64,000 nucleotides of DNA, taken from contig NZ_JAQMHX010000019.1 of NCBI RefSeq assembly GCF_028331445.1, positions 1-64,000 on the forward strand, given 5' to 3'. Below the pieces are notes generated by a model, which was not told the DNA's origin, ran no database searches, and saw nothing but the letters and a program-made list of their open reading frames with translations. Numbering within the stretch: position 1 is the stretch's first letter; each line of letters begins with the position of its first letter. Both the position numbers and the translations under genes were made by a program. Positions 1 to 64,000 of the stretch are shown piece after piece. The stretch comes from Candidatus Phyllobacterium onerii (GTDB taxonomy: Bacteria; Pseudomonadota; Alphaproteobacteria; Rhizobiales; Rhizobiaceae).

Positions 1-251
1 TTCGGGCGGCGAAATCCCCGCGGCGCATATAAGTACAATTACCTGGAGCATGCTGGCTTCCTTTGCGTTCGGTCGCTCCTCCCGACGCGCTGGTTTTCGC
101 ATTGGCTCTCAGGGTTTTATTGAAGGCACAGGGCGCTGTTTGAACGATGACACTGCTAAGGAGGCTGGCCGCGCGACGGATGATTCTATATGCCGTCATC
201 ATTCCAAACACACGCCTTCCCTCCAATCGCAGAGAGCATATTTGATTAAAA

Positions 252-1193
252 ATGCAAGGGAGATTCACGGCAAAACAGGAGAGCGCCTTGAACATTTCCC
301 AAGTGAGTATTGCATCCGACGAGATCATCCTTCCCGTCGTCCATCATCGGACTGTTGCAATTGACGGTGTCAATATCTTCTACCGCGAGGCCGGGGCGGA
401 GAATGCGCCTACGATACTGCTCCTGCACGGATTTCCCACCTCCTCGCATATGTTCCGCAACCTGATCCCCGTCCTCGCTGATACATATCACGTCATTGCA
501 CCCGACTACCCCGGATATGGCCAAAGCGATGCGCCCGATCATAAATCGTTCGCCTATACGTTTGACCGCTGTGCCGGACTGATCGAGGGCCTCTTACGCA
601 AACTGGATATCAAGCGCTTTACAATGTATCTGATGGACTACGGTGCTCCGGTCGGATGGCGCTTGGCACTTGCAGATCCTAACCGCGTTTCGGCACTCAT
701 CATCCAGAACGGAAATGCCTATGACGAGGGACTGAAGGAGTTCTGGGATCCGATCAAGAAGTATTGGGATGATGGTCTTGAAGCCAGCCGCAATGCCCTG
801 AAGAGCCTGCTCAGCCTTGAGACCACCAAGTTCCAGTATACGGACGGCGTCTCGGACAAGAGCCGAATATCGCCAGACAACTGGACCCACGACCAGCCGT
901 TGCTTAACCGGCCCGGCAACAGTGATGTCCAGCTAGATATGCTCTATGACTACCGCACTAATCTTCCGCTCTATCCGCGAGTGCAGGAATGGTTCAGGCA
1001 TAGTCAACCACCAACATTGATTGTCTGGGGCAAGAACGATTTCATCTTCCCTGCCGACGGAGCCCATCCATACAAGCGTGATCTCAGCAATCTCGAATTT
1101 CACCTCATCGACACGGGCCATTTTGTTCTCGAGGACAAGGCAGACGAAGTTGTTCCGATTATCCGGGACTTCTTGCGTCGGAAGGTTGCTTGA
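252..1193 (+). CDS. Alpha/beta-fold hydrolase, haloalkane dehalogenase/epoxide hydrolase-like
   Basis: A 313-residue cytoplasmic hydrolase; the substrate cannot be told from sequence. The oxyanion-hole motif HGFP lies at about residue 59. The nucleophile elbow reads MDYGAPVG with Asp129 in place of Ser, as in haloalkane dehalogenases and epoxide hydrolases, which form an ester intermediate on Asp. The likely acid is Asp263 (WGKND) and the base His290 (DTGHF). A TTG at 288 preceded by AGGAG six bases upstream is a better-placed start than the ATG at 252, so the first 12 residues may be untranslated. The gene stands alone. A decayed paralogue with the same DYGAPVG elbow lies at 7959-8921 on the other strand. 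Confidence 0.85.
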
Positions 1194-1309
1194 ATTTCCG
1201 TACATGCCCGAATTTCAAGGCCGCAACGGATTCGTTACGACGGCTTTAGACTTCCGCGGCCGATCAAACCAACCGAGTGCGGCCCGCCTATAACATAAAG
1301 GAAAAACCC

Positions 1310-1660
1310 ATGATCCGAATCATACTCGTTGCCGCCGCAGGAGTTGCCCTCGTCATCCCCGCCCTTGCCGAAAGCATGCAGATGGGCAAGCCCATGGGCG
1401 ACCAGGGTAGATCCAGCCATGCTTTCGCGGAAGCAAACGCCAAGATGCACAAGGACATGATGATCCGCTACAGCGGCGATGCCGACAAAGATTTCGTTCG
1501 GGTGATGATCCCCCACCATCAGGGCGCAAGCGACATGGCCGAAGTTGAGCTGAAGTATGGCAAGGATCCTGAGCTCCGCAAGATCGCCGAGCACATCATC
1601 AAGATGCAGGAGAAGGAAATTTCCGATTTCCAATCCTGGTTGAAGACCCACGGCAAATAG
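1310..1660 (+). CDS. DUF305 family exported protein
   Basis: A 116-residue protein with a signal peptide ending near LPALAES, so probably periplasmic. The family core is present: MIPHHQGASDMAEVEL with the paired His, then a helical tail ending in WLKTHGK. DUF305 proteins are four-helix ferritin-like folds, and some are tied to copper or other metal handling; the exact role here is unknown. The ATG at 1310 follows AAGGAAAAACCC; the upstream in-frame ATG at 1277 would add 11 non-signal residues and is less likely. The broken universal stress protein gene follows after 29 bases. Confidence 0.8.
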   Translation: MIRIILVAAAGVALVIPALAESMQMGKPMGDQGRSSHAFAEANAKMHKDMMIRYSGDADKDFVRVMIPHHQGASDMAEVELKYGKDPELRKIAEHIIKMQEKEISDFQSWLKTHGK

Positions 1661-1689
1661 TTCTCCGGCCGTTGTGAAAGGGACTCGGC

Positions 1690-2530
1690 ATGCCCCTTGG
1701 AACCGTTCTCGTATTTGTCGATTTCTCTACCGCCGGTGAGGCGCGGATGCAATATGCAATCCAGCTTTGTCAGCGCCACAATGCCCACCTTGTCGGGATC
1801 TTCGCCGCCCCGTCCGGCTGGCCCGGCCATCCGGTGGAGTCCTTCGTGCGGGGAGAAGGCGCCATCCGTCGGCTCATCCAACGCAACAGGACTGAAGCGG
1901 AGCTTGCCTCAGGCGAGGCTGGCCGCGATTTCCAGACGACCATGCAACGGGAAGACATCAGTTTTGAATTCCGGGTCGTCCATAGCCACGTCGAAATGGA
2001 TGTCTTGATGAATTCACTGCATGCGGATTTGATCGTGGCCGGTACTCCGACACCTGGGGGACTTCCGGAGAACCTGGTGTCCCGAATCGATGCTCCTGGC
2101 GACGGGTGTCCCGATGATCGTCATTCCTTCAACGTGGCGAAAGGCATTCGTCGCCGAAAAAGTGCTCGTCGGTTGGAACGCCAGCCCTGTCGCCAGGCGG
2201 GCGATCACAGATTCCCTGCCGCTGCTGATGGGTGCGCAATCAGTCTGCGTGCTCGTGATCGATGCCAACAGCAACGCGCGTCACGGCGAAGAGCCCGGTG
2301 CTGATACAGGCCTGTACATGAGCCGGCACGGCCTGAAAGTGACGGTGGAAAACATCAGATCCGAGGGACGTCCGATCGCCGACGTGCTTCAGGATATGGC
2401 AGGGCGAAATGGCTACGATCTGATCGTGATTGGCGCTTTCGGACACTCGCGCACGCGTGACATGTTCTTCGGAGATGTGACGCGAAGCTTGCTGGCCCAG
2501 GCGAGAGTGCCTTTGCTTTTGGCTCATTGA
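1690..2530 (+). pseudogene. Tandem universal stress protein (UspA), broken by one frameshift
   Basis: Two UspA domains lie in different frames. The first runs from the ATG at 1690 (GTVLVFVDFS..., with HADLIVAGTP) and goes out of frame near 2085. The second continues at MLLATGVPMIVIP and ends at 2530 with the family's C-terminal G-x(2)-G-x(9)-S/T region (GAFGHSRTRDMFFGDVTRSLL). Joining them needs a shift of one base near 2080-2092. Read together they give a protein of about 280 residues, the usual length of tandem Usp proteins. This is either a pseudogene or a sequencing error; I see no slippery heptamer suggesting programmed frameshifting. Confidence 0.75.
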
Positions 2531-2689
2531 GAATGGGGTGGTGGCCGCCCAATATGTGTGGCCGGCGATCCGGATGACTATGGTTATTTCATGAAACAAT
2601 GACTTGTGAAGAATGCTCCTTAACGCGCTCGCTGAGGTGCGGCACTATATGGCGACCGACCGGAAATGTCTGCAACAGGAGATTTTATC

Positions 2690-3307
2690 ATGAAGTTGTT
2701 CTACCATCCGCTGTCCGGACACTCTCACCGGGCGCGACTGTTTCTTTCCGTGATCGGACAGCCGTTCGAGGAAGTCGAGGTTGACCTCGCTTCCGAAGAG
2801 CACAAGAGACCCGATTTTTTGGCGATGAATGCGTTCGGGCAGGTTCCGGTGCTTGTCGACGGAAAAACCGTGATCGCGGATTCCAACGGCATCATGATTT
2901 ACGTCGCCAAGAAACTCGGCCGCACAGACTGGCTCCCCGAAGACCCTGCCGGTGCAGCGGCCGTACAGCGTTGGCTTTCGATCGCCGCCGGGCAGCTAGC
3001 TTATGGTCCTGCTGCTGCGCGCCTCATCACGGTCTTCGGCGCCAAGTTCAACGCGGAGGAGGTAATCGGGCGTGCACACCAACTCTTACAGGTGCTTGAA
3101 CAGCATTTGACGGCCAAGGACTGGCTTGCCGTCCACCGCGTAACGATCGCGGATCTCGCCCTCTACAGCTACACTGCCCGTGCTCCTGAAGGAAACGTCG
3201 ATCTGGCAGCCTATCCGAAAGTTTCCGGTTGGCTGGGAAGGATTGAAAGCCTTCCGGGTTTTGTGACGTTTGTCAAAACGCCGGTTGGCCTGAGCGCCGT
3301 CGCTTAG
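2690..3307 (+). CDS. Glutathione S-transferase
   Basis: A 205-residue soluble enzyme predicted to conjugate glutathione to electrophiles. The N-terminal thioredoxin-like domain (about 1-80) contains [15 protein letters not shown], the cis-proline motif GQVPVLVD and the glutathione-binding ADSNGIMIY. The C-terminal helical domain has the conserved [11 protein letters not shown] chose the ATG at 2690 because AGGAG lies about ten bases upstream; the in-frame ATG at 2666 is upstream of that site. It runs 23 bases ahead of a PNPOx-like gene and may be co-transcribed with it, suggesting a shared detoxification or redox role. Confidence 0.88.
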
Positions 3308-3330
3308 CACCGTGTGGAAGGACAGCGGCG

Positions 3331-4341
3331 ATGGGATCGACAATTGACAATCGCGAAACGTCACCTTGGCATGCCGGGGAGCTGGCTTTGCAAAAAAGCG
3401 CGGCCGCTGTGGAAAAGATGGACGACATAGGGAGACGGGTTGTCAGAAATACGCTGATAGAGCAACATCGCCTCTTTTATCCGCAGCTGCCGTTCGTGAT
3501 AGCCGGAGCCGTCGACCGAAATGGAAACGCCTGGGCAACGATCTTCACGGGACGACCCGGGTTCATGCAGGCTACCGACGCGGTTACTCTCAGCGTTGCA
3601 GGACGACGCGACCCGACCGATCCGGCCGATGACGGCATGGAGAACGGCGATGCGATCGGCTTGCTGGGCATCGAGCTGCATACCCAGCGGCGCAACCGGC
3701 TGAATGGCAGGATAAGGAGATCTTCGTCTTCGGATTTTGACCTGTCCGTCATCCAAAGCTATGGGAACTGCCCGCGCTATATCCAGATCCGTGATGTATC
3801 GTTCGCGGGTGACCGGGATGCCAGGTACCACGGAACTGTGGAAACAAGCTCTGGGCTTGACGAGGAAGCCCGAAGTATCATTGCGTCATCGGATACTTTC
3901 TTCGTCGCATCCTACGTCGGAGACGGTTGGGATCGCCAGGTCGACGTATCCCATCGCGGCGGTAGGCCGGGGTTCGTTCGCGTTGGCAACGATGACGTGC
4001 TGACGATTCCCGACTTCAACGGCAATCTGTTCTTTAACACGCTCGGTAATATCCTCGTCAATGGACGGGCCGGCCTGTTGTTCGTGGATTTCGTCGCAGG
4101 CGACTTGCTGCAACTCTCGGGAACTGCCGACATTGTACTCGATTCGCCAGAAATCGAGACGTTCCAGGGCGCGGAGCGTCTGTGGCATTTTCACGCCGAC
4201 AAGTGCGTACGCCGCAAAAACGCCTTGCCCATTCGCGGCACAAAGCGAGAAGGCGGCGAAAGTCGCTTCTCCAGCATGACTGGTGATTGGATTGAGGTTA
4301 ACGACCGTGTCGAGGCGTTAAAGCGGACTGACAGCGAGTAA
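3331..4341 (+). CDS. Pyridoxamine 5'-phosphate oxidase-like FMN-binding protein
   Basis: A 336-residue protein with two split-barrel halves. The first (about 30-150) has RLFYPQLPFVIAGAVDRNG and GRPGFMQA, typical of flavin-binding PNPOx-like barrels. The second (about 170-290) has FFVASYVGD, DVSHRGGRPGFVRV and LLFVDFVAGDLLQLSG, the pattern of this long oxidoreductase subgroup often seen beside glutathione transferases. A flavin-dependent reduction is likely but the substrate is unknown. The start has a GGAAGGACAGCGGCG leader. No transmembrane or signal segment is visible. Confidence 0.72.
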   Translation: MGSTIDNRETSPWHAGELALQKSAAAVEKMDDIGRRVVRNTLIEQHRLFYPQLPFVIAGAVDRNGNAWATIFTGRPGFMQATDAVTLSVAGRRDPTDPADDGMENGDAIGLLGIELHTQRRNRLNGRIRRSSSSDFDLSVIQSYGNCPRYIQIRDVSFAGDRDARYHGTVETSSGLDEEARSIIASSDTFFVASYVGDGWDRQVDVSHRGGRPGFVRVGNDDVLTIPDFNGNLFFNTLGNILVNGRAGLLFVDFVAGDLLQLSGTADIVLDSPEIETFQGAERLWHFHADKCVRRKNALPIRGTKREGGESRFSSMTGDWIEVNDRVEALKRTDSE

Positions 4342-4659
4342 ACTCTAGGCAAACGTGTCCTGCTGCTCGGCCGAGCCATTTTGAGCTCTTTGTTCAACGA
4401 ATGCATTCTTGCTGCAATCCAAAAGCAGCCGAACCTCACATAGTTATTACAGCGTTTGCCCGCACAAGCGAAGCAACTTATGCGCCCGCTGTAAGGAATT
4501 ATTTTGACAAAGTACTTCGAGAGAAACCTGAACTTACGTGTTGCCGACAATTGTCGGCAGTTCAAGAAACGCGTGTCAGCTACCTCCGACTAGGATTGGC
4601 GTGCCCTGTAGTTCCTCGAATATCCAGACGCTATCGCCCGAAATAGAGAGGACATCCTG
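4342..4659. other. Intergenic region with a repeated 24-bp motif
   Basis: No convincing gene. It contains a 24-bp motif (4399-4422) repeated at 12914-12937 and an inverted TTGCCGACAATTGTCGGCA palindrome near 4541-4559. The palindrome sits about 100 bases ahead of the next gene and could be an operator. Confidence 0.4.
4399..4422 (+). repeat. Copy 1 of a 24-bp intergenic motif
   Basis: Matches 12914-12937 at 22 of 24 positions (GAATGCAT, two swapped bases, then TTGCTGCAATCCAA). Weaker similarity (CATTTT, CTTTGT) continues upstream in both copies. Each copy also begins a short reading frame MH-x-CCNP. The function is unknown. Confidence 0.5.
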
Positions 4660-5109
4660 ATGCCCCATGTACACCCCCGCGCAACAGCAAGCATAGCGGG
4701 AATACCGATCCGCGCTTTGCTCGCGCCTTTCCCCATTGTCTGCTTCATCGGCGCATTGCTCACAGATATAACCTACGCGCAAACTACCGAGATGATGTGG
4801 GCCGATTTTTCCGCCTGGCTCGTCACCGTCGGCTTGATCATGGGAGTTCTCGCCTTCATAGCCGGGCTGATCGATTTTGTCGGTGACCCCGCCGTGCGCA
4901 GGCAGAGATCCGTCCGGGTTCATCTCGTCGGCAGCGTGATCCTGCTGGTTTTGGCCGCTCTCAACATGTTCATACACACGCATGATGCCTGGACCTCGGT
5001 TGTTCCCTGGGGCCTGACCTTATCGGCGATCATTGTGGTCGTCCTTCTGGTCACGGAATGGATGGGGTTTTGGATGGTCTTCCATCATAGTGTAGGAGTA
5101 TCAGAATAA
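4660..5109 (+). CDS. DUF2231 four-helix inner-membrane protein
   Basis: A 149-residue protein with four predicted transmembrane segments (roughly 18-38, 47-72, 85-108 and 115-140). The N-terminal pattern HPRA...PIRALLAPFPIVCF fits DUF2231. It overlaps the PQQ-type dehydrogenase gene by one base (TAATG), so translation is probably coupled. The family often neighbours soluble sugar dehydrogenases and haem proteins; a membrane or electron-transfer partner role for the next gene is inferred, not shown. Confidence 0.72.
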   Translation: MPHVHPRATASIAGIPIRALLAPFPIVCFIGALLTDITYAQTTEMMWADFSAWLVTVGLIMGVLAFIAGLIDFVGDPAVRRQRSVRVHLVGSVILLVLAALNMFIHTHDAWTSVVPWGLTLSAIIVVVLLVTEWMGFWMVFHHSVGVSE

Positions 5110-6464
5110 TGTCTTACCGTTCTTCGTTCATCAGCGCTGGCCGCGGCACGGCCATGGTGCTCGTTTTCACCTTGTCTTCGGCATCGAGCTACGCTGCGGA
5201 TACCTTCGATGTCCAGAGCCAGATTGGCCCCAATCCGGTCCTGCCTGAACCACAGCAATATCTGTTTCCGCCCATGCATCTTGCCCCTGTCGTTGGATGG
5301 AAGGAAGGTGAAAAGCCAACCGTGGCCCCAGGGCTTAAAATCGAGGCTCTCGCCACCGGGCTAGAACATCCAAGATCGGTCTATGTGCTTCCGAACGGCG
5401 ATGTTCTTGTAGTCGAATCCCGGGAACCCGATTTTAACACGGTCAAACGGCCAAAAGATTTGGTGATGGGCTGGGTTGAAACCTTTGTGACATCCGGTGG
5501 TGCACCATCAAAGAGCAATCGTATCACCCTGCTGCGTGATACCGATTCCGACGGTAAACCCGAAACCCGCTCGGTGTTCCTCGACAACCTGTTTTCTCCG
5601 TTCGGCGTGGCATTGGTCGGCAACGATCTCTATGTCGCGAACACGAATGCGATCATGCATTACCCTTATGACGGCGGCACCAGAATTATGTCATCGGGGA
5701 CCGAGCTGACCCCGCTACCGGGAGGGCCGATCGACCATCACTGGACAAAAAGCCTTGTGGCCAGCCCTGACGGGTCGCTGCTCTATGTCGGGGTAGGTTC
5801 GAACAGCAATATCACCGAGAACGGTATGGAGGCCGAGAAGAACCGCGCCGCCATCTGGGAGGTCGAAAGGACCACCGGCCGCTGGCGGATATTCGCGAGC
5901 GGCTTGCGCAACCCCAACGGCTTGACTTTTGAACCCCAGACCGGGGCCCTCTGGGCGGTCATCAATGAACGCGATGAACTCGGTCCCGATCTCGTGCCTG
6001 ATTACATGACTTCCGTGAAAGATGGAGGCTTTTATGGCTGGCCTTACAGCTACTACGGCCAGCACCTCGACCCGCGCGTCCAGCCGCAACGGCCGGATCT
6101 TGTGGAAAAAGCTATCGTTCCCGACTACGCCCTGAGCTCCCACGTCGCGCCGCTTGGTCTCACGTTCTACACGGCCGACAACCTGCCGCCGAAATACAAA
6201 GGCGGTGCCTTCGTCGGCGAACACGGCAGCTGGGACCGGGACCAATTCAACGGCTACAAGGTGGTTTTCGTGCCGTTCAGCAACGGAAAGCCGAGCGGGA
6301 AAGCCGAAGATGTCGTCACAGATTTCCTGAACGCCAAGGGCGAAGCACGCGGCCGGCCGGTCGGCGTCGCCGTTGACAAGTCCGGAGCGCTGCTGATTGC
6401 CGACGATGTCGGCAATACAGTCTGGCGGGTGACCGCCGCAAGCCAGGCGATCAGCAAGAACTAG
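5109..6464 (+). CDS. PQQ-dependent sugar (sorbosone) dehydrogenase-like protein
   Basis: A 451-residue exported protein with a signal peptide (cleavage near SSYAAD). The six-bladed beta-propeller of the soluble glucose/sorbosone dehydrogenase family is recognisable: GLEHPRSVYVLPNGDVLVVE, the FSPFGVAL blade, GLRNPNGLTFEP, then GEHGSWDR and RPVGVAVDKSGALLIADD. Such enzymes oxidise sugars or aldehydes in the periplasm with PQQ; the substrate here is not predictable. The start overlaps the stop of the DUF2231 gene. No PQQ biosynthesis genes are in the window. Confidence 0.82.
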   Translation: MSYRSSFISAGRGTAMVLVFTLSSASSYAADTFDVQSQIGPNPVLPEPQQYLFPPMHLAPVVGWKEGEKPTVAPGLKIEALATGLEHPRSVYVLPNGDVLVVESREPDFNTVKRPKDLVMGWVETFVTSGGAPSKSNRITLLRDTDSDGKPETRSVFLDNLFSPFGVALVGNDLYVANTNAIMHYPYDGGTRIMSSGTELTPLPGGPIDHHWTKSLVASPDGSLLYVGVGSNSNITENGMEAEKNRAAIWEVERTTGRWRIFASGLRNPNGLTFEPQTGALWAVINERDELGPDLVPDYMTSVKDGGFYGWPYSYYGQHLDPRVQPQRPDLVEKAIVPDYALSSHVAPLGLTFYTADNLPPKYKGGAFVGEHGSWDRDQFNGYKVVFVPFSNGKPSGKAEDVVTDFLNAKGEARGRPVGVAVDKSGALLIADDVGNTVWRVTAASQAISKN

Positions 6465-6477
6465 AAAGGGTGCTCAA

Positions 6478-6720
6478 ATGGAATGGATGCTTTTTCGTTA
6501 CCGCGTGTATCAGGTGCTCCGTCACGACTACAACGGTTTGGACGCGTGGAAATACAGCGCAGGGTACAAGCAGCATATGCTTGACGGTTTGACACCCATG
6601 CTGGCTGTCGAATGGGAAAAGACCTTCGGTTTTGTCGAACGACCGGATTTCGGCCGTTCATTAAATGATCAACGTCAAAATCTTCGGGGGCGGATGCGCT
6701 CCAACTCCCGTGACCTTTGA
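6478..6720 (+). CDS. Hypothetical protein, 80 residues
   Basis: Not recognised. A small soluble protein rich in aromatic and charged residues (MEWMLFRYRVYQVLRHDYNG), with an AGAAAGGGTG leader. It begins 14 bases after the sugar dehydrogenase and ends 12 bases before the next exported protein, so it probably belongs to the same transcript. No signal peptide or metal motif. Confidence 0.5.
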   Translation: MEWMLFRYRVYQVLRHDYNGLDAWKYSAGYKQHMLDGLTPMLAVEWEKTFGFVERPDFGRSLNDQRQNLRGRMRSNSRDL

Positions 6721-6732
6721 TGAGGAAAAGTC

Positions 6733-7029
6733 ATGAGAACCTTGTTGTTTGTTCTTCTCGCCACCGCGCCTGCAGCAGCCCATGAGGCTCCGTCAGGCTG
6801 GGCCTATGGTTCCGAATGCTGTTCCACGATGGATTGTTTCGAGGAACAGGACAAAAACGTCGAGACAGCGTCCAACGGTTTTCACATCAAGAACACGGGC
6901 GAAGTCATTCCATATGCCGACAAGCGTGTGAAAATGTCCAAAGATGCCAAGTACCATAGATGCACAAGGCTTGGCGATCCAAAGATGCCAAGGTCAATTT
7001 GCATTTATGTACCGAACAGGGGTTCGTGA
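6733..7029 (+). CDS. Small exported cysteine-containing protein
   Basis: 98 residues with a short signal peptide (LLFVLLATAPAAA). The mature part has paired cysteines (GSECCSTMDC and later RCTRL...SICIYVP), which suggests a disulfide-stabilised periplasmic protein. The GSECC-x-DC arrangement is familiar from many rhizobial hypothetical proteins without known function. It is preceded by GAGGAAAAGTC. Last gene of the likely DUF2231-sugar dehydrogenase transcript. Confidence 0.65.
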   Translation: MRTLLFVLLATAPAAAHEAPSGWAYGSECCSTMDCFEEQDKNVETASNGFHIKNTGEVIPYADKRVKMSKDAKYHRCTRLGDPKMPRSICIYVPNRGS

Positions 7030-7050
7030 TGGCTGCTGCAAGCCTGTCAG

Positions 7051-7947
7051 CTAGAAACGGTTTTTACCGGAACGCAAGGAAGCGACTGCCAAATCGACGA
7101 AGCTCCTGACTTTTCCCGATGTGCTGCGGCCTTCCGGATGGACGACATGAACAGGTAGAGCCTCTTCTTCACTATTGGACATTATCGCGCGGAGTTCGCC
7201 AGACCTTAGAAGCGGAGCGACCTGATAAGACAGGACGCGAGCAATGCCCCACCCTTTTACGGCCGCCGCTATCGCTGCTTCGTTGGTGTTGCAATAAAGC
7301 CTTGGAGTGACATGTACCGTTGATTTTGGGTGCACGCCAAACCTCCACTCCAGTGATGACCATGCACTCGTCGTCCCAATTATCCTGTGTTTAGACAAAT
7401 CGCGTGGCATAGCCGGCACGCCGTTCTTGTCAAAATACTCTGGAGACCCGCATAGGATACGCTTTACCTCGCCGACGCGAACGGCGGTGAGGGTGGAGTC
7501 ATCCAGGTGTCCGATACGAAAGGCGACGTCGACGCCCTCGTCGACAATGTTGACTATACGGTCGACGAACAGGCTTCGGCCGGTGACAGCGGGATAAAGA
7601 TCGAGATACTCGGTCAGAATCGGCAAGACGTGCATTTGCCCGAACATGATGGGTGCCGTCACCGTCAGAATACCGTTGGGTTTGGCATGGGCTCCGGCCG
7701 CGGCCGCCTCCGCTTCGGCAAGTTGCCCTAGAAGCCTCTCGCAGTCACCAACATAGCGGGAGCCAGCCTCCGTCAATTTCACGGAGCGGGTGGTGCGGGT
7801 CAACAGCCTCACGCCGATCGTGTCCTCAAGCATCGCTACTGCGCGCGTGACGACAGGTGCGCTCAGGTGCATCTGGCGGGCAGTGTCGGTGAAACTCTCC
7901 GTTTCGGCGACTTTCACAAAAATGCGCATCGCCTGCCATCGATCCAT
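7051..7947 (-). CDS. LysR-family transcriptional regulator
   Basis: 298 residues. The N-terminal winged helix-turn-helix (about 1-60) reads MRIFVKVAETESFTDTARQM then LSAPVVTRAVAMLEDTIGVRLL, followed by the linker helix and a substrate-binding domain (about 90-290) with LDLYPAVTGRSLFVDRIVN and GVDVAFRIGHL. It resembles the subgroup that governs small redox or hydrolase genes. It follows the decayed hydrolase on the same strand, which may have been its target; the effector is unknown. Confidence 0.88.
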   Translation of the reverse strand: MDRWQAMRIFVKVAETESFTDTARQMHLSAPVVTRAVAMLEDTIGVRLLTRTTRSVKLTEAGSRYVGDCERLLGQLAEAEAAAAGAHAKPNGILTVTAPIMFGQMHVLPILTEYLDLYPAVTGRSLFVDRIVNIVDEGVDVAFRIGHLDDSTLTAVRVGEVKRILCGSPEYFDKNGVPAMPRDLSKHRIIGTTSAWSSLEWRFGVHPKSTVHVTPRLYCNTNEAAIAAAVKGWGIARVLSYQVAPLLRSGELRAIMSNSEEEALPVHVVHPEGRSTSGKVRSFVDLAVASLRSGKNRF

Positions 7948-7958
7948 TTGGATTGCCT

Positions 7959-8921
7959 TCAGTTGGACAGATTTCCGCCGCTGTTGTTTCCGAGCTTGAT
8001 CTTGTTGACCGACATGTAATCTTCGGTCAAGGAGACAACGTCATCCAGACGGGTGTCCACGGCGAAATGGCCGGCGTCAAGGATCGCGACCCGGGCTTGG
8101 GGAAAATCGCGTTTGAATGCCTCCGCTCCAGCGACCATAAACGCCGGATCGAATTTTCCCAAACGACCAGCGTGGGTAACTGATGGGCTTTCAGCCACGA
8201 CTGCCAAGCCGGATAAGCAGCGATGTTGTTTCGGTAGTCGAAGATCAGGGCCGATTGGATCGGTCCTTGGCCAGGCCTGTTGAGATAAGCGTATTCGTCC
8301 ATCCAAGGTCCGGATCGTAGGCCTCGACGTCGGGGTCGCTTCCAAGATGACGGGCCCGCGTTACGGCCAGCGATTGCTGGGCTTCGATGACCTCTTGTTC
8401 GTGGGCTGCACGGTCGGCCCAAAACGCTTTGCGCTTCTCCCACATCGGCCCCAGACCTTCCGCATAAACATTGCCGTTCTGGAAGATCATGCCTTGTATG
8501 GCGTCGGACCGGTCTGTGCAACGCCCATGCCGACCGGGGCACCGTAGTCCTGCATAAACAAGACGTAGCGGTCGAGCCCTACGACATCGGCAAACTTCTC
8601 AACAACTTCCGACAGATGATTGAACGTGTAGTCGAACGCGACAGGATCTGGCACATCGCTGTTGCCGAAACCCGGGTAGTCCGGCGCAACCATATGATAG
8701 CTGTCTCCCAGCCTGCGCATGAGTGCGTCGAACATCCGCGAAGAGCTCGGAACACCGTGCAGGAGCAGCAGCGCCGGCTTATCCGGCGATCCGCTTTCAC
8801 GGTACGCCATGTTGACGCCCTCGACGGTCGCCGTGCGATAGTAAACCGGCGCGCCCATCGCCGATGATCCTGCTACGGCGAGTGCCGCGCCTGCAATTGC
8901 GAGTTCCCGTGTGGTGGTCAT
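7959..8921 (-). pseudogene. Decayed exported alpha/beta hydrolase
   Basis: Hydrolase sequence is spread over three frames. Segment one starts at the ATG at 8921 (GGAAGGAACCAGC leader) with an N-terminal export-like stretch and continues through LLLLHGVPSSSRMF and FMQDYGAPVG. Segment two begins near IFQNGNVYAEGLGP. Segment three has ALIFDYRNNIAAYPAW. The last segment returns to the first frame with AGHFAVDTRLDDVV. At least three frameshifts are needed, so it is a pseudogene. It is clearly related to the apparently intact hydrolase at 252-1193 (PDYPG-G-SD, DYGAPVG). Confidence 0.8.
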
Positions 8922-9048
8922 GCTGGTTCCTTCCGGTTGCAGATCCGTATAAAAACCCGTTGTCGCAGACGGTCCCTCCCTCCGGAATTGCCGGATTCCG
9001 CAACACACACTTCCACAAACTGGAACAATCCATGATGACTGCCACGTT

Positions 9049-9894
9049 CTAGGAATGTTTAGAGCAAACTACGATGGCTGGACTCAACGTCACTGGCAAA
9101 ACGTTCGAGGAATGGGTTGAAACCATCCGGAGATTCCCAAAAAGGTGCGTGACCAACCCCGGCAGCCGATAGCATTTACCCTCCCACAGATTTGCGAAGC
9201 TGACGCCGTCGAAGTAGTCGAGATTGACGATGCGATCCGCTCCTCCGTTCACGACAGCCAGAGGGATTTGACTGGTTTCCGCGGTGAGACGTTGGTCAGC
9301 GCCGTCTTTGGCCCTGTGCTCGAAGAGAACCTTTCGCAACCTGCCGTCGGCGCGCGCCATCTCCTTGCGCAGAAACGGTTCCGCCGATTTGCCGAAGATG
9401 GCTTCGACGAAGTCGTCGATATCGGTGTCGTTCAGATCTTCGCGGGCCGCTGCACGGACCTGCGGCAAGCCCATGAAACCTTGCGCAAAATTCTCCCTGT
9501 CCAACGGCGGCGATCCGCTGATCATCAACCCTCTCATCGCAGGAAGGTGGTGCATCAGTTCGATGCCGATGTGACCACCGAGAGACCAGCCGAAAACGAT
9601 GACGTCGGCGATATTCATTTTGGCCACGAGTTCGACAGCTGCGTCGGCAAAACCTGAAAGCGTGTACGTCCGCATTGGATCCAGCGCATTGCTGGATCGG
9701 CCGTGGCCGGGCAAATCGAACGCGACGAGCCGGAGGTGTTCCGGCAATTGACTTTGCAGTTGATACCGGAATACGCCCTTGCTTGAGGAGTTCCCGTGGA
9801 TAAGGAGGACGGGCAGGTCGCCCTCGCCGATCTCCTCGACTGAGATCGAGCCGTGCGACGTCATGATCATGTGTTGCTGCCTAGAAATTGCCAT
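9049..9894 (-). pseudogene. Alpha/beta hydrolase with a frameshift before its catalytic histidine
   Basis: As read, 281 residues. There is an HGNSSSKGVF oxyanion region, a Ser nucleophile elbow GWSLGGH, and an acid near NGGADRIV. The C-terminus LPGLVTHLFGNLRM is out of frame: one base lost near 9145 turns the family sequence GVGHAPFWESPDGFNPFLE, still legible in the next frame, into nonsense. The repaired gene would end at 9059. Without the shift repaired the catalytic His is missing and the enzyme should be inactive. This may be a real mutation or a sequencing error. The substrate is unknown. Confidence 0.78.
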
Positions 9895-10161
9895 GTGTCG
9901 AACCTGTTGACTGAAATTCGAGAGTCTTAAATCCGGCTTAAATCATACGACTTCGTCCGGATTGAAGGGGAGTTGCACCGTTGGAATATTTGGTCTCTTC
10001 GCGGATAGAAGTGGCAGCTGATTAGTCCACAAGGCCCTTCATCTTTGCTGTTTGCGTTCCAAAACTGAGCCATCCGAACAAGATTGTGTCCTCGAAATGC
10101 CCGATAAACAACAGATGCCGCGGCGACGCGGTCCGGTCGTTCAACGCCAAGAGGTCTTCCG

Positions 10162-10680
10162 ATGTCACACAGCACGGCTATTACGCGTCGACTGGCACCA
10201 ATCAACACACCCAGCCGCTTCTCTGAAGATGCCCGTCGGGATATTGCGGCGGCGCTGACGGTACTCCTGGCGGATCAGTTCGCGCTCTACATCAAGACCA
10301 AGAATTTCCATTGGCACATGTCGGGACCCCATTTCCGCGATTATCATCGTTTGCTGGACCAACAGGCCGCACAGATTCTGGATACCACCGATGTGATAGC
10401 GGAGAGGGTCAGAAAGGTTGGCGGTACGACAATCCGTTCGATCGCGCATATTGCAGCGGTGCAGCGCGTCCTCGACAACGATGCCAATTTCGTTGACGAC
10501 CAGGACATGCTTGCCGAACTTCGCGAGGACAACGCCATGCTGGCGACCCGTATGCGCGAAACGCACATCGTCTGTTCCGAACACAGCGACGTGGCCACCA
10601 CTTCTTTTTTGGAAAGTTGGATCGACGAGGCTGAAGGTCGGGTTTGGTTTTTATTCGAGAGCCGCAGGCGGAACAATTGA
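10162..10680 (+). CDS. dps: Dps-family ferritin-like DNA-protection protein
   Basis: 172 residues. The Dps ferroxidase signature is complete: NFHWHMSGPHF, then HRLLDQQ and LDTTDVIAER, giving the His-x(n)-His-x(3)-Asp-x(n)-Asp/Glu ligand pattern at the dimer interface. Dps dodecamers oxidise and store iron using peroxide and may bind DNA; the basic N-terminal tail would fit DNA contact. A second Dps lies at 32557-33126. It precedes the nitrile hydratase-like operon by 42 bases, so partial co-transcription is possible. Confidence 0.88.
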   Translation: MSHSTAITRRLAPINTPSRFSEDARRDIAAALTVLLADQFALYIKTKNFHWHMSGPHFRDYHRLLDQQAAQILDTTDVIAERVRKVGGTTIRSIAHIAAVQRVLDNDANFVDDQDMLAELREDNAMLATRMRETHIVCSEHSDVATTSFLESWIDEAEGRVWFLFESRRRNN

Positions 10681-10722
10681 CCGGAACGGCTGCGGAGTCC
10701 GGAACACCCAGAGGATGGAAAG

Positions 10723-11070
10723 ATGCAGGACAACATTGCTGAAACGAAACCATTGGCTCCAAAGGCCGTCCCGGCCCTGGGGGAAACGGCAGTTTATGCA
10801 AAAGGCGAGGCGGTCCGCATACTTGATCGTACGCCGATCGGACATTACCGTGTGCCGCTTTACCTCCGCGGGAAGCATGGCGTTATAGAATCGGTCATAG
10901 AGCCGACGGGCCTCAACAATGAGGAAGAAGGATACGGGCGAAACGCAGGATCAAAGCTGCACTACTACCGGGTTGCAATCCCGATGACGGAGATTTGGCC
11001 TGGCTATACCGGATCCCCCCGGGATGGGCTGCGCATTGAGATTTTTGAAACGTGGCTCGAGAGGAATTGA
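10723..11070 (+). CDS. Thiocyanate hydrolase alpha / nitrile hydratase beta C-terminal-half-like subunit
   Basis: 115 residues matching the SH3-like C-terminal half of nitrile hydratase beta: AVYAKGEAVRIL, GHYRVPLYLRGKHGVIE, YYRVAIPMTEIWP and LRIEIFETWLE. In most nitrile hydratases this is fused behind a helical N-terminal half. Here the two halves are separate genes, as in thiocyanate hydrolase (ScnA/ScnB/ScnC) and toyocamycin nitrile hydratase. It is the first gene of a tight operon, with the metal-binding subunit starting two bases after its stop. Substrate could be thiocyanate or a nitrile. Confidence 0.75.
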   Translation: MQDNIAETKPLAPKAVPALGETAVYAKGEAVRILDRTPIGHYRVPLYLRGKHGVIESVIEPTGLNNEEEGYGRNAGSKLHYYRVAIPMTEIWPGYTGSPRDGLRIEIFETWLERN

Positions 11071-11071
11071 A

Positions 11072-11728
11072 ATGGCGCACGAGGAAAACGGTCACGACCA
11101 TGATCATGATCATTCACACGCTGAAATCGGCCAGACCGAACGTCCGGGATATTACGACAATCTCGAAACCGTGGTGCGAGAACTTTTGGTGTCCAAGGGG
11201 TATTTTGGACCGGACGAGATTCGCCGACAGATCGAAGTACTGGACTCCCGGACTCCCGCGCTTGGAGCAATGGTGGTCGCCCGCGCCTGGGCTGATGATG
11301 CATTCCGCAAACGGTTGTTAGATGACGGCCGAGCGGCCTGCGAGGAGTTAGGGATCACCTTTTATGACCAGACGGGGCTGATCGTTTTGGAGAACACAGA
11401 CAAGGTCCACAACCTCATCGTCTGCACGCTGTGTTCGTGCTACCCGCGCCCGGTTCTCGGCTTGCCGCCGGACTGGTACAAACTCAAGCCATATCGTGCG
11501 CGGGCAGTCTCAGAACCTCGAAAGGTATTGGCGGAATTCGGCACTATTATTCCTGATGACGTTGAAATTCGTGTCAGCGATTCAACGGCCATGGTGCGGT
11601 TTCTGGTGTTGCCGAAACGACCTGAAGGCACCGAAGACTTCGACGAAGTGCAACTGGCCGCGATCGTCACACGCGATACGATGATCGGTGTCGTTGAAGC
11701 CAGCAAGGATATTAGGAGGGGCGAATGA
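11072..11728 (+). CDS. Cobalt-type catalytic subunit: thiocyanate hydrolase gamma / nitrile hydratase alpha-like
   Basis: 218 residues. The metal claw is VCTLCSCYPRP with Cys118, Cys121 and Cys123. The Thr in C-T-L-C-S-C marks the cobalt type (iron enzymes have Ser), and two of these Cys are normally oxidised to sulfinic/sulfenic acids. Tyr follows the last Cys, where classical nitrile hydratases usually have Thr-Pro-Trp. The N-terminus is His-rich (GHDHDHDHSHAE), perhaps for metal acquisition. ATG 11072 has GAGGAATTGAA upstream; a longer upstream ORF start is not needed. It overlaps the next gene by four bases. Confidence 0.82.
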   Translation: MAHEENGHDHDHDHSHAEIGQTERPGYYDNLETVVRELLVSKGYFGPDEIRRQIEVLDSRTPALGAMVVARAWADDAFRKRLLDDGRAACEELGITFYDQTGLIVLENTDKVHNLIVCTLCSCYPRPVLGLPPDWYKLKPYRARAVSEPRKVLAEFGTIIPDDVEIRVSDSTAMVRFLVLPKRPEGTEDFDEVQLAAIVTRDTMIGVVEASKDIRRGE

Positions 11729-12084
11729 CCCAGACCGAACAGCTGTTGAAGCGCCTGCCGAATGATATAGGCGGAACATCGGCCGACCCCATTTCCGTAG
11801 TGGATCATGAACTCGAGCCGTGGGAACGGCGCTGTCACGCTTTGGCGGACGTTCTCGACTTCCATAAGATCATCAATACGGAAGAGAAGCGGCGCGGCGT
11901 CGAGGCGCTGGGCACCGAACTGGTGGGCAAGCTCTCCTACTACGAGCGGTGGATTGCCTGTTTCGCCAACATCCTCTTCCAAAAGGGTATTCTCACGCCA
12001 GAAGAGCTTGCACTGAAGATGAAGGAGGTGGAGAGCCGTTGGGACGATTTTGATAAGGAGTCTACGCAAGCCGCGAGGTCATGA
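11725..12084 (+). CDS. Thiocyanate hydrolase beta / nitrile hydratase beta N-terminal-half-like subunit
   Basis: 119 residues matching the helical N-terminal half of nitrile hydratase beta: DIGG near the start, LEPWERRCHALADVL, LSYYERWIACFANIL and GILTPEEL. Nitrile hydratase activator proteins (P14K/P15K type) share this fold, so an activator role is an alternative. No separate activator gene is visible nearby. Gene order here is C-half, metal subunit, N-half, which to my recollection differs from the scnB-scnA-scnC order of Thiobacillus. ATGA overlaps on both sides imply coupled translation. Confidence 0.72.
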   Translation: MTQTEQLLKRLPNDIGGTSADPISVVDHELEPWERRCHALADVLDFHKIINTEEKRRGVEALGTELVGKLSYYERWIACFANILFQKGILTPEELALKMKEVESRWDDFDKESTQAARS

Positions 12085-12836
12085 ACGTCGTGGCAGGTCA
12101 AAGAGCAAAGACGTGCTTTCAAGAAGACGATCCGGAATCCGGTGTCCTTCGTCGTGCCACTGTGGAGTTCATTGGCACCGCTCTTTTGATGCTGGCAGCT
12201 ACGGGTGCTGGATTAACATCCCACCGACTTTTTCAAAACAGCCTCGGGTTGGGATTGTTCGTCAACGCAATCGCAACAGCGGGGTCCCTCGTAGCTCTCA
12301 TCTTTGCGTTTGGATCTGCATCCGGCGGGCACTTCAATCCTTTGATCACCTTGCTTCAATGGTTGAGCGGCGAAAGAAAGTTGAACTGTACCGTTGCCTA
12401 CGTAGCGGGTCAGTTCGGGGGCGCGATAGCAGGTGTGCTGATGGCAAACGGCCTGTTCCAGGCCACTGACACGGCAAATGACTTGGTAACACCTTGGGCG
12501 CTGGTGCTAAGTGAGGCGGTGGCCAGCGGCAGTTTGATGGTCATCGTGTTCGGCTGCAGCCGAAGCGGGCGGAAAGACACCGGCCCGATCGCCGTCGGCC
12601 TGTGGCTGGCGGCGGCAATTCTCGCAACACCGTCCGCATCCTATGCCAACCCTGCGATTACTTTCGCGGCGTTTCTGGCGGAAGGTCCGATATCCTTGTC
12701 GGCGCTCGCCGTGAGCCTTTACGTTCCTGCGGAGATTTTGGGTGCGCTGGTGGCGCTCGCGATCGTTGCCGTTGCCTACCCGACTTCGGTTTTGCCCCCG
12801 CGTGCCGACGACCTCATGAGGGCGACCAACGTCTGA
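12081..12836 (+). CDS. MIP-family channel (aquaporin/aquaglyceroporin-like)
   Basis: 251 residues with six predicted transmembrane helices and two half-helix loops. The first loop reads SGGHFNPLI, so the usual NPA is NPL; the second is the normal YANPAITFA. It overlaps the previous subunit gene by four bases and is therefore part of the enzyme operon. MIP channels pass water, glycerol, ammonia or other small neutral solutes; a role in moving the enzyme's substrate or product (a nitrile, amide, carbonyl sulfide or ammonia) is inferred from position only. Confidence 0.82.
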   Translation: MNVVAGQRAKTCFQEDDPESGVLRRATVEFIGTALLMLAATGAGLTSHRLFQNSLGLGLFVNAIATAGSLVALIFAFGSASGGHFNPLITLLQWLSGERKLNCTVAYVAGQFGGAIAGVLMANGLFQATDTANDLVTPWALVLSEAVASGSLMVIVFGCSRSGRKDTGPIAVGLWLAAAILATPSASYANPAITFAAFLAEGPISLSALAVSLYVPAEILGALVALAIVAVAYPTSVLPPRADDLMRATNV

Positions 12837-12913
12837 TTGGCCACAGCGCCAAACGTTCAGACTGCATTCGAACCATCTGACGGACCAGTTCATTTTTGCC
12901 GCCTTTGTCCAAG

Positions 12914-12937
12914 GAATGCATCTTTGCTGCAATCCAA
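12914..12937 (+). repeat. Copy 2 of the 24-bp intergenic motif
   Basis: Second copy of the motif at 4399-4422, lying about 80 bases after the aquaporin gene and ahead of the tiny genes at 13050 and 13120. The two copies differ only by a swapped CT/TC pair. Confidence 0.5.
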
Positions 12938-13049
12938 CAGGCGGTCGGATACGGGATAACTAGGTAGTTGCACAACTCATTTCATCCGGATTTCTGGACC
13001 GTGTAACTGCGCAATGCGGAACCGCCCAATTCAGGAAGGGAGGCGCCTC

Positions 13050-13103
13050 ATGACACTATCGAACCGGCACCTGCTTTCGCGTCGTAGCTTGTGCCTGCCC
13101 TGA
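13050..13103 (+). CDS. Possible 17-residue peptide or leader
   Basis: A tiny reading frame (MTLSNRHLL...) with a very strong ribosome site (GGAAGGGAGG) seven bases upstream. It ends 16 bases before the 33-residue membrane peptide. It could be a leader that controls that gene, or just a strong-looking site by chance. Confidence 0.25.
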   Translation: MTLSNRHLLSRRSLCLP

Positions 13104-13119
13104 TGGAGGACGTTTGCCA

Positions 13120-13221
13120 ATGAGCAAATCAGATACGCTCTGGATTTTGTTGGTTCTGGTGGGTTCAGCCGGGATCGTAGCCTTGGCATTTACCACTGGT
13201 GATATATTCGCCCTTTACTGA
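13120..13221 (+). CDS. 33-residue single-span membrane micro-protein (copy A)
   Basis: Not recognised. Residues 7-24 form a hydrophobic helix, with a short charged N-terminus (MSKSD) and a C-terminal TTGDIFALY. GGAGGA lies nine bases before the ATG. It is 24/33 identical to the peptide at 26444-26545, which shares LVGSA and the TGDIFAL end, so it is a genuine conserved gene rather than chance. Both copies sit near stress-type genes. A small membrane regulator or toxin-like peptide is possible; no function can be assigned. Confidence 0.6.
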   Translation: MSKSDTLWILLVLVGSAGIVALAFTTGDIFALY

Positions 13222-13300
13222 CCAGTTTTCATCGGTGTTGCATTGCATGCTTGGCCCAGCGGCCCGGACCCGCCTCAAACTCGGATAGAGGGAACAGGAA

Positions 13301-13654
13301 ATGCGGTTCTGCAAATCTTCGATATTCGCACTTATTGCGGTTCCGTGCATTTTAACAGTCGGCACCGTACACGCGTTCAATGTCGAGAATCGGGAGGACG
13401 TTTCTGGAGAACGGAGTGATGTCCTTAACAAGAAGTTCGAGCAGGCGGCTATCATCGAGGCCCGGGCCTATATATGCGGGGCAGATGAATCCAGCGATAC
13501 AGCCCTCAAAGCCGGAATGCGGGAAACGGGACTACCGGAGGACGTTGCTGTCGAGATCGTTTCCGATCTTGCCTCCGGCCTCGTCGACAAAGCGCAGGAG
13601 TCCGGATCGAAACTCGTATGCGGAAAAGTCGAGGTACAGCTTTCAGATTTCTAG
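13301..13654 (+). CDS. Exported hypothetical protein
   Basis: 117 residues with a signal peptide (cleavage near TVHAFN). The mature domain is helical and holds two cysteines (YICGAD and LVCGKV) that could form one disulfide. GAGGGAACAGGAA precedes the ATG. Not recognised beyond resemblance to small periplasmic proteins of rhizobia. Confidence 0.6.
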   Translation: MRFCKSSIFALIAVPCILTVGTVHAFNVENREDVSGERSDVLNKKFEQAAIIEARAYICGADESSDTALKAGMRETGLPEDVAVEIVSDLASGLVDKAQESGSKLVCGKVEVQLSDF

Positions 13655-13744
13655 ATCGCCAAGGGGCCGCCAGCAGCTGACGGTTCAATTGAGTACGGAC
13701 AAATCGAACTAGCCCTCAACACCGGAATTTCATGCCATACCTCA

Positions 13745-13855
13745 TGTCTGAGTGAGCTTACCTCCCTATAAAGTCCCCCCGGCGATCGTTACCTCCTCGC
13801 GGTCGCCTCCTTTGGGCAGCAGTGCTGAAACCGGCCTGCTGCCCCTTTCTTGTTG
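13745..13855 (+). ncRNA. Candidate anti-Shine-Dalgarno small RNA
   Basis: An 8-bp perfect stem (GGCGATCG at 13781-13788 with CGGTCGCC at 13800-13807, counting one G-T pair) shows ACCTCCT in its 11-base loop. Further CCTCC motifs lie unpaired at 13761 and 13806. A strong terminator hairpin follows at 13814-13844. This layout resembles the rhizobial alpha-r14 (NfeR1-like) small RNAs, which carry CCUCCUCCC loops that block ribosome sites. The 5' end is a guess and the family match is from layout, not an alignment. Confidence 0.42.
13814..13853 (+). terminator. Rho-independent terminator
   Basis: Perfect 9-bp stem GGGCAGCAG / CTGCTGCCC around a 13-base loop, followed by CTTTCTTGTT. It probably ends the candidate small RNA or the transcript of the exported protein at 13301. 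Confidence 0.6.
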
Positions 13856-14039
13856 GCTCGCCTCCCTCATATCCCGAAGTTTTTCCAGCCAGCATGATCC
13901 GGGCGCATGGAAGGCGGCTCGTTACGGTGCTCACCGACATGGCGAGGAACACGGCAGCGGGGGGAATTTGCGACAGAATCCGAAATCGCCCCCGGGCGTA
14001 CCGGGAGCGATTTCGTACCTATCTGGTGCCATGTCTCAC

Positions 14040-14306
14040 TTAGTTCAGGTGAAACATGGAATGCGTATCCATGTGGCTCCCGAAGAGGTAGGACGGGCTG
14101 GTGGTGTTGCCCTCATTCGACTCGTCATGGAGTCCTATACGGTCGAAATTCTCACGAGTATTGCTAACGGATCTCCCCTCATGGGAAGCGCGTGATCCGC
14201 CCGAGTCGTGGGAGCTGTGCGAACCGCCCGAAGCGGCATAAGCGCTAGCGAACGGAGTGGAAATTAAGAGGGCAGCGATTGCGGTTCTGAAGATAAAAGA
14301 GCGCAT
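14040..14306 (-). CDS. Small exported Ser/His-rich protein
   Basis: 88 residues with a signal peptide ending in FASAYAASG, then a low-complexity Gly/Ser/His region (GGSHSSHDSGGSRASHEG) and a polar tail. The signal peptide closely resembles that of the protein at 37313-37660 (APFASAYA), suggesting a family of small secreted proteins. Function unknown. Confidence 0.55.
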   Translation of the reverse strand: MRSFIFRTAIAALLISTPFASAYAASGGSHSSHDSGGSRASHEGRSVSNTRENFDRIGLHDESNEGNTTSPSYLFGSHMDTHSMFHLN

Positions 14307-14326
14307 TTTGGCGTCTCCTAAGTATT

Positions 14327-14352
14327 GAGGGCAACTTGGTGCCCTCCTTTTA
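14327..14352 (+). terminator. Hairpin GAGGGCA/TGCCCTC followed by T-rich tract
   Basis: A 7-bp inverted repeat with a 6-base loop, then CTTTTAT on the plus strand. It could end a plus-strand transcript. On the minus strand it lies just upstream of the start of the gene at 14040-14306 and could form a leader hairpin instead. Confidence 0.35.
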
Positions 14353-14673
14353 TCGGACCGTCCAGTTCCGTCGCGTCACGCTGGATATATAACTCCACCG
14401 CCGGCGGTTCTCGGTCTGCAAGTCCATAATATATACTATTAATAACGAGTCAAATTAACAAAAAATAATATTTATGTTACATATTTTGCCACAATAAGTT
14501 GGATAGAACACTTTTTTGCCGAATATGATTCATTAATTTCGTGGAAATGTTCACAACATAATCATATATGTCACGACAGCAAAAATTTGTTGCCAATTTT
14601 TAGCGATTTAAATCTCACACATTGCTGGTTTTAGTATGATATTACTGTGATCGTACCGTGAGAACTCGCCGGC
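14353..14673. other. AT-rich intergenic spacer
   Basis: From about 14420 to 14640 the sequence is strikingly AT-rich (runs such as AACAAAAAATAATATTTATG), unlike the surrounding genes. No reading frame of note. It sits between divergently oriented, unrelated genes and could be a silencer-binding (Ros/MucR-type) or promoter region, or a junction of transferred DNA. Confidence 0.5.
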
Positions 14674-15294
14674 TCAAAGTCGCCCCGTGAGGAAAACATA
14701 TTGTGCAGAGTAGGGTTCAACATGAAATGCTTCCTCAGTTCCGCAACGGCCCGAATATAGGCCGCCGTGGGTGTCCAGCCGCTGCACGGCGATAACGTTT
14801 GTCAGAACGCCGTCGCCACCTCGTTTCATGACCCGCAACATTAGCCAGGGGATATCATCCTTCGTCGCACCCGGCGCCTCGGCTTCGACTTTGCCGATGA
14901 CACTGCTTCCATCGGTAAATTCCCATGATGGACCGCTAAAATGCCGGCCAACGGTGACCCCATCTTGAATGAGCGTCGCAAGGGGCTCGCGAAACTGCCA
15001 CTGTGTTTTTCCAGTTCGATCTTCCTTGCACTCATACAACTGAACTCCCTCGGCATGGACATTCGCAACAACCGTCAATCGATCTGTGTCAAAGCCTGCC
15101 GGAACCTCAGCTGCATGAGCGGCGGGAGCGAAAAGCAAGACTGCAGCCGTCATGATCAATGCTGGATGAAAGTGTGTGGAAGCACTGGACAAAGCATCGT
15201 CAGATTTGAGCTGAGGTTGGGCCAATCCGTTTTCCTTGAGCATCTGCATATTCTTTGTCGCAATTATCGTCGAGCGAGCCGGACTTCTGATCAA
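14674..15294 (-). CDS. DUF3455 exported protein
   Basis: Up to 206 residues. A signal peptide ends at PAAHAAEV, and the DUF3455 core follows: EGVQLYECKE, REPLATLIQDG, RHFSGPSWEFTDGSSVIG, IPWLMLRV and IAVQRLDTHGGLY. The family is secreted and of unknown function. The open frame starts with TTG at 15294, overlapping the stop of the efflux adaptor by four bases; internal ATGs at 15249 or 15150 are alternatives. Third gene of the RND efflux operon. Confidence 0.72.
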   Translation of the reverse strand: MIRSPARSTIIATKNMQMLKENGLAQPQLKSDDALSSASTHFHPALIMTAAVLLFAPAAHAAEVPAGFDTDRLTVVANVHAEGVQLYECKEDRTGKTQWQFREPLATLIQDGVTVGRHFSGPSWEFTDGSSVIGKVEAEAPGATKDDIPWLMLRVMKRGGDGVLTNVIAVQRLDTHGGLYSGRCGTEEAFHVEPYSAQYVFLTGRL

Positions 15295-16538
15295 GCTGGT
15301 GCGACGGTTTCGGTGTTGACGCGGACTTTACTCCCTTCCACCAGTTGCACTGGCGGGTTACGAATGACCTTGTCGCCTTGCTTGAGGCCTTCCTTAACTT
15401 CGATGGTCGTTCCCAGATCTCTTGCCACAGCTACTTTCCTTATGTGAACAGTGCCATCCTCAACGACGGCCACCTGCAATCCGTTCGCGTTGAAGATGAG
15501 GGCGTCAGCGGGCACCGACAGGCTTGGCGTCTTGCGTGGAATCTGGAGCTGGACGGTGCAGTAGATTCCTGGCGTGAGGACACCGTCAGGATTGGGCACG
15601 TCGATTTCAGTCAGCAAAGTGCGGGTTCCCGGCTGCAATGAATCGGCTATTCGCGTTACCGTCCCGGAAAAAATACGGCCCGGGGTCTCGGGAACCTCGA
15701 TACTGGCCTTGTCACCGGGGCTAACCCCGAATGCTTCGTCCTGTGGCACGAAGACTTGCGTACGGATCACGTCTCCCTGCATGATGGCGAACATGAAGGT
15801 GCCGCTGGTCGTGTCGGCCTGCACAAGGCTACCCTTGTCAATGTTACGCTGGGTAATGATGCCATCAAAGGGCGCGACAACCTGCTGATAGAGTTGTTGC
15901 TGACTCAGCACCTCAAGTTGATCTTGCTGGGCCTTCACATTTGCCTGCGCGACACCCACCGTCGCCTGTTGCGCCTTTAAGGTCTGCACATCAATGGTAC
16001 CCTGCTGCTGCGTAATCCAGCCTTTGGCGACCAGCGGTTTATCGCGATCCCACGTGACCTGTGCGAGGTCAGAATTAGCCTGCGCCTGTTTCAAAGCCGC
16101 CTGGAGTTGCCCCAAGGTAGCTTGGGCTTCCAGGATTTGGTCATCGAGTTCCGGCACGGCAATCCTGGCGAGCAATTGGCCTTTCTTTACATGATCTCCG
16201 ATATCAACTTCACGTTGTTCGACATAGCCGCTGGCTCGTGCAAAGATTTCGACGTCGTCGAAGGCTGCGGTGGTTGCCGGGAGACTAACGGTTACGGTGT
16301 CGGTACTCGGCTTTATCTCGGCGACGTGCACAGATGGCACGAAATCGCGGAGCTGAACGGCAGTGGCCATAACCTCCTCGGCTCGCGAATGATATCCCCA
16401 CGCACCAAAACAGATTAACGCGACCAGCCCGAGCAGCGTGCCAAGCCCAACAAGCCAGCCTCCCCACCTGCGCGACACTTGCGGTTGTGGATTATAGATA
16501 TGCTCGATGCGCCGATCTGACGGTTCTAAGGGTTTCAT
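15291..16538 (-). CDS. RND efflux periplasmic adaptor (membrane fusion protein)
   Basis: 415 residues. One N-terminal membrane anchor (about 25-48), then the HlyD-type order: half lipoyl domain with VEQREVDIGDHVKKGQLLARI, a long coiled-coil hairpin (about 125-200, rich in QAQ repeats), the second lipoyl half VVAPFDGIITQRNIDKGSLV, and a beta-barrel with DKASIEVPETPGR. It bridges the inner-membrane pump and an outer-membrane channel; no TolC-like gene is in the window. It overlaps the pump gene by four bases. Confidence 0.88.
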   Translation of the reverse strand: MKPLEPSDRRIEHIYNPQPQVSRRWGGWLVGLGTLLGLVALICFGAWGYHSRAEEVMATAVQLRDFVPSVHVAEIKPSTDTVTVSLPATTAAFDDVEIFARASGYVEQREVDIGDHVKKGQLLARIAVPELDDQILEAQATLGQLQAALKQAQANSDLAQVTWDRDKPLVAKGWITQQQGTIDVQTLKAQQATVGVAQANVKAQQDQLEVLSQQQLYQQVVAPFDGIITQRNIDKGSLVQADTTSGTFMFAIMQGDVIRTQVFVPQDEAFGVSPGDKASIEVPETPGRIFSGTVTRIADSLQPGTRTLLTEIDVPNPDGVLTPGIYCTVQLQIPRKTPSLSVPADALIFNANGLQVAVVEDGTVHIRKVAVARDLGTTIEVKEGLKQGDKVIRNPPVQLVEGSKVRVNTETVAPA

Positions 16539-19500
16539 GCTAGTTCCTCGTTGAATACGCCGTGGGCCGCCTTGCCGTCCTGTCCGCCGCGAAGCATCGC
16601 AAACAGGTACGGGACGAAGAGGAGTGTCGTAGGAGTCGCGAACAGCAGGCCGCCGATGACAGCGCGCGCCAAAGCGGCATTCTGTTCCTCGCCGGCGCCA
16701 CCTATGGCCATTGGGATCATGCCGACAATCATCGCTGCTGCAGTCATTAGCACAGGCCTGATGCGCGTATGACCGGCGTCGATCGCCGCCTGGAACGCCG
16801 GCTTGCCCGTCAGTTGCTGCTCTCTCGCGAACGTGACCAGCAAGATCGAATTAGCGGACGCGACGCCTACGGCCATGATCGCTCCCATAAGAGAGGGCAC
16901 GTTAAGGGTTGTTCCGGTGACAAAGAGCATGACCAGAATGCCGCACAAGGTTGCAGGCAACGCCAGGATGACGACGAACGGATCACCGAAATTCTGGTAG
17001 TTTACGACCATCAACATATAAACGAACACTGCCGCGAACAGGAGACCGATACCAAGATCCCAGAAAGCGTCGTTCATGCTCTGGATCTGGCCAGCGACCT
17101 GAATGGAGTTGCCGGGAGAAAGCTGCTTTTGCATATCCGTCACTATTGCGTTGATCTGGTTGGAAACGCTCCCGAGATCGCGGCCCTCAACGCTTGCGAA
17201 GACTTCATAAAGAGGCTGGATATTCGCCTGGTTACTATTGGTTGCGATGCTGCTCCGCTTGAATGTTGCGACATTGCTGAGCAGTCCTGGTATCTGAGTA
17301 CCGGCTGTGGATATGGTTGAGGACACAGGCGTATTGCCGAGGTCGTTCAGGGAACTGATTTTTGGTTCAGGTGTCTGAACAGCGAGATAATACGGAATAC
17401 CGGTCGTTGGATCAGTCCAGAAATTGGGCGAGACCTGTTCCGAGGAACTCAGGCTAACATTGATGTTCGTGGCGATGGTGTCTGCATTGAGGCCGAGTTG
17501 CGCTGCGCGCGTGCGATCGATCGTAGTGTCGAACGCCGGCGCGTTAACTTCCTGTTGGAGGTGGGCGTCCACGACGCCCGGAATGGCGGCGATGCGCCGC
17601 TGGAGCTCCGTTGCCACCCGCAGGTTTGTGGCACGGTCGTACCCGACGGTGCGGACATCGATTTGCGCGGGGAGACCAAAATTGAGAATCTGTGTGACGA
17701 TGTCGGCCGACTGAAAATAGAACAGCACATCTGGAAACGCTTCCGGCAACGCTGATCGCAATTTGCGCACATAGTCGGCAGTAGGCGCGTGGCCAGGCTT
17801 GAGGGCGACAAGGATAACGCCATCATTGACGCCGATCGTCGAGCCGTCGGTGAACGCCAGGTTATACGCTCGGGCTGGGAGCCCGATATTGTCGACGACA
17901 AGCTGGCGGTCGCTGTCGGGAACGATCTCGCGAATCTTTTCCTCGACTTGCTGGAAGATGCGCTCTGTCGTCTCAATCCGCGTTCCAGCGGGCGCACGAA
18001 CATGAAGTTGGATTTGGCCTCCATCGATCGCAGGATAGAAGTCCCGACCAACGAAGATCAGCAAGGTGGTTCCAAGGGCAAGGACCAGGACGGCGACGAC
18101 CGGCATGATCAACCGACGTGTAAGCAGCAACGTCAACAGCCCGACATAGCGGACACGCATCGCCTCGAATCCATGCTCGAACCTGGCATGAAAGCGGGAG
18201 AACCAATTTTTCGACGTGCCATGCCGCTCACCCTTGAGCAACAGACCAATCGTGATCGGGGTGAGGGTTCTCGAAAGGGCATAGGACGCCAGCATGGCGA
18301 ACACGACTGCCATGCCAAGCGGCGTGAACAAATATTTGGCCGGTCCCTCAAGGAAAATCACGGACGTGAACACGCAGCTGATGGCCAAGGTCGACACCAG
18401 CGTCGGCACAGCAATGCCTGCCGCTCCGTGCAGCGTCGCCTGCGCCAGCGATTGTCTTTCTTCAGTGAGCAACCGGTGCGTATTCTCGATCGTCACCGTA
18501 GAATCGTCGACAAGGATGCCCACGGCCAGTGCGAGGCCGCCAAGCGTCATGGTGTTGAGCGTCTCTCCAAGGAAATACAGCGCAATGACCGATGACAGGA
18601 TTGCAAGCGGTATGGTTATCATGACGACCAATGTCGATCGCCACGATCCTAGAAACAGCAGGATCATCAGCGCAGTGAGGGCTGCCGCGATGGCGCCTTC
18701 GCGAAGCACGCCGGCGATGGATTGCTTGACGAATACCGACTGATCGAAAATCTCTTTGATCTCCATACCGGGAGGCGCGGACGCGCGTGCCGTAACCAAT
18801 GCTCGCCGGACAGCATTGACCACTTCCAAAGTTGAAGCATTGCCATTCTTGATGACACTCAGAAGGACTGAACGACGCCCGTCCTGACGAACGACGTTTT
18901 GCTGAACAAGCCAGCCATCATGAACCTGACCGACATCTTTTACGAAAACCGTAGCCCCATTGACCACTTTGACCGGAATGTCGTTGAGTTCATCGATCGT
19001 CGCCGGCGTCGCGTTCGTGCGGACAACGTATTGAGTATCGCCGATCTTGGCAGTACCTGAAGGTAGGGTCAGATTCTGCGTGTTGACTGCGTTGACGACG
19101 TCGAGTGGGGTGAGACCTTTGGCAAGCAGCTTCGAAGGGTCCAGGTCAACCATGATTTGCCGGTATTTCCCGCCAGCGGGGGTTGGCAATGTGATACCGG
19201 GGATTGGCGCCAACTGCTGGCGAATGCGATAGATGCCATAGTCGTACAGCTGCTGCTCATTGAGTGTATCGGAACTCAGGCTGATCTGCAGGACGGGCAC
19301 GCTGGAGGCATTGAACTGCACCACGAGCGGCGCCTGGATTCCTGCTGGCAAAAGCGCGCGGATGGCGTTTGTCGCCGACACAATCTGCGCAATTGCGAGA
19401 TCAAGATTCACGTCCTGCTGAAAATAGATCTTCTGTATCGACAGCCCGCCTAGGGTCTGCGCTTCGATATTCTTGATGCCATTGACGTTGGAGCTGATTG

Positions 19501-19708
19501 CATACTGACTATAGGTGGTGACACGCTGCTCCATTTCAGGTGTGCTGAGGCCACCATAGCTCCAGATCACCGATACAACCGGAATGTTGATTTCCGGGAA
19601 GACATCCGTTCGCATCTCGTAACTTGCGACTCCGCCAAGAAAGAGTATTAAGGCGGCTAACACGTAGAATGTGTGCGGGAACCGCAGCGCGAACCGAACT
19701 ATACCCAT
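16535..19708 (-). CDS. RND-family efflux pump, inner-membrane permease
   Basis: About 1057 residues with the two-fold RND layout: TM1, a large periplasmic loop, TM2-7, a second loop, TM8-12. The TM4 proton-relay acids are present in GILVDDSTVTIENTHR. It resembles the AcrB/HAE1 type rather than metal exporters. The start at 19708 (MGIVRFALRFPHTFYVL) places TM1 directly after the start; the open frame extends to 19771. Substrate unknown. It heads an operon with the adaptor and DUF3455 protein and is divergent from a second RND system at 20268. Confidence 0.9.
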   Translation of the reverse strand: MGIVRFALRFPHTFYVLAALILFLGGVASYEMRTDVFPEINIPVVSVIWSYGGLSTPEMEQRVTTYSQYAISSNVNGIKNIEAQTLGGLSIQKIYFQQDVNLDLAIAQIVSATNAIRALLPAGIQAPLVVQFNASSVPVLQISLSSDTLNEQQLYDYGIYRIRQQLAPIPGITLPTPAGGKYRQIMVDLDPSKLLAKGLTPLDVVNAVNTQNLTLPSGTAKIGDTQYVVRTNATPATIDELNDIPVKVVNGATVFVKDVGQVHDGWLVQQNVVRQDGRRSVLLSVIKNGNASTLEVVNAVRRALVTARASAPPGMEIKEIFDQSVFVKQSIAGVLREGAIAAALTALMILLFLGSWRSTLVVMITIPLAILSSVIALYFLGETLNTMTLGGLALAVGILVDDSTVTIENTHRLLTEERQSLAQATLHGAAGIAVPTLVSTLAISCVFTSVIFLEGPAKYLFTPLGMAVVFAMLASYALSRTLTPITIGLLLKGERHGTSKNWFSRFHARFEHGFEAMRVRYVGLLTLLLTRRLIMPVVAVLVLALGTTLLIFVGRDFYPAIDGGQIQLHVRAPAGTRIETTERIFQQVEEKIREIVPDSDRQLVVDNIGLPARAYNLAFTDGSTIGVNDGVILVALKPGHAPTADYVRKLRSALPEAFPDVLFYFQSADIVTQILNFGLPAQIDVRTVGYDRATNLRVATELQRRIAAIPGVVDAHLQQEVNAPAFDTTIDRTRAAQLGLNADTIATNINVSLSSSEQVSPNFWTDPTTGIPYYLAVQTPEPKISSLNDLGNTPVSSTISTAGTQIPGLLSNVATFKRSSIATNSNQANIQPLYEVFASVEGRDLGSVSNQINAIVTDMQKQLSPGNSIQVAGQIQSMNDAFWDLGIGLLFAAVFVYMLMVVNYQNFGDPFVVILALPATLCGILVMLFVTGTTLNVPSLMGAIMAVGVASANSILLVTFAREQQLTGKPAFQAAIDAGHTRIRPVLMTAAAMIVGMIPMAIGGAGEEQNAALARAVIGGLLFATPTTLLFVPYLFAMLRGGQDGKAAHGVFNEELA

Positions 19709-19917
19709 ATCTATTCCGAAACTCCTGTTGTGCAGGAAGAGTGAGGGCGGAAGATTTCCACCCATCGGCAAATTTGTCCGGCCCGAGCGGTTCTGTCCGC
19801 GATAGGTCTAGTCAAGACGGCAACTGGCAAATGCAATAAGAATGCTGAGTCTGTCGGCGAATAAGGCTCCGGTAGACATCATCAAGATTCTTCGGCGCAT
19901 TGGCATCGGGCCATAGG

Positions 19918-19989
19918 TTAACGAGGCAAGGAAAGATGCTCCATCATACAGGCGTGGACGGGAATAATGCGCTCGTCTGATAAACTCAT
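19918..19989 (-). CDS. 23-residue micro-protein with C-M-M-E core (copy A)
   Basis: A tiny frame in the spacer between the divergent pumps. Its core RIIPVHACMMEHLSL aligns with the peptide at 26289-26375 (12 of 18 positions identical), with third-codon changes that keep the amino acids (CTT/TTA, TCC/TCA, TTG/CTG). The upstream DNA is also similar (TCTGG...AACC-x-AAGTATG). No clear ribosome site. The coding role is inferred from the substitution pattern; function unknown. Confidence 0.4.
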   Translation of the reverse strand: MSLSDERIIPVHACMMEHLSLPR

Positions 19990-20267
19990 ACTTTGGTTTG
20001 GGTGTCCGCAATCCAGATTGACTGTTATTATCGCCACAACGGAAAGGCGTAAGCTTTGAGCTGGTTTTCGGCAAAATTGCCGCCGGCAACCGGCCCTGAG
20101 CGTGGCAATACTTGTCAAAGATCGATCACAACAAACTCGTGCAGAGCCTTGGACGGACCCCATCTAACTGACGGGCGCAGGATGATGACGACGGCGTCGA
20201 AGCGCATTGCCGTATTTCCTCGAATAATTAACGCGTCAATACCATGCAAGTCAACTTGGAGCACAGA

Positions 20268-21440
20268 ATGCAAAGTTCACTTCGATACAAAGTCAGCATA
20301 GTCATTGGCGCAGTCGTGCTTGCTACAGCCGGAGTCTTCTGGCTCGCGAGTAACGATAAAACGGTCGCCAAAGATCAGCCCGCCGCTGCTCTTATACCGG
20401 TTGAAGCGTCAGCAGCGGTACAAAGTGATGTACCCGTCTATTTGAATGGTCTGGGCACAGTTCAGGCTTTCAACACCGTCACCATGAAGGCCAAGGTTGA
20501 TGGCGAATTGCAACAGGTGCTCTTCACGGAGGGGCAGAAGGTCAAGAAAGGCGATCTTTTGGCCGTGATAGACCCTCGTCCGTTTCAGGCCGCTCTTGAT
20601 CAAGCGTCAGCAAAAATGGTGCAGGACCAAACCAACCTCAGCAATGACGAGGTTATTCTGCAAAGGGATAAAAAACTTACCGCTCAGCAGTTCACGACTG
20701 TAGAGACTACGCAGACACAGCAAAGCACCGTTGCCCAACTGCAGGCGCAAATTGCACAAGACGCCGCAGCCAAAAATTCTGCTGCCGTATCGCTGTCCTA
20801 TACGCAAATGACTGCGCCCGTCGATGGACGCACAGGCATCAGGCTGGTTGATCAAGGCAACTATGTCCATGCGACCGATACCACCGGGATTGTCGTCATT
20901 ACGCAAACGCAACCGATTTCAGTCGTGTCGACACTGCCTGAAGATGATCTGGAGGCAGTGCGTGCTGCGCAGGAAGCCGGTCCTGTTACCGTGACGGCTT
21001 TCACGCGCGATGGGAGTACAAATCTAGGTACCGGAACGCTCTCGGTCATTGATAATGAAATAGACCAGACCAGTGGCACGATGCGCTTGAAATCGACGTT
21101 TCCCAATATCGACGAGAAGCTTTGGCCCGGGCAATTCGTCGACATCCGGCTACAACAAAAAATCGTTCATCAAGCAGTTACAGTACCTTCTGCGGCAATT
21201 GAGAGGGGGCAGAATGGTTTCTTCGTCTACGTCGTGAAACCGGACAATACCGTCGAAGTTCGCCCGATCGCGCCGGGACAGATCGCGAACGGTCAGGCAG
21301 TGATCGAGAGCGGACTGGCAGCGAGCGAGCGCGTTGTCACTTCGGGACAATATCGTCTGGATGCGGGTGCAAGAGTTTCAATACAAGACACACCAAGCCA
21401 GACCACAACGCTGGGTGATGGTGAGACGGAGCCGGGCTGA
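20268..21440 (+). CDS. RND efflux periplasmic adaptor, MdtA-like
   Basis: 390 residues. An N-terminal membrane anchor (about 8-27) precedes the lipoyl motif GELQQVLFTEGQKVKKGDLL, IDPRPFQAALDQA, the coiled-coil hairpin and MTAPVDGRTGIRLVDQGNYV, which are typical of MdtA/MexA relatives. The ATG at 20268 has GGAG seven bases upstream and is preferred to that at 20244. It overlaps the pump gene by one base (TGATG). It is divergent from the first RND operon, with a 560-bp shared regulatory region. Confidence 0.88.
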   Translation: MQSSLRYKVSIVIGAVVLATAGVFWLASNDKTVAKDQPAAALIPVEASAAVQSDVPVYLNGLGTVQAFNTVTMKAKVDGELQQVLFTEGQKVKKGDLLAVIDPRPFQAALDQASAKMVQDQTNLSNDEVILQRDKKLTAQQFTTVETTQTQQSTVAQLQAQIAQDAAAKNSAAVSLSYTQMTAPVDGRTGIRLVDQGNYVHATDTTGIVVITQTQPISVVSTLPEDDLEAVRAAQEAGPVTVTAFTRDGSTNLGTGTLSVIDNEIDQTSGTMRLKSTFPNIDEKLWPGQFVDIRLQQKIVHQAVTVPSAAIERGQNGFFVYVVKPDNTVEVRPIAPGQIANGQAVIESGLAASERVVTSGQYRLDAGARVSIQDTPSQTTTLGDGETEPG

Positions 21441-24400
21441 TGTCGAATTGGTTTATCCAGCGACCGATCGCAACGTCGCTGCTCATGCTGGCTATTCTCG
21501 CAATCGGCCTGGTAACCTATCCTTTGCTGCCCGTAGCGCCGCTGCCCCAGGTCGATTTTCCAACGATTCAGGTTTCTACACAGCTACCAGGAGCAAGCCC
21601 GCAAACAATGGCGTCTTCGGTTACCCAACCGTTGGAGCGGCAGTTCGGTCAAATTTCTGGCGTTACACAGATGACGTCCGTGAGCACACTCGGCAGCAGC
21701 TCGATCACCCTGCAGTTCGAACTGAATCGCAATATTGATGGCGCGGCGCAAGATGTGCAAACTGCGATCAACGCCGCCGGTGGTCAGCTACCAAGCAATC
21801 TCCCATCGCCGCCGACCTATCGCAAGGTGAACCCTGCAGACCCGCCCATACTGGTGCTTGCACTTACGTCCGATACACTCCCATTGACGCAGATCGATGA
21901 TTTTGCCGAAAATGTCCTTGTCCAGCATATCAGCCAGGTCTCCGGCGTCGCCCAGGTTTCGGTCTTTGGCCAGCAAAAGCCAGCTGTCCGCGTGCAAGTC
22001 GATCCGCGCAAGATAGCTGACCTCGGGCTGTCACTGGAGGATGTTCGCTCGGCAATCATCGCCACGACGACGGATGCACCAAAAGGTAGCATCCAGGGTG
22101 CTTTGCGAACCTTTACGCTCTATGATAATGACCAGCTCCTGGCAGCAGGTCCATGGAACAACGCGATCATTGCTTACCGAAACGGCGCTCCGATACGGAT
22201 AAGCGACATCGGCCAGGCAATCGATGCGCCGGAGAACACGCAGATTGCGGCATGGGCCGATGGCAAGCCGGCTATTCTGCTGCCAGTTTCCAAACTCCCC
22301 GGCGCGAATGTTCTTGAGACTGTAGGTCAGATAAAAGCATTGCTGCCGCAGTTGCAGGCAATAGCGCCGCTTGCGCTTCACATATCGAGTTTGAGCGATC
22401 GGACCACGACCATCCAAGCGTCTGTCCTCGACGTGAAATTCACCCTGTTGCTCACGATCGCACTAGTGATCATGGTGATATTCATTTTTCTGCGCAACGT
22501 CTGGGCGACGGCAATTCCCGGTGTCACTGTCCCGCTCGCGCTGGTCGGAACTTTCGCGCTGATGTATGTGCTGGGGTTCAGTCTGGACAACCTTTCGCTG
22601 ATGGGGTTGAGCATTGCGGTCGGCTTCGTCGTCGACGATGCGATCGTCATGCTGGAGAACATTCAGCGCCACATGGAAGCGGGTAAATCGCCATTGCAGG
22701 CCGCCATCGACGGCTCCAGAGAGATTGGTTTTACCATTATTTCGATAAGCCTCTCACTTGTGGCTGTCTTCATTCCCATCCTGTTCCTAGGCGGAATCGT
22801 TGGTCGGCTTTTTCACGAGTTTGCCATAACCGTAACCGTGACGATTGCAGTTTCCGCACTTGTCTCGCTGACACTCACGCCAATGCTGTGCGCCCGTTTT
22901 CTGCGAGCGGAACACAACGCAAAACATGGCAGGTTCTTCCTGGCATCGGAGCGAGCCTTCGAAGCACTGCTGAACGGGTACCGCGTTACGCTCGATATCG
23001 CCTTGCACCACCATCGCATAACTTTTGGCATTTTCCTGCTAACGCTCGTTGCCACAGGTTACCTTTTTATCAGTATCCCAAAGGGCTTTTTCCCAATTCA
23101 AGATACAGGCTTGATTACAGGCCTTCTACAGGGTGCACAGGATACATCGTTTGCCGACATGGCACGACATCAGGTAGAGGTCGGCAAGGTGGTCGCCAGC
23201 GATCCCGCGGTCGCTACGGTGGGGATGGCTGTCGGCGGCGGATCCGGTAATACACTCAATACCGGGCGTATGTTTATCACTCTCAAGCCACACGATCAGC
23301 GAGATGCGACGGCAAGCCAGATCATTGGTCGCCTGCGCCCAAAATTGGCGCAGGTTGAAGGGGTGAAGCTGTTCCTTCAACCGGCTCAGGATATCAATGT
23401 CGGCGGTCGGAGTTCAGCGACCCAGTTTCAATATACGCTACAGGATGGCGATGCGAACGAGCTGAATAGCTGGGCGCCGAAGCTTTTGGCAAAATTAAGC
23501 TCCTTGCCTGAGCTTACGGATGTTGCGACGGATCAGCAATCCGACGGAACAACCGTCACTCTCGACATTGATCGGGATCAAGCGGCTCGCTTTGGGATCA
23601 CGCCTCAAAGCATCGACGACACGCTCGACGATGCCTTTGGTCAACGGCAAGTCACTCAATATTTCACCGACATCAACAGTTATCACGTGATACTGGAATT
23701 GTCTCCGAAGGCTCAGAGCTCACCACAGGCAATTAACCAGCTCTACATCAAATCGCCACTGACCGGTGCGCAAGTTCCGCTCAACGTACTTGTAAAAGAG
23801 ACGACGCAGCCGACCACCGTTCTTGCGATCAACCACCAGAGCCAGTTTCCGTCGGTGACGTTATCATTCAATCTTGCTCCGGGAGTGGCTCTGAGCCAGG
23901 CTGTTTCGGCCATCCACCAAGCCGAAACTGCCCTGGGAGTGCCCCCGACACTCATTGCTACCTTTCAGGGCAATGCGCAGGCATACCAGACATCCTTAGC
24001 CAGCGAACCTTATCTCGTTTTGGCCGCGTTGGGCGTGATATACATCATTTTAGGTGTGCTTTATGAAAGCTACGTCCATCCGCTGACCATCCTGTCAACT
24101 CTACCATCCGCAGGTCTCGGCGCTCTCATCATGCTGTGGAGCTTCGGCTTCGACTTCACGGTTATCGCCCTGATCGGCGTCATTCTCCTAATCGGTATTG
24201 TCAAGAAAAACGGCATCATGATCGTTGATTTCGCTATTGCCGCGGAGCGCGAGCATGGCTTGCGACCGGAGGAAGCAATCCGGCAGGCGTGCCTGCTACG
24301 CTTCCGGCCAATCATGATGACGACGATGGCTGCAATTCTTGGCGGCATTCCCCTCATGTTGGGGCATGGGACGGGCTCCGAACTGCGACAGCCCCTGGGA

Positions 24401-24556
24401 TACGCAATGGTTGGAGGACTCATATTGAGCCAGGCAATGACACTCTATACGACGCCGGTTGTCTACCTCTACCTCGACAGATTGAGCCTCTGGATGTCGG
24501 GGCGGAACAGAACGTCCTTTCCCGCAGCTGTCACTACCAGTGAACCGGCTGAATAA
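21440..24556 (+). CDS. RND efflux pump permease, MdtB/MdtC-like
   Basis: 1038 residues with the full RND topology. MSNWFIQRPIATSLLM starts TM1; the periplasmic loop has LPQVDFPTIQVSTQLPGASP; TM4 carries VDDAIVMLENIQRH with the proton-relay Asp pair; the second half includes SIPKGFFPIQDTGLI and KKNGIMIVDFAI. In enterobacteria MdtB and MdtC form a mixed trimer; here a single permease follows the adaptor, so it probably acts as a homotrimer. No outer-membrane partner gene follows. Confidence 0.9.
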   Translation: MSNWFIQRPIATSLLMLAILAIGLVTYPLLPVAPLPQVDFPTIQVSTQLPGASPQTMASSVTQPLERQFGQISGVTQMTSVSTLGSSSITLQFELNRNIDGAAQDVQTAINAAGGQLPSNLPSPPTYRKVNPADPPILVLALTSDTLPLTQIDDFAENVLVQHISQVSGVAQVSVFGQQKPAVRVQVDPRKIADLGLSLEDVRSAIIATTTDAPKGSIQGALRTFTLYDNDQLLAAGPWNNAIIAYRNGAPIRISDIGQAIDAPENTQIAAWADGKPAILLPVSKLPGANVLETVGQIKALLPQLQAIAPLALHISSLSDRTTTIQASVLDVKFTLLLTIALVIMVIFIFLRNVWATAIPGVTVPLALVGTFALMYVLGFSLDNLSLMGLSIAVGFVVDDAIVMLENIQRHMEAGKSPLQAAIDGSREIGFTIISISLSLVAVFIPILFLGGIVGRLFHEFAITVTVTIAVSALVSLTLTPMLCARFLRAEHNAKHGRFFLASERAFEALLNGYRVTLDIALHHHRITFGIFLLTLVATGYLFISIPKGFFPIQDTGLITGLLQGAQDTSFADMARHQVEVGKVVASDPAVATVGMAVGGGSGNTLNTGRMFITLKPHDQRDATASQIIGRLRPKLAQVEGVKLFLQPAQDINVGGRSSATQFQYTLQDGDANELNSWAPKLLAKLSSLPELTDVATDQQSDGTTVTLDIDRDQAARFGITPQSIDDTLDDAFGQRQVTQYFTDINSYHVILELSPKAQSSPQAINQLYIKSPLTGAQVPLNVLVKETTQPTTVLAINHQSQFPSVTLSFNLAPGVALSQAVSAIHQAETALGVPPTLIATFQGNAQAYQTSLASEPYLVLAALGVIYIILGVLYESYVHPLTILSTLPSAGLGALIMLWSFGFDFTVIALIGVILLIGIVKKNGIMIVDFAIAAEREHGLRPEEAIRQACLLRFRPIMMTTMAAILGGIPLMLGHGTGSELRQPLGYAMVGGLILSQAMTLYTTPVVYLYLDRLSLWMSGRNRTSFPAAVTTSEPAE

Positions 24557-24634
24557 CAAACCGTTCTGATTTGAGGACGGGCTCCCTCATGGGTAACGCC
24601 CAACAGTCAAATATGGCGCCGCCCGTTTGAACTC

Positions 24635-24915
24635 TCAACGGCACCACTGCTTGATCGCGAGCGCGATCGCCTTCGTATGATCGACCAGATCGCGTACGGA
24701 GACACGCTCGTTCGGCTGATGCGCCCGTGCGGGATCTCCAGGTCCAAAGTTGACAGTGGGAGGTTTGCCGAAGCCCATTGGCCAACCGATATCGCCGGTG
24801 GGTGCCGAAAACCAGACAGAAACGGTGACAGGCTGGCTTTTCCGACCGCTTTCCAGAAAATCTTATAAGAGGGATTGACAGTTGGAACTTCCGCGCAAGC
24901 CCGCCCAAAAGCCAT
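24635..24915 (-). pseudogene. Remnant of an M20-family peptidase/deacylase C-terminus
   Basis: One minus-strand frame ending at 24635 reads VSVWFSAPTGDIGWPMGFG, then FGPGDPARAHQPNERVS and VDHTKAIALAIKQWC, the typical C-terminal end of ArgE/DapE-type metallopeptidases. Upstream the match passes into another frame (VNPSYKIFWKAVGK) and then stops. The N-terminal metal-binding domain is absent, so this is a fragment of a lost gene. Confidence 0.6.
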
Positions 24916-25108
24916 TTTATGCGGGCTGGATGTTTGCGCAGCTGGGGATCTGCCCGGCAGACATTGAAGAGGTGTTCTTCGATCTTACGCTTCACTTTTC
25001 CGTAAAACCCAAACTCATTTTTCTCACTGGGCAAGTACTGAGCGTCGATGATAATCAAAAGCTTGACGCTTGGGCGAAGAAAAGGCTTGGCGCAGGCGAT
25101 AATTTAAT

Positions 25109-25249
25109 TCAGCGGAGCAAGGCTTGGCAAACCCAGTCAAAGCCAACTGCGAGAGCGATCGATACGACAATAACCACTAGAAGAATGATCTCCGCCAAAT
25201 CCAGGTGCGGCATGTGGTTGTAACGAGGGCGATTACTAGACTTAGACAT
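25109..25249 (-). CDS. 46-residue single-span membrane protein
   Basis: Starts at an ATG with GGAGG eight bases upstream. A polar N-terminus with basic and His residues (SSNRPRYNHMPH) is followed by a hydrophobic helix IILLVVIVVSIALAVGF. Not recognised. It is unrelated in sequence to the 33-residue membrane peptides nearby. Confidence 0.5.
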   Translation of the reverse strand: MSKSSNRPRYNHMPHLDLAEIILLVVIVVSIALAVGFDWVCQALLR

Positions 25250-25432
25250 TCTGGCCTCCATTAAAAGGCAATCATTAAAACCCCTATGGGCCGGTACAAA
25301 GAACCTCATCCGGAATTCGTCCCAAGGGAAGGATATTCTTTAGCCATGCCATCAAGTATCCCATCCACTTTAGCATTCGAATCCGGTCCCCAATCGTTAT
25401 GGGGGGCCGGGATTCGAAGAGCCTACGATGGG

Positions 25433-25789
25433 TTACTGGCAGTATTCGTCGTAGAGGGGAGAGTTCCAACGCAACGGGTACTCGCAGGAATAGTAGGGAC
25501 CCCAATAATTGTCGTCACGGCGAAAGTCCCTAAAGTGACCCCTGCGGTCCGCAAAGCTATGGCTCGTCGCGAATCCATGAGCACTGTTGAAGGTGCCATC
25601 ACGGCCAAAAATGCCACCGCTGCGGGAGCCGTGACCGCTACCGCCGAAGTCGCCGCGACTACCGGCAAAGCTATTGCCGCCGCCGCCATGGCCGCCGCCT
25701 CCGCCATGAGCCATCGATTCAGTTGCCGAGCCGGCCGCCAACATTGCACCTAAAGCGGTTATCGCTAAGATTGTTGCTGATTTTCTCAT
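25433..25789 (-). CDS. Exported Gly/His-rich protein
   Basis: 118 residues. A signal peptide (cleavage near ESMAHGG) is followed by Gly/His repeats (HGGGGGHGGGG), a Gly/Ser/Arg region and a C-terminal block with aromatic residues and two Cys (YYSCEYPLRW...DEYCQ). The composition suggests metal binding or a cell-surface role, but no function can be assigned. A good AAGGAGTCAATT leader is present. Confidence 0.6.
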   Translation of the reverse strand: MRKSATILAITALGAMLAAGSATESMAHGGGGGHGGGGNSFAGSRGDFGGSGHGSRSGGIFGRDGTFNSAHGFATSHSFADRRGHFRDFRRDDNYWGPYYSCEYPLRWNSPLYDEYCQ

Positions 25790-26288
25790 AATTGACTCCT
25801 TGAAAGCTTCCAGTTGTGAAAGCTAACCTAGTATGGAGATAGAAAGTCTGCCGATGTATTATACGTTGGTTTATATGCGTAGGCCTTGGGTTTTAAGCGT
25901 GGGCCACAGGTTTTAGGTCGCCAGCCTACAGTATATGATGTCGGTGTATCGTCACATAACATGTAGAAGTATTTTTGAGCCGAAGGCAAAGCATGACCCA
26001 ACCCGTCTTCTGACCGTAGGTTCTGCCTTGTTTCATCCTACTTCGTGGGCCCTGCTTACTAAGAGTTTTTGCATGTCCCGTTCTCAAGCACGGACCCGCA
26101 AACCCGGCCCTTGCCGACGATGCAGTCGATCCGGACGACGTCACCGACCTCTATTGGAACGGAATGCGACGCCCAAAGATGCTTTGACGTTTGCTCCAGA
26201 CACGCCGCCGATGCGACATGAATTCCCGCTCGGACTGCTTCAAGGCTTTCACAATCAGTCTGGTTCGCCCACCGATATTAACCTAAGT
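25790..26288. other. Intergenic region, possible gene remnant
   Basis: No assignable gene. One plus-strand frame near 26060-26185 reads plausibly protein-like (DPDDVTDLYWNGMRRP) but has no start and is not recognised; it may be a remnant. The end of the region resembles the DNA upstream of the 19918-19989 peptide. Confidence 0.3.
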
Positions 26289-26375
26289 ATGGCTGAATCA
26301 AACCAGCGCATTATTCACGCGCACCTGTGTATGATGGAGTATTTATCACTGCATAGTTACAAACAGGTGGAATAG
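26289..26375 (+). CDS. 28-residue micro-protein with C-M-M-E core (copy B)
   Basis: Reads with core QRIIHAHLCMMEYLSL, matching the minus-strand peptide at 19918-19989. Identical residues include RII, H, CMME and LSL, and the upstream DNA is similar (ATCAGTCTGG and AACCTAAGTATG). Differences fall largely in third codon positions. No Shine-Dalgarno is evident, which could mean a leader or weakly translated peptide. It lies 68 bases before the 33-residue membrane peptide copy B. Confidence 0.4.
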   Translation: MAESNQRIIHAHLCMMEYLSLHSYKQVE

Positions 26376-26443
26376 AAAATACGCAGGAGGGTAGCAATGC
26401 TACCTGACCACCCGATTCCTTCTGATGCCAAGGATTTAATGCT

Positions 26444-26545
26444 ATGGAGAAGCTGGATACGATTTGGATCATGCTGTTTCTAGTAGGTTCCGCCGCCATC
26501 GTGACCCTTGCATTTGCCACCGGCGATATATTTGCCCTGAATTGA
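26444..26545 (+). CDS. 33-residue single-span membrane micro-protein (copy B)
   Basis: Paralogue of the peptide at 13120-13221: same length, 24/33 identical, hydrophobic helix (IWIMLFLVGSAAIVTLAF) and ATGDIFALN end. Its own ribosome site is weak, but an overlapping out-of-frame ORF beginning at 26398 has a strong AGGAGG site, so translation may be coupled. It precedes the ECF-type sigma factor by about 210 bases. Confidence 0.55.
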   Translation: MEKLDTIWIMLFLVGSAAIVTLAFATGDIFALN

Positions 26546-26758
26546 GCCTACGATACTGCATTTTTGGTGCCTTCTGCCCCCTGCAAGTTGAAAGCTACGG
26601 CCGCCGCCTGTTCTCTCAATCAAGGACCAGCGCACACTGCAACACAGCACTTTCTTCAGGTTTCTCCGGTGCACTCGGGCTGATCAATCGCTGAGGTGGA
26701 TTTACTAAGATAATCCATTCCGATCTGAGACGGCCAACTCCTCTTCAGGGAACTATTC

Positions 26759-27226
26759 ATGACGGACGAACGCGAAATCAGGGCGGATCTATCCCGGTGT
26801 CTCGGCCGGCTTTGGCGGTTTGGGATGATCCTTTCCTTCCGGTCTGATGTTGCCCTCGCTCTTGTCGAGGCGACGTGTGTTCGTGCGCTGGAACGCGCGC
26901 CGCTCCTCATAAGCAATAGTCGTCTTGATTACTGGTTGTTCTCGACACTGCATTCGATCTGGCAGACAAAAGTTACCATTCGCGACGAGAATTCCGAGAT
27001 TCGTGTCGTGGATAACGCGGTCTTGCGGCGGGTGACTGCACTTCCGGACGAGTATCGAGCCGCCGTGTTTCTCGCTTATGTCGAGGATATGTCTTACCTA
27101 GAGGTTGCGGAAGTTCTTGTGGTATCGATCAGCACCGTCATAAGCCGTCTCGCCGCCGCTCGAATTATGCTGGCCGAAAGCGCAGACATTGCAAAAGCTC
27201 CGGGTTCGCCGAAGCTCCAATTCTAA
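26759..27226 (+). CDS. ECF-type RNA polymerase sigma factor (paralogue 1)
   Basis: 155 residues. The N-terminal region-2-like helices contain ADLSRCLGRLWRFGMILS and CVRALERAP; the C-terminal region-4 helix-turn-helix reads LPDEYRAAVFLAYVEDMSYL then EVAEVLVVSISTVISRLAAA. It is clearly paralogous to 35289-35801 and about 15 residues shorter. No anti-sigma gene is adjacent, so control may be transcriptional or through the small membrane peptide upstream; that is inference. Confidence 0.78.
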   Translation: MTDEREIRADLSRCLGRLWRFGMILSFRSDVALALVEATCVRALERAPLLISNSRLDYWLFSTLHSIWQTKVTIRDENSEIRVVDNAVLRRVTALPDEYRAAVFLAYVEDMSYLEVAEVLVVSISTVISRLAAARIMLAESADIAKAPGSPKLQF

Positions 27227-27411
27227 TAGATCGGCCGGCGTAACAGTGTAACGCGTCGCGCATGAATTGAGCTGGTCTTTTTTCATCGATAGCGGGAGAC
27301 GGTCTGACGAGCCTTTTGCGGTGCTGCCCGCAAAAAGTCGAGATGTTGTCCCTTAGCTTTCTGGCGCGCATCCGCATCAATCTTGCTGTCGCGTGAAAGG
27401 TATCGATACCG

Positions 27412-28068
27412 ATGCGCCTGTTACTGATCGAAGATGACGTGATCCTTGGATCGTCGTTGAAGAAAGCGCTGGAGAAACATGCCTACGGCGTGGATTGGAT
27501 GCAGGATGGGGAGTCCGGGCTTGCCGCGCTCGAAGACCTGATCTTCAGCGTCGTCGTACTCGATGTCAATTTGCCGAAGCTCGACGGAATCAATGTGCTG
27601 AGAGCGGCGCGGCAAAAAAAGAACATGGTTCCGATCCTGCTGCTTACTGCGCGGGATACTCCGCTACAGAAGGTTGAAGGCCTTGATAGCGGCGCTGACG
27701 ATTATCTCGTCAAGCCCTTTGATCTCGATGAGCTGCTAGCACGACTCAGAGCGCTGATTAGGAGGCGGGACGGACGTTCGGATATGGTCCTGAAGTGCGG
27801 AGATATTGAAGTCGATCCTGCCGCCATGGTGGTGCGCAGCACATCGGGGCAAGTAGCGATGACGGCCAAAGAGTTTCAGATGCTGAAACTCCTCATGGAA
27901 CGCGCCGGCAAGTACGTAACAAAAAGCGATATAGAATACGCGCTCTACAGTGCTGACAGCGCTGTAGAGAGCAATACGACGGAAGTCGTGATCTACAATC
28001 TGCGGAAGAAACTTGGCAGCGACTTCATCAAGTCGATCCGCGGCGTGGGATACATGGTCGAGCAATGA
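27412..28068 (+). CDS. OmpR/PhoB-family response regulator
   Basis: 218 residues: a receiver domain (1-120) with acidic pocket EDD at 8-10, phosphorylation site Asp51 (VVLDVNLPKLDG) and switch Lys in DDYLVKPF, and a winged-helix DNA-binding domain (125-218) with TAKEFQMLKLLME and YNLRKKLGSDFIKSIRGVGY. It resembles QseB/TctD-type regulators. The kinase gene that overlaps its stop is truncated after 43 codons, so this regulator is probably an orphan. MipA/OmpV, a common target of such systems, follows convergently. Confidence 0.9.
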   Translation: MRLLLIEDDVILGSSLKKALEKHAYGVDWMQDGESGLAALEDLIFSVVVLDVNLPKLDGINVLRAARQKKNMVPILLLTARDTPLQKVEGLDSGADDYLVKPFDLDELLARLRALIRRRDGRSDMVLKCGDIEVDPAAMVVRSTSGQVAMTAKEFQMLKLLMERAGKYVTKSDIEYALYSADSAVESNTTEVVIYNLRKKLGSDFIKSIRGVGYMVEQ

Positions 28069-28196
28069 TCAGATCGACGCTGACACGCAAACTGTTTTTC
28101 AGGATTGCGCCAACAATTCTGATTACCATCGCCCTGATCGGGGCGTTCGTATGCGCGATCATCATTGAACCAGGGAGACCGCCGGGTCTCATTTGA
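28065..28196 (+). pseudogene. Truncated sensor histidine kinase (N-terminus only)
   Basis: The frame starts four bases before the end of the response regulator gene, exactly where its kinase should begin. It encodes a basic start and one transmembrane helix (IAPTILITIALIGAFVCAII), then reaches a stop after 43 residues. No periplasmic, HAMP or kinase domain is visible in any frame up to the MipA gene, so the rest was deleted. Confidence 0.65.
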
Positions 28197-28453
28197 TCTG
28201 CAGGATTATCGCCACCTGAAAGGCCGGTTCGACAGAATTGTTTCGGTAGCATGTTCGAACATGTCGGCGCCGCGTCATACGCGACATCTGGCTGCAGCCG
28301 AGGCAGCGTTCCGATATGAGGATCTTGTCGTATTCCAGATTCAGATAGCCAAGCGCAATACTGCTGTTCCCATAACGATGAACTACATTCGTGACGACGA
28401 GCTAAATGCAGCGAGGAATCTTCAAGCGCTTTTCCAGGCACCGTGACACGGAA

Positions 28454-29293
28454 TCAAAATCCGATATGGAAGGAACGGCTCAGAACAATGCCGATCGTAT
28501 TCTGGTTTGGCGATCCAATGTCGGTAACAATCGGGCTGTCGGCAGCATCACCGACCAGCCTGTCGAATTTATCGTAGACCAGCAAACTCGTTTTGGGATT
28601 GATCTGATAGGTCGCACCAACAACAAAGCCAACGGATTTGAACCCTGCGTCCGGCGAGAATGCGCTCAGCCTGCCGTTGTCCAACGCTTCGGCACTACTT
28701 ACGCCGAAACTGTTTTCCATGTACGTCGCATCGGCGAACGAGGCCCGGGGACCTGCCGATAGCAGAAACTTGTCGCCAAACGACTGGAACCAATCGACCG
28801 CAAAATCCGCGACAAAGCCGTCATCGCTCTGAACGCCCTGCCGGGCTTCGGCTCTTACGCGCAGCCGGTTGTCGATAAGCCAATACTGTCCAAAGGCACC
28901 AACGTCGACGCTCCAGTCGATTTCGTGCACACCAGGTACGTCAGACTTCGAACGGTTGCCTCTGATACTGGCGACAGGTCCGAGCTCAACACCGCCAAGC
29001 TCTATCAAGGAGAAATCGATGTTGTCGTCGGGCGCGCTCAAACCTGCAGGTTCGTTGGCACGGCGGATATCGAAATTCGGCACAAAGCTAAAGTCATTGT
29101 CTCCCGACCCCTCAAACGTCGGCCCGTATTCGGTTCCGGCACCCAAGGTTACAATCCAGCCCGGATTCTCTTCGACCGTTGTGGCCTCCGGCTTATCCGC
29201 AGCTACGGAGGCGGTTGCTGACGAGAGTGTCACCATCACGCCCAATTGCATCGCTCGGGTTCTCACGCTCACTCGATCAACGAACAGTGCCAT
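28454..29293 (-). CDS. MipA/OmpV-family outer-membrane protein
   Basis: 279 residues. Signal peptide (TASVAAD), then the family start WIVTLGAGTEYGPTFEGSGD, FVPNFDIRRA, repeated beta-strands and the C-terminal GIVLSRSFHIGF ending in an aromatic residue, typical of outer-membrane barrels. MipA scaffolds peptidoglycan enzymes in E. coli, while relatives beside two-component systems respond to envelope stress. Here it is convergent with the orphan OmpR-type regulator. Confidence 0.85.
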   Translation of the reverse strand: MALFVDRVSVRTRAMQLGVMVTLSSATASVAADKPEATTVEENPGWIVTLGAGTEYGPTFEGSGDNDFSFVPNFDIRRANEPAGLSAPDDNIDFSLIELGGVELGPVASIRGNRSKSDVPGVHEIDWSVDVGAFGQYWLIDNRLRVRAEARQGVQSDDGFVADFAVDWFQSFGDKFLLSAGPRASFADATYMENSFGVSSAEALDNGRLSAFSPDAGFKSVGFVVGATYQINPKTSLLVYDKFDRLVGDAADSPIVTDIGSPNQNTIGIVLSRSFHIGF

Positions 29294-29523
29294 CTAGTCC
29301 CACCCCTCACACTGCATTCTGCCAATTTGGATCGCCAAGATATAGTCTACCAGGAATCATGAAAGCCAAGCCAGCGTTCTAGTACCTCAAAAGATACGGT
29401 CCATAGCATAGGAAATCAAAGTTTTAATATTGGCGATTATGTCAAGTTGATAACTGGCGTCTGTTCACGCGTTGCAGCTGGATTCATGACAGGATTTCCA
29501 AATGGTTCCGTCGCCAACCGATT

Positions 29524-29612
29524 GCTTACAGTTCGCCCGGCATGGTGTTCAACGGCCGCCATTTCGACCAGTTCGTGATCTTGCTGTTTGTGCGCTGGTA
29601 TCTGTCGGTGCG
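29524..29612 (+). mobile_element. IS6-family transposase N-terminal remnant
   Basis: The plus frame around 29542 reads FNGRHFDQFVILLFVRWYLS, matching the N-terminal start of IS6-type transposases (usually GRHF...ILLCVRWYL). The match ends within about 25 residues, and no DDE domain or terminal repeats are present. It lies in the gap between the MipA gene and the receiver protein. Confidence 0.5.
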
Positions 29613-29669
29613 TACGTTGTCACGGCACCTATGTGGCGGCTATGGCACGGTTTCTTCGGTTGGTATGCA

Positions 29670-30038
29670 TTACACAGCCAGAGCGTGCTCAATGCAATCG
29701 ATCATGGCCTGACTTTCGAAAGGTTTGCGGAAAAACCCTTTGGCACCTGCCGCCACCAACCGTTTGTGTATGCGTTCATCCTCGAATGCGGTGATGAAGA
29801 TGACGGGCGTGCCTACACCAATATTTCGCAGGATCTGGAACAACTCCACTCCACCAATTCCGTCCATTTGCACGTCGGTTATCAGGCAGTCGATTTCAAT
29901 AAGCCCCCGTTGCGCTAGGAATGATTCTGCGGAAGCAAATGTATGGACATTGAGCCCATGTGAGCTGATCAAATTCTCCATGGCATCGCGCAGTGACGCG
30001 TCGTCCTCGACGACGACTATGGATTTCAAACGGTGCAC
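29670..30038 (-). CDS. Stand-alone receiver domain protein
   Basis: 122 residues, a single CheY-like receiver of the FixJ/NarL subtype: VVVEDDASLR, phospho-acceptor Asp55 in ITDVQMDG, Thr/Ser switch in FITAFED and Lys in FFRKPFES. It has no output domain. About 100 bases downstream of the FixJ-like gene on the same strand, so it probably takes phosphate from the same kinase and acts as a sink or through protein contact. Confidence 0.85.
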   Translation of the reverse strand: MHRLKSIVVVEDDASLRDAMENLISSHGLNVHTFASAESFLAQRGLIEIDCLITDVQMDGIGGVELFQILRNIGVGTPVIFITAFEDERIHKRLVAAGAKGFFRKPFESQAMIDCIEHALAV

Positions 30039-30139
30039 CAGAAAACCTTTATGACGGTACTAAAAGCCTGTAACTATCAGCTGGTTACATGCACCATTGA
30101 GAGACTAGATGATATCATACAGAAGTTTAGGTTCTGGCA

Positions 30140-30772
30140 TCACGTGTTTAAGCCGGGTCGAAGCGCCTCGTAGGCCTTGACCAGTTCCGCGAGAGTTCGC
30201 ACACCCATCTTTTCCATCAGATGGCCGCGATGGATCTTTACAGTTATCTCGCTCACACCAAGTTTGCCTGCGATCTGCTTGTTCATAAGGCCGCTCGTTA
30301 CCAGGGCGATTACCTCACGCTCCCGGCTCGTCAGGCTTTCATACCGCGCCATCAGCGCGGACAGTTCGCCTTCGCTCGTCCGGCGGCTTCGATCCAGTGC
30401 CAATGCATTCGAGACCGCATCCAGCATGTCCTGATCCCGAAATGGCTTCGTAAGAAAGTCGATGGCCCCGGCCTTCATCGCTCGCACTGACATGGGGACA
30501 TCACCGTGACCGGTCATGAAGATAATGGGGATATTGTTCCCAAGCTTCGCCAGCTGGTTCTGAAAATCGAGTCCGCTGACGCCTGGCAGGCGAATATCGA
30601 GGACGAGGCAACTTTCGGCGGATACTTTGGCAGGACGGGCCAGGAGTTCTGCGGTGGAGCCGAACAGTTCCACGCGGATACCGACCGATTCGAAAAGATT
30701 GCGTAGCGCTTCCCGCAAATGCACATCATCGTCAACCACATAGACGATCGGCGTCGTGAGCACGGCCATCAC
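30140..30772 (-). CDS. FixJ/NarL-type response regulator
   Basis: 210 residues: receiver (1-120) with acidic pocket DDD and Asp59 in LVLDIRLPG, FMTGHGD and FLTKPFRD; LuxR-type helix-turn-helix (about 140-205) with LTSREREVIALVTSGLMNKQ and SEITVKIHRGHLMEKMG. It overlaps the upstream kinase gene by four bases and is its cognate partner. The receiver-only protein lies just downstream. The target genes are not evident from sequence. Confidence 0.9.
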   Translation of the reverse strand: MMAVLTTPIVYVVDDDVHLREALRNLFESVGIRVELFGSTAELLARPAKVSAESCLVLDIRLPGVSGLDFQNQLAKLGNNIPIIFMTGHGDVPMSVRAMKAGAIDFLTKPFRDQDMLDAVSNALALDRSRRTSEGELSALMARYESLTSREREVIALVTSGLMNKQIAGKLGVSEITVKIHRGHLMEKMGVRTLAELVKAYEALRPGLNT

Positions 30773-32376
30773 CCGACCTCCTTAATAAATGGAATTGTGA
30801 CTTCGAACGTGGTGCCAGCTCCCGGTTCGGAAGTTGCATTTATGCTCCCGCCATGGGCGGTCAAGATTGAACGGCAAATTGACAAGCCCATACCCATTCC
30901 ATCGGGCTTCGTCGTGTAAAACGGGTCAAACAGTCTATCGCGGACTTCAGGCGGGATGCCAGGGCCAGTGTCCTGGATTCGCAACACGACGGCGGCTTCC
31001 TCTGAGAACGACTTCACCAGAAGCTCCCTCCTTCCGCCGGGAGCGTGCGCCATCGCTTGAATGGCATTCAAAATCAGATTCAGGACGACTTGCTGTAGCT
31101 GTACCCTGTCCCCATGAATCTCCGGGAGATGGTCTGCGAGGTCAAATCTTGATGTCACTTGATTGACATCAATTTCGCGTTGCAGCAGTGCGACTGTTTC
31201 CCCGGCGACCTCATTGAGATTAACGTTGACCGAGTTCGGCGACGACTTCACCGATAAACCGCGTAAATGCTTGATGACCTCGCTGGCGCGGGTAGCGTCG
31301 GCGACCATTCCCTCGATCGAAGATTCGACTTTTTTCAGATCGGGCACGTCCCTTCTGAGCCACCGCAAGCCGGCTCCTCCGTTGGTGACCACGGCGGCTA
31401 AAGGCTGATTGAGTTCATGAGCGATCGAGACCGTTAATTCGCCAAGGGTCGCGATCCGGGTGACATGGGCCAGCTGGCTTCGCGCAACATCGAGTTCGTT
31501 CTCTGCTTCCCGTCTCGCGGTAACGTCCATTATGCTGATCAGAACCATGTCGAGAGTTGGGCGATCCGGCGGTACGGCAACATTATAAAGAAAGATGAGT
31601 TGGCGGCCCTGTGACGTTCTTATCACCGTTTCGGCTTCATAGCTGTGGTTTCCAGCCCATATGGATGCGAGGAAATTCCAGACCTTACGTTCCACCTCTG
31701 AACTGACCAGAGCGGGCAGCAGCGTGCCCAGCCTATCTATATCCGGCATATTGAACATGTTCAGAGCGGTGTTGTTGGCGTTTATCAACTTGATCGATCT
31801 TAGCGCTTTCCGGACGAACCCGGAATCGAGGTTCTCAATATCCTCGATGCTTTGGACACCTTCAGTTTTGTATTTGTCGATGGCAGTTTTAAGACCCGAA
31901 AAATCCATCTGGAGGATTCCAACACCCGTGGCCAGGAAAATGGACCGGTAACGCTGTTCACTATCTTCCAGAATGCCGATTGCCGCCTTTACCCTAAAAG
32001 CAAGAAATGTCGTTATCCCGGTGGCAGCAAGGCTGACGAAGCAACGTCCTATTGACTCTGCAGGAAGTTCCAGTCCGTGCGAAAGCAAAAAGCTTAGCAG
32101 CGTCAATCCCATGCAGCCAGCGCCAATCGCAACAAGCTGGGTCTGATTGGCGAAATTGAGCGACATCAGCACTACCACTACGTAGAGCACTGCAATTGCA
32201 ATGTCGAAGGTAGTCAATGTGTCCAGCAGGAAGACCGCCACAGCAATAAGCGCTGCAGCGACCGGTAAAAATCTTGACAACGCATCATCTCCATATGGTC
32301 GTGTGGATCGGGCTATACCAGATTGGCTGCAAGGCTGCACAATCTTAAGTAGCGCGATGTCGCTAAATTTCGGCAA
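30769..32376 (-). CDS. Membrane sensor histidine kinase
   Basis: Up to 535 residues. Five or so transmembrane helices lie at about 35-130 (MASE4-like), followed by a PAS-type region (about 140-285), a dimerisation domain with phospho-His in GELTVSIAHELNQPLAAVVT and a HATPase domain with NLILNAIQAM, DTGPGIPPEV and GMGMGLSICRSI. The HELNQPL form is typical of FixL/TodS-like kinases. The start is uncertain (TTG at 32376; GTG at 32340 is an alternative). Partner of the FixJ-like regulator it overlaps. Confidence 0.88.
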   Translation of the reverse strand: MPKFSDIALLKIVQPCSQSGIARSTRPYGDDALSRFLPVAAALIAVAVFLLDTLTTFDIAIAVLYVVVVLMSLNFANQTQLVAIGAGCMGLTLLSFLLSHGLELPAESIGRCFVSLAATGITTFLAFRVKAAIGILEDSEQRYRSIFLATGVGILQMDFSGLKTAIDKYKTEGVQSIEDIENLDSGFVRKALRSIKLINANNTALNMFNMPDIDRLGTLLPALVSSEVERKVWNFLASIWAGNHSYEAETVIRTSQGRQLIFLYNVAVPPDRPTLDMVLISIMDVTARREAENELDVARSQLAHVTRIATLGELTVSIAHELNQPLAAVVTNGGAGLRWLRRDVPDLKKVESSIEGMVADATRASEVIKHLRGLSVKSSPNSVNVNLNEVAGETVALLQREIDVNQVTSRFDLADHLPEIHGDRVQLQQVVLNLILNAIQAMAHAPGGRRELLVKSFSEEAAVVLRIQDTGPGIPPEVRDRLFDPFYTTKPDGMGMGLSICRSILTAHGGSINATSEPGAGTTFEVTIPFIKEVG

Positions 32377-32556
32377 TCACAGCAGTGTTGTTGCGCGTCT
32401 CGCGCACGCTAACACCCGAGCCGACGGTAAAATCCCCCCCTATACTCAAGTATAACTCAATCGAAACGAGTATCCACTGTCGCGGCAGGAGGGCCTGGCC
32501 TAGGCTCGATATAACAACCAGCCATGATACTACGTGGAACACGAAAGGATCGTTGA

Positions 32557-33126
32557 ATGAGCCTGTCAATTTATACAGATAACCGTGTAAGGCCGCTCTA
32601 TTCGGGCGATGCTGCCGCCGAGATTTCGGCGGCCCTGACGGTCCTCCTTGCGGACACGTTCGCACTGTACCTAAAGACGAAAAGTTTCCATTGGCACATG
32701 GCTCCAACGGGTTTTGGTATTTTCCAGCCACTGCTAGACGAGCAAGCCGAGCAGATACTTTCGATCACAGATGTTATCGCGCAACGCATAAGCGAACTCG
32801 GAGGCACGGCGCTACATTCGATTGGTCATATCGGGCGACTTCAGAGGCTTGCCGACAACGACGCCGATTATCTTACTCCCGCAGAGATGTTGACCGAACT
32901 CGCCAGCGACAACAGACAGATCTCTTCATTCCTGCGTTCCACCCGCGATGTCTGTGACGTGCACCGGGATCTTAAAACGGCGGATTACTTCGAGACCTGG
33001 ATCGACGAGGCCGATGGCCGAACCTGGTTCCTCGTTGAAGCATGGCGTGCACATCTCAGGTCGATCCCGACACCAGCTGCGGCTTTGCAGATGCAACTGA
33101 CAGTATCCGAAAGGCTGATGAAATGA
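32557..33126 (+). CDS. dps: Dps-family ferritin-like protein (second copy)
   Basis: 189 residues, paralogue of the Dps at 10162. The ferroxidase signature is intact (SFHWHMAPTGF, LLDEQAEQILSITDVIAQR). The C-terminus (WRAHLRSIPTPAAAL) extends beyond the first copy. Its stop overlaps the ATG of a decayed oxalate decarboxylase gene, so the two once formed an operon. Probably iron storage and oxidative-stress protection. Confidence 0.88.
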   Translation: MSLSIYTDNRVRPLYSGDAAAEISAALTVLLADTFALYLKTKSFHWHMAPTGFGIFQPLLDEQAEQILSITDVIAQRISELGGTALHSIGHIGRLQRLADNDADYLTPAEMLTELASDNRQISSFLRSTRDVCDVHRDLKTADYFETWIDEADGRTWFLVEAWRAHLRSIPTPAAALQMQLTVSERLMK

Positions 33127-33560
33127 CTGCTTTTAGCCGTCGTGAGGCGCTTCTGGCGTTGCCTGCAGGAGGCTTGGCCGCCGCCGGTTCAACCAGTTAT
33201 GCCGCAGGCCTGCCCAAACCGCAAAGTTCCCGCACGCGCAGCGACGATCCTGGGCCGCGCAATCTTGATCGGGACATCCAGAATCCAGATATCCTCAATC
33301 ACCGGCTACCGATGCTGAACTTTGCTAAATCTACGGGTTTCGTTTGCCGATGCGCTACGAAGCAACATGCGGCCGGCTGGAACGGCAATGTTTGTAAGGG
33401 AACTCGAAATCTCCAGAGCATCGCCGGCGTTGATATGCGGCGGAGTTCGTGAGTTGCACTGGCACAAAGAAGGCGAATGGGCCTACGTACTTTATGGAAT
33501 GCCAGGGTTACCGCTGTTGATCCCGAAGGCAAGAACTTTGTCGATGATCTTGGTAATGCG
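33123..33560 (+). pseudogene. Decayed Tat-exported oxalate decarboxylase
   Basis: Starts with a twin-arginine-like signal (FSRREALLALPAGGLAAAG) and DPGPRNLDRDIQNPDIL, matching the apparently intact enzyme at 62170-63399. It then breaks into several frames: [35 protein letters not shown] and FVDDLG are each in frames that do not join. The second cupin is missing. At least three frameshifts plus a truncation make it non-functional. Confidence 0.75.
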
Positions 33561-33796
33561 GCTGTTGGGGGCGCTCCGGCCAGTCCAAACAAGCCGAGCT
33601 TTCTTGGATTCCCTGCAGAACTTGACGTACAGGTCAGCAGGACGAGAATTCGAAAGAGTGAGAGTGTGGTCGTCGGCCGATACCAACTTATAATACAAAT
33701 CGTCTAAATTCGCACCGTTTCTACAAGATTGCAGCGGCAATCCATGGTCTGGTCTTGTGGCAACGCCGCAACGCCGAGAAATTGATTGGAACGCAA

Positions 33797-34024
33797 ATGC
33801 AGAACAGATCGATAAGCAGAGAAGCTTCGTCGGCGGCCAACCAAACACGCCTTCTCCAAGTAACGGTCGAAAGCCTCAGGGCCGACCTCTACAAAGCAGT
33901 AGAGATCGCGTTCCTTTATGGTGCGACGGAATGGGTTCATGTCAATTACCCGACGCATTACCAGCGGCTGCTCATGCAGTTTGACGACAGCGCCTTGCTG
34001 GAAGAGTCAAGGTATCTCCACTGA
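33797..34024 (+). CDS. Hypothetical protein, 75 residues
   Basis: Not recognised. The reading frame has helical coding character (ESLRADLYKAVEIAFLYGAT and WVHVNYPTHYQRLL), and GGAA lies about ten bases before the ATG. It precedes the ADP-ribosyltransferase-fold gene by 53 bases. The upstream extension to 33755 is less likely. Confidence 0.4.
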   Translation: MQNRSISREASSAANQTRLLQVTVESLRADLYKAVEIAFLYGATEWVHVNYPTHYQRLLMQFDDSALLEESRYLH

Positions 34025-34077
34025 AGCGTTGCTTCGCCGTGTGTCTGATCTAGCTCGGGCCCAAGGAGGTCGCTGCG

Positions 34078-34551
34078 ATGAACACATTCACTCTGATCCT
34101 GTGCCACGGCACCGACGCCGATTTCAAAGGCTTCGACTTTAGCGAGTGCAACGACAGTGGTGCATTCGGCCGCGGCTTCTATTTCTCCAACGACATGGAG
34201 CTTGAGCGGCAGTATTCGAACGGTCTCGATCCGGTCGTCGCCAAGGTGACACTGCAGAACCCCTATGTTCTTGATAAACGTGTTTCGTACGATGAGTGGA
34301 TCGCAGCCACGAGAATTTTTCGGACGATCGAGCATGCACGCGAGAGATTGATAGGATTAGGATATGACGGGGTCCTGCTCCTGCAAGACAGCTACGTCGA
34401 AGTCGTCGCTTTCTACCCTAGACAGATTCAAAGCTTCGATCGCAGCCCCGATCTCGCAATTCCCGATACGCGAAACCGGAACACCCCGCCTTTGTTGAAG
34501 CTCAGATCCTTGTTGGGGCGATTTCGAACTTATTCCTCAGCTGAACATTAG
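34078..34551 (+). CDS. Predicted ADP-ribosyltransferase-fold protein
   Basis: 157 residues. The H-Y-E pattern of diphtheria-toxin-like ADP-ribosyltransferases is visible: HGT at 10-12, GRGFYFSND with Tyr35, and SYVEVVAF with Glu108, plus LQNPYVL and a C-terminal YPRQIQS. The closest type I recall is the ART-PolyVal/DUF3990-like group found in phage polyvalent proteins and toxin systems. No signal peptide and no obvious immunity gene; AAGGAGGTCGCTGCG precedes the start. Catalytic activity is an inference from the three motifs. Confidence 0.6.
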   Translation: MNTFTLILCHGTDADFKGFDFSECNDSGAFGRGFYFSNDMELERQYSNGLDPVVAKVTLQNPYVLDKRVSYDEWIAATRIFRTIEHARERLIGLGYDGVLLLQDSYVEVVAFYPRQIQSFDRSPDLAIPDTRNRNTPPLLKLRSLLGRFRTYSSAEH

Positions 34552-34594
34552 TTGGTGTTCATGAATTCGCCAATTCAAAGAACGGAGAACGAGT

Positions 34595-35263
34595 ATGCCT
34601 CTTGGTGTCACGAAAAAAATCCTGCTGGGTCTCGTGGTGGGAATAGTCTGTTTGATGTCATTGTCGCTGGCGGGCAATGCGCAAAGCATGATGACGAAAT
34701 CCAACAAGCTTACCGGCAATCAGACAGCCGGTCACGGGAATTTACGTGGGACAATCGAAAGCGTTGCCGGAAAGACGCTGGTTATCAAAACGCGCGAAGG
34801 CAGCAAGGCAACGATCACCTTGGCCGACGATTTGACTGTCAACACCGTCACCGAGGCGTCGATAGACAACATCAAGGAAGGTGATTTCGTCGGCATTGCC
34901 AATGTGCCCGACGGCGGAGGCACCAGCAGTGCACTCGAAGTCGTCATCTTCCCGGCCGCACTCAAGGGCACGGGCGAGGGCGACTACGCCTGGGATCTGA
35001 AGCCGAACAGCAGCATGACCAATGCGACCGTTGCCAATGCCGTCAAGGGTGTGAACGGCCGGACCGTCACTGTCACCTATCAAGGCGGACAAAAGAAGAT
35101 CGCAATCCCGGATAATACGCCCATCGTTGCCCTGGCGGCCGGGAAGGTTGCCGATTTAAGGGCGGGAGCGGCGGTGTTTATTGCCGCGGTCAATGAAAGC
35201 GATGGCAAATTCACCGCGCATCGTGTCGTCGTCGGAACCGACGGCGTGGTTCCGCCGATGTGA
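34595..35263 (+). CDS. Exported beta-rich protein, DUF5666-like
   Basis: 222 residues with a signal peptide (SLSLAGNAQS). The mature part has repeated small beta-barrel units: LRGTIESVAGKTLVIKTREG, VGIANVPDGGG, then a second unit VNGRTVTVTYQGGQKKIAIP. This fits the DUF5666 type of OB-like periplasmic domain, which is functionally uncharacterised. It sits 25 bases before the second sigma factor gene. Confidence 0.62.
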   Translation: MPLGVTKKILLGLVVGIVCLMSLSLAGNAQSMMTKSNKLTGNQTAGHGNLRGTIESVAGKTLVIKTREGSKATITLADDLTVNTVTEASIDNIKEGDFVGIANVPDGGGTSSALEVVIFPAALKGTGEGDYAWDLKPNSSMTNATVANAVKGVNGRTVTVTYQGGQKKIAIPDNTPIVALAAGKVADLRAGAAVFIAAVNESDGKFTAHRVVVGTDGVVPPM

Positions 35264-35288
35264 ATGCGGGTAACAGCGGGAGTTTACG

Positions 35289-35801
35289 GTGATGAACGAG
35301 CGTCAAATGCGGGCCGACCTTTCGTACTATCTCGGTCAGCTATGGCGATTTGGCATTGTTCTTTCTTGCGACAACCTCGTCGCGGAAAAGCTGGTTGAAC
35401 AGACGTGTATGCGAGCGCTGGAACGCGAACCCGTATTGTTCTGCACCAATCGAATGGACTGCTGGTTGTTTTCGATACTGCACTCGGTCTGGTACAACAG
35501 CCATCGCTTCCACACCTTCCGAACCGGCCAACACAACGACAATCTTCGTGTGAGGGTCGCCACGCGCTACGGCGGTCCGCACGAAAGTGAAGGCGCAGCG
35601 CTGGTCGCGCAGGTGATGGAATTGCCGGACGCCTATCGCGCAACGGTGTTTCTCGCCTACGTCGAGGAGATGTCCTACCGCGAGGTTTCACAGGTTCTGG
35701 CATTGTCGGTCGATACGGTCACAAACTCTCTCGCCGCCGCTCGAATACTGTTGGCGGAAACCACGGGTCGTTTCAGAAGAAACCCGACCGAAGTCATATA
35801 A
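35289..35801 (+). CDS. ECF-type RNA polymerase sigma factor (paralogue 2)
   Basis: 170 residues, paralogous to 26759-27226: shared ADLS...LG-LWRFG, CMRALERE, WLFSILHSVW and the C-terminal MSYREVSQVLALSVDTVTNS. Region 4 is complete; region 2 is divergent. It follows the exported DUF5666-like gene by 25 bases and may be co-transcribed with it, hinting at an envelope signal. No anti-sigma factor is next to it. Confidence 0.78.
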   Translation: MMNERQMRADLSYYLGQLWRFGIVLSCDNLVAEKLVEQTCMRALEREPVLFCTNRMDCWLFSILHSVWYNSHRFHTFRTGQHNDNLRVRVATRYGGPHESEGAALVAQVMELPDAYRATVFLAYVEEMSYREVSQVLALSVDTVTNSLAAARILLAETTGRFRRNPTEVI

Positions 35802-36227
35802 TCCAAAAACACTGTCAGTTTCCCTCGACTAGGGTGAACTGGGAATCTCAGCGCATCTTAAACGCGATCTCACAAGTTCGCCGAGCTGGTCGCCCTCTAG
35901 CTTTATTGCCGGGGTAGCTGGCCCGACGTCGCACAAGCGGTACGGGTGCCGCGGCGGCACTCACAGGTGATGACTTCTCAATGAAAGATAGACCTGAAGA
36001 AGTGTTGTTGATGTGGATCGTTCATAGGGGAGGATACTCCGTCGTCAGTTGTAGCGCGCGTCGTCCGCATTCGGACGAGTGTGGCGAAGCCCATGGCGGC
36101 CGAGAAAAATCAATAAACATCGCAGCAGGATGTCCAGGCCAGCAGAAAGGCGAAGACTGCTGCCGCTTCGGTCGATGCCGATAAGGATTGCAAGAGTTGA
36201 TGCCGATGAAGCACCGAAAGTTGAAGT
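35802..36227. other. Intergenic region, no gene seen
   Basis: About 425 bases with only poor reading frames on both strands and no signal peptide or RNA gene recognised. It ends at the stop of the convergent reductase gene. Confidence 0.4.
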
Positions 36228-37232
36228 TTATGCAGCCATGTCGAAAAGCCCCAGCTTGCGCGCACGCAAACGCGCCAAGCCGAGAACGCTGTCGATAAAG
36301 GGTGTCGGCACGTCGACGATCTTTCCGATATCATGTGCTACCGTCAACAACGCATCCAACTCAACTGGCTTTCCAGCCTCCGTATCCTGCAGCATTGACG
36401 TTTTGAACGCACCCAAGGACTTTGCCCGTCCGATCATCTCCGTCGTCGAAACGGTCATCGGAATGCCGATGGCCTCTCCTATCGCCGCAGCTTCCTGCAT
36501 CATGTGGACGCAGAGTTCGTAGACAAGAGGATCATTGATGATCACGTCGCTGGTTTCTCCAGTCAAAAGGCTGATCGGGTTGATGCTGAGGTTGCCCCAC
36601 AATTTGTACCAGATGTCATCCCGGATGGCAGCAGTGACGTGACACGAGAACCCTGCGGAGTTGAGCAAGTCCCTAATATCCGCAAGCCCGTCGACCGGGC
36701 TATTGTCCGCGTAGCCAATAATGAGCTTGTTACCGCTGTTGTGCCGGATTTTTCCGGGTGCATCGACGGAGCAAGCCATGTAAACGACGCAGCCGACCGT
36801 CCGGGACAGGGGAATGGCTTTTTCGATAATCCCCTTGGGATCGACGGCGGCCAGCCGCGTGTTGCTCAGAACCCCGTTCCCGCCGGCGAAGAACCACCAG
36901 GGCACGCCATTCATTGCGGTGATGACCTTGGTGCCGTAGCCTAACAAAGGCGCGATATTTGACGCTACTTCCTCAAGCGCCGGAGCTTTCACGGACACAA
37001 TGACATAATCCTGGCGTCCCAATTGCACGGGATTATCTGTCACCCGCACGTACACTCGATGGGATTTGCCGTCTTTCGTCAACTGGAGGCCGTCATCCCT
37101 TATCGCCTCGAGTGTCTCGCCATGGGCGACGACGCTGACTTCCGCCCCCGCCAGGGAAAGCAGTACGCCTATCGTCCCACCGACAGCGCCAGCGCCGTAT
37201 ATGCATACTTTCATAGGTTGGGATGTGGTCAT
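36228..37232 (-). CDS. Ketopantoate reductase (ApbA/PanE) family protein
   Basis: 334 residues from ATG 37232 (a GTG at 37241 would add three). The Rossmann motif GAGAVGGTIG binds NADPH; SVKAPALEEVA, the family's NGVPWWFF stretch and KLWGNLSINPISLLTGET follow in the right order, with a C-terminal helical domain. Family members reduce 2-dehydropantoate to pantoate for coenzyme A, but several paralogues act on other 2-oxoacids. A lone accessory copy like this may serve a different substrate. Confidence 0.82.
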   Translation of the reverse strand: MTTSQPMKVCIYGAGAVGGTIGVLLSLAGAEVSVVAHGETLEAIRDDGLQLTKDGKSHRVYVRVTDNPVQLGRQDYVIVSVKAPALEEVASNIAPLLGYGTKVITAMNGVPWWFFAGGNGVLSNTRLAAVDPKGIIEKAIPLSRTVGCVVYMACSVDAPGKIRHNSGNKLIIGYADNSPVDGLADIRDLLNSAGFSCHVTAAIRDDIWYKLWGNLSINPISLLTGETSDVIINDPLVYELCVHMMQEAAAIGEAIGIPMTVSTTEMIGRAKSLGAFKTSMLQDTEAGKPVELDALLTVAHDIGKIVDVPTPFIDSVLGLARLRARKLGLFDMAA

Positions 37233-37312
37233 GGTGAGCACCGATACCTTTCATGGTGACTTGCCCAATGCCGTGACCTGGGCGATATGCGAAGAATTGA
37301 TCGAGGTGCCGC

Positions 37313-37660
37313 TCAACGTATCCTGATGCCGGTATTGCCAGGAGTAGCCGTTGATTGGCCTACTGAATTCATGTCTATCCTCGATCCCGACGTAAACGAG
37401 CGATGGCGGGTGCCGGCATCCGGCCGCGGTAAATGCATGAGGTCGAAGTCTTGCCTGAAGTCGCCAGCCGAGTTCTGAGGGGTGTTCCCGGTAGAGTTCA
37501 ATCGGGAGCCGCCAATGGACTGGCCCGCGTTCGCGCTGCCCATGGAACTATCAAGGGACTGCCCCGAATGCATGCCTGCCAGACCGCCGCGTGCATATGC
37601 GGAGGCAAACGGAGCGGCGATGAACGCGGCGGCTAGGGCCGCCCTGAGTAAATAACGCAT
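37313..37660 (-). CDS. Small exported protein
   Basis: 115 residues with a signal peptide (AAPFASAYARGG), then a Ser/Gly/Asn-rich mature chain (MHSGQSLDSSMGSANAG). The signal peptide and low-complexity character resemble the protein at 14040-14306. The start at 37660 is just after AAGGAAGAATTCAA. Function unknown. Confidence 0.55.
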   Translation of the reverse strand: MRYLLRAALAAAFIAAPFASAYARGGLAGMHSGQSLDSSMGSANAGQSIGGSRLNSTGNTPQNSAGDFRQDFDLMHLPRPDAGTRHRSFTSGSRIDMNSVGQSTATPGNTGIRIR

Positions 37661-37764
37661 TTGAATTCTTCCTTTCCTTACGGAGCACGGCCGCTGTTTG
37701 CCGTGGGATCGCGCGGATCCGTCGTTCACAGAACGACTCTTATCGTTTGAGGGAACTTTGTCCG

Positions 37765-37971
37765 CTACAGGAAATTGCTCCATACCTGACCCTCCCAGAT
37801 ATCATTCTCCCAGGTGGGCAAGTCTTTGCGGTCAACCCGTTCTTGGGACACTGCACAATTCCTGTACACCTGATGTTGATGAGCGTTGTGTGGGGGCTGT
37901 GCCCATGACCCGGTGGTCAAGGCACAGGACAACAGGATAAAGGAGACTGTGATTGCCATGATCTGTCGCAT
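37765..37971 (-). CDS. Small exported protein, 68 residues
   Basis: A signal peptide (MAITVSFILLSCALTTGSWA) precedes a short polar mature chain with His residues (NAHQHQVYRNCAVSQ) and one Cys, ending WENDIWEGQVWSNFL. The ATG at 37971 follows AAGGACAGAA. Not recognised. Confidence 0.5.
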   Translation of the reverse strand: MRQIMAITVSFILLSCALTTGSWAQPPHNAHQHQVYRNCAVSQERVDRKDLPTWENDIWEGQVWSNFL

Positions 37972-38458
37972 TTCTGTCCTTCCTTGGAGTGTCCCGGATC
38001 CGCGATGAAAAGACCGCCTTGGGGGATTGCGCAGTCTTTTCTGCGGACAGGAGAGAGAATGTCCGCGCTTCAGCCGGGCAGCGCTGAAGATGGTAGCTAA
38101 GCTGACTACCCGCCCTGCCGGGATTCGACAGGAAGTAATGAAACTAAGGTCGAACCGGCTGACGCGTAAGTATACATTGGTATGGTCTGCGTAGACGTCG
38201 GCCCAAATGGCATTCAACTCACTTTTTTTTAAAAAAGTAGCCACCGTCACTTTTGGAACAGCAGCTACAGATTGCCGTGACAGGGAGGAGACGCCACGGC
38301 CGGGGGGAACAATGCGTATCCTGCACTGTTGCAACGGCAATTGGATTGCGCAGATAACTCGTAAATTGGACAAACGTGCTGCATCGTCCAAAGAAAATCG
38401 GAGCAACGAACTTTGAAGATGGCCGCTTGTAGTCATCGCCATGCAGAATGGATTTGGC
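37972..38458. other. Intergenic region with inverted repeat
   Basis: No convincing gene. AAAAGAC (38008-38014) and GTCTTTT (38034-38040) form the arms of a hairpin that could act as a terminator or as a leader structure for the small exported protein at 37765. Confidence 0.35.
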
Positions 38459-38710
38459 TCAGACTCCCTTGGTGAACAGCTTGCGGAGATCGATCACCTT
38501 GCCAGACAGGGTGAAAACTCCGTCGCCTTGCGACCCTGAGACAATGCTCCAGGTTTTCCAGCACGTGCTCGACCTGAACTTCAAAAGGCTCCCGGAAAGC
38601 GGTCGTCCGTCTCTACCGATCGGAAGCTGACGGGAGATATAGGCCGTCTGACCGAACACGCAAACATGGGAATAATGACCACCGGGGGCGGGCATGTCAG
38701 GGCTGTTCAA
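38459..38710 (-). pseudogene. RidA-family protein, decayed
   Basis: The N-terminus reads as a normal RidA (SHVCVFGQTAYISRQLPIGR), but after LSG the family sequence moves to another frame (FEVQVEHVLENLEHCL) and back (GDGVFTLSGKVIDLRKLF). The C-terminal Arg-containing active-site strand is absent. Intact RidA removes reactive enamine/imine products of PLP enzymes; the neighbouring PLP-enzyme fragment suggests both decayed together. Confidence 0.6.
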
Positions 38711-38760
38711 GATGGATGGCGACTACGTCAATCCTCCGGTTTTAAATGTGCCATATCGCT

Positions 38761-39285
38761 TCATTTCGCCATATAGTCTGCAATCGCCGTGGCGCTTTTG
38801 ATACCCGTGCCGGTCACGACGACCACAGTTGTATCGCCGGCCAATATCAGCCGCCGGTCCAAAAGGTCGTCCAGTGCCGCCGCTGCGGCCGCCGATGTTG
38901 GTTCTGCCAGAATTCCTTGCGACGCCAGCTTATCGAAGGCATTCATGATGCCGTCTTCCGGCACCGCCACGGTCGCGCCATGCGTAGACCGCAATGCTTC
39001 GATCATATCGTGCAGCCTCAACGGCTTCCTGATAGCAGTTCCCTCCGCAACAGTTGCTAACACTGGCCGCTTAACTTCATGATCGACCCCCGCAATGAAG
39101 CTTGCGTCCACGGGCGAGCAGTTCAGGGGCTGAGCCGCAAAAAGCTTGGGCATCTTCACTATCTGCCCTGCCGCAAGCAACTCCTTGAATCCGATATAGC
39201 ATCCAAGGGGGCTGCTCCCACCTACGGGGACGACGACGTTGTCGGGCGCTTTGAAGCCGAGGTCCTCGAGTTGGAGATGACCGTC
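38761..39285 (-). pseudogene. PLP-dependent lyase (threonine synthase-like), C-terminal fragment
   Basis: One frame runs from 39285 without a proper start: DNVVVPVGGSSPLGCYIGFK, the phosphate-binding Gly/Ser loop of fold-type II PLP enzymes, then KLFAAQPLNCSPV and EPTSAAAAAALDDL. The N-terminal half with the catalytic Lys is missing and a stop lies just upstream. Possible upstream fragments around 39290-39470 are too degraded to assign. Confidence 0.6.
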
Positions 39286-39579
39286 TTAGTTCCAACTTTC
39301 AGGCACGACAGGCTTCGGCGAAAACCAAGGGCACACACGAGTTGACGGCTTCGATAGTCGGCTGACAAATGTGTTTTTCATGTGGACGCCTTCGACTGGA
39401 TCGCGAAGGCTGTTGTCATCTCGTATGAAGTTGAACCACGACGTTACAGATGTGTCGTGCTGAGCCAACGCAGGTCAAGCAAAATGTCAGACTATTAGGT
39501 CGACCTGTGCCGGTGTGCCCAGTGAGGTCGTGGCGCATGCGAGCGGATGGACTTTGGGGACATCTAAGCGGCAGGCTCT

Positions 39580-39867
39580 TTATTTGGGATGTGCTTGGTC
39601 GCTGGTATGGTCTGGTGTGGTCTGGTCTTTGACTTTCCCTTGGCTCTTGAGCTTTGCGGCCCTGTCCTCATTCTTCTTTGCAGATTCGTCCTTATCGCGT
39701 TGAGTGGCGCATTCCGAACCAGCCTTCAGATCTCCCCTGACTTGAGCCTCGTCGGCAGAGTTCTGCTGGGATTTGTCCTGCTGGAGCTTGTCCCCGCATT
39801 CCTCGGCCGATGCCGTGACAAGGCAACCCAAGATTAGCGAGAGAGCGAGGGCCATCGATCGAAACAT
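39580..39867 (-). CDS. Exported Lys/Asp/Gln-rich protein
   Basis: 95 residues from the ATG at 39867 (AAGGAGACACCTCT leader). A signal peptide (LGCLVTASAEE) precedes an extremely hydrophilic chain (QQDKSQQNSADEAQVRGD, RDKDESAKKNEDRAAKLK), likely disordered or helical. No known domain. The longer upstream ORF has no ribosome site. Confidence 0.55.
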   Translation of the reverse strand: MFRSMALALSLILGCLVTASAEECGDKLQQDKSQQNSADEAQVRGDLKAGSECATQRDKDESAKKNEDRAAKLKSQGKVKDQTTPDHTSDQAHPK

Positions 39868-40073
39868 AGAGGTGTCTCCTTGAACTTTGACGGCCCCGGC
39901 CTCGCGCGTGCCGGAACGAATGCTAACACGGCGAATATAGAACTTCATAAAGATGCAAAAGTTCCGGACATCGTTGTTACAAAGACGCCACCACGCTTCG
40001 ACCATCGGCATGACCTACGCCGCCATTTGGCATGGTCACCGCCCCTTTATTGCAAGAAATCACTTGATAATCT

Positions 40074-40190
40074 CTAACGCAATATAACCGAGATAGCGTT
40101 GTCCGGACCGGGGGCCAAGAAGTGATGTACGTGCCGGTTCTTCAGAACAAGACCTAAACCTGCGATGGAGAACTCGACCATAAGCAGCAT
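40074..40190 (-). CDS. Possible 38-residue protein
   Basis: An ATG preceded closely by GGAGG opens a short frame with a protein-like sequence (GLGLVLKNRHVHHFLAPGPD). Not recognised. It may be the end of a decayed gene or a small protein; mobA lies just upstream on the same strand. Confidence 0.3.
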   Translation of the reverse strand: MLLMVEFSIAGLGLVLKNRHVHHFLAPGPDNAISVILR

Positions 40191-40213
40191 TGTCCTCCAT
40201 CCTGGCTAGAAAG

Positions 40214-40843
40214 CTAGTACCCGACGAGACCTGCCAGTTCTTCTCCTTGCGCAAGATCTTCGATCGTGTTCGCGTTGAAAAACGGATCGATGGGCTCAGT
40301 AGGCCATACGACCGTCGCAGTTCGATAACGTGTTGTCCAACGGTCAATTTTTCGCAGCTCTTCCGTCACCATCGCATGGCGCAGTTCTTCCCGCAAATCC
40401 ACGCGCCAAAGGCCTACCACCGGGTGGGTGCGACCGTTGGACATCGCAACCGCCAGCTGGGCATCCTCGGATATTCTTGCCGCATGAAATCGTCGAACCA
40501 GAGCACTTGGAAGAAACGGGCAATCCCCCGCTGTGCTGACCACCCATTCGACGTTCGGTCGATTGTCGGCTGCCCAGTCGAGAGATGAGAGGATGCCGGC
40601 CAGCGGCCCTGGATAATCCGGAACGGAGTCCGCGACGACCGGCAGGCCAACGGAAGAAAAGCGGCCGGGATCTCCATTGGCGTTGAGCAACAACGCGCCG
40701 CACTGAGGCTTAAAACGGCTAATCACATGATCGAGGATTGTGCGCCCGCCGATGGTGCGCAGCGGTTTGTCTCCGCCGCCCATACGCCTGGCCAGACCTC
40801 CTGCAAGGATGACGCCGATAGTGAACCGACGGTTATCGATCAT
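40214..40843 (-). CDS. mobA: Molybdenum cofactor guanylyltransferase MobA
   Basis: 209 residues from ATG 40843. The nucleotidyltransferase signature [19 protein letters not shown] is complete, followed by [16 protein letters not shown] and [10 protein letters not shown] with the catalytic/Mg Asp. It attaches GMP to molybdopterin to make the bis-MGD form needed by both formate dehydrogenases in the window. It overlaps the end of fdhD by 11 bases and is co-transcribed with it. Confidence 0.9.
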
Positions 40844-41741
40844 TCGCACTGCCCTTGCGCTGGTTGCGGGCGGGTTCGTCCTCGACAGAAGCAATATCCT
40901 CGTCGAATATTATTCTGTCCAGCCCGGACAACGCGGAAAACCTTTTGCCGCGAGCTCTCCCGATCAATGTCAGTCCGGCCTGTTTGGCTAGATCCACCCC
41001 CCATGCAGTGAATCCCGATCGGGAAACCAGGATGGGTATGCCCATCCGCACCGTCTTAATTGTCATCTCCGACGTGAGCCGTCCTGTCGTATAGAGGATT
41101 TTGTCGCCGGGGTGGACAGCATGGCGATACATCCAGCCGGCAAGTTTGTCGACGGCGTTGTGCCGTCCGACATCCTCCATATAACAGATCGGCGTTCCCT
41201 GGATGCATAGGACACATCCATGCATTGCACCCGCTTCCAGATAGAGTGACGGAACCGAATTGATCGTCTTCGTCATCTCGTAAAGCCATGAAGTCCGCAA
41301 TTCTGCGGCAGACAGTTCGATGTCTTCCAGCGCCTCCAACAGATCACCAAACGCCGTTCCTTGCGCGCAACCGGAGGTCAGCGTGCGCTTCTTTAACTTC
41401 TGTTCGAAGTTGGTTCCGCGTTCGGTGCGCACGACGACAACCTGAAGATCGTCGTCATAATCGACGCCGCTTACGACATCGTCGGGTTTGAGCATGTTCT
41501 GGTTCAGCAAATATCCGATTGCCAAATATTCCGGGTAATCGTTGATCGTCATTATGGTGACGATTTCCTGTGCATTCAGATAAAGCGTCAAAGGCCGCTC
41601 GACAGGCACGCTGACTTCGATCGCTGCACCCGTGTGATCCATGCCGGACACGCGCTCGACCAACCGGGGATTGTCCGGATCGGGCATTATGACTGTTATG
41701 GTCGTGCCTTCAATTTCAGGCATCATGCTTCGCCTATTCAC
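40833..41741 (-). CDS. fdhD: Formate dehydrogenase sulfurtransferase FdhD
   Basis: Up to 302 residues (GTG at 41741; ATG at 41726/41723 is possible). The family core is present: [17 protein letters not shown], the sulfur-carrying loop [12 protein letters not shown] with Cys125, and [17 protein letters not shown]. coli FdhD has a C-x-x-C loop; here the second position is Gly. FdhD passes sulfur to the Mo/W-bis-MGD cofactor of formate dehydrogenases. It is divergent from moeA, about 140 bases apart. Confidence 0.9.
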
Positions 41742-41883
41742 CGGGGCAGGTATGCTTCAGATTGTTACAGACCAGTATGCAAATACGGCTCGCACGCCCG
41801 CCCGATCTGATGTTAGGCTGCAAAGCGTCGCCTGCCAAGTAGCGCATACAATCGAGGAAGCGCCGGAAGCGCTAGTTAAAATA

Positions 41884-43140
41884 ATGGCACAACTTACTAA
41901 CGATTGTTTCGCGTTCAGTGGACCGCCAATCCCTCTCGACGACATTGTGACGTTGCTGGGCGATCGTCTGGTGGCTGTGGAAGGAACGGAAACGGTCTCT
42001 CTTTCCGGGGCTGACGGTCGCGTTCTCGCTGCCGATGTAAACGCACCGATGTCCTTGCCGCCCTTCACCAATTCCGCAGTCGACGGCTACGCGGTACGTC
42101 ACGGCGATCTGTCTCCCGATCAAGAGAATGTTTTTTCCGTGGCAGGACGAGTCCAGGCCGGCCAAACGCTCGATGTCGGGCTTTCGCCCGCCGAAGCGAT
42201 CCGCATCTTTACCGGCGCTGCAATGCCCGCCGGGGCTGACACCGTCTATATGCAGGAGGACACGCGCATCGACGGAATGGGCAGGGTAGTCCTGCCGATG
42301 GGGCTGAAGCAGGGTGCAAATGTGCGTCCAGTCGGCGAAGACATCACAAACGGAAAATCCGTGCTCGGAGCGGGGCATCGCATGCGTCCCCAGGATGTCG
42401 CGGTCCTCGGGGCGCTTGGCTTCACCCAGGCCGTCGTGAGGCGACGCGTGCGCGTCGGGGTGCTTTCGACGGGGAATGAAATTGTCGAGCCGGGAGAAGT
42501 TCGAGCGGCAACCCAACTCTTTGATTCCAATCGTTTGATGTTGAAAGCCATGCTGGGGCGGCTTGGCTGCGAAGTGACGGATCTCGGCCTGTTGCGCGAT
42601 GATCCGGCAGCAATCGCCGCTGCCTTGAAGGCCGCGGCGGCTTCTCTCGACCTTATTTTGACTTCGGGCGGCGTCTCGACCGGAGAGGCCGATTACGTCC
42701 GGGACGCAGTGGAGACTGTGGGGACACTGGTTTTTTGGCGGGTGGCGATCAAGCCGGGTCGTCCTGTCGCCATGGGCGTCATCGAGGGTATTCCGTTTAT
42801 TGGGCTGCCGGGTAATCCGGCGGCAAGCTTTGTGACGTTCGTCACGATCGTTCGTCCAGCATTGCAGTTGCTTGGCGGAACGCCTGCGCAAATGCCGATC
42901 CCGATCCCGGCGCAAGCTACGTTTTCCTATAGCAAGAAGGCCGGCAGACGTGAATATGTCCGGGCAAACTTGACCCGGCACAAGGATGGGACACTTGCGG
43001 TGGCAAAATTCCGCCGCGAGGGTGCTGGGTTGCTCTCCTCCTTAATAGAGACAGACGGCTTTGTCGTACTCGGGGAAGACATCCTCTCGGTCGAGCCGGG
43101 CCAGACGGTGAAGTTCATGCCGTATTCCAGCCTTTTCTAA
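41884..43140 (+). CDS. moeA: Molybdopterin molybdenumtransferase MoeA
   Basis: About 418 residues from ATG 41884; the open frame upstream overlaps fdhD and is not coding. Domains in order: SADGYAV-type motif (NSAVDGYAVRH), domain II FTGAAMPAGADTVYMQED, domain III VGVLSTGNEIVEPG with TSGGVSTGEADYV, and domain IV (FSYSKKAGRREYVRA). It inserts Mo (or W) into adenylylated molybdopterin. One of three MoeA-like proteins in the window, this one first in the formate dehydrogenase 1 operon. Confidence 0.9.
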   Translation: MAQLTNDCFAFSGPPIPLDDIVTLLGDRLVAVEGTETVSLSGADGRVLAADVNAPMSLPPFTNSAVDGYAVRHGDLSPDQENVFSVAGRVQAGQTLDVGLSPAEAIRIFTGAAMPAGADTVYMQEDTRIDGMGRVVLPMGLKQGANVRPVGEDITNGKSVLGAGHRMRPQDVAVLGALGFTQAVVRRRVRVGVLSTGNEIVEPGEVRAATQLFDSNRLMLKAMLGRLGCEVTDLGLLRDDPAAIAAALKAAAASLDLILTSGGVSTGEADYVRDAVETVGTLVFWRVAIKPGRPVAMGVIEGIPFIGLPGNPAASFVTFVTIVRPALQLLGGTPAQMPIPIPAQATFSYSKKAGRREYVRANLTRHKDGTLAVAKFRREGAGLLSSLIETDGFVVLGEDILSVEPGQTVKFMPYSSLF

Positions 43141-43218
43141 ATCGCATCGAGATCACTGCGATGTGGGCGGGACGCTCGCCAGATTGACGCAGCGGCAACC
43201 AGTGGGCAACATGTAGCA

Positions 43219-43452
43219 ATGAAAACGACCAAGCTCGATCTTTCGGGATTGAAGTGCCCTTTGCCGGCGTTGAAGACGCGCAAGGCACTCGGCTCGATTC
43301 TGCCCGGGGATCGTATTGAGGTTCACTGTACCGACCCGTTGTCGAAGATCGATATACCAAACCTCATCAATGAAACCGGGGATCGCCTTGAAGCGGTAAC
43401 TCACGATGCGAACCGGATCGTATTTCTGATTGAACGTCGGAGGATGTCATAA
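43219..43452 (+). CDS. TusA/SirA-like sulfur carrier protein
   Basis: 77 residues. The N-terminal LDLSGLKCPLPALKTRKAL contains the CPxP motif whose Cys carries persulfide sulfur in TusA-family proteins, followed by a short ferredoxin-like fold. Its place between moeA and formate dehydrogenase genes, with fdhD divergent upstream, suggests that it feeds sulfur to FdhD or to molybdopterin synthesis; this is an inference from position. Confidence 0.82.
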   Translation: MKTTKLDLSGLKCPLPALKTRKALGSILPGDRIEVHCTDPLSKIDIPNLINETGDRLEAVTHDANRIVFLIERRRMS

Positions 43453-43598
43453 GCGTGTGCCTGCATGCGCTACAAGGACATCGAAAGCACGACACTGTGT
43501 TCCTCGGTGCAACGTTAAAAATCGCAGGTTGGAATGTGCCCCAAACGGCGACCGCGCGGTACGGTTGTGGTACAATGCCTCAAAAGGGGAGGACGGTC

Positions 43599-45266
43599 AT
43601 GATTGTACAGGAACGTCGCCGCGATCGTGGGCCCAAAGGGCGCAGTCTCGATGATGCAGCGTTTGCCGACGTTCAGGCGCTTTTGGGGACACTGCCGCGC
43701 CGCCGCGACCTCTTGATTGAATTCCTGCATCTTATTCAGGACAGGTACGGCTGTCTCTCGGCTCGGCATGTAAGAGCGCTCGCCGAGGCGATGCGTCTGT
43801 CGCAGGCGGAAGTCTACGAAGTCGCCTCATTCTACGACCACTTTGACGTCGTCAAAGAAGGAGAGGCGGAGCCGGCCCCCTTGACCATACGGGTCTGCGA
43901 TTCGATCAGTTGCATGTTGGCAGGATCCGAACGTCTGTTCAGCGAGCTTGTAGTTGCGGCTGATCCAGCCGCCATTCGCGTCGTCCGAGCGCCCTGTATG
44001 GGCCGTTGCGCTGGCGCTCCGGCGGTTCGAATCGGCGACCGGGAGGTCGATCATGCCAAAACCGAGCACCTGTTGACGATGGCGCTTACGGGGGAAACCC
44101 AAGTCTTGATACCGGCATATGCGAATCTGGACGTCTATCGCGCCTCCGGCGGCTACGATCTCCTGCAGAAAGTTCGCTCCGGCGTGTATCCGGCGGAGAC
44201 GCTCATTGCCACCATGCAAGATGCGGGATTGCGCGGCCTCGGCGGAGCCGGATTTCCGACAGGCAAGAAATGGGAAATCGTTCGCTCCTTTCCGTCCCCT
44301 CGACTGATGTCGATTAATGGCGACGAGGGAGAGCCCGGTACTTTCAAAGATCGCTACTATCTGGAAACGGATCCACATCGCACCCTCGAAGGCGCGCTGA
44401 TTGCGGCAGACGTGGTTGGGGCAGAGCGGATTTATTTCTATGTGCGCGATGAATATCCGGCCGTGCTCAACATTCTGCGAAACGAGATTGCGGCGCTCCA
44501 GACCGCGAAAATCACCAGGCCGGGCTTCATCGAATTGCGCCGGGGAGCAGGTGCCTATATCTGCGGCGAAGAAAGCGCGATGCTGGAAAGCATCGAGGGA
44601 AAACGGGGGCTTCCCCGCAACCGCCCGCCCTACATCGCCGAAGTGGGCTTGTTCGGTCGGCCGACGCTCAACCACAATGTGGAGACCTTGTGGTGGGTCC
44701 GCGATATCGTCGAAAAAGGTGCAGCATGGTTCGCTGGCCTCGGCAAGCCGGATCATCCCGGGGTGCGGTCATGGTCCGTCTCGGGGCGGGTGCGGAATCC
44801 TGGCGTCAAGCTCGCGGCCGCAGGGGTGACGGTGCGTGAGCTGATCGAGCTTTGCGGAGGTATGCGGGAGGGCCACGTCTTCAAGGCATATCTGCCTGGA
44901 GGTGCATCGGGCGGTATCCTGCCTGCTTCGATGGGCGACATCCCGCTCGATTTCGGCGGGGAACTTGCGAAGCACGGTGCGTTTGTCGGTTCGCATGCGG
45001 TCGTGGTGTTTTCCGAACACGACAGCGCCAAAGCCGCAACGCTGAATTTGCTCAAGTTCTTCAAGCATGAAAGCTGCGGTCAATGCACGCCGTGTCGTGA
45101 GGGAACCGGGAAGATGGTCTCGTTGTTACAGACGCAGGGAAGCCCAGATGAACGGGCGCTGCGTGATCTAGAGACGGTGATGCGCGATGCCTCGATCTGC
45201 GGTCTAGGGCAGGCCGCTCCCAATCCGCTCAATCATCTGTTGACACATTTCCGCGAGGATTTATGA
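43599..45266 (+). CDS. fdh1B: NAD-linked formate dehydrogenase beta subunit (NuoE-NuoF fusion)
   Basis: 555 residues. Residues 1-160 match NuoE (a 2Fe-2S cluster on Cys100, 105, 133 and 137); residues 165-555 match NuoF, with FMN/NADH motifs RGLGGAGFPTGKKW, GDEGEPGTF and RRGAGAYICGEES, and the 4Fe-4S Cys at 493, 496, 499 and 534. The single fused chain, with no separate gamma or delta gene, resembles the tungsten-type FDH1 of Methylorubrum extorquens. GGGGAGGACGGTC precedes ATG 43599. The catalytic subunit follows after one base. Confidence 0.88.
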   Translation: MIVQERRRDRGPKGRSLDDAAFADVQALLGTLPRRRDLLIEFLHLIQDRYGCLSARHVRALAEAMRLSQAEVYEVASFYDHFDVVKEGEAEPAPLTIRVCDSISCMLAGSERLFSELVVAADPAAIRVVRAPCMGRCAGAPAVRIGDREVDHAKTEHLLTMALTGETQVLIPAYANLDVYRASGGYDLLQKVRSGVYPAETLIATMQDAGLRGLGGAGFPTGKKWEIVRSFPSPRLMSINGDEGEPGTFKDRYYLETDPHRTLEGALIAADVVGAERIYFYVRDEYPAVLNILRNEIAALQTAKITRPGFIELRRGAGAYICGEESAMLESIEGKRGLPRNRPPYIAEVGLFGRPTLNHNVETLWWVRDIVEKGAAWFAGLGKPDHPGVRSWSVSGRVRNPGVKLAAAGVTVRELIELCGGMREGHVFKAYLPGGASGGILPASMGDIPLDFGGELAKHGAFVGSHAVVVFSEHDSAKAATLNLLKFFKHESCGQCTPCREGTGKMVSLLQTQGSPDERALRDLETVMRDASICGLGQAAPNPLNHLLTHFREDL

Positions 45267-45267
45267 A

Positions 45268-48066
45268 ATGGCAGACGCTATCGAATTCACTTTGGACGGT
45301 AAGCCCGTGGCCGCATCCATCGGCGAAACCATCTGGCAGGTGGCAAAACGTGAAGGCGTCAAGATACCCCATCTTTGCCACGTAGACCTTCCCGGTTACC
45401 GGACGGACGGCAATTGCCGCGCATGCATGGTCGAAATCGACGGCGAAAGGGTGCTTGCGGCTTCCTGCATTCGCAAGCCTGTGGCGGGAATGATCGTCAC
45501 GACGGCGACGGAGCGAGCGGTCAAATCGCGGGAAATGGTGTTCGAACTTCTCGCCAGCAATATGCGACCGGCGGCTGACGGCCCGGACAATCAGTCGCTG
45601 TTTTGGAACTGGGCCGGTTCCATGGGGATTTCCGGAAGCGATCGGTTCGGATCGAAATTTTCCGATGAAGAAACGGCAGAATTCGATGTGTCCAATCCCG
45701 CCATCGCCGTCAATCTCGATGCTTGTATCGCATGCGGCGCTTGTGTAAGGGCCTGCCGCGAAGTTCAGGTGAACGACGTCATCGGCATGGCCGCACGCGG
45801 CGGCCACACCGTTCCTGTCTTCGATATGCATGACCCGATGGGAACGTCGACCTGCGTGAGCTGCGGTGAATGCGTGCAGTCCTGCCCGACCGGGGCGCTG
45901 TACGAGAAAACTTTGATGGACAAGGCCGGGAAAACCCGCCTCGTTCAACATTTCGACAAGGTGGTGGATACGCTTTGTCCATTCTGCGGCGTCGGTTGCC
46001 AAACGAGTGTTGCGGTGAAAGACAACCGGATTGTCCAGGTCGACGGCCGCAACGGCTTTGCCAACGAAAATCGGCTCTGCGTCAAAGGCAGGTTCGGGTT
46101 CGACTATGCGATGTCACCGGACCGCCTCACCAAACCGCTCATTCGCCGCGAGGACGCTCCCAAGGCAGGCGAAGCTGATTTGCTAGGTGTCGAACCCCTG
46201 ACCGTTTTTCGGGAGGCGACATGGGAAGAGGCGCTTGAACGCGCCGGTGAGGGTCTCAAGTCGATCCTCGAGCAGCATGGTGGCCAAGCCTTGGCGGGCT
46301 TCGGGTCGGCCAAGGGTTCCAACGAGGAAGCTTACCTGTTCCAAAAGCTTGTGCGCCAAGGATTTGGGACGAACAACGTCGATCACTGTACGCGGCTTTG
46401 CCATGCTTCGTCCGTGGCAGCACTCATGGAAGGTGTCGGTTCCGGCGCGGTTTCTGCGCCGTTCAACGATGCTCTTAAGGCAGATTGCATCATCGTTATC
46501 GGTGCTCGGCCAACAATCAACCATCCGGTCGCCGCCACGTTTTTCAAACAGGCGGTCAAACGGGGCATGAAACTCGTTGTTATCGATCCCCGCGGTCAGG
46601 ACCTGATGCGCCACGCCACATATTCACTGCGTTTCAGGCCCGGCAGCGACGTGGCCATGCTCAATGCCCTCTTGCACGTAATCATTGAGGAAGGCCTCTA
46701 CGACGAACAATATATCCAAGCCAACGTCTCGGGTTTCGAGGCTCTGAAAAGCAAGGTCAAAGATTTTTCACCCGAAGCGATGGCTGAAGTCTGCGGCATA
46801 GAAGCGACGGAGTTGAGAGAGGTTGCGCGCACCTATGCGAAGGCTGAGCGATCGATGATCTTCTGGGGAATGGGCATCTCCCAACATACACACGGCACCG
46901 ACAATTCTCGTTGCCTGATCGCCTTGGCGCTGATCACCGGACATATCGGTCGGCCAGGCACCGGCCTCCATCCGCTTCGCGGTCAAAACAACGTGCAGGG
47001 CGCTTCGGATGCCGGCCTCGTGCCGATGTATTATCCCGATTACAAGTCCGTGGAGAATATCGATATTCGCACCCGGTATGAGAATTTTTGGGGTCAGACC
47101 CTCGATCCCAATAGAGGGCTTACGGTGGTGGAGATCATCGATGCCATTCATACCGACGTAATAAAAGGAATGTACATCATGGGTGAGAACCCGGCGATGT
47201 CCGATCCCGATCAGACCCATGCACGCGCGGCCTTGGCGAAGCTGGAACATCTGGTTGTCCAGGACATCTTCATGACGGAGACCGCCTGGCATGCCGACGT
47301 GGTGCTTCCGGCCTCCGCCCACGCGGAAAAATTCGGAACGTACACGAACACCAATCGTCAGGTGCAGATGGGGCGTCCCGCCCTCGAACTACCGGGCGAG
47401 GCACGCCAGGACCTCGACGTGATCGTCGACCTTGCAAAACGGCTTGGCCTGAACTGGAATTACGGCAGTGTCGCAGATGTCTACGCCGAGATGTCGAGCG
47501 TCATGCCGTCGCTCAACCATATTTCGTGGGAACGTATTGAACGCGAGGGATCTGTCATCTACCCGGCAGAGGGCGATGATGTTCCCGGCAATGAAATCGT
47601 CTTTTCGTCCGGCTTCCCGACGAGCGACGGCCGCGCCCGCATCGTACCGGCCGACCTTCTGCCGCCGGATGAAGTGCCGGACCACGAGTACCCCCTTGTC
47701 CTGACGACAGGACGGTTGCTCGAACACTGGCATACCGGGGCAATGACAAGGCGGGCAGGGGTTTTGAACGCGATCGAGCCGCAGGGAATCGCTGCCATGA
47801 ATCCCCGTCAGATCGAACGCAGCGGCTTGTCGCTCGGGGACATTGTCCAGGTGGAAACCCGGCGTGGCCTGGTTGACGCTGTTTTGAGGGCGGACAGGGA
47901 AGTGGCGGACGGAATGATATTCATGCCGTTTTGCTTTAATGAAAGTCCGGCAAACCGATTAACAAATCCCATGCTGGATCCCTTCGGTAAAATTCCGGAG
48001 TTCAAATATTGCGCGGCACGCATCGCAAAAAAGGACGAGATTCGTTCGACATTTTCTGCCGAATGA
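45268..48066 (+). CDS. fdh1A: NAD-linked formate dehydrogenase catalytic subunit (Mo/W-bis-MGD)
   Basis: 932 residues, cytoplasmic. N-terminal 2Fe-2S domain (Cys37, 50, 53, 67), two ferredoxin 4Fe-4S clusters (Cys153/156/159/163 and 196/199/202/206), the proximal cluster (Cys237, 240, 244, 271), then the catalytic domain with metal-ligand Cys378 in RLCHASS followed by the conserved His. There is no in-frame UGA, so the ligand is Cys not selenocysteine. With the fused beta chain it oxidises formate to CO2 and reduces NAD+. A tungstate-binding protein gene at the window end favours W, but Mo cannot be excluded. Confidence 0.92.
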   Translation: MADAIEFTLDGKPVAASIGETIWQVAKREGVKIPHLCHVDLPGYRTDGNCRACMVEIDGERVLAASCIRKPVAGMIVTTATERAVKSREMVFELLASNMRPAADGPDNQSLFWNWAGSMGISGSDRFGSKFSDEETAEFDVSNPAIAVNLDACIACGACVRACREVQVNDVIGMAARGGHTVPVFDMHDPMGTSTCVSCGECVQSCPTGALYEKTLMDKAGKTRLVQHFDKVVDTLCPFCGVGCQTSVAVKDNRIVQVDGRNGFANENRLCVKGRFGFDYAMSPDRLTKPLIRREDAPKAGEADLLGVEPLTVFREATWEEALERAGEGLKSILEQHGGQALAGFGSAKGSNEEAYLFQKLVRQGFGTNNVDHCTRLCHASSVAALMEGVGSGAVSAPFNDALKADCIIVIGARPTINHPVAATFFKQAVKRGMKLVVIDPRGQDLMRHATYSLRFRPGSDVAMLNALLHVIIEEGLYDEQYIQANVSGFEALKSKVKDFSPEAMAEVCGIEATELREVARTYAKAERSMIFWGMGISQHTHGTDNSRCLIALALITGHIGRPGTGLHPLRGQNNVQGASDAGLVPMYYPDYKSVENIDIRTRYENFWGQTLDPNRGLTVVEIIDAIHTDVIKGMYIMGENPAMSDPDQTHARAALAKLEHLVVQDIFMTETAWHADVVLPASAHAEKFGTYTNTNRQVQMGRPALELPGEARQDLDVIVDLAKRLGLNWNYGSVADVYAEMSSVMPSLNHISWERIEREGSVIYPAEGDDVPGNEIVFSSGFPTSDGRARIVPADLLPPDEVPDHEYPLVLTTGRLLEHWHTGAMTRRAGVLNAIEPQGIAAMNPRQIERSGLSLGDIVQVETRRGLVDAVLRADREVADGMIFMPFCFNESPANRLTNPMLDPFGKIPEFKYCAARIAKKDEIRSTFSAE

Positions 48067-48180
48067 CATCCGCCCACGGTTTGCTTGCTGCGACGCCTCG
48101 GATGACCATCATCTACGCGGCCTGCCCGGGTGAGCGAATTGTCGAGCCGATTTCATCTGATGAACCGCAAAGCGTCAGTT

Positions 48181-48330
48181 TTATTCGCTTGCGTCACCAG
48201 CCTCAGGTTCGCGCACCCCATACGAGCTGAAGGCGGTTGAAGCCGACTCCTGGAAACCGAAATCAAGGACCACTCCCGCACCCACCGCAATCAAGAGGAT
48301 CGCCACACACGCCGATATGAAAACACGCAT
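48181..48330 (-). CDS. 49-residue membrane protein of the formate dehydrogenase operon
   Basis: Last gene of the fdo operon, starting ten bases after the TorD-like gene. It has one N-terminal hydrophobic segment (FISACVAILLIAVGAGVVL) and a short acidic tail. AGGAG lies seven bases before the ATG at 48330; the ATG at 48336 is too close to that site. Not recognised. Its place suggests anchoring or stabilising part of the membrane enzyme. Confidence 0.55.
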   Translation of the reverse strand: MRVFISACVAILLIAVGAGVVLDFGFQESASTAFSSYGVREPEAGDASE

Positions 48331-48339
48331 CGCCATCTC

Positions 48340-48972
48340 CTATCCTGGGTCCGCAAGTTCGAATGCCTTGCGCTCAATATCCATGAAGACTCGTCCGACC
48401 GTCCCTACATTGTTATAGAAAGGGACGCCCGTCGACTTCTCGAGATCTGCAAAAAATCGTGACATCCAGGGAGCCATTTGCTCTCGAAAAAAATCGCGTT
48501 GCGACGAAAACGGTATTGCCATTTCACCACCGGCCGCGACCGCCATGAACTCACAAATCGTTGCGGCATGATCTTCCGGTTCACCGTCATGTTCGACTTG
48601 GCTAAGGCCAAGTTCCTGGAAAGTCTCGCGCAACCGCAATAATGGCCTTCCGTAGAGGGAGCCCGTTATGTAGTAAGAGGCGTAGGGCAACAATCCCTTG
48701 GTCCCAAGGCCCCCGAACAGATCAAAATATTCCTCGGACACGGCATCAGGCTTCATCTGCTCCGCACATTGCGCGAGTTTGGTATGCGCCAGGCCGAGCT
48801 CACTTCCGTCACCCGTCAACGCTGCTATGCGGTTTAGTAAATCGGCCGTCGGCTCCCGCTTCAGTAAATTGGCAAGAAGCGCGTATTCCTGCAGGCGAGC
48901 AAGGTCCACCTCGTCGATCTGGACCGACCTTTTGCCAGTATCGAATGCGACATCGACATTCCCGAAAATCAT
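48340..48972 (-). CDS. TorD/DmsD-family molybdoenzyme chaperone
   Basis: 210 residues, all helical. Hallmarks are EYFDLFGGLG, PYASYYITGSLYGRPLL, the motif EPEDHAATICEFMAVAA and APWMSRFFADLE. Such chaperones bind the Tat signal of the catalytic subunit and hold it until the bis-MGD cofactor is loaded. The likely client is the Tat-exported alpha subunit at 55456-58407 in the same operon. Confidence 0.85.
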   Translation of the reverse strand: MIFGNVDVAFDTGKRSVQIDEVDLARLQEYALLANLLKREPTADLLNRIAALTGDGSELGLAHTKLAQCAEQMKPDAVSEEYFDLFGGLGTKGLLPYASYYITGSLYGRPLLRLRETFQELGLSQVEHDGEPEDHAATICEFMAVAAGGEMAIPFSSQRDFFREQMAPWMSRFFADLEKSTGVPFYNNVGTVGRVFMDIERKAFELADPG

Positions 48973-48983
48973 CGTTCATCTTT

Positions 48984-49634
48984 CTAACGAGGCAGCGCGC
49001 TGCCGTGCGATTTGCGCTGTTTGCCCAGAGTTTCTTCGACAATCTCGACGGGCTCGGGATTTGCTGCGGAGGTTTCCGCAACGAGCTGCGAGGCTTGATC
49101 GATCGGATTTTGTTTTCGCTGTTCTAGCTGCGTTTGGTTCCGGGGCTCACCTGTGAGGTCGCCGGCTCGTGCAAGCTTATCAAGCGTATCGTTCGCATTT
49201 TTGAATTGACCCACCGCCTGGGCCACAAGGACCGCGACATTGTCCGTTTCGCGCAGCGGTCCGAAACCCGGTATGCCGTTCGGGGCAGTAAAGTCCCACT
49301 GGTTTTCGGCAATTCCTATAAAATCTCGAATCGCCGGGTCGGTTGACCAGGCCCGCCGCAACGCCTTTATTTTCAACTCCTCGGGCACACCCAATTGCAG
49401 AAACGCGCGGATATCCGTGCCCGGAATTATCGATTCGACGGAAGGCAGTGTCTCCGGATCGAAGACTGGTTCAATGGGGTGGACGTCCGGGATCGTATCG
49501 AGGGTCGGCGGCTGCGAGGGCGATGCCATATCCGGTACTTCTACCGAAAGGTCAAGATCGCGCTGGGATGCGTCCTTCTCTTGGGATATCTTGAGCCGCG
49601 ACCATCGTGCGACGAAGCTTTCTTGATCAGCCAT
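48984..49634 (-). CDS. DUF3306 protein
   Basis: 216 residues from ATG 49634. It starts with FVARWSRLK, typical of DUF3306, then a Pro/Asp-rich linker (PDVHPIEPVFDPETLPSVES) and a helical core (LKIKALRRAWSTDPAIRDF, AENQWDFTAPNGIPG). The function is unknown; the family occurs almost only in formate dehydrogenase operons of alphaproteobacteria. It overlaps the DUF3305 gene by eight bases. Confidence 0.78.
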   Translation of the reverse strand: MADQESFVARWSRLKISQEKDASQRDLDLSVEVPDMASPSQPPTLDTIPDVHPIEPVFDPETLPSVESIIPGTDIRAFLQLGVPEELKIKALRRAWSTDPAIRDFIGIAENQWDFTAPNGIPGFGPLRETDNVAVLVAQAVGQFKNANDTLDKLARAGDLTGEPRNQTQLEQRKQNPIDQASQLVAETSAANPEPVEIVEETLGKQRKSHGSALPR

Positions 49635-50136
49635 CACGCCTTCTCTGCCTTCCGTCGCGGTTTGAGGATACTTGATGCTCCGATGGGGTACGGCGTCGTT
49701 TGATGAATGGCTGCTCGACGTGATGCACGGCAATGAAGTCCTGAATCTTCAATGCAACGGCCTCCGGCATGGCAACCGTCTCGACGATATCGTGACCCGC
49801 ATCCGTCAATGCTTCACCCTCCGCCGGATCTGCGGTAACTGCAATCAGTTCCGCGTTGGCTTCTGCCGGGCGTATCACTACCCATAACAGCGGTGAGCCC
49901 GATGTCAGGTTTTCCCGATAGTAGACGGTCTCGGTTCTGTGAAGTTCGATAACGGCGTGCCCTGCGTAGAACAACTGGACGTCTGTATCCGCACCCACGG
50001 GTGTCCACGGCTCGGTAACCGGCACACCCGCAAGAACGGAAACCGGACGCCACAGATAGTCGGCCCACGGGCTTTTTGCCCTGCGCCGTTCGACCACGAC
50101 ACCGACTGGAATGGTTGCGAGAGCAGTGGACCTCAA
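49627..50136 (-). CDS. DUF3305 protein
   Basis: 169 residues. IPVGVVVERRRAKSPWADYLW, the DUF3305 start, is followed by YYRENLTSGSPLLWVVIRP and a basic C-terminal tail (FIKRRRTPS). Soluble, beta-rich. It overlaps DUF6352 and DUF3306 genes on either side, so stoichiometric expression is likely. Function unknown; predicted formate dehydrogenase maturation. Confidence 0.78.
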   Translation of the reverse strand: MRSTALATIPVGVVVERRRAKSPWADYLWRPVSVLAGVPVTEPWTPVGADTDVQLFYAGHAVIELHRTETVYYRENLTSGSPLLWVVIRPAEANAELIAVTADPAEGEALTDAGHDIVETVAMPEAVALKIQDFIAVHHVEQPFIKRRRTPSEHQVSSNRDGRQRRRDG

Positions 50137-51146
50137 TTGACTTTCTCCAATAGGGACAAAGGCAGGCCGGTGACGAGATTTTGCGGCTTTAACCGGATGA
50201 CCTCATCGCCATCCATAGCGAGCATAAGATAAACCGGCTCTCCACGCACCTTTTCAATCACGTCGGCCGGGTCAAGAAACGTGAGGCGATAGAGGCTGAT
50301 CAGCCTTCCTTGCGACGTCTCGTCGATTTCCTCATTGTTCCATAAGGCGTCACCCAGGCTCGTCGCTCCGGAATCCAACCCTACATACCAGGCCAACGTT
50401 GCATCTTGCAGTTCGGCCAGTGGTTCGACCGTGACCTCGACGCCTAACAAATGTGAGACCCATCGCGCAATCACCTCGCCGAGAGCCCTCAGACCTTGCT
50501 GGCCTGCGGTGAGATTGAGTGCCATATCGAATTGATCGCTGCGGGACCAGTAACGTATGGACGAACTCTCGCTGAGTACATCGACTCTGGATGTCGGCGG
50601 CAGTCCGAGCCACGCCAGTAGCGGTGAATCATGCCGATCGCCGTGATGTTCAGCGATTTCGAGATCAGTGGCGAAAACGCTTCCATCCTCCGTGGTCAAT
50701 TTCTGCGGCCGGAAAAACATTTCTGCTGCACGCAATACAAAAACGTCCTCGCACTCGTTAAGGACGTTTCGCAGTATAGTCTGAATGAGATGACCGATGA
50801 ACATCTGCGGAAACTTGTGAGACCGGCGGGCGATGTCGAGATAAGCAGCCTCGATCGTGGAGAAGCCGGCAAGGTGATCGCGCCATTCGATCATAACGCT
50901 CCAGTTTTCGCGCGCGTCGGTATCCTGGATGCGCGCGACTTCGGCCGCCGTAACCGCACGCCACGGATCTTCCAATAACGAACCGTGCAATGCACGTTCC
51001 TCGGAACACGCCTCTTCCGGAGGAACCAGCTCGGGTCTGGCAAGGTACGCTTTGAGAAAATCGCCCGTTACGCAAAGTCGACCATCGGGATTACGATCCA
51101 GCAAGTGATGGCCGCTCGAGAGCCAGAAATCGTGAAGCACATTCAT
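50133..51146 (-). CDS. DUF6352 protein
   Basis: 337 residues beginning FWLSSGHHLLDRNPDGRL, which is typical of this family. No catalytic or metal motif is evident except scattered His (SGHHLL, EIAEHHGDRHD). It overlaps both neighbours by four bases. Conserved in rhizobial formate dehydrogenase loci, role unknown. Confidence 0.75.
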   Translation of the reverse strand: MNVLHDFWLSSGHHLLDRNPDGRLCVTGDFLKAYLARPELVPPEEACSEERALHGSLLEDPWRAVTAAEVARIQDTDARENWSVMIEWRDHLAGFSTIEAAYLDIARRSHKFPQMFIGHLIQTILRNVLNECEDVFVLRAAEMFFRPQKLTTEDGSVFATDLEIAEHHGDRHDSPLLAWLGLPPTSRVDVLSESSSIRYWSRSDQFDMALNLTAGQQGLRALGEVIARWVSHLLGVEVTVEPLAELQDATLAWYVGLDSGATSLGDALWNNEEIDETSQGRLISLYRLTFLDPADVIEKVRGEPVYLMLAMDGDEVIRLKPQNLVTGLPLSLLEKVN

Positions 51147-51676
51147 CGGGCGGCCACCCCACCCAAGGTAGTGAGGTCCACCTGTTCCTCAGCGGCATCT
51201 TCGCCGACCACTTCGACGAAATTGAACGCGAAGGAATGAGTGCGGGTGCCAGGACGCAGGGTACGGAATGCTTCACGGATCGTTTCGTTCTCGAAGCTGC
51301 GCGTGACCGCGACGATCAGCCCAGCAGGATGATCGCAAAGTGAAGCGGCGAAATTGATCTCGTCTTCCGCGGCGCGCCTTGCCGTCTGAATATCCGGCGC
51401 ATGGAAGTCCGATAGAAGTCTTTCGGCCAGCGCGTCGATCGCCAAGAACAAATCGTCGTCGGAAGCATTGACGATTTGAGCCAACGTGGATCGGCCAAGT
51501 GAATTCACGCCCAAAAATCCGGCACGGAACGCCGCACGTTGTTTGCCGACAAGCGCTCGCACATCCATGCCCCAGAAGGCAAATGCGCCAGAGACGGCCC
51601 ATTCGCCGGGCTCAGCAGGTCGCTCAAAAACGAAATTGTCCGAAGCATCGAACTGAACCGTGCGCAGCAATTTCAT
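51143..51676 (-). CDS. DUF6505 protein
   Basis: 177 residues starting MKLLRTVQFDASDNFVFERP, with WAVSGAFAFW and RAAFRAGFLGV, typical of this operon-linked family. Soluble mixed alpha/beta; one Cys only (SLCDHPAG). It follows the poly-ferredoxin gene by 30 bases. Function unknown. Confidence 0.75.
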   Translation of the reverse strand: MKLLRTVQFDASDNFVFERPAEPGEWAVSGAFAFWGMDVRALVGKQRAAFRAGFLGVNSLGRSTLAQIVNASDDDLFLAIDALAERLLSDFHAPDIQTARRAAEDEINFAASLCDHPAGLIVAVTRSFENETIREAFRTLRPGTRTHSFAFNFVEVVGEDAAEEQVDLTTLGGVAAR

Positions 51677-51706
51677 TGGGCATTCTCCGGGCGTGAATTG
51701 CAGTGC

Positions 51707-53761
51707 TCAATCATCAGCCACCTTTGTGAAGTCTGACCCCGGTTTGGCGTTCTCGCGGTGTTTCAGATAATCGTCCGTTGTTTTGATGACGCGATCCGGT
51801 CCACCATATGGATCGAAGTTTTCTTGCGAAACAACCGCTACCCGGCAATCCTCGCACATTTTGATCAGATCAAGGCGACGCGAGGATCCCTTGAACATCC
51901 AGTGGCCGTCTTCGAGCTTTGCAACTACACGATCGACGGTGCTCTTGACGCCGAACGGCTTGCTGCAACTGATGCAGCAAAAAGGATCCTCCTGTTTCAG
52001 GATTTTTGGCGGACCGCTGATCGCCCTGAAATCAATCTGCGGCCGTAGAGCAATGGCGCTCTCGGGACAAGTCGCTTGGCATAGGCCGCATTGGACGCAT
52101 GCGTCTTCGGTAAAACGCAGCATCGGCTGGTCGGGATTGTCGCTTAGCGCGCCTGTCGGGCAGGCCGACACGCAAGACAGGCAGAGGGTGCACGCGTCCA
52201 CTTGCAAATCGACGGCGCCAAAGGGAGCGAGGGCCGGAAGGAGGATGACCTCCACGGGATTTGGTGCGGCGCGATGAAGCTCGCTCAATGCAAAGCGCAG
52301 GATACTCCTCTTACTGCCGGTAGTGAGAAAGCTTGAAGGGCGCGGCGCTGTTGGCAGGAACGGCAGGTCATGCAAGGTCAGGCCCAGCACATCAGGATCG
52401 TCGGTTTCGATCGTCGCAATCCGAACAGACTCAAAACCGAGACCGGCGAGAACAGGTTCGGCCAATGCAATCGTCCGACGAAGGCCGGACACATCGTGCC
52501 GGGGTTTTTCGCGGAGCATGAATCTCACGGACGCTCCGCCGTATGCAAAGATCGCCGCGATACTCTCGAGCCCCACCTGAGTGACCTCATTGATTTCGAT
52601 GGGTAAGGTGTTGGCCGGCAGACCGTCACCGTGACGAGCGAGCGCCTCAATCAGCGGCGTACCATGATCCGCATCATGAAACAGAATGACCGGATATTTT
52701 CCGCCGGCTTGCCGATAAGCGAGAATCGCCGCGCGCAATTTGCGCACGAGCGCATCTTCCGGCGGCATTGCATAGGCTGCCGCTCCTGTGGGACACGCGG
52801 CAGCGCACTGTCCGCAGCCGGCGCATATGTTCGGATCAATTGCGACGTAATCGCCTTGAGGTGAGATCGCGCCGGCGGGACAGAGATCCAGACAACGGGT
52901 GCAGCCAACGATCTGTGAGCGCGAATGAGCGCAAAGAGAAGGGTCAAATGATACGAAGCGCGGCTTTTCGAAAACACCGACAAGGTCCCGGGCCTTCAAG
53001 ACCGCAGCCAACGTTTCCGCGCGATTGCCGGGATCCGCTCTCAAATAGCCGTCGCGAAGTTCGCCTGCCGGAAACAATGGAGTTCCACGCGTCAGATCGA
53101 GAATAATATCGCATCGCGATCGAGCATCATTTCTTGCCCGTCCGAAGGCCAAAGCACGTCGTGATGAGGCCAACGGTTCGGCGAAATCATCGACGACGAT
53201 ATCGAACGCGCCAAGATGCCCGGTCGCGTTTCTGATCTTGCCTTTGACGACGGGGAATTCGGTCCTTTCGGGAACGATCTCCGCCTGAGGCTCGATCAGC
53301 ACCGTGACGTCAAGATGGCTCTGAAGCAAACGTCCCGCATCTATAGCCGTTTCATCACGGCCATATATGAGAACAACGCCGCCGCTTTCGATTGAAACAG
53401 CTACCGGAGCAGGCATTGGCACCGTGGCAGCGGCGAGCAGAGCCGCCATCTTTGGCCCAGTTTGAAGAGCATCTTTCGACCATCCCGCCATCTCACGCAC
53501 GTCGGCGAAGGCGATCGGCGCAGTGCGCCCGGCATCCAGCGCCGCGCCCGACAACACTCCGCTTTTGAAGGTGCAGCCGACTACGAGCGGCCGGTCTTGT
53601 CCGGCAATCTGTTGGAAGCGATTCAACTCCGAACCGCAAAGCTGGCTGGCTGTCGTCACATTTTCGCTTTGGCAGCCGCGGCGGACCGCATCTGCGTCCA
53701 ACGGCATGGTGTCATCGCACGAGCAAATCAGAAAATGATGGGAGGAACCCTGCGTGGCCAT
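51707..53761 (-). CDS. Poly-ferredoxin-like 4Fe-4S protein
   Basis: 684 residues. The N-terminal third is a Rossmann-like region with GGVVLIYGRDETAID. A dicluster ferredoxin lies at about 277-323 (Cys277, 287, 290, 294, 313, 316, 319, 323); a second follows at about 535-585 (CTLCLSCVSACP, CVQCGLCQATCP), plus extra Cys motifs (CCISC, CEDC) near the C-terminus. It could move electrons between formate dehydrogenase and other acceptors or help cofactor insertion. It starts 21 bases after the cytochrome b subunit gene ends. Confidence 0.8.
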   Translation of the reverse strand: MATQGSSHHFLICSCDDTMPLDADAVRRGCQSENVTTASQLCGSELNRFQQIAGQDRPLVVGCTFKSGVLSGAALDAGRTAPIAFADVREMAGWSKDALQTGPKMAALLAAATVPMPAPVAVSIESGGVVLIYGRDETAIDAGRLLQSHLDVTVLIEPQAEIVPERTEFPVVKGKIRNATGHLGAFDIVVDDFAEPLASSRRALAFGRARNDARSRCDIILDLTRGTPLFPAGELRDGYLRADPGNRAETLAAVLKARDLVGVFEKPRFVSFDPSLCAHSRSQIVGCTRCLDLCPAGAISPQGDYVAIDPNICAGCGQCAAACPTGAAAYAMPPEDALVRKLRAAILAYRQAGGKYPVILFHDADHGTPLIEALARHGDGLPANTLPIEINEVTQVGLESIAAIFAYGGASVRFMLREKPRHDVSGLRRTIALAEPVLAGLGFESVRIATIETDDPDVLGLTLHDLPFLPTAPRPSSFLTTGSKRSILRFALSELHRAAPNPVEVILLPALAPFGAVDLQVDACTLCLSCVSACPTGALSDNPDQPMLRFTEDACVQCGLCQATCPESAIALRPQIDFRAISGPPKILKQEDPFCCISCSKPFGVKSTVDRVVAKLEDGHWMFKGSSRRLDLIKMCEDCRVAVVSQENFDPYGGPDRVIKTTDDYLKHRENAKPGSDFTKVADD

Positions 53762-53782
53762 GACCGTCTTTCCGTGGATGAA

Positions 53783-54790
53783 CTACTCGGCCGGCGTCGC
53801 CAGCGGAGACTTTGGCCCATTGCCCTTTGCGATCTGTTCCTCGGCCCAGCGATCATGGTGCTCCTTGGCCCAGTTAAGATCGACTTCTCCCGTGCCCATC
53901 GCTTCAAAAGCGCCTTCCATGCCCAGGGTGCCGATGTAGATATGGCCGAGTATCAAGGCAATGAACAACACTGCCACCGCAGAGTGGACCACCTGCGCGA
54001 TCTGCATTCCGAAAATGTCGGTGACCGAAAACGGAAACAGAAGAAGAAATCCGGACACCGATATTGCCAATCCTGCGCCAAGCGACAACCAGAACACCAG
54101 CTTTTCTCCAAGATTGAATCGTCCTGCTGGTGCGTGCTTCGACGCAATAAACCCGCCGCCCTGTTTGACCCATTCGATATCAACCCGCTGAAAGAAGTTA
54201 TCCTTGACGAAGATCACTGCGATGAGGACGAGTCCAACGACGAATGCGAAACTCACGAAGTTGTGGATGTACTTCGAAACTTCAGAGACTGCCGTGAAAG
54301 CTTCGGGGCCGACCACGGGCAAAAGCAGGATTTTGCCAAACGTGATATTGAGGCCCGTCAGCCCAAGAAGCACGAATGACGTAGCCGTCAACCAATGCGA
54401 AAAACGCTCGATGGCTTTGAAACGAGCAAGCTTCAGTCCGGAACGACCTTCCTTGATGGGAAGCCTCCCAAGTGCGATATAGGCGACCCCCAAGAGCAGG
54501 AGCGTGCCCAGGATCACGATGGCTGCGCCCCAATGCAGCAAAACTTCGTGAAAGTAATCCCACATCCGTCCCGCGGGCTGGATCAGCACTGCGGCTTTGC
54601 GGTCAGGAATGTCGATCCGACCTTCGATACGGGAAAGCTCATTCAAGAGTTGCTGCTCTTGAACACTGCTTGCTGTCGGGTTTGGAGCTCCGTCAGGTCC
54701 AAGCTTTTGCGCCAAGGCAGGTGCACTACAGATGGCCAACGCCAACGATGCCGCGAAAAGAACGGCGTGAAAGTATCTGGAAACCGTCAT
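53783..54790 (-). CDS. fdoI: Formate dehydrogenase cytochrome b556 (gamma) subunit
   Basis: 335 residues. A cleavable-looking signal (CSAPALAQ) and about 60 periplasmic residues precede four transmembrane helices, giving a longer N-terminus than the roughly 210-residue E. coli FdnI. Likely haem b ligands are His in ERFSHWLTA, SKYIHNFVSFAF and VVHSAVAVLF, as in the FdnI family. It takes electrons from the beta subunit and reduces the quinone pool. Confidence 0.88.
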   Translation of the reverse strand: MTVSRYFHAVLFAASLALAICSAPALAQKLGPDGAPNPTASSVQEQQLLNELSRIEGRIDIPDRKAAVLIQPAGRMWDYFHEVLLHWGAAIVILGTLLLLGVAYIALGRLPIKEGRSGLKLARFKAIERFSHWLTATSFVLLGLTGLNITFGKILLLPVVGPEAFTAVSEVSKYIHNFVSFAFVVGLVLIAVIFVKDNFFQRVDIEWVKQGGGFIASKHAPAGRFNLGEKLVFWLSLGAGLAISVSGFLLLFPFSVTDIFGMQIAQVVHSAVAVLFIALILGHIYIGTLGMEGAFEAMGTGEVDLNWAKEHHDRWAEEQIAKGNGPKSPLATPAE

Positions 54791-54842
54791 GGCGCTCGCC
54801 TTTCCAAAACGTAGGTGCGATCACTCAGAAGTTGATAACCGC

Positions 54843-55445
54843 CTAGACCGAAATCGTCTCATGGTATGCAGTCAACCAACCCCATGCTCCCGAACCGTAT
54901 CCGCGCTTGAGAACACGTTCCTTGTAAATTTGTGCGATGATCTCGCCATCCCCGGCCAACAGCGACTTGGTCGAGCACATCTCGGCGCACAACGGAAGTT
55001 TTCCTTCCCCGAAGCGGTTCGAACCGTATTTCTCGAATTCAGCAGCGCTACCGGCCTCCTCCTGACCGCCGCCGCCCGCACAATAGGTGCACTTGTCCAT
55101 CTTGCCGCGCGATCCGAAATTCCCGACTTTCGGGTACTGGGGAGCACCAAATGGACAGGCATAAAAACAATAGCCGCAGCCGATGCAGAGATCCTTGGAA
55201 TGAAGCACGACGCCGTCTTCGGTCGGATAGATGCATTCCACCGGGCAGACGGCCGCGCAAGGCGCATCCGTGCAATGCATGCACGCCATCGACACTGATC
55301 GTTCGCCGGGTTTGCCGTCGTTGATGGTCACGACACGGCGTCGGTTGATACCCCACGGCACTTCATTTTCGTTTTTGCAAGCCGTGACGCAGGCATTGCA
55401 ATCGATGCAGCGATCGGCGTCGCAGAGAAATTTCATTCGCGCCAT
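54843..55445 (-). CDS. fdoH: Formate dehydrogenase iron-sulfur (beta) subunit
   Basis: 200 residues with four 4Fe-4S clusters: CIDCNACVTACK, CMHCTDAPCAAVCP, CIGCGYCFYACP and the fourth with CTYC and CAEMC. It lacks the C-terminal membrane helix that anchors E. coli FdnH (about 290 residues), so contact with the gamma subunit must be by soluble surfaces. It sits ten bases after the alpha subunit gene. Confidence 0.88.
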   Translation of the reverse strand: MARMKFLCDADRCIDCNACVTACKNENEVPWGINRRRVVTINDGKPGERSVSMACMHCTDAPCAAVCPVECIYPTEDGVVLHSKDLCIGCGYCFYACPFGAPQYPKVGNFGSRGKMDKCTYCAGGGGQEEAGSAAEFEKYGSNRFGEGKLPLCAEMCSTKSLLAGDGEIIAQIYKERVLKRGYGSGAWGWLTAYHETISV

Positions 55446-55455
55446 TGTTCGCTCC

Positions 55456-58407
55456 TTACGCTACCTGGATCTGACAGAGCGTGGCTTTCGGCTCTTGCAT
55501 GCCGGTCGCCGGGTCGTAGCCGTATGTGGTGAGCGTGTTCACGCTTTCACCGAGCACGAACGGATCCGCGCCTTTGGGGTAATGACTGCGTCGATCGTCA
55601 CCCTCGTACCAGCCAGCGAAATGATACGGCATCCAGGCGAGCCCTTTGCCGACACGCTCTGTCACAAGAGCCTTCATTCGCGCCTTTGATTGACTTTCGG
55701 GTCCGAACACCCAGACCCAGGATCCGTCCTTGATCCCGCGTTCGCCTGCGTCGGCGACGTTGATCTCGACGTACATCTCCTGTTTCAATTCGGCGAGCCA
55801 TTTGTTCGATCGCGTCTCCTCGCCGCCGCCTTCATATTCAACCAGCCGGCCCGAACTCAGGATCAACGGAAACTGTTTGGAGATGCCGTTGTCGACCGCT
55901 GCCTTCTGAACGCTGAAGCCGACATTCGGCACCCGGAATTGCCGCGCATCCGGCAGTGTCGGATAAGACGAAACGAGATCCGGACGGGGCGTATAGATCG
56001 GCTCGCGGTGAACGGGGATGGGGTCGGGAAGATTCCATGCGATCATGCGAGCCTTGCCGTTTCCGTAGGGCGAGCAACCATGCGCGATCGCGACACGTTG
56101 AATTCCGCCGGACAGATCGGTGGACCATGACACGGTATCCGGCTTGGCGGGGTTAACCCGCTGGATGACCGCCAGTTCGTCAGGCGTCAGGTCCTTGTCC
56201 CAACCGAGTTTCTTTAAAACTCCCAGCGTGAATTCCGGGTATCCGTCCTGAATTTCGGAGCCGGCCGAATACGATCCTTCCGCCAGGAGATTGTCATGGT
56301 CCTCTGTCTCGACCTCTTGCCCGTTCACCGTCGCCTTGCGTTTGACAACGCGCTCGACACCAAATCGCGCCCGGAAAGTTCCCCCGCCGTCTTTCACAGC
56401 CAAGTTGGTATTATAGAGGATTGGCGTTCCGGGATGCTTGAGTTCGGGTGTTCCCCAGCACGGCCAGGGCAAGCCGTAGTAGTCGCCGCCCACTTCAGGA
56501 TCATCGATCGGCGCGCGCATGGTCACGAGATCAAACTTCGCCTGATTGCGCATGTGCGCCTTCAGGCGTTCGGGCGACTGTCCGCAATAACCTGTAGACC
56601 AGCCGCCGCGGTTGATTTCTCGCAAAATATCTTCCGCCGAGACTTTGCCGTTCTCGACCTTGATATTCTTGAACATCAGGTCGGCAAAACCAAACTTCAC
56701 GGCAAAGCGATACATCGTGTCGTAATCGTTTTGCGACTCGAACACCGGATTGACAATCTTCTCACCCCATTGAAGGGATCGATTGGAGGCAGTCCGCGAG
56801 CCGTCCATCTCAAAGCTGGTGCACGCCGGCAATAGATACGTTCCGTCTTTTCTCTCCGAGAGCACGGACCATGCGGTCGGATACGGATCGCAGACCACCA
56901 ACAGTTCAAGCTTTTCAATACCGCGAACTGCCTCGGGCATGCGCGTAATCGTGTTAACGCCATGTCCCATAACGAACATCGCTTGCAATGTGTCAGGCTG
57001 ACTGACTTGATCTTTCGGCAACAGAGTTGCGTCGAACCACCTGGTGCTCGGAATGCCTGGCGCTTCCATCAATGTTTTGCTCGGGAAGCGCGATTTCATC
57101 CACTCGTAATCCACCTCCCAGACCCTGCACCAGTGACGCCAGGCCTCTTCGGCAAGACCGTAATAGAGCGGCAACGTCGTGACATCGAGTCCAAGATCGG
57201 TCGCTCCCTGCACGTTGGTATGACCACGGAAAATGTTCGCGCCTGCACCCGCATATCCGACGTTGCCGGTTGCAAGCAGCAGCAGGCAACTGGCACGCAC
57301 GTTGGCTGTGCCCGTAGAAAATTGGGTCTGGCCCATTGCCCAGATCAACGTCGAGGGCTTCTGCATGGCGAAAGTCTCCGCAACATGCCGCACCTGTGCT
57401 TCCGGCAATCCGGTGACCCGCTCGACTTCGGATGGTGTCCACTTGGCGACTTCTTTCCTGACATCATCAACGCCGTAAACACGTTGACTGAGAAATTCCT
57501 TGTCTTCCCAGCCGTTTTGAAAAATGTGCCACAACATGCCGTAAATCGTGGCGATGTGCGTTCCCGGACGCACACGGACATATTCAGTCGCGTGCGCAGC
57601 CGTCCTCGTCATTCTTGGATCGACAACGATCATATTTGCTCTGTTGAGTTCCTTGCCTTCAAGGATGTGTTGCAAGGATACCGGATGCGCTTCCGCCGGG
57701 TTGCCGCCCATCACCAGAATCGTTTTGGAATTGCGGATGTCGTTGTAGCTGTTGGTCATCGCCCCGTAGCCCCAAGTGTTGGCGACTCCGGTAACGGTGG
57801 TTGAATGACAAATTCGCGCCTGATGGTCCGAGTTATTGGTCCCCCAGAACGCAGCGAGCTTTCGATTGAGATAAGCGGCTTCGTTGGTAAACTTGGCTGA
57901 ACCGAGCCAATAAACGGAATCCGGCCCTGACTTCTCCCTGATCGCAAGGAGCTTGTCTCCGATCTCCTCGACAGCTTGATCCCAGGAGAGGCGGACCCAC
58001 TTGCCATCCACCAATTTGACGGGATAACGCAGCCTGCGCTGGCTCAACACGTCGTCACGGACCGCCGCGCCCTTACAACAATGCGAACCTCTATTGATCG
58101 GACTATCGTAGACAGGCTCCTGGCCGATCCACACACCACTGGATACTTTGGCGATAACCGAGCAACCGACTGAACAATGCGTACAAACGTTCTTTCGGGT
58201 TTCGACGGTAGCGCCTGGCGCAGGTGGCGGGCCCCCCTCGGCCCTTCGAACTCCAAGCGGAAGCGTCCCGACTGCGGACAATGCCCCCGCTGCGACCCCC
58301 GCCCTTTTCAGGAACGTCCGACGTCCCATTTCGCCACTGGGGAGCGAGCTTAGATCTGCAGCGAACGTTCCGAGGCTATGTGCATGATCCGACTTTTTAA
58401 CGAGCAT
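55456..58407 (-). CDS. fdoG: Tat-exported formate dehydrogenase alpha subunit (Mo/W-bis-MGD)
   Basis: 983 residues, FDH-N/O type. The twin-arginine signal GRRTFLKRAGVAAG begins near residue 28. The 4Fe-4S cluster uses Cys75, 78, 82 and Cys110 or 111; the metal ligand is Cys200 in ARICHSTTV with the conserved His next to it. Most of these enzymes in gammaproteobacteria have selenocysteine here. Late catalytic-domain motifs (MGHGVNTITRMP, LSSGRLVEYEGG) are intact. It oxidises formate in the periplasm and passes electrons through the beta and gamma subunits. Confidence 0.93.
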   Translation of the reverse strand: MLVKKSDHAHSLGTFAADLSSLPSGEMGRRTFLKRAGVAAGALSAVGTLPLGVRRAEGGPPPAPGATVETRKNVCTHCSVGCSVIAKVSSGVWIGQEPVYDSPINRGSHCCKGAAVRDDVLSQRRLRYPVKLVDGKWVRLSWDQAVEEIGDKLLAIREKSGPDSVYWLGSAKFTNEAAYLNRKLAAFWGTNNSDHQARICHSTTVTGVANTWGYGAMTNSYNDIRNSKTILVMGGNPAEAHPVSLQHILEGKELNRANMIVVDPRMTRTAAHATEYVRVRPGTHIATIYGMLWHIFQNGWEDKEFLSQRVYGVDDVRKEVAKWTPSEVERVTGLPEAQVRHVAETFAMQKPSTLIWAMGQTQFSTGTANVRASCLLLLATGNVGYAGAGANIFRGHTNVQGATDLGLDVTTLPLYYGLAEEAWRHWCRVWEVDYEWMKSRFPSKTLMEAPGIPSTRWFDATLLPKDQVSQPDTLQAMFVMGHGVNTITRMPEAVRGIEKLELLVVCDPYPTAWSVLSERKDGTYLLPACTSFEMDGSRTASNRSLQWGEKIVNPVFESQNDYDTMYRFAVKFGFADLMFKNIKVENGKVSAEDILREINRGGWSTGYCGQSPERLKAHMRNQAKFDLVTMRAPIDDPEVGGDYYGLPWPCWGTPELKHPGTPILYNTNLAVKDGGGTFRARFGVERVVKRKATVNGQEVETEDHDNLLAEGSYSAGSEIQDGYPEFTLGVLKKLGWDKDLTPDELAVIQRVNPAKPDTVSWSTDLSGGIQRVAIAHGCSPYGNGKARMIAWNLPDPIPVHREPIYTPRPDLVSSYPTLPDARQFRVPNVGFSVQKAAVDNGISKQFPLILSSGRLVEYEGGGEETRSNKWLAELKQEMYVEINVADAGERGIKDGSWVWVFGPESQSKARMKALVTERVGKGLAWMPYHFAGWYEGDDRRSHYPKGADPFVLGESVNTLTTYGYDPATGMQEPKATLCQIQVA

Positions 58408-58418
58408 GTCGGCCTCAA

Positions 58419-58628
58419 TTACTTGGAAGGATAGCGGTTGACACGATAGAAGTTTTTCACTTCGTCGGAATTCGCTTGGTAGCGCGGCCTGCGTTTGCCT
58501 CCTGCATCGCTGGGAAACGCGACAGCAGACTCTGACAGGGCTGTGCCCATCGCCACAGCCGCGGTGCCGACGGTCGCCAATGATAGAAGATCACGACGAC
58601 GAATTAGGAAGGAGGATTGTTTTTTCAT
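58419..58628 (-). CDS. Small Tat-signal protein of the formate dehydrogenase region (FdhX-like)
   Basis: 69 residues: a twin-arginine signal (IRRRDLLSLATVGTAAVAMG) and a short basic mature tail ending KNFYRVNRYPSK. Such peptides recur upstream of formate dehydrogenase alpha genes (formate dehydrogenase region Tat-target family) and have no proven function. It starts the fdo operon, 11 bases before the alpha gene; the 227-base spacer upstream likely carries the promoter. Confidence 0.78.
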   Translation of the reverse strand: MKKQSSFLIRRRDLLSLATVGTAAVAMGTALSESAVAFPSDAGGKRRPRYQANSDEVKNFYRVNRYPSK

Positions 58629-58855
58629 AGAATTCGATCCTTGTTACATCGGACGAATTGCGCGCTGGCTCCCAGCTAACTTTTGGAAGACTACTCTTTA
58701 TCCGATTAAAGAAAAGTCCGCTATATGGTCGCAGGCTGCTCGGTGCAGCAGGCGAAGAACTGCTTATTCTCGCGTTGTCCTGCCGTTCGGCGCGGACATC
58801 AACCTGGCGTTTTTGTCGAGGGCCTCCATCCGTATAGTTGCCCAATACGCTTGGG

Positions 58856-60775
58856 TCAGACTGGCCGGAAACCAGCCCGCTCCAGCGCAGTGCGGGTTTC
58901 CTCTGAATGCAACGACTCCAAAAATGCTGCTACTCCAGGCCTGTTCTTTCGCGCCGCAACCAACGCAAAGTCATAATTCTCTTCGGCCAAAGGCAGAAAC
59001 CCAAGGCCGGCAGCATTGGCAACCGGCGCTATGGTCATCCCCCAATCCGCGCGGTGCTGCGCAACGGCGGCCGCCACCGCATTGTGGGACTTAGGTTGAT
59101 TCCAGTATCCGTCGGGGCGTTGGCCGGCGAGCAGCCGATCAATCAGAACCCGCGTTCCGGAACCCTGATTGCGATTGACCATGATACATTCAGAATCCGT
59201 GAGAGCTGCTTCCACCGCTGCTCGGGCATCGCGCCCCTCAAAGCGAGTATCACCCACGCGAAATGCAACGCCTTGCATGCGGCGATAGCCCGGAACGAGT
59301 TCCAATCCCGGTCGGAGAAAGGGCAGATTGTAAGTATTGGTCTTTTCGTCAAACAGATGGATCGGCGCTATGTCGCATTCGCCGCGGCCAGCGGCAGCTA
59401 GCCCGCCGAGACTTCCAACGGATATCAATCGCACCAACAGATCCGCATGTGCCAAAGGCGCGGTGACAACGTCGAGGCCGATGCAATGGCTGCCGATAAT
59501 TACAAGGTCAGGAACGCGGACATGCGGGGTAAACATCGTCACCTCTGCGTCGGTACCACCGGCGATATGATCGGCAAGCGCGTCAATTCGGAGGAAACCA
59601 TCGGCCTGTGTGAATGCAGTGATCGCTCCGGAACTTTTGCCCGAGGGATATGCGATAAGTCCATTTTCGCCCTCGACGAGCGACACCATCACGAACTCGG
59701 CACGGCCAAGCTCGGACCCGATGCGGACCGGCGCGCGCGCCTGCACCCTAGTATCCGCTCGCGGAGGGAGACCTGCCATCCGCCGCAAAACGGGCACTAT
59801 CATGTCATGGAAAGTAAACATCGCGGAGGTCGGAAAGCCCGGCAGGATCACCACTGGTTTGCCATCGCAGACTGCAAGACACAACGGCTTTCCCGGTTTC
59901 AGCGCCACGCCATGAGCGATGACGCCCGGCTTGCCCAGACGCGACAGGATACGATGGGACACGTCACCTGCGCCCTTCGAGGTGCCGCCGGATAGGACCA
60001 GCATATCGCTATCAGTCAACGCGGCACGCATACCTGCCTCAAGCTCCACCTCGTCGTCTGCAAACAGCCCGGCAAACCACGGCACGCCACCGTTCTCGCT
60101 GACAGCGGCAGAAACGATCGGCCCGTTGGTGTCGTAGATAGATGCCGGACGCAGAGACTGTCCCGGTTCGACAAGTTCGTCGCCGGTTGAAATGATCGCA
60201 ACTTTGGGCTTCCGAACGACAGGGACCCGCGCAATGCCGCATGCCGCCAGCATGCCGACTTCACGCGAACCGATAACGGTGCGCGCCCGCAACAGGACTT
60301 CACCGCGTGCAATGTCAGAACCGGCGTAAGAGACGAATTGTCCCGGTGAAGCAGTGCGTCCGACTTGGATCGTGCTTTCACCCTCGGGTTGGGTATGCTC
60401 GATCATCACTACGGCATCCGCGCCGCGTGGAATCGGACCGCCGGTCGCAATCGGTGTCGCCGTCCCCGGTTGAACAAGCTGCTGCGGGGCGACGCCGCAA
60501 GCAATGACCTCTTGGTTCAAGCCAAGCCGAATTGGGTTGTTTGCAGTCGTTACTTTTAAATCCGCCGAGCGAACGGCAAACCCGTCGACATTCGAACGGT
60601 CGAAGGGAGGAACGTCCATGGGAGCGACGACATCATCCGCCAACGAGTGACCGAGCGCATCCGCCAAGGGACGCAATTCCGTTGGCAGGGGCCGTGTAAA
60701 AACCGCTGCCTGAAAGCGCGATAGCGCGTCCTCACGAGACAGGATTGTGAGAAACTGCTCCTGATCAAAGCTCAC
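58856..60775 (-). CDS. MoeA fused to a periplasmic-binding-like domain
   Basis: 639 residues. Residues 1-410 are a complete MoeA (RSNVDGFAVRSADL, TGGPIPRGADAVVMIEH, ISTGDELVEPG, LSGGTSKGAGDVS). Residues 420-639 are a PBP-II domain (VIIGSHCIGLDVV, HADLLVRLISVGSLGGL, NQGSGTRVLID), of the kind that senses molybdate or a related ligand. The fusion is known in many bacteria and archaea; it may sense metal or cofactor while inserting Mo or W. It starts 32 bases after the second moeA gene ends. Confidence 0.88.
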   Translation of the reverse strand: MSFDQEQFLTILSREDALSRFQAAVFTRPLPTELRPLADALGHSLADDVVAPMDVPPFDRSNVDGFAVRSADLKVTTANNPIRLGLNQEVIACGVAPQQLVQPGTATPIATGGPIPRGADAVVMIEHTQPEGESTIQVGRTASPGQFVSYAGSDIARGEVLLRARTVIGSREVGMLAACGIARVPVVRKPKVAIISTGDELVEPGQSLRPASIYDTNGPIVSAAVSENGGVPWFAGLFADDEVELEAGMRAALTDSDMLVLSGGTSKGAGDVSHRILSRLGKPGVIAHGVALKPGKPLCLAVCDGKPVVILPGFPTSAMFTFHDMIVPVLRRMAGLPPRADTRVQARAPVRIGSELGRAEFVMVSLVEGENGLIAYPSGKSSGAITAFTQADGFLRIDALADHIAGGTDAEVTMFTPHVRVPDLVIIGSHCIGLDVVTAPLAHADLLVRLISVGSLGGLAAAGRGECDIAPIHLFDEKTNTYNLPFLRPGLELVPGYRRMQGVAFRVGDTRFEGRDARAAVEAALTDSECIMVNRNQGSGTRVLIDRLLAGQRPDGYWNQPKSHNAVAAAVAQHRADWGMTIAPVANAAGLGFLPLAEENYDFALVAARKNRPGVAAFLESLHSEETRTALERAGFRPV

Positions 60776-60807
60776 CGTAGGAAGTACTCCTCACACAAAT
60801 ATCACCA

Positions 60808-61917
60808 TTATTTCTCATCGCCGAACCGATAAGCCTGGCAAAGCTCGCCCGCCGGAAAGCCTTCACCATCGGCCGGGACCAGCATCCACGCGTCGGCTTG
60901 CGAGAGCGCCCACAACGGTAACTCACCGACAGCGAGTGGCAACCATTCGCCAGCTTGGCTGGCCAGCAACACAACTTCCGCAACACCCACTGCCGACGAA
61001 ATCTTCCGCCTGATAGGGCGCAATTCAATAGGTCTCTCGCGGCTTGTCAATCTGTCCAGCAAAGGCAAACCCACCGCCAGCCAGGTCCCGAGAGCACCCT
61101 CCAGGTCCCCCGGCAAGGCGATGATCGGTGTGTCTCCTTTGCGTCCAACTGCAGCTGTCCGCCCGGGTGTGATCGCGATGCCGTGCGCAACGGGAATGTC
61201 AATGCTCCGAAGACTATCGATCGTCACGTCTGTTTTTCCAGAGCCCGTCCCACCGATTGTTACAATGAGATGGGCCTCGGTCGCCACCATAGCCGAGGCG
61301 ATTGCAGTCGTTGTCTTGGCGACATCCATCCTGGTCACGACAGCGCCGGCCCTCGCAGCGGCTTCAGCGATATACTGGGCGGTGAACGACTGATCGCCGC
61401 CGCCTGACACATTGATAATTTGAAGTCGCGGCGTGCGCACCGATAGTGATTCCAGCCCCAATTTCGTTGCAATAAGGGAATGAATGGCCCGGACTTTTTG
61501 CCCCGGACTTAAAACCACAAAATCTGCGGCAACCTCTGCCCCTACGGGTCTCGTTCCCTCTCCGGGCCTCGGTTCGGAGACGATTTGGAAAATATCATCC
61601 TTTTGGTCGAGCCACGCGGATTCGATCACGGTGTCGCATTCGTCAGGCAGAAACTCCCCACTTTCCACCCAGCTGGGTCGCATCATCAATAGTGCAGGTG
61701 AATAAGATGATGCGCCGACAAGGTCCAATGCCCGAACAGCCCAGCCATCGGTAACGGCGATCGATTTAGCGGGTAGTGGGCTCGATGCAATCAAGCCTGC
61801 TGAAATACGGCCGACCGCCTCATCAACAGGCTGCTGACTGATGGGAATGATCTCCACTCCTGCAAGCAAGACATCCAGTGCGTCGTCGCGCGAAATGAGG
61901 GCGCATATCGAATTCAT
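60808..61917 (-). CDS. MoeA-like molybdopterin biosynthesis protein
   Basis: 369 residues from ATG 61917; the frame upstream to 62169 is not convincing. MoeA order is kept but divergent: AVTDGWAVRALDL, VLSPGQKVRAIH, VTIGGTGSGKTDVTIDSL and PIIALPGDLEGALGTW. It is shorter in domain II than the other MoeA proteins here and may be specialised for tungsten. Adjacent to the MoeA-PBP fusion gene and probably co-transcribed with it. Confidence 0.8.
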   Translation of the reverse strand: MNSICALISRDDALDVLLAGVEIIPISQQPVDEAVGRISAGLIASSPLPAKSIAVTDGWAVRALDLVGASSYSPALLMMRPSWVESGEFLPDECDTVIESAWLDQKDDIFQIVSEPRPGEGTRPVGAEVAADFVVLSPGQKVRAIHSLIATKLGLESLSVRTPRLQIINVSGGGDQSFTAQYIAEAAARAGAVVTRMDVAKTTTAIASAMVATEAHLIVTIGGTGSGKTDVTIDSLRSIDIPVAHGIAITPGRTAAVGRKGDTPIIALPGDLEGALGTWLAVGLPLLDRLTSRERPIELRPIRRKISSAVGVAEVVLLASQAGEWLPLAVGELPLWALSQADAWMLVPADGEGFPAGELCQAYRFGDEK

Positions 61918-62169
61918 GACGCAATCGATAACACCTTTCCCATAAAAATTCGACGCATATCGGCCATATCGGAGAGGGTGGTATAACCCCCGGCAAGGCG
62001 TCGACCCATCGACGTCGGACGATGCTCCTATCGTCAGTTTGTTGCTGGCACCTGCTTGCGGAAAATGAGTACTCAAGCTAGTTCCATGCATCTCCGCGGC
62101 TGGACCCATATAGTAAACCCTTGTTGGAACAGGCCGCTTCACAGCCCCGGCCAAATTCGCAATCAACAT

Positions 62170-63399
62170 TTAGCTTAACGGGCGCACGGGATTTTTGGTT
62201 TTCTGCAGCGCGTTCGTTATCTGTGGATCCAGATTGAGGTGAGCCTTCAGCAGCTCGGGCGGTGTGAGAGCTAGCCATTGATTGAGTGAGAGATCGGCAT
62301 AGTAACTGCTCTTGAACACTTCGAGAAAACGCAGCGGCTCATTTCCGGTGTTCTCGACATAGTGCCCCATGGCATAGGGAACATAACCCACGTCGCCGGC
62401 CTGAAAGTCGAAGGTACGGGCCTGACCCGATGACGCAAATACCCCCATGCGGCCTTGCCCTTGGATGTAATATTGCCACTCGTCCGTATTGGGATGCCAG
62501 TGCAGTTCACGCATGCCGCCGGGCTCCACCTCCACAAGCGCCGCCGCGATTGTTTTGGAGGCTTCGAAATTACTCGAGTCGGTTATGCGTACTGTTCCGC
62601 TCTTTGTCCTGATCGGTTCCTGTGCCAGCATCCGGTGGCTGAAACTTTGCGGCACGGGTTCGACACCCTGCAATTTATCCGGCCCGAGCGGAGCAGGAAC
62701 GGATGCCTTGAAGATATAAAGCGCACCTGGATCGGGTAGCGCGCCGAACAATGATGCCGGTGCCCCGAAATTCTTTGCAAGGACGTCCTTTGGCGTATGT
62801 TTGAACCAGTCGCTCAAAAGGAAAGTGCTGTCTTCATCGAAGCCGCCGCTGTCGAAAACGAGCAAGAATTCACATCCGTCCGGCCCAAGTCCCTGGATCG
62901 AGTGGGGGATGCCGCCCGGGAAATACCAGAGATCGCCGACTCCGACATCGTCAACGAAGTTGCGGCCCTGCGCATCGATGGCGGTGATCCGCGCGGAGCC
63001 GTAGAGCATATAGGACCATTCAGCTTCCTTGTGCCAATGAAGTTCGCGGACGCCCCCCGCGTTGAGACGCATGTTCACGCCAGCGATGTTCTTGGAAATG
63101 CCAAGTTCGCGTTCCGTAATCTGACGGGCCCAGCCACCACTTTCCTGCCGTACGTGGGAGTCGGAGAAAGAAAAGCGAAGGTTCGGCAGCGTGCCATGAT
63201 CGGTGGAGGGCGGGTCCAGCATCTCCGGGTTCTGTTGATCACGAGAGATGTTGCGGGGCCCGGGATCGGTGCCGCCTACACCAGCGCCACGACTTGGCTG
63301 CGGCACTTGATCTGCAGCGCGGGCCACAGTCGTGGCTGCGGCCAGCAAACCACCTGCAGCTCCGGCAGTCAGGACCTTTCGACGTGACAGGGCTTTCAT
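62170..63399 (-). CDS. oxdC: Tat-exported bicupin oxalate decarboxylase
   Basis: 409 residues from ATG 63399. Twin-arginine signal ([14 protein letters not shown]), then DPGPRN. Cupin 1 has [20 protein letters not shown] and GIPHSIQG; cupin 2 has [19 protein letters not shown] and GHYVENTG, each giving the His-His-Glu-His Mn site. The lid reads DEDSTF; B. subtilis OxdC has SENST there, so the catalytic Glu is kept. Predicted to split oxalate into formate and CO2 outside the cytoplasm, feeding the exported formate dehydrogenase. A decayed paralogue is at 33123. Confidence 0.9.
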
Positions 63400-63525
63400 T
63401 TCAATCCACTCCAAAAGCGTGTTGCAGACGTTCCAGCCGAATATCGACCCTCCAACAACCATAGCATTTCGGCGCTCGCGGAATTGATCAAACGCTGCGC
63501 AAATTGGATAATCTCATCATTTAAT

Positions 63526-64000
63526 TTATTGAGTTTCCGCTGCGTTCGGGAAGAAGAGTTGCTGGCCGTTGATTTTGTATTCGGCGATGGCATTCTGGCC
63601 GTCCTTGGAAATGAGCCAGTCGATGAACGCCCGGCCCTGTTCTGCCTTCACGTGCGAATGTTTGCCGGGATTGACCAGGATCACGCCATACTGGTTGAAC
63701 AACTTGGCATCGCCCTCGACCACGACTTCAAGCGGCCCTTTATTATCGAATGACAGCCACGTGGCGCGGTCGGTCAGGGTATAGGCGGGCATTTGCGCCG
63801 AGGTGTTGAGCGTCGGTCCCATGCCCGCGCCGAGCTCACGATACCAGTCGCCGGAGGGGTTGATCCCGGCCTGCTTCCAGAGTGCAAGTTCGGCCTTGTG
63901 CGTTCCCGAGTCGTCGCCGCGCGAAGCGAAGGCCGCGTTGCTCGCCGAGATCTTCTTCAGCGCGGCCACGGCATCCTTGCCGCCTTTGATGCCGGCGGGA
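63526..64000 (-). CDS. tupA: TupA-type tungstate-binding protein (partial)
   Basis: The C-terminal 157 or so residues; the start lies beyond the window. The TupA hallmarks are present: PAGIKGGKDAVAALKKI, FASRGDDSGTHKAEL, MPAYTLTDRATWLSF and NQYGVILVNPGKHSHVKA. TupA binds tungstate with very high affinity for the TupBC importer (not seen in the window). Its position at the head of the minus-strand run supports tungsten supply to the formate dehydrogenases. The stop lies 126 bases before the oxdC start. Confidence 0.85.
   Translation of the reverse strand, partial: PAGIKGGKDAVAALKKISASNAAFASRGDDSGTHKAELALWKQAGINPSGDWYRELGAGMGPTLNTSAQMPAYTLTDRATWLSFDNKGPLEVVVEGDAKLFNQYGVILVNPGKHSHVKAEQGRAFIDWLISKDGQNAIAEYKINGQQLFFPNAAETQ

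Follow-up and report, generated by a model that had tools for sequence, protein, structure and literature searches.

We identified a compact four-gene unit in the DNA analysed here (the window, a 64,000-nucleotide stretch from Candidatus Phyllobacterium onerii) that encodes a split-beta cobalt hydrolase together with a channel of the MIP/aquaporin family. Clade membership and pocket residues place the predicted enzyme within the nitrile hydratase family, on the branch that includes thiocyanate hydrolase (SCNase). The reading that we favour, with slightly less than even confidence, is that this SCNase-branch cobalt hydrolase acts on a small anionic pseudohalide and that the co-translated channel serves a neutral product or reactant.

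The unit occupies positions 10723–12836 of the forward strand. Its first gene encodes the C-terminal half of the beta subunit (bC, ScnA-like, 115 aa; 10723–11070; PF02211, 58 bits, cut-off 27.7) and is followed by genes for the alpha metal subunit with its CTLCSCY claw (ScnC-like, 218 aa; 11072–11728; PF02979, 256.4 bits), the N-terminal half of the beta subunit (bN, ScnB-like, 119 aa; 11725–12084; PF21006, 57.3 bits) and the MIP channel (251 aa; 12081–12836; PF00230, 79.2 bits). A 1-bp gap separates bC from alpha, and the alpha/bN and bN/MIP junctions are both 4-bp overlaps. The alpha start codon is most likely at 11072; an alternative ATG at 11024 in the open reading frame list falls within bC. 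These four genes, their order and overlaps, the claw, an NPL first motif in the channel and a His-rich alpha N-terminus had all been described in an earlier note on this DNA, and each was verified. A Dps-like ferritin gene (10162–10680, forward strand; PF00210, 89.5 bits) lies 42 bp upstream of bC and possibly shares its transcript. Pattern searches returned 0 promoters and 4 terminators, with no excess over shuffles. The four-gene arrangement is more than chance: it recurs in relatives, and all four genes are under purifying selection in seven pairs of relatives (dN/dS; 0.08–0.335 for the MIP gene).

Profile matches, residues and trees bear out the earlier assignment to the split-beta cobalt enzymes of the nitrile hydratase/SCNase family. 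The window enzyme contains the CTLCSC claw, two beta arginines and the tyrosine that mark the cobalt-type nitrile hydratase superfamily. Across loci with the order bC-alpha-bN (C-a-N; loci with the order bN-bC-alpha are referred to as N-C-a), CTLCSCYPRP is intact in 29/29 alpha subunits, bN Arg56, Tyr72 and Tyr73 are each kept in 29/29 loci and the H-x-R-x-P-x-Y-x-R-G motif of bC is found in 28/29. Window alpha Arg126 aligns with ScnC Arg136, bN Arg56 with ScnB Arg91 and bN Lys55 with ScnB Arg90 (an Arg to Lys change). We take ScnB Arg90 and ScnC Arg136 to be the two basic pocket residues of SCNase, and the window enzyme has a corresponding basic pair in Lys55 and Arg126. Basic residues at both positions are kept in the 29 C-a-N members examined, with Lys at bN55 in 29/29. 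Among N-C-a proteins, bN55 is basic in 8/86 (2 from Streptomyces, 5 from the SCNase group and L047, which lies outside the clade), and L137, a bN-alpha fusion, likewise has a basic bN residue; L047 and L137 count against the favoured reading. In the reference nitrile hydratases, the Lys55 position is occupied by Phe or Tyr and the Arg126 position by Trp; in PDB chain 3vyg_C, Trp aligns with Arg136 of 2dd4_C. Retention of the basic pair is consistent with a small anion, such as thiocyanate, as the substrate. Many split-beta proteins are currently annotated simply as nitrile hydratase.

Curated models and solved structures give a mixed picture of the individual subunits. The alpha subunit scores 214.9 bits against the SCNase equivalog (TIGR03887, cut-off 291.45) and 240.8 bits against the nitrile hydratase equivalog (TIGR01323, cut-off 249.85), nearer the latter but under both cut-offs. 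The beta halves score 42 and 46.6 bits against the full-length beta model TIGR03888, below its cut-off of 152.2. A TIGR03887 search of 299 genomes of the phylum at an E-value of 1e-75 gave 0 matches, but so did its controls, which leaves this result uninformative. The best solved relative of bN is ScnB (2dd4_B), and the best solved relatives of bC are cobalt-type nitrile hydratase beta subunits (C-half), with ScnA lower. The alpha scores and the affinity of bC lend weight to an alternative in which the enzyme is a nitrile hydratase that hydrates some small neutral nitrile (for example cyanamide, acetonitrile or HCN), with the channel, one of a family that conducts neutral solutes, importing this substrate or releasing the amide (urea, acetamide or formamide). 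Three-subunit enzymes with nitrile activity are known, such as ScNHase (accessible text of PMC7329996), and one C-a-N locus (L020) has an isochorismatase-type cysteine hydrolase ~3 kb downstream, whose nearest NCBIfam model is biuret amidohydrolase, far below cut-off. L020 aside, the incomplete gene tables of the nine C-a-N stretches with annotation list no amidase. This scarcity, the placement of the enzyme with SCNase in trees and the basic character that Lys55 and Arg126 confer on the pocket speak against a neutral nitrile, which we regard as a possible but doubtful substrate.

Within a concatenated tree, loci of the C-a-N order form one clade (support 100/100), and this clade joins a Streptomyces group (bN-bC-alpha-MIP) and the SCNase group in a larger clade (100/96; 96/84 on alpha alone). 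The pairing of C-a-N with Streptomyces is weakly supported in the concatenation (80/44). The window enzyme is placed with ScnC, the C-a-N clade standing beside the SCNase group and not nested within it. The earlier note held that a grouping with ordinary two-subunit nitrile hydratases would count against it; the window subunits do not cluster with those enzymes in the alpha tree, and an ordinary cobalt enzyme is encoded elsewhere in the same genome (G000:C3, L165). We therefore reject the idea that an ordinary nitrile hydratase was split in place. The ordinary enzyme shares the CTLCSCY claw but differs in its full-length fused beta subunit (219 aa), adjoining activator-like gene, distant position in the tree and Trp in place of Arg126. 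The trait is sporadic, being found in 8/397 genomes of the taxonomic order and 7/394 of the taxonomic family. The cluster also occurs on plasmids, and viral contigs gave 2 short matches.

The scn genes are ordered bN-bC-alpha, and we know of no described enzyme with the order bC-alpha-bN. The window enzyme resembles Thiobacillus thioparus ScnABC (PDB 2dd4) in its three separate chains, cobalt claw, retained ScnC Arg136, His-rich alpha N-terminus and sister or near-sister position in trees, but differs in gene order, in its attached MIP gene and in an alpha subunit that falls below the SCNase cut-off. Streptomyces canus ScNHase (AnhDEA) is similar in its split beta, cobalt use and lack of an activator gene, but has the order bN-bC-alpha and acts on organic nitriles; the accessible portion of the paper describing it contains no mention of an aquaporin (PMC7329996). 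Toyocamycin nitrile hydratase, in the available excerpt of PMC8574189, shares the split beta and three subunits.

The association between enzyme and channel extends across loci. A MIP gene is present within 2.5 kb in 20/30 C-a-N loci and 4/4 Streptomyces loci, versus 0/84 other split-beta (N-C-a) loci, 56 of which have full flanks. The coupled channel gene noted earlier is thus recurrent, and failure of conservation beside the cluster elsewhere, which would have told against the earlier note, was looked for and not observed. In the other 10 C-a-N clusters, the MIP gene lies farther away (2), is a remnant (2) or is absent (6), so the channel is dispensable. In 23/26 loci, the start of the nearest MIP gene falls between −26 and +4 bp of the stop codon before it; the gene that it follows is bN in C-a-N loci and alpha in Streptomyces. 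No nitrile hydratase or SCNase is known to us to have an aquaporin-type channel as its dedicated partner, and a limited literature search found no report of this pairing. The channel could instead be a passenger, carried along with the enzyme genes by plasmids or islands, that has another role (water, osmotic or metalloid stress), as the sporadic and in cases plasmid-borne occurrence of the trait might suggest. Its gene is also missing or broken in some clusters, shows the highest dN/dS of the four in 6/7 pairs of relatives and has arsenic channels as near relatives. We nonetheless consider a passenger unlikely in view of the start-stop overlap or near-contact maintained across the clade, the terminal position of the channel gene even under differing gene order, its absence from the other split-beta loci and the purifying selection on it.

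The channel is assigned to the MIP/aquaporin family by its PF00230 match and by six helices and two half-helices with NPA-type motifs in a model of only moderate quality (AlphaFold2 with 5 rows, pLDDT 69.1, pTM 0.71; MIP alone, pLDDT 43.2); all 50 PDB matches listed by Foldseek for this model are aquaporins. Its first motif is NPL and its second is NPA followed by Ile. The filter Arg and His of AqpZ are missing, with Ile replacing Arg, and Thr occupies filter position 1, as in six aligned ars MIPs; this position is Ile, Val or Leu in 16/22 cluster MIPs. In the tree, window-type MIPs share a branch with those of ars operons (100/99), and the 6 outside relatives examined, among 31 listed, all adjoin ars genes. 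Filter alignment and tree rule out an AqpZ-type water channel. By these comparisons, the predicted channel belongs with AqpS, the arsenite channel of Sinorhizobium meliloti ars operons (accessible text of PMC4435449), sharing its branch and its lack of filter Arg and His but differing in the NPL motif and in adjoining a cobalt hydrolase instead of ars genes. Filter-Arg mutants give mixed results in the available part of PMC6937295, where AQP1 without this residue remained closed to urea and glycerol whereas AQP4 opened to both, which counts against the favoured reading. The earlier note proposed that the channel carries a neutral substrate or product; the two basic pocket residues weaken the substrate part, and the product part still stands as a possibility. 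The tree suggests that the Streptomyces channel was recruited independently from another MIP branch, with a borderline AU test (p 0.0506) and long branches meeting at this point.

Frequent neighbours of the cluster are cobalt transporters, not activators. A cobalt transporter is encoded within 5 kb in 19/30 C-a-N, 4/4 Streptomyces and 2/84 other N-C-a loci; the host genome has 2 CbtA and 2 NicO genes away from the cluster. A one-sequence activator profile, which finds the ordinary enzyme's activator in the host genome, found no activator gene in C-a-N loci. The alpha N-terminus contains 6 His in 32 residues, and the earlier note proposed that this tail may recruit cobalt without a classical activator gene. 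As a special feature of this enzyme the proposal is not supported, since such tails are widespread, with at least 5 His in 55/85 bN-bC-alpha alphas and 11/13 ordinary same-genus alphas, and a similarly His-rich N-terminus in ScnC. ScNHase matures without an activator, its bN half (AnhD) serving as chaperone (PMC7329996, in its accessible part).

Surrounding genes raise the idea of an oxidative or envelope stress island, in which the enzyme clears a toxic stress product and the channel vents the product or peroxide. Metallo-beta-lactamase-fold proteins of one family occur near 12/32 loci compared, alpha/beta hydrolases occur near 13/32, and Dps adjoins the window cluster and is found near L020 and L034. 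These neighbours, however, differ in position and orientation from locus to locus and belong to large, common families that are connected here by single matches. L163 and L164 are the only loci in which a metallo-beta-lactamase-fold gene separates bN from MIP. On these grounds a stress island is improbable. A SaxA-like isothiocyanate hydrolase function for the neighbouring metallo-beta-lactamase-fold protein was rejected, as PDB names gave it no backing; its nearest NCBIfam models are SoxH-related zinc hydrolases, far below cut-off.

Sequence comparisons establish the predicted family and clade, the conserved catalytic and pocket residues, the recurrent coupling and the AqpS kinship. Building on these, bC, alpha and bN would come together as a Co(III) hydrolase of the cytoplasm whose pocket, with its two basic residues, most likely accepts a small anionic pseudohalide, thiocyanate foremost. 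Cobalt would enter through CbtAB, NiCoT or CbiM, whose genes adjoin the cluster in many relatives and lie at other sites in the window's own genome; a separate activator is perhaps unneeded because bN may act as chaperone. SCNase hydrolyses thiocyanate to carbonyl sulfide and ammonia. Hydrolysis by the window enzyme would release small neutral products (these two, if the substrate is thiocyanate), and the co-translated AqpS-like channel, presumably coupled to the enzyme, would let one of these neutral products (ammonia being the likeliest) or some other small neutral reactant follow its gradient through the membrane, in the way that AqpS allows what arsenate reductase produces to leave the cell. 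Both carbonyl sulfide and ammonia permeate membranes fairly well on their own, which counts against this reading. A broader reading, which we hold with less confidence, is that a branch beside SCNase has formed a co-translated module in which enzyme and channel work as one in detoxification or nitrogen gain. On this view there were two separate channel recruitments: Pseudomonadota drew on the AqpS branch and Streptomyces on a different MIP branch.

The recurrence of enzyme and channel as a unit suggests that bacteria deal with small toxic nitrogen compounds in a manner not yet described. If the pair cooperates, it would offer a testable explanation of how thiocyanate-like compounds, or the ammonia from them, are dealt with at the bacterial membrane. 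It would also show that a relative of an arsenic-resistance channel has been put to use in carbon-nitrogen chemistry. The basic pocket pair provides a sequence marker that may separate SCNase-like enzymes from split-beta proteins that carry only the nitrile hydratase annotation.

The four-gene unit claimed in the earlier note is borne out, with each gene confirmed by Pfam on the forward strand: the C-terminal half of beta (bC, 10723-11070), a metal subunit bearing the cobalt-type claw CTLCSCY (alpha, 11072-11728), the N-terminal half of beta (bN, 11725-12084) and an aquaporin-type MIP channel (12081-12836). A 1-bp gap separates bC from alpha, and 4-bp overlaps join alpha to bN and bN to the MIP gene. 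The only further alpha match in this genome (locus L165, at G000:C3) belongs to an ordinary two-subunit nitrile hydratase, whose alpha, 219-aa full-length beta and activator-like genes adjoin one another. A Dps gene (10162-10680, forward strand) ends 42 bp upstream of bC, and clusters L020 and L034, which share the window's gene order, likewise have a Dps gene nearby. On the reverse strand, an alpha/beta hydrolase in several pieces and different frames looks like a broken gene (7959-9008), next to a second alpha/beta hydrolase of 281 aa (9049-9894). Positions 41641-63462 hold formate-dehydrogenase-like and other molybdopterin oxidoreductase genes together with several MoeA-type genes, one of them fused to a PBP-like domain.

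We classed 145 loci with an alpha match by gene order, finding 30 with bC-alpha-bN and 86 with bN-bC-alpha; the others were fused, cut off or had one half missed by the profiles. L155, a duplicate of L035, was removed from later counts; an IS21 element interrupts the alpha gene of L032, a locus restored for the neighbourhood count; two extra Streptomyces loci (L207, L208) joined the neighbourhood set; and plasmid records H6 and H9-H11 were left out as near-copies, judging by coordinates and names. L153 and L154 are two copies within one genome. A MIP gene scoring > 60 bits at ≤2.5 kb neighbours 20 of the 30 bC-alpha-bN loci, all 4/4 Streptomyces loci and 0/84 other bN-bC-alpha loci, and the 56 of these with 2.5 kb available on both sides yield no MIP even at E 1e-3 (Fisher test, 20/30 vs 0/56, p 1.6e-12, treating as independent loci that are not). 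Two further bC-alpha-bN loci have a more distant MIP gene (L032 at 3.5 kb, behind the IS; L034 at 5.5 kb), L151 and L153 retain an N-terminal MIP remnant of 19 bits, and six have no MIP (L023, L030, L036, L037, L152, L156). In 23 of the 26 MIP-bearing loci, the nearest MIP start codon falls between -26 and +4 bp relative to the stop codon before it, which ends alpha in Streptomyces and bN elsewhere; the exceptions are L034 and, with an MBL-fold gene in between, L163 and L164. At 12105-13144 of L034 (Pseudomonas abietaniphila), a second, divergent bN-like gene shares 4 bp with an MIP gene and has neither an alpha nor a bC match next to it. MBL-fold proteins of one family occur near 12/32 compared loci (including L152, L153, L154, L156, L163 and L164); a twin-arginine leader is visible in that of L152, and the closest NCBIfam model, a SoxH-related zinc hydrolase, is far below cut-off.

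The alpha tree (69 rows), which has long branches around the ordinary enzymes, unites the 29 bC-alpha-bN rows in one clade (branch supports 100/97), this clade with Streptomyces (96/80), and both with the group of ScnC, from the thiocyanate hydrolase ScnABC (SCNase, PDB 2dd4; 96/84). In a concatenated tree (62 rows), the bC-alpha-bN loci and the SCNase group each receive 100/100, and both together with Streptomyces 100/96; bC-alpha-bN plus Streptomyces alone is weakly supported (80/44). A single event is the best account of the change in gene order from bN-bC-alpha to bC-alpha-bN.

The claw, bN Arg56 and Tyr72/Tyr73 are kept in 29/29 bC-alpha-bN loci, and the bC motif is present in 28/29. SCNase selectivity was reportedly found by Yamanaka and colleagues in 2013 to be governed by two arginines, ScnB Arg90 and ScnC Arg136. 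Their aligned equivalents in the window are bN Lys55 and alpha Arg126; PDB 3vyg_C has Trp at the position of ScnC Arg136. Residue bN55 is Lys in 29/29 bC-alpha-bN loci and mostly Leu in bN-bC-alpha loci, where it is basic in 8/86: L024 and L041 from Streptomyces, L071, L074, L088, L096 and L097 from the SCNase group, and L047, outside both groups. Arg also occupies it in L026 (SCNase group, fused beta) and L137 (bN fused to alpha; absent from the trees). Many split-beta enzymes carry Arg at the alpha position, so only the two residues together are telling. This basic pocket counts, as do the trees, against the chief rival explanation, in which the enzyme acts on a neutral nitrile or cyanamide and the channel truly conducts its substrate or product; that explanation is not opposed by the model scores of the window alpha, which fall below the cut-offs of both the curated nitrile hydratase model (240.8 bits, cut-off 249.85) and the curated SCNase model (214.9 bits, cut-off 291.45).

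Against the filter of E. coli AqpZ (Phe43, His174, Thr183 and Arg189), the window MIP aligns Thr, a gap, Ser and Ile. Throughout the 22 bC-alpha-bN cluster MIPs, Arg189 is replaced by Val, Ile or Leu and His174 is without counterpart; the first motif is NPL in 19/22 and NPT, NPV and NPI in the other three. Six MIPs from ars operons likewise lack the Arg and His but carry NPA or NPV; the open filter is thus common to the branch, and NPL is the more particular change. In the MIP tree, the 22 group with the ars MIPs (100/99), apart from AqpZ types; the Streptomyces cluster MIPs keep the Arg and fall separately from the 22. AU tests gave p 0.0506 for all 24 cluster MIPs as one clade and p 0.381 for the 22 alone. 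Among non-cluster plasmid relatives (31 listed, H50-H80), ars genes adjoin the MIP gene in 6/6 fetched, one of which was picked for its name, aqpS. The cluster MIP evolves under constraint (dN/dS 0.08-0.335, seven pairs), with the highest dN/dS of the four genes in 6/7 pairs, and its AF2 model, built from five rows, is of moderate quality (pLDDT 69.1, pTM 0.71) and matches aquaporins. According to an excerpt of PMC6937295, AQP1 without its filter Arg is still closed to urea and glycerol, whereas AQP4 without it is open to both; these mixed results caution against over-reading the missing Arg.

Genes for CbtA, NiCoT or CbiM lie ≤5 kb from 19/30 bC-alpha-bN, 4/4 Streptomyces and 2/84 other bN-bC-alpha loci, with CbiM at 6-8 kb in four additional bC-alpha-bN loci; CbtAB are described as predicted cobalt transporters in an excerpt of PMC2667541. 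None of the three occurs within ~8.5 kb of the window cluster, but the genome encodes two CbtA and two NicO at other places. The nine annotated bC-alpha-bN stretches list no activator (L027 is without annotation), and a one-activator profile that recovers the activators of L033 and L165 has no match in bC-alpha-bN or Streptomyces loci. In the three-subunit Streptomyces canus nitrile hydratase (ScNHase), the bN half AnhD acts as a metal and swapping chaperone (excerpt of PMC7329996). A His-rich alpha tail is present in 27/30 bC-alpha-bN loci, 55/85 bN-bC-alpha loci and 11/13 ordinary same-genus alphas. DUF302 genes lie ≤5 kb from 13/30 bC-alpha-bN loci, and in L020, L023, L028 and L029 such a gene separates MIP or bN from the genes for cobalt transport; in L022, L030 and L039, a cytochrome P460 gene follows the cluster and CbtBA is divergent upstream.

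The trait has a patchy distribution, and some of its copies are on plasmids. All 20/20 same-genus genomes searched (this one included) have an alpha match, at ≤52% identity to the window alpha except the window's own. With this genome counted, the bN profile matched 8/397 genomes of the order at E < 1e-45 and 7/394 of the family at 1e-40; the alpha profile at 1e-98 matched 1/398 genomes of the phylum, this one only, and a Streptomyces alpha at 1e-75 matched 3/246 Streptomyces genomes. Of 180 plasmid records with a match, 18 reach 60% identity in the best place, and one of the 18 (H38) encodes a fused-beta enzyme of the ordinary type. The named-genome sample consists of the best 80 of 593 stretches, ranked by similarity to the window. 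Parts of window 13676-24505 are ~85% identical to a Phyllobacterium zundukense plasmid, which makes Phyllobacterium or a near relative the probable host; the cluster lies outside the matched stretch. At L138-L141 and L143, hosted by 0.9-1.4 Mb genomes of one family (f4) in the same order, bN is fused in one frame in front of alpha, with bC behind.

A pairing of nitrile hydratase with an aquaporin/MIP is described neither in the titles of the open-licence literature matches listed nor in excerpts of PMC12625717, PMC3557214, PMC3458049 and PMC10098168; PLSDB annotation names the genes singly, as nitrile hydratase subunit alpha, SH3-like protein and aquaporin. A parallel for the proposed channel role is AqpS, the arsenite channel of Sinorhizobium meliloti, which is bidirectional for arsenite (excerpt of PMC4435449). 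The best explanation so far is an SCNase-branch hydrolase with a product channel: thiocyanate or a similar small anion would most likely reach the cytoplasm by an unspecified route, the cobalt enzyme would hydrolyse it, and the channel would let a neutral product out, or exchange it.
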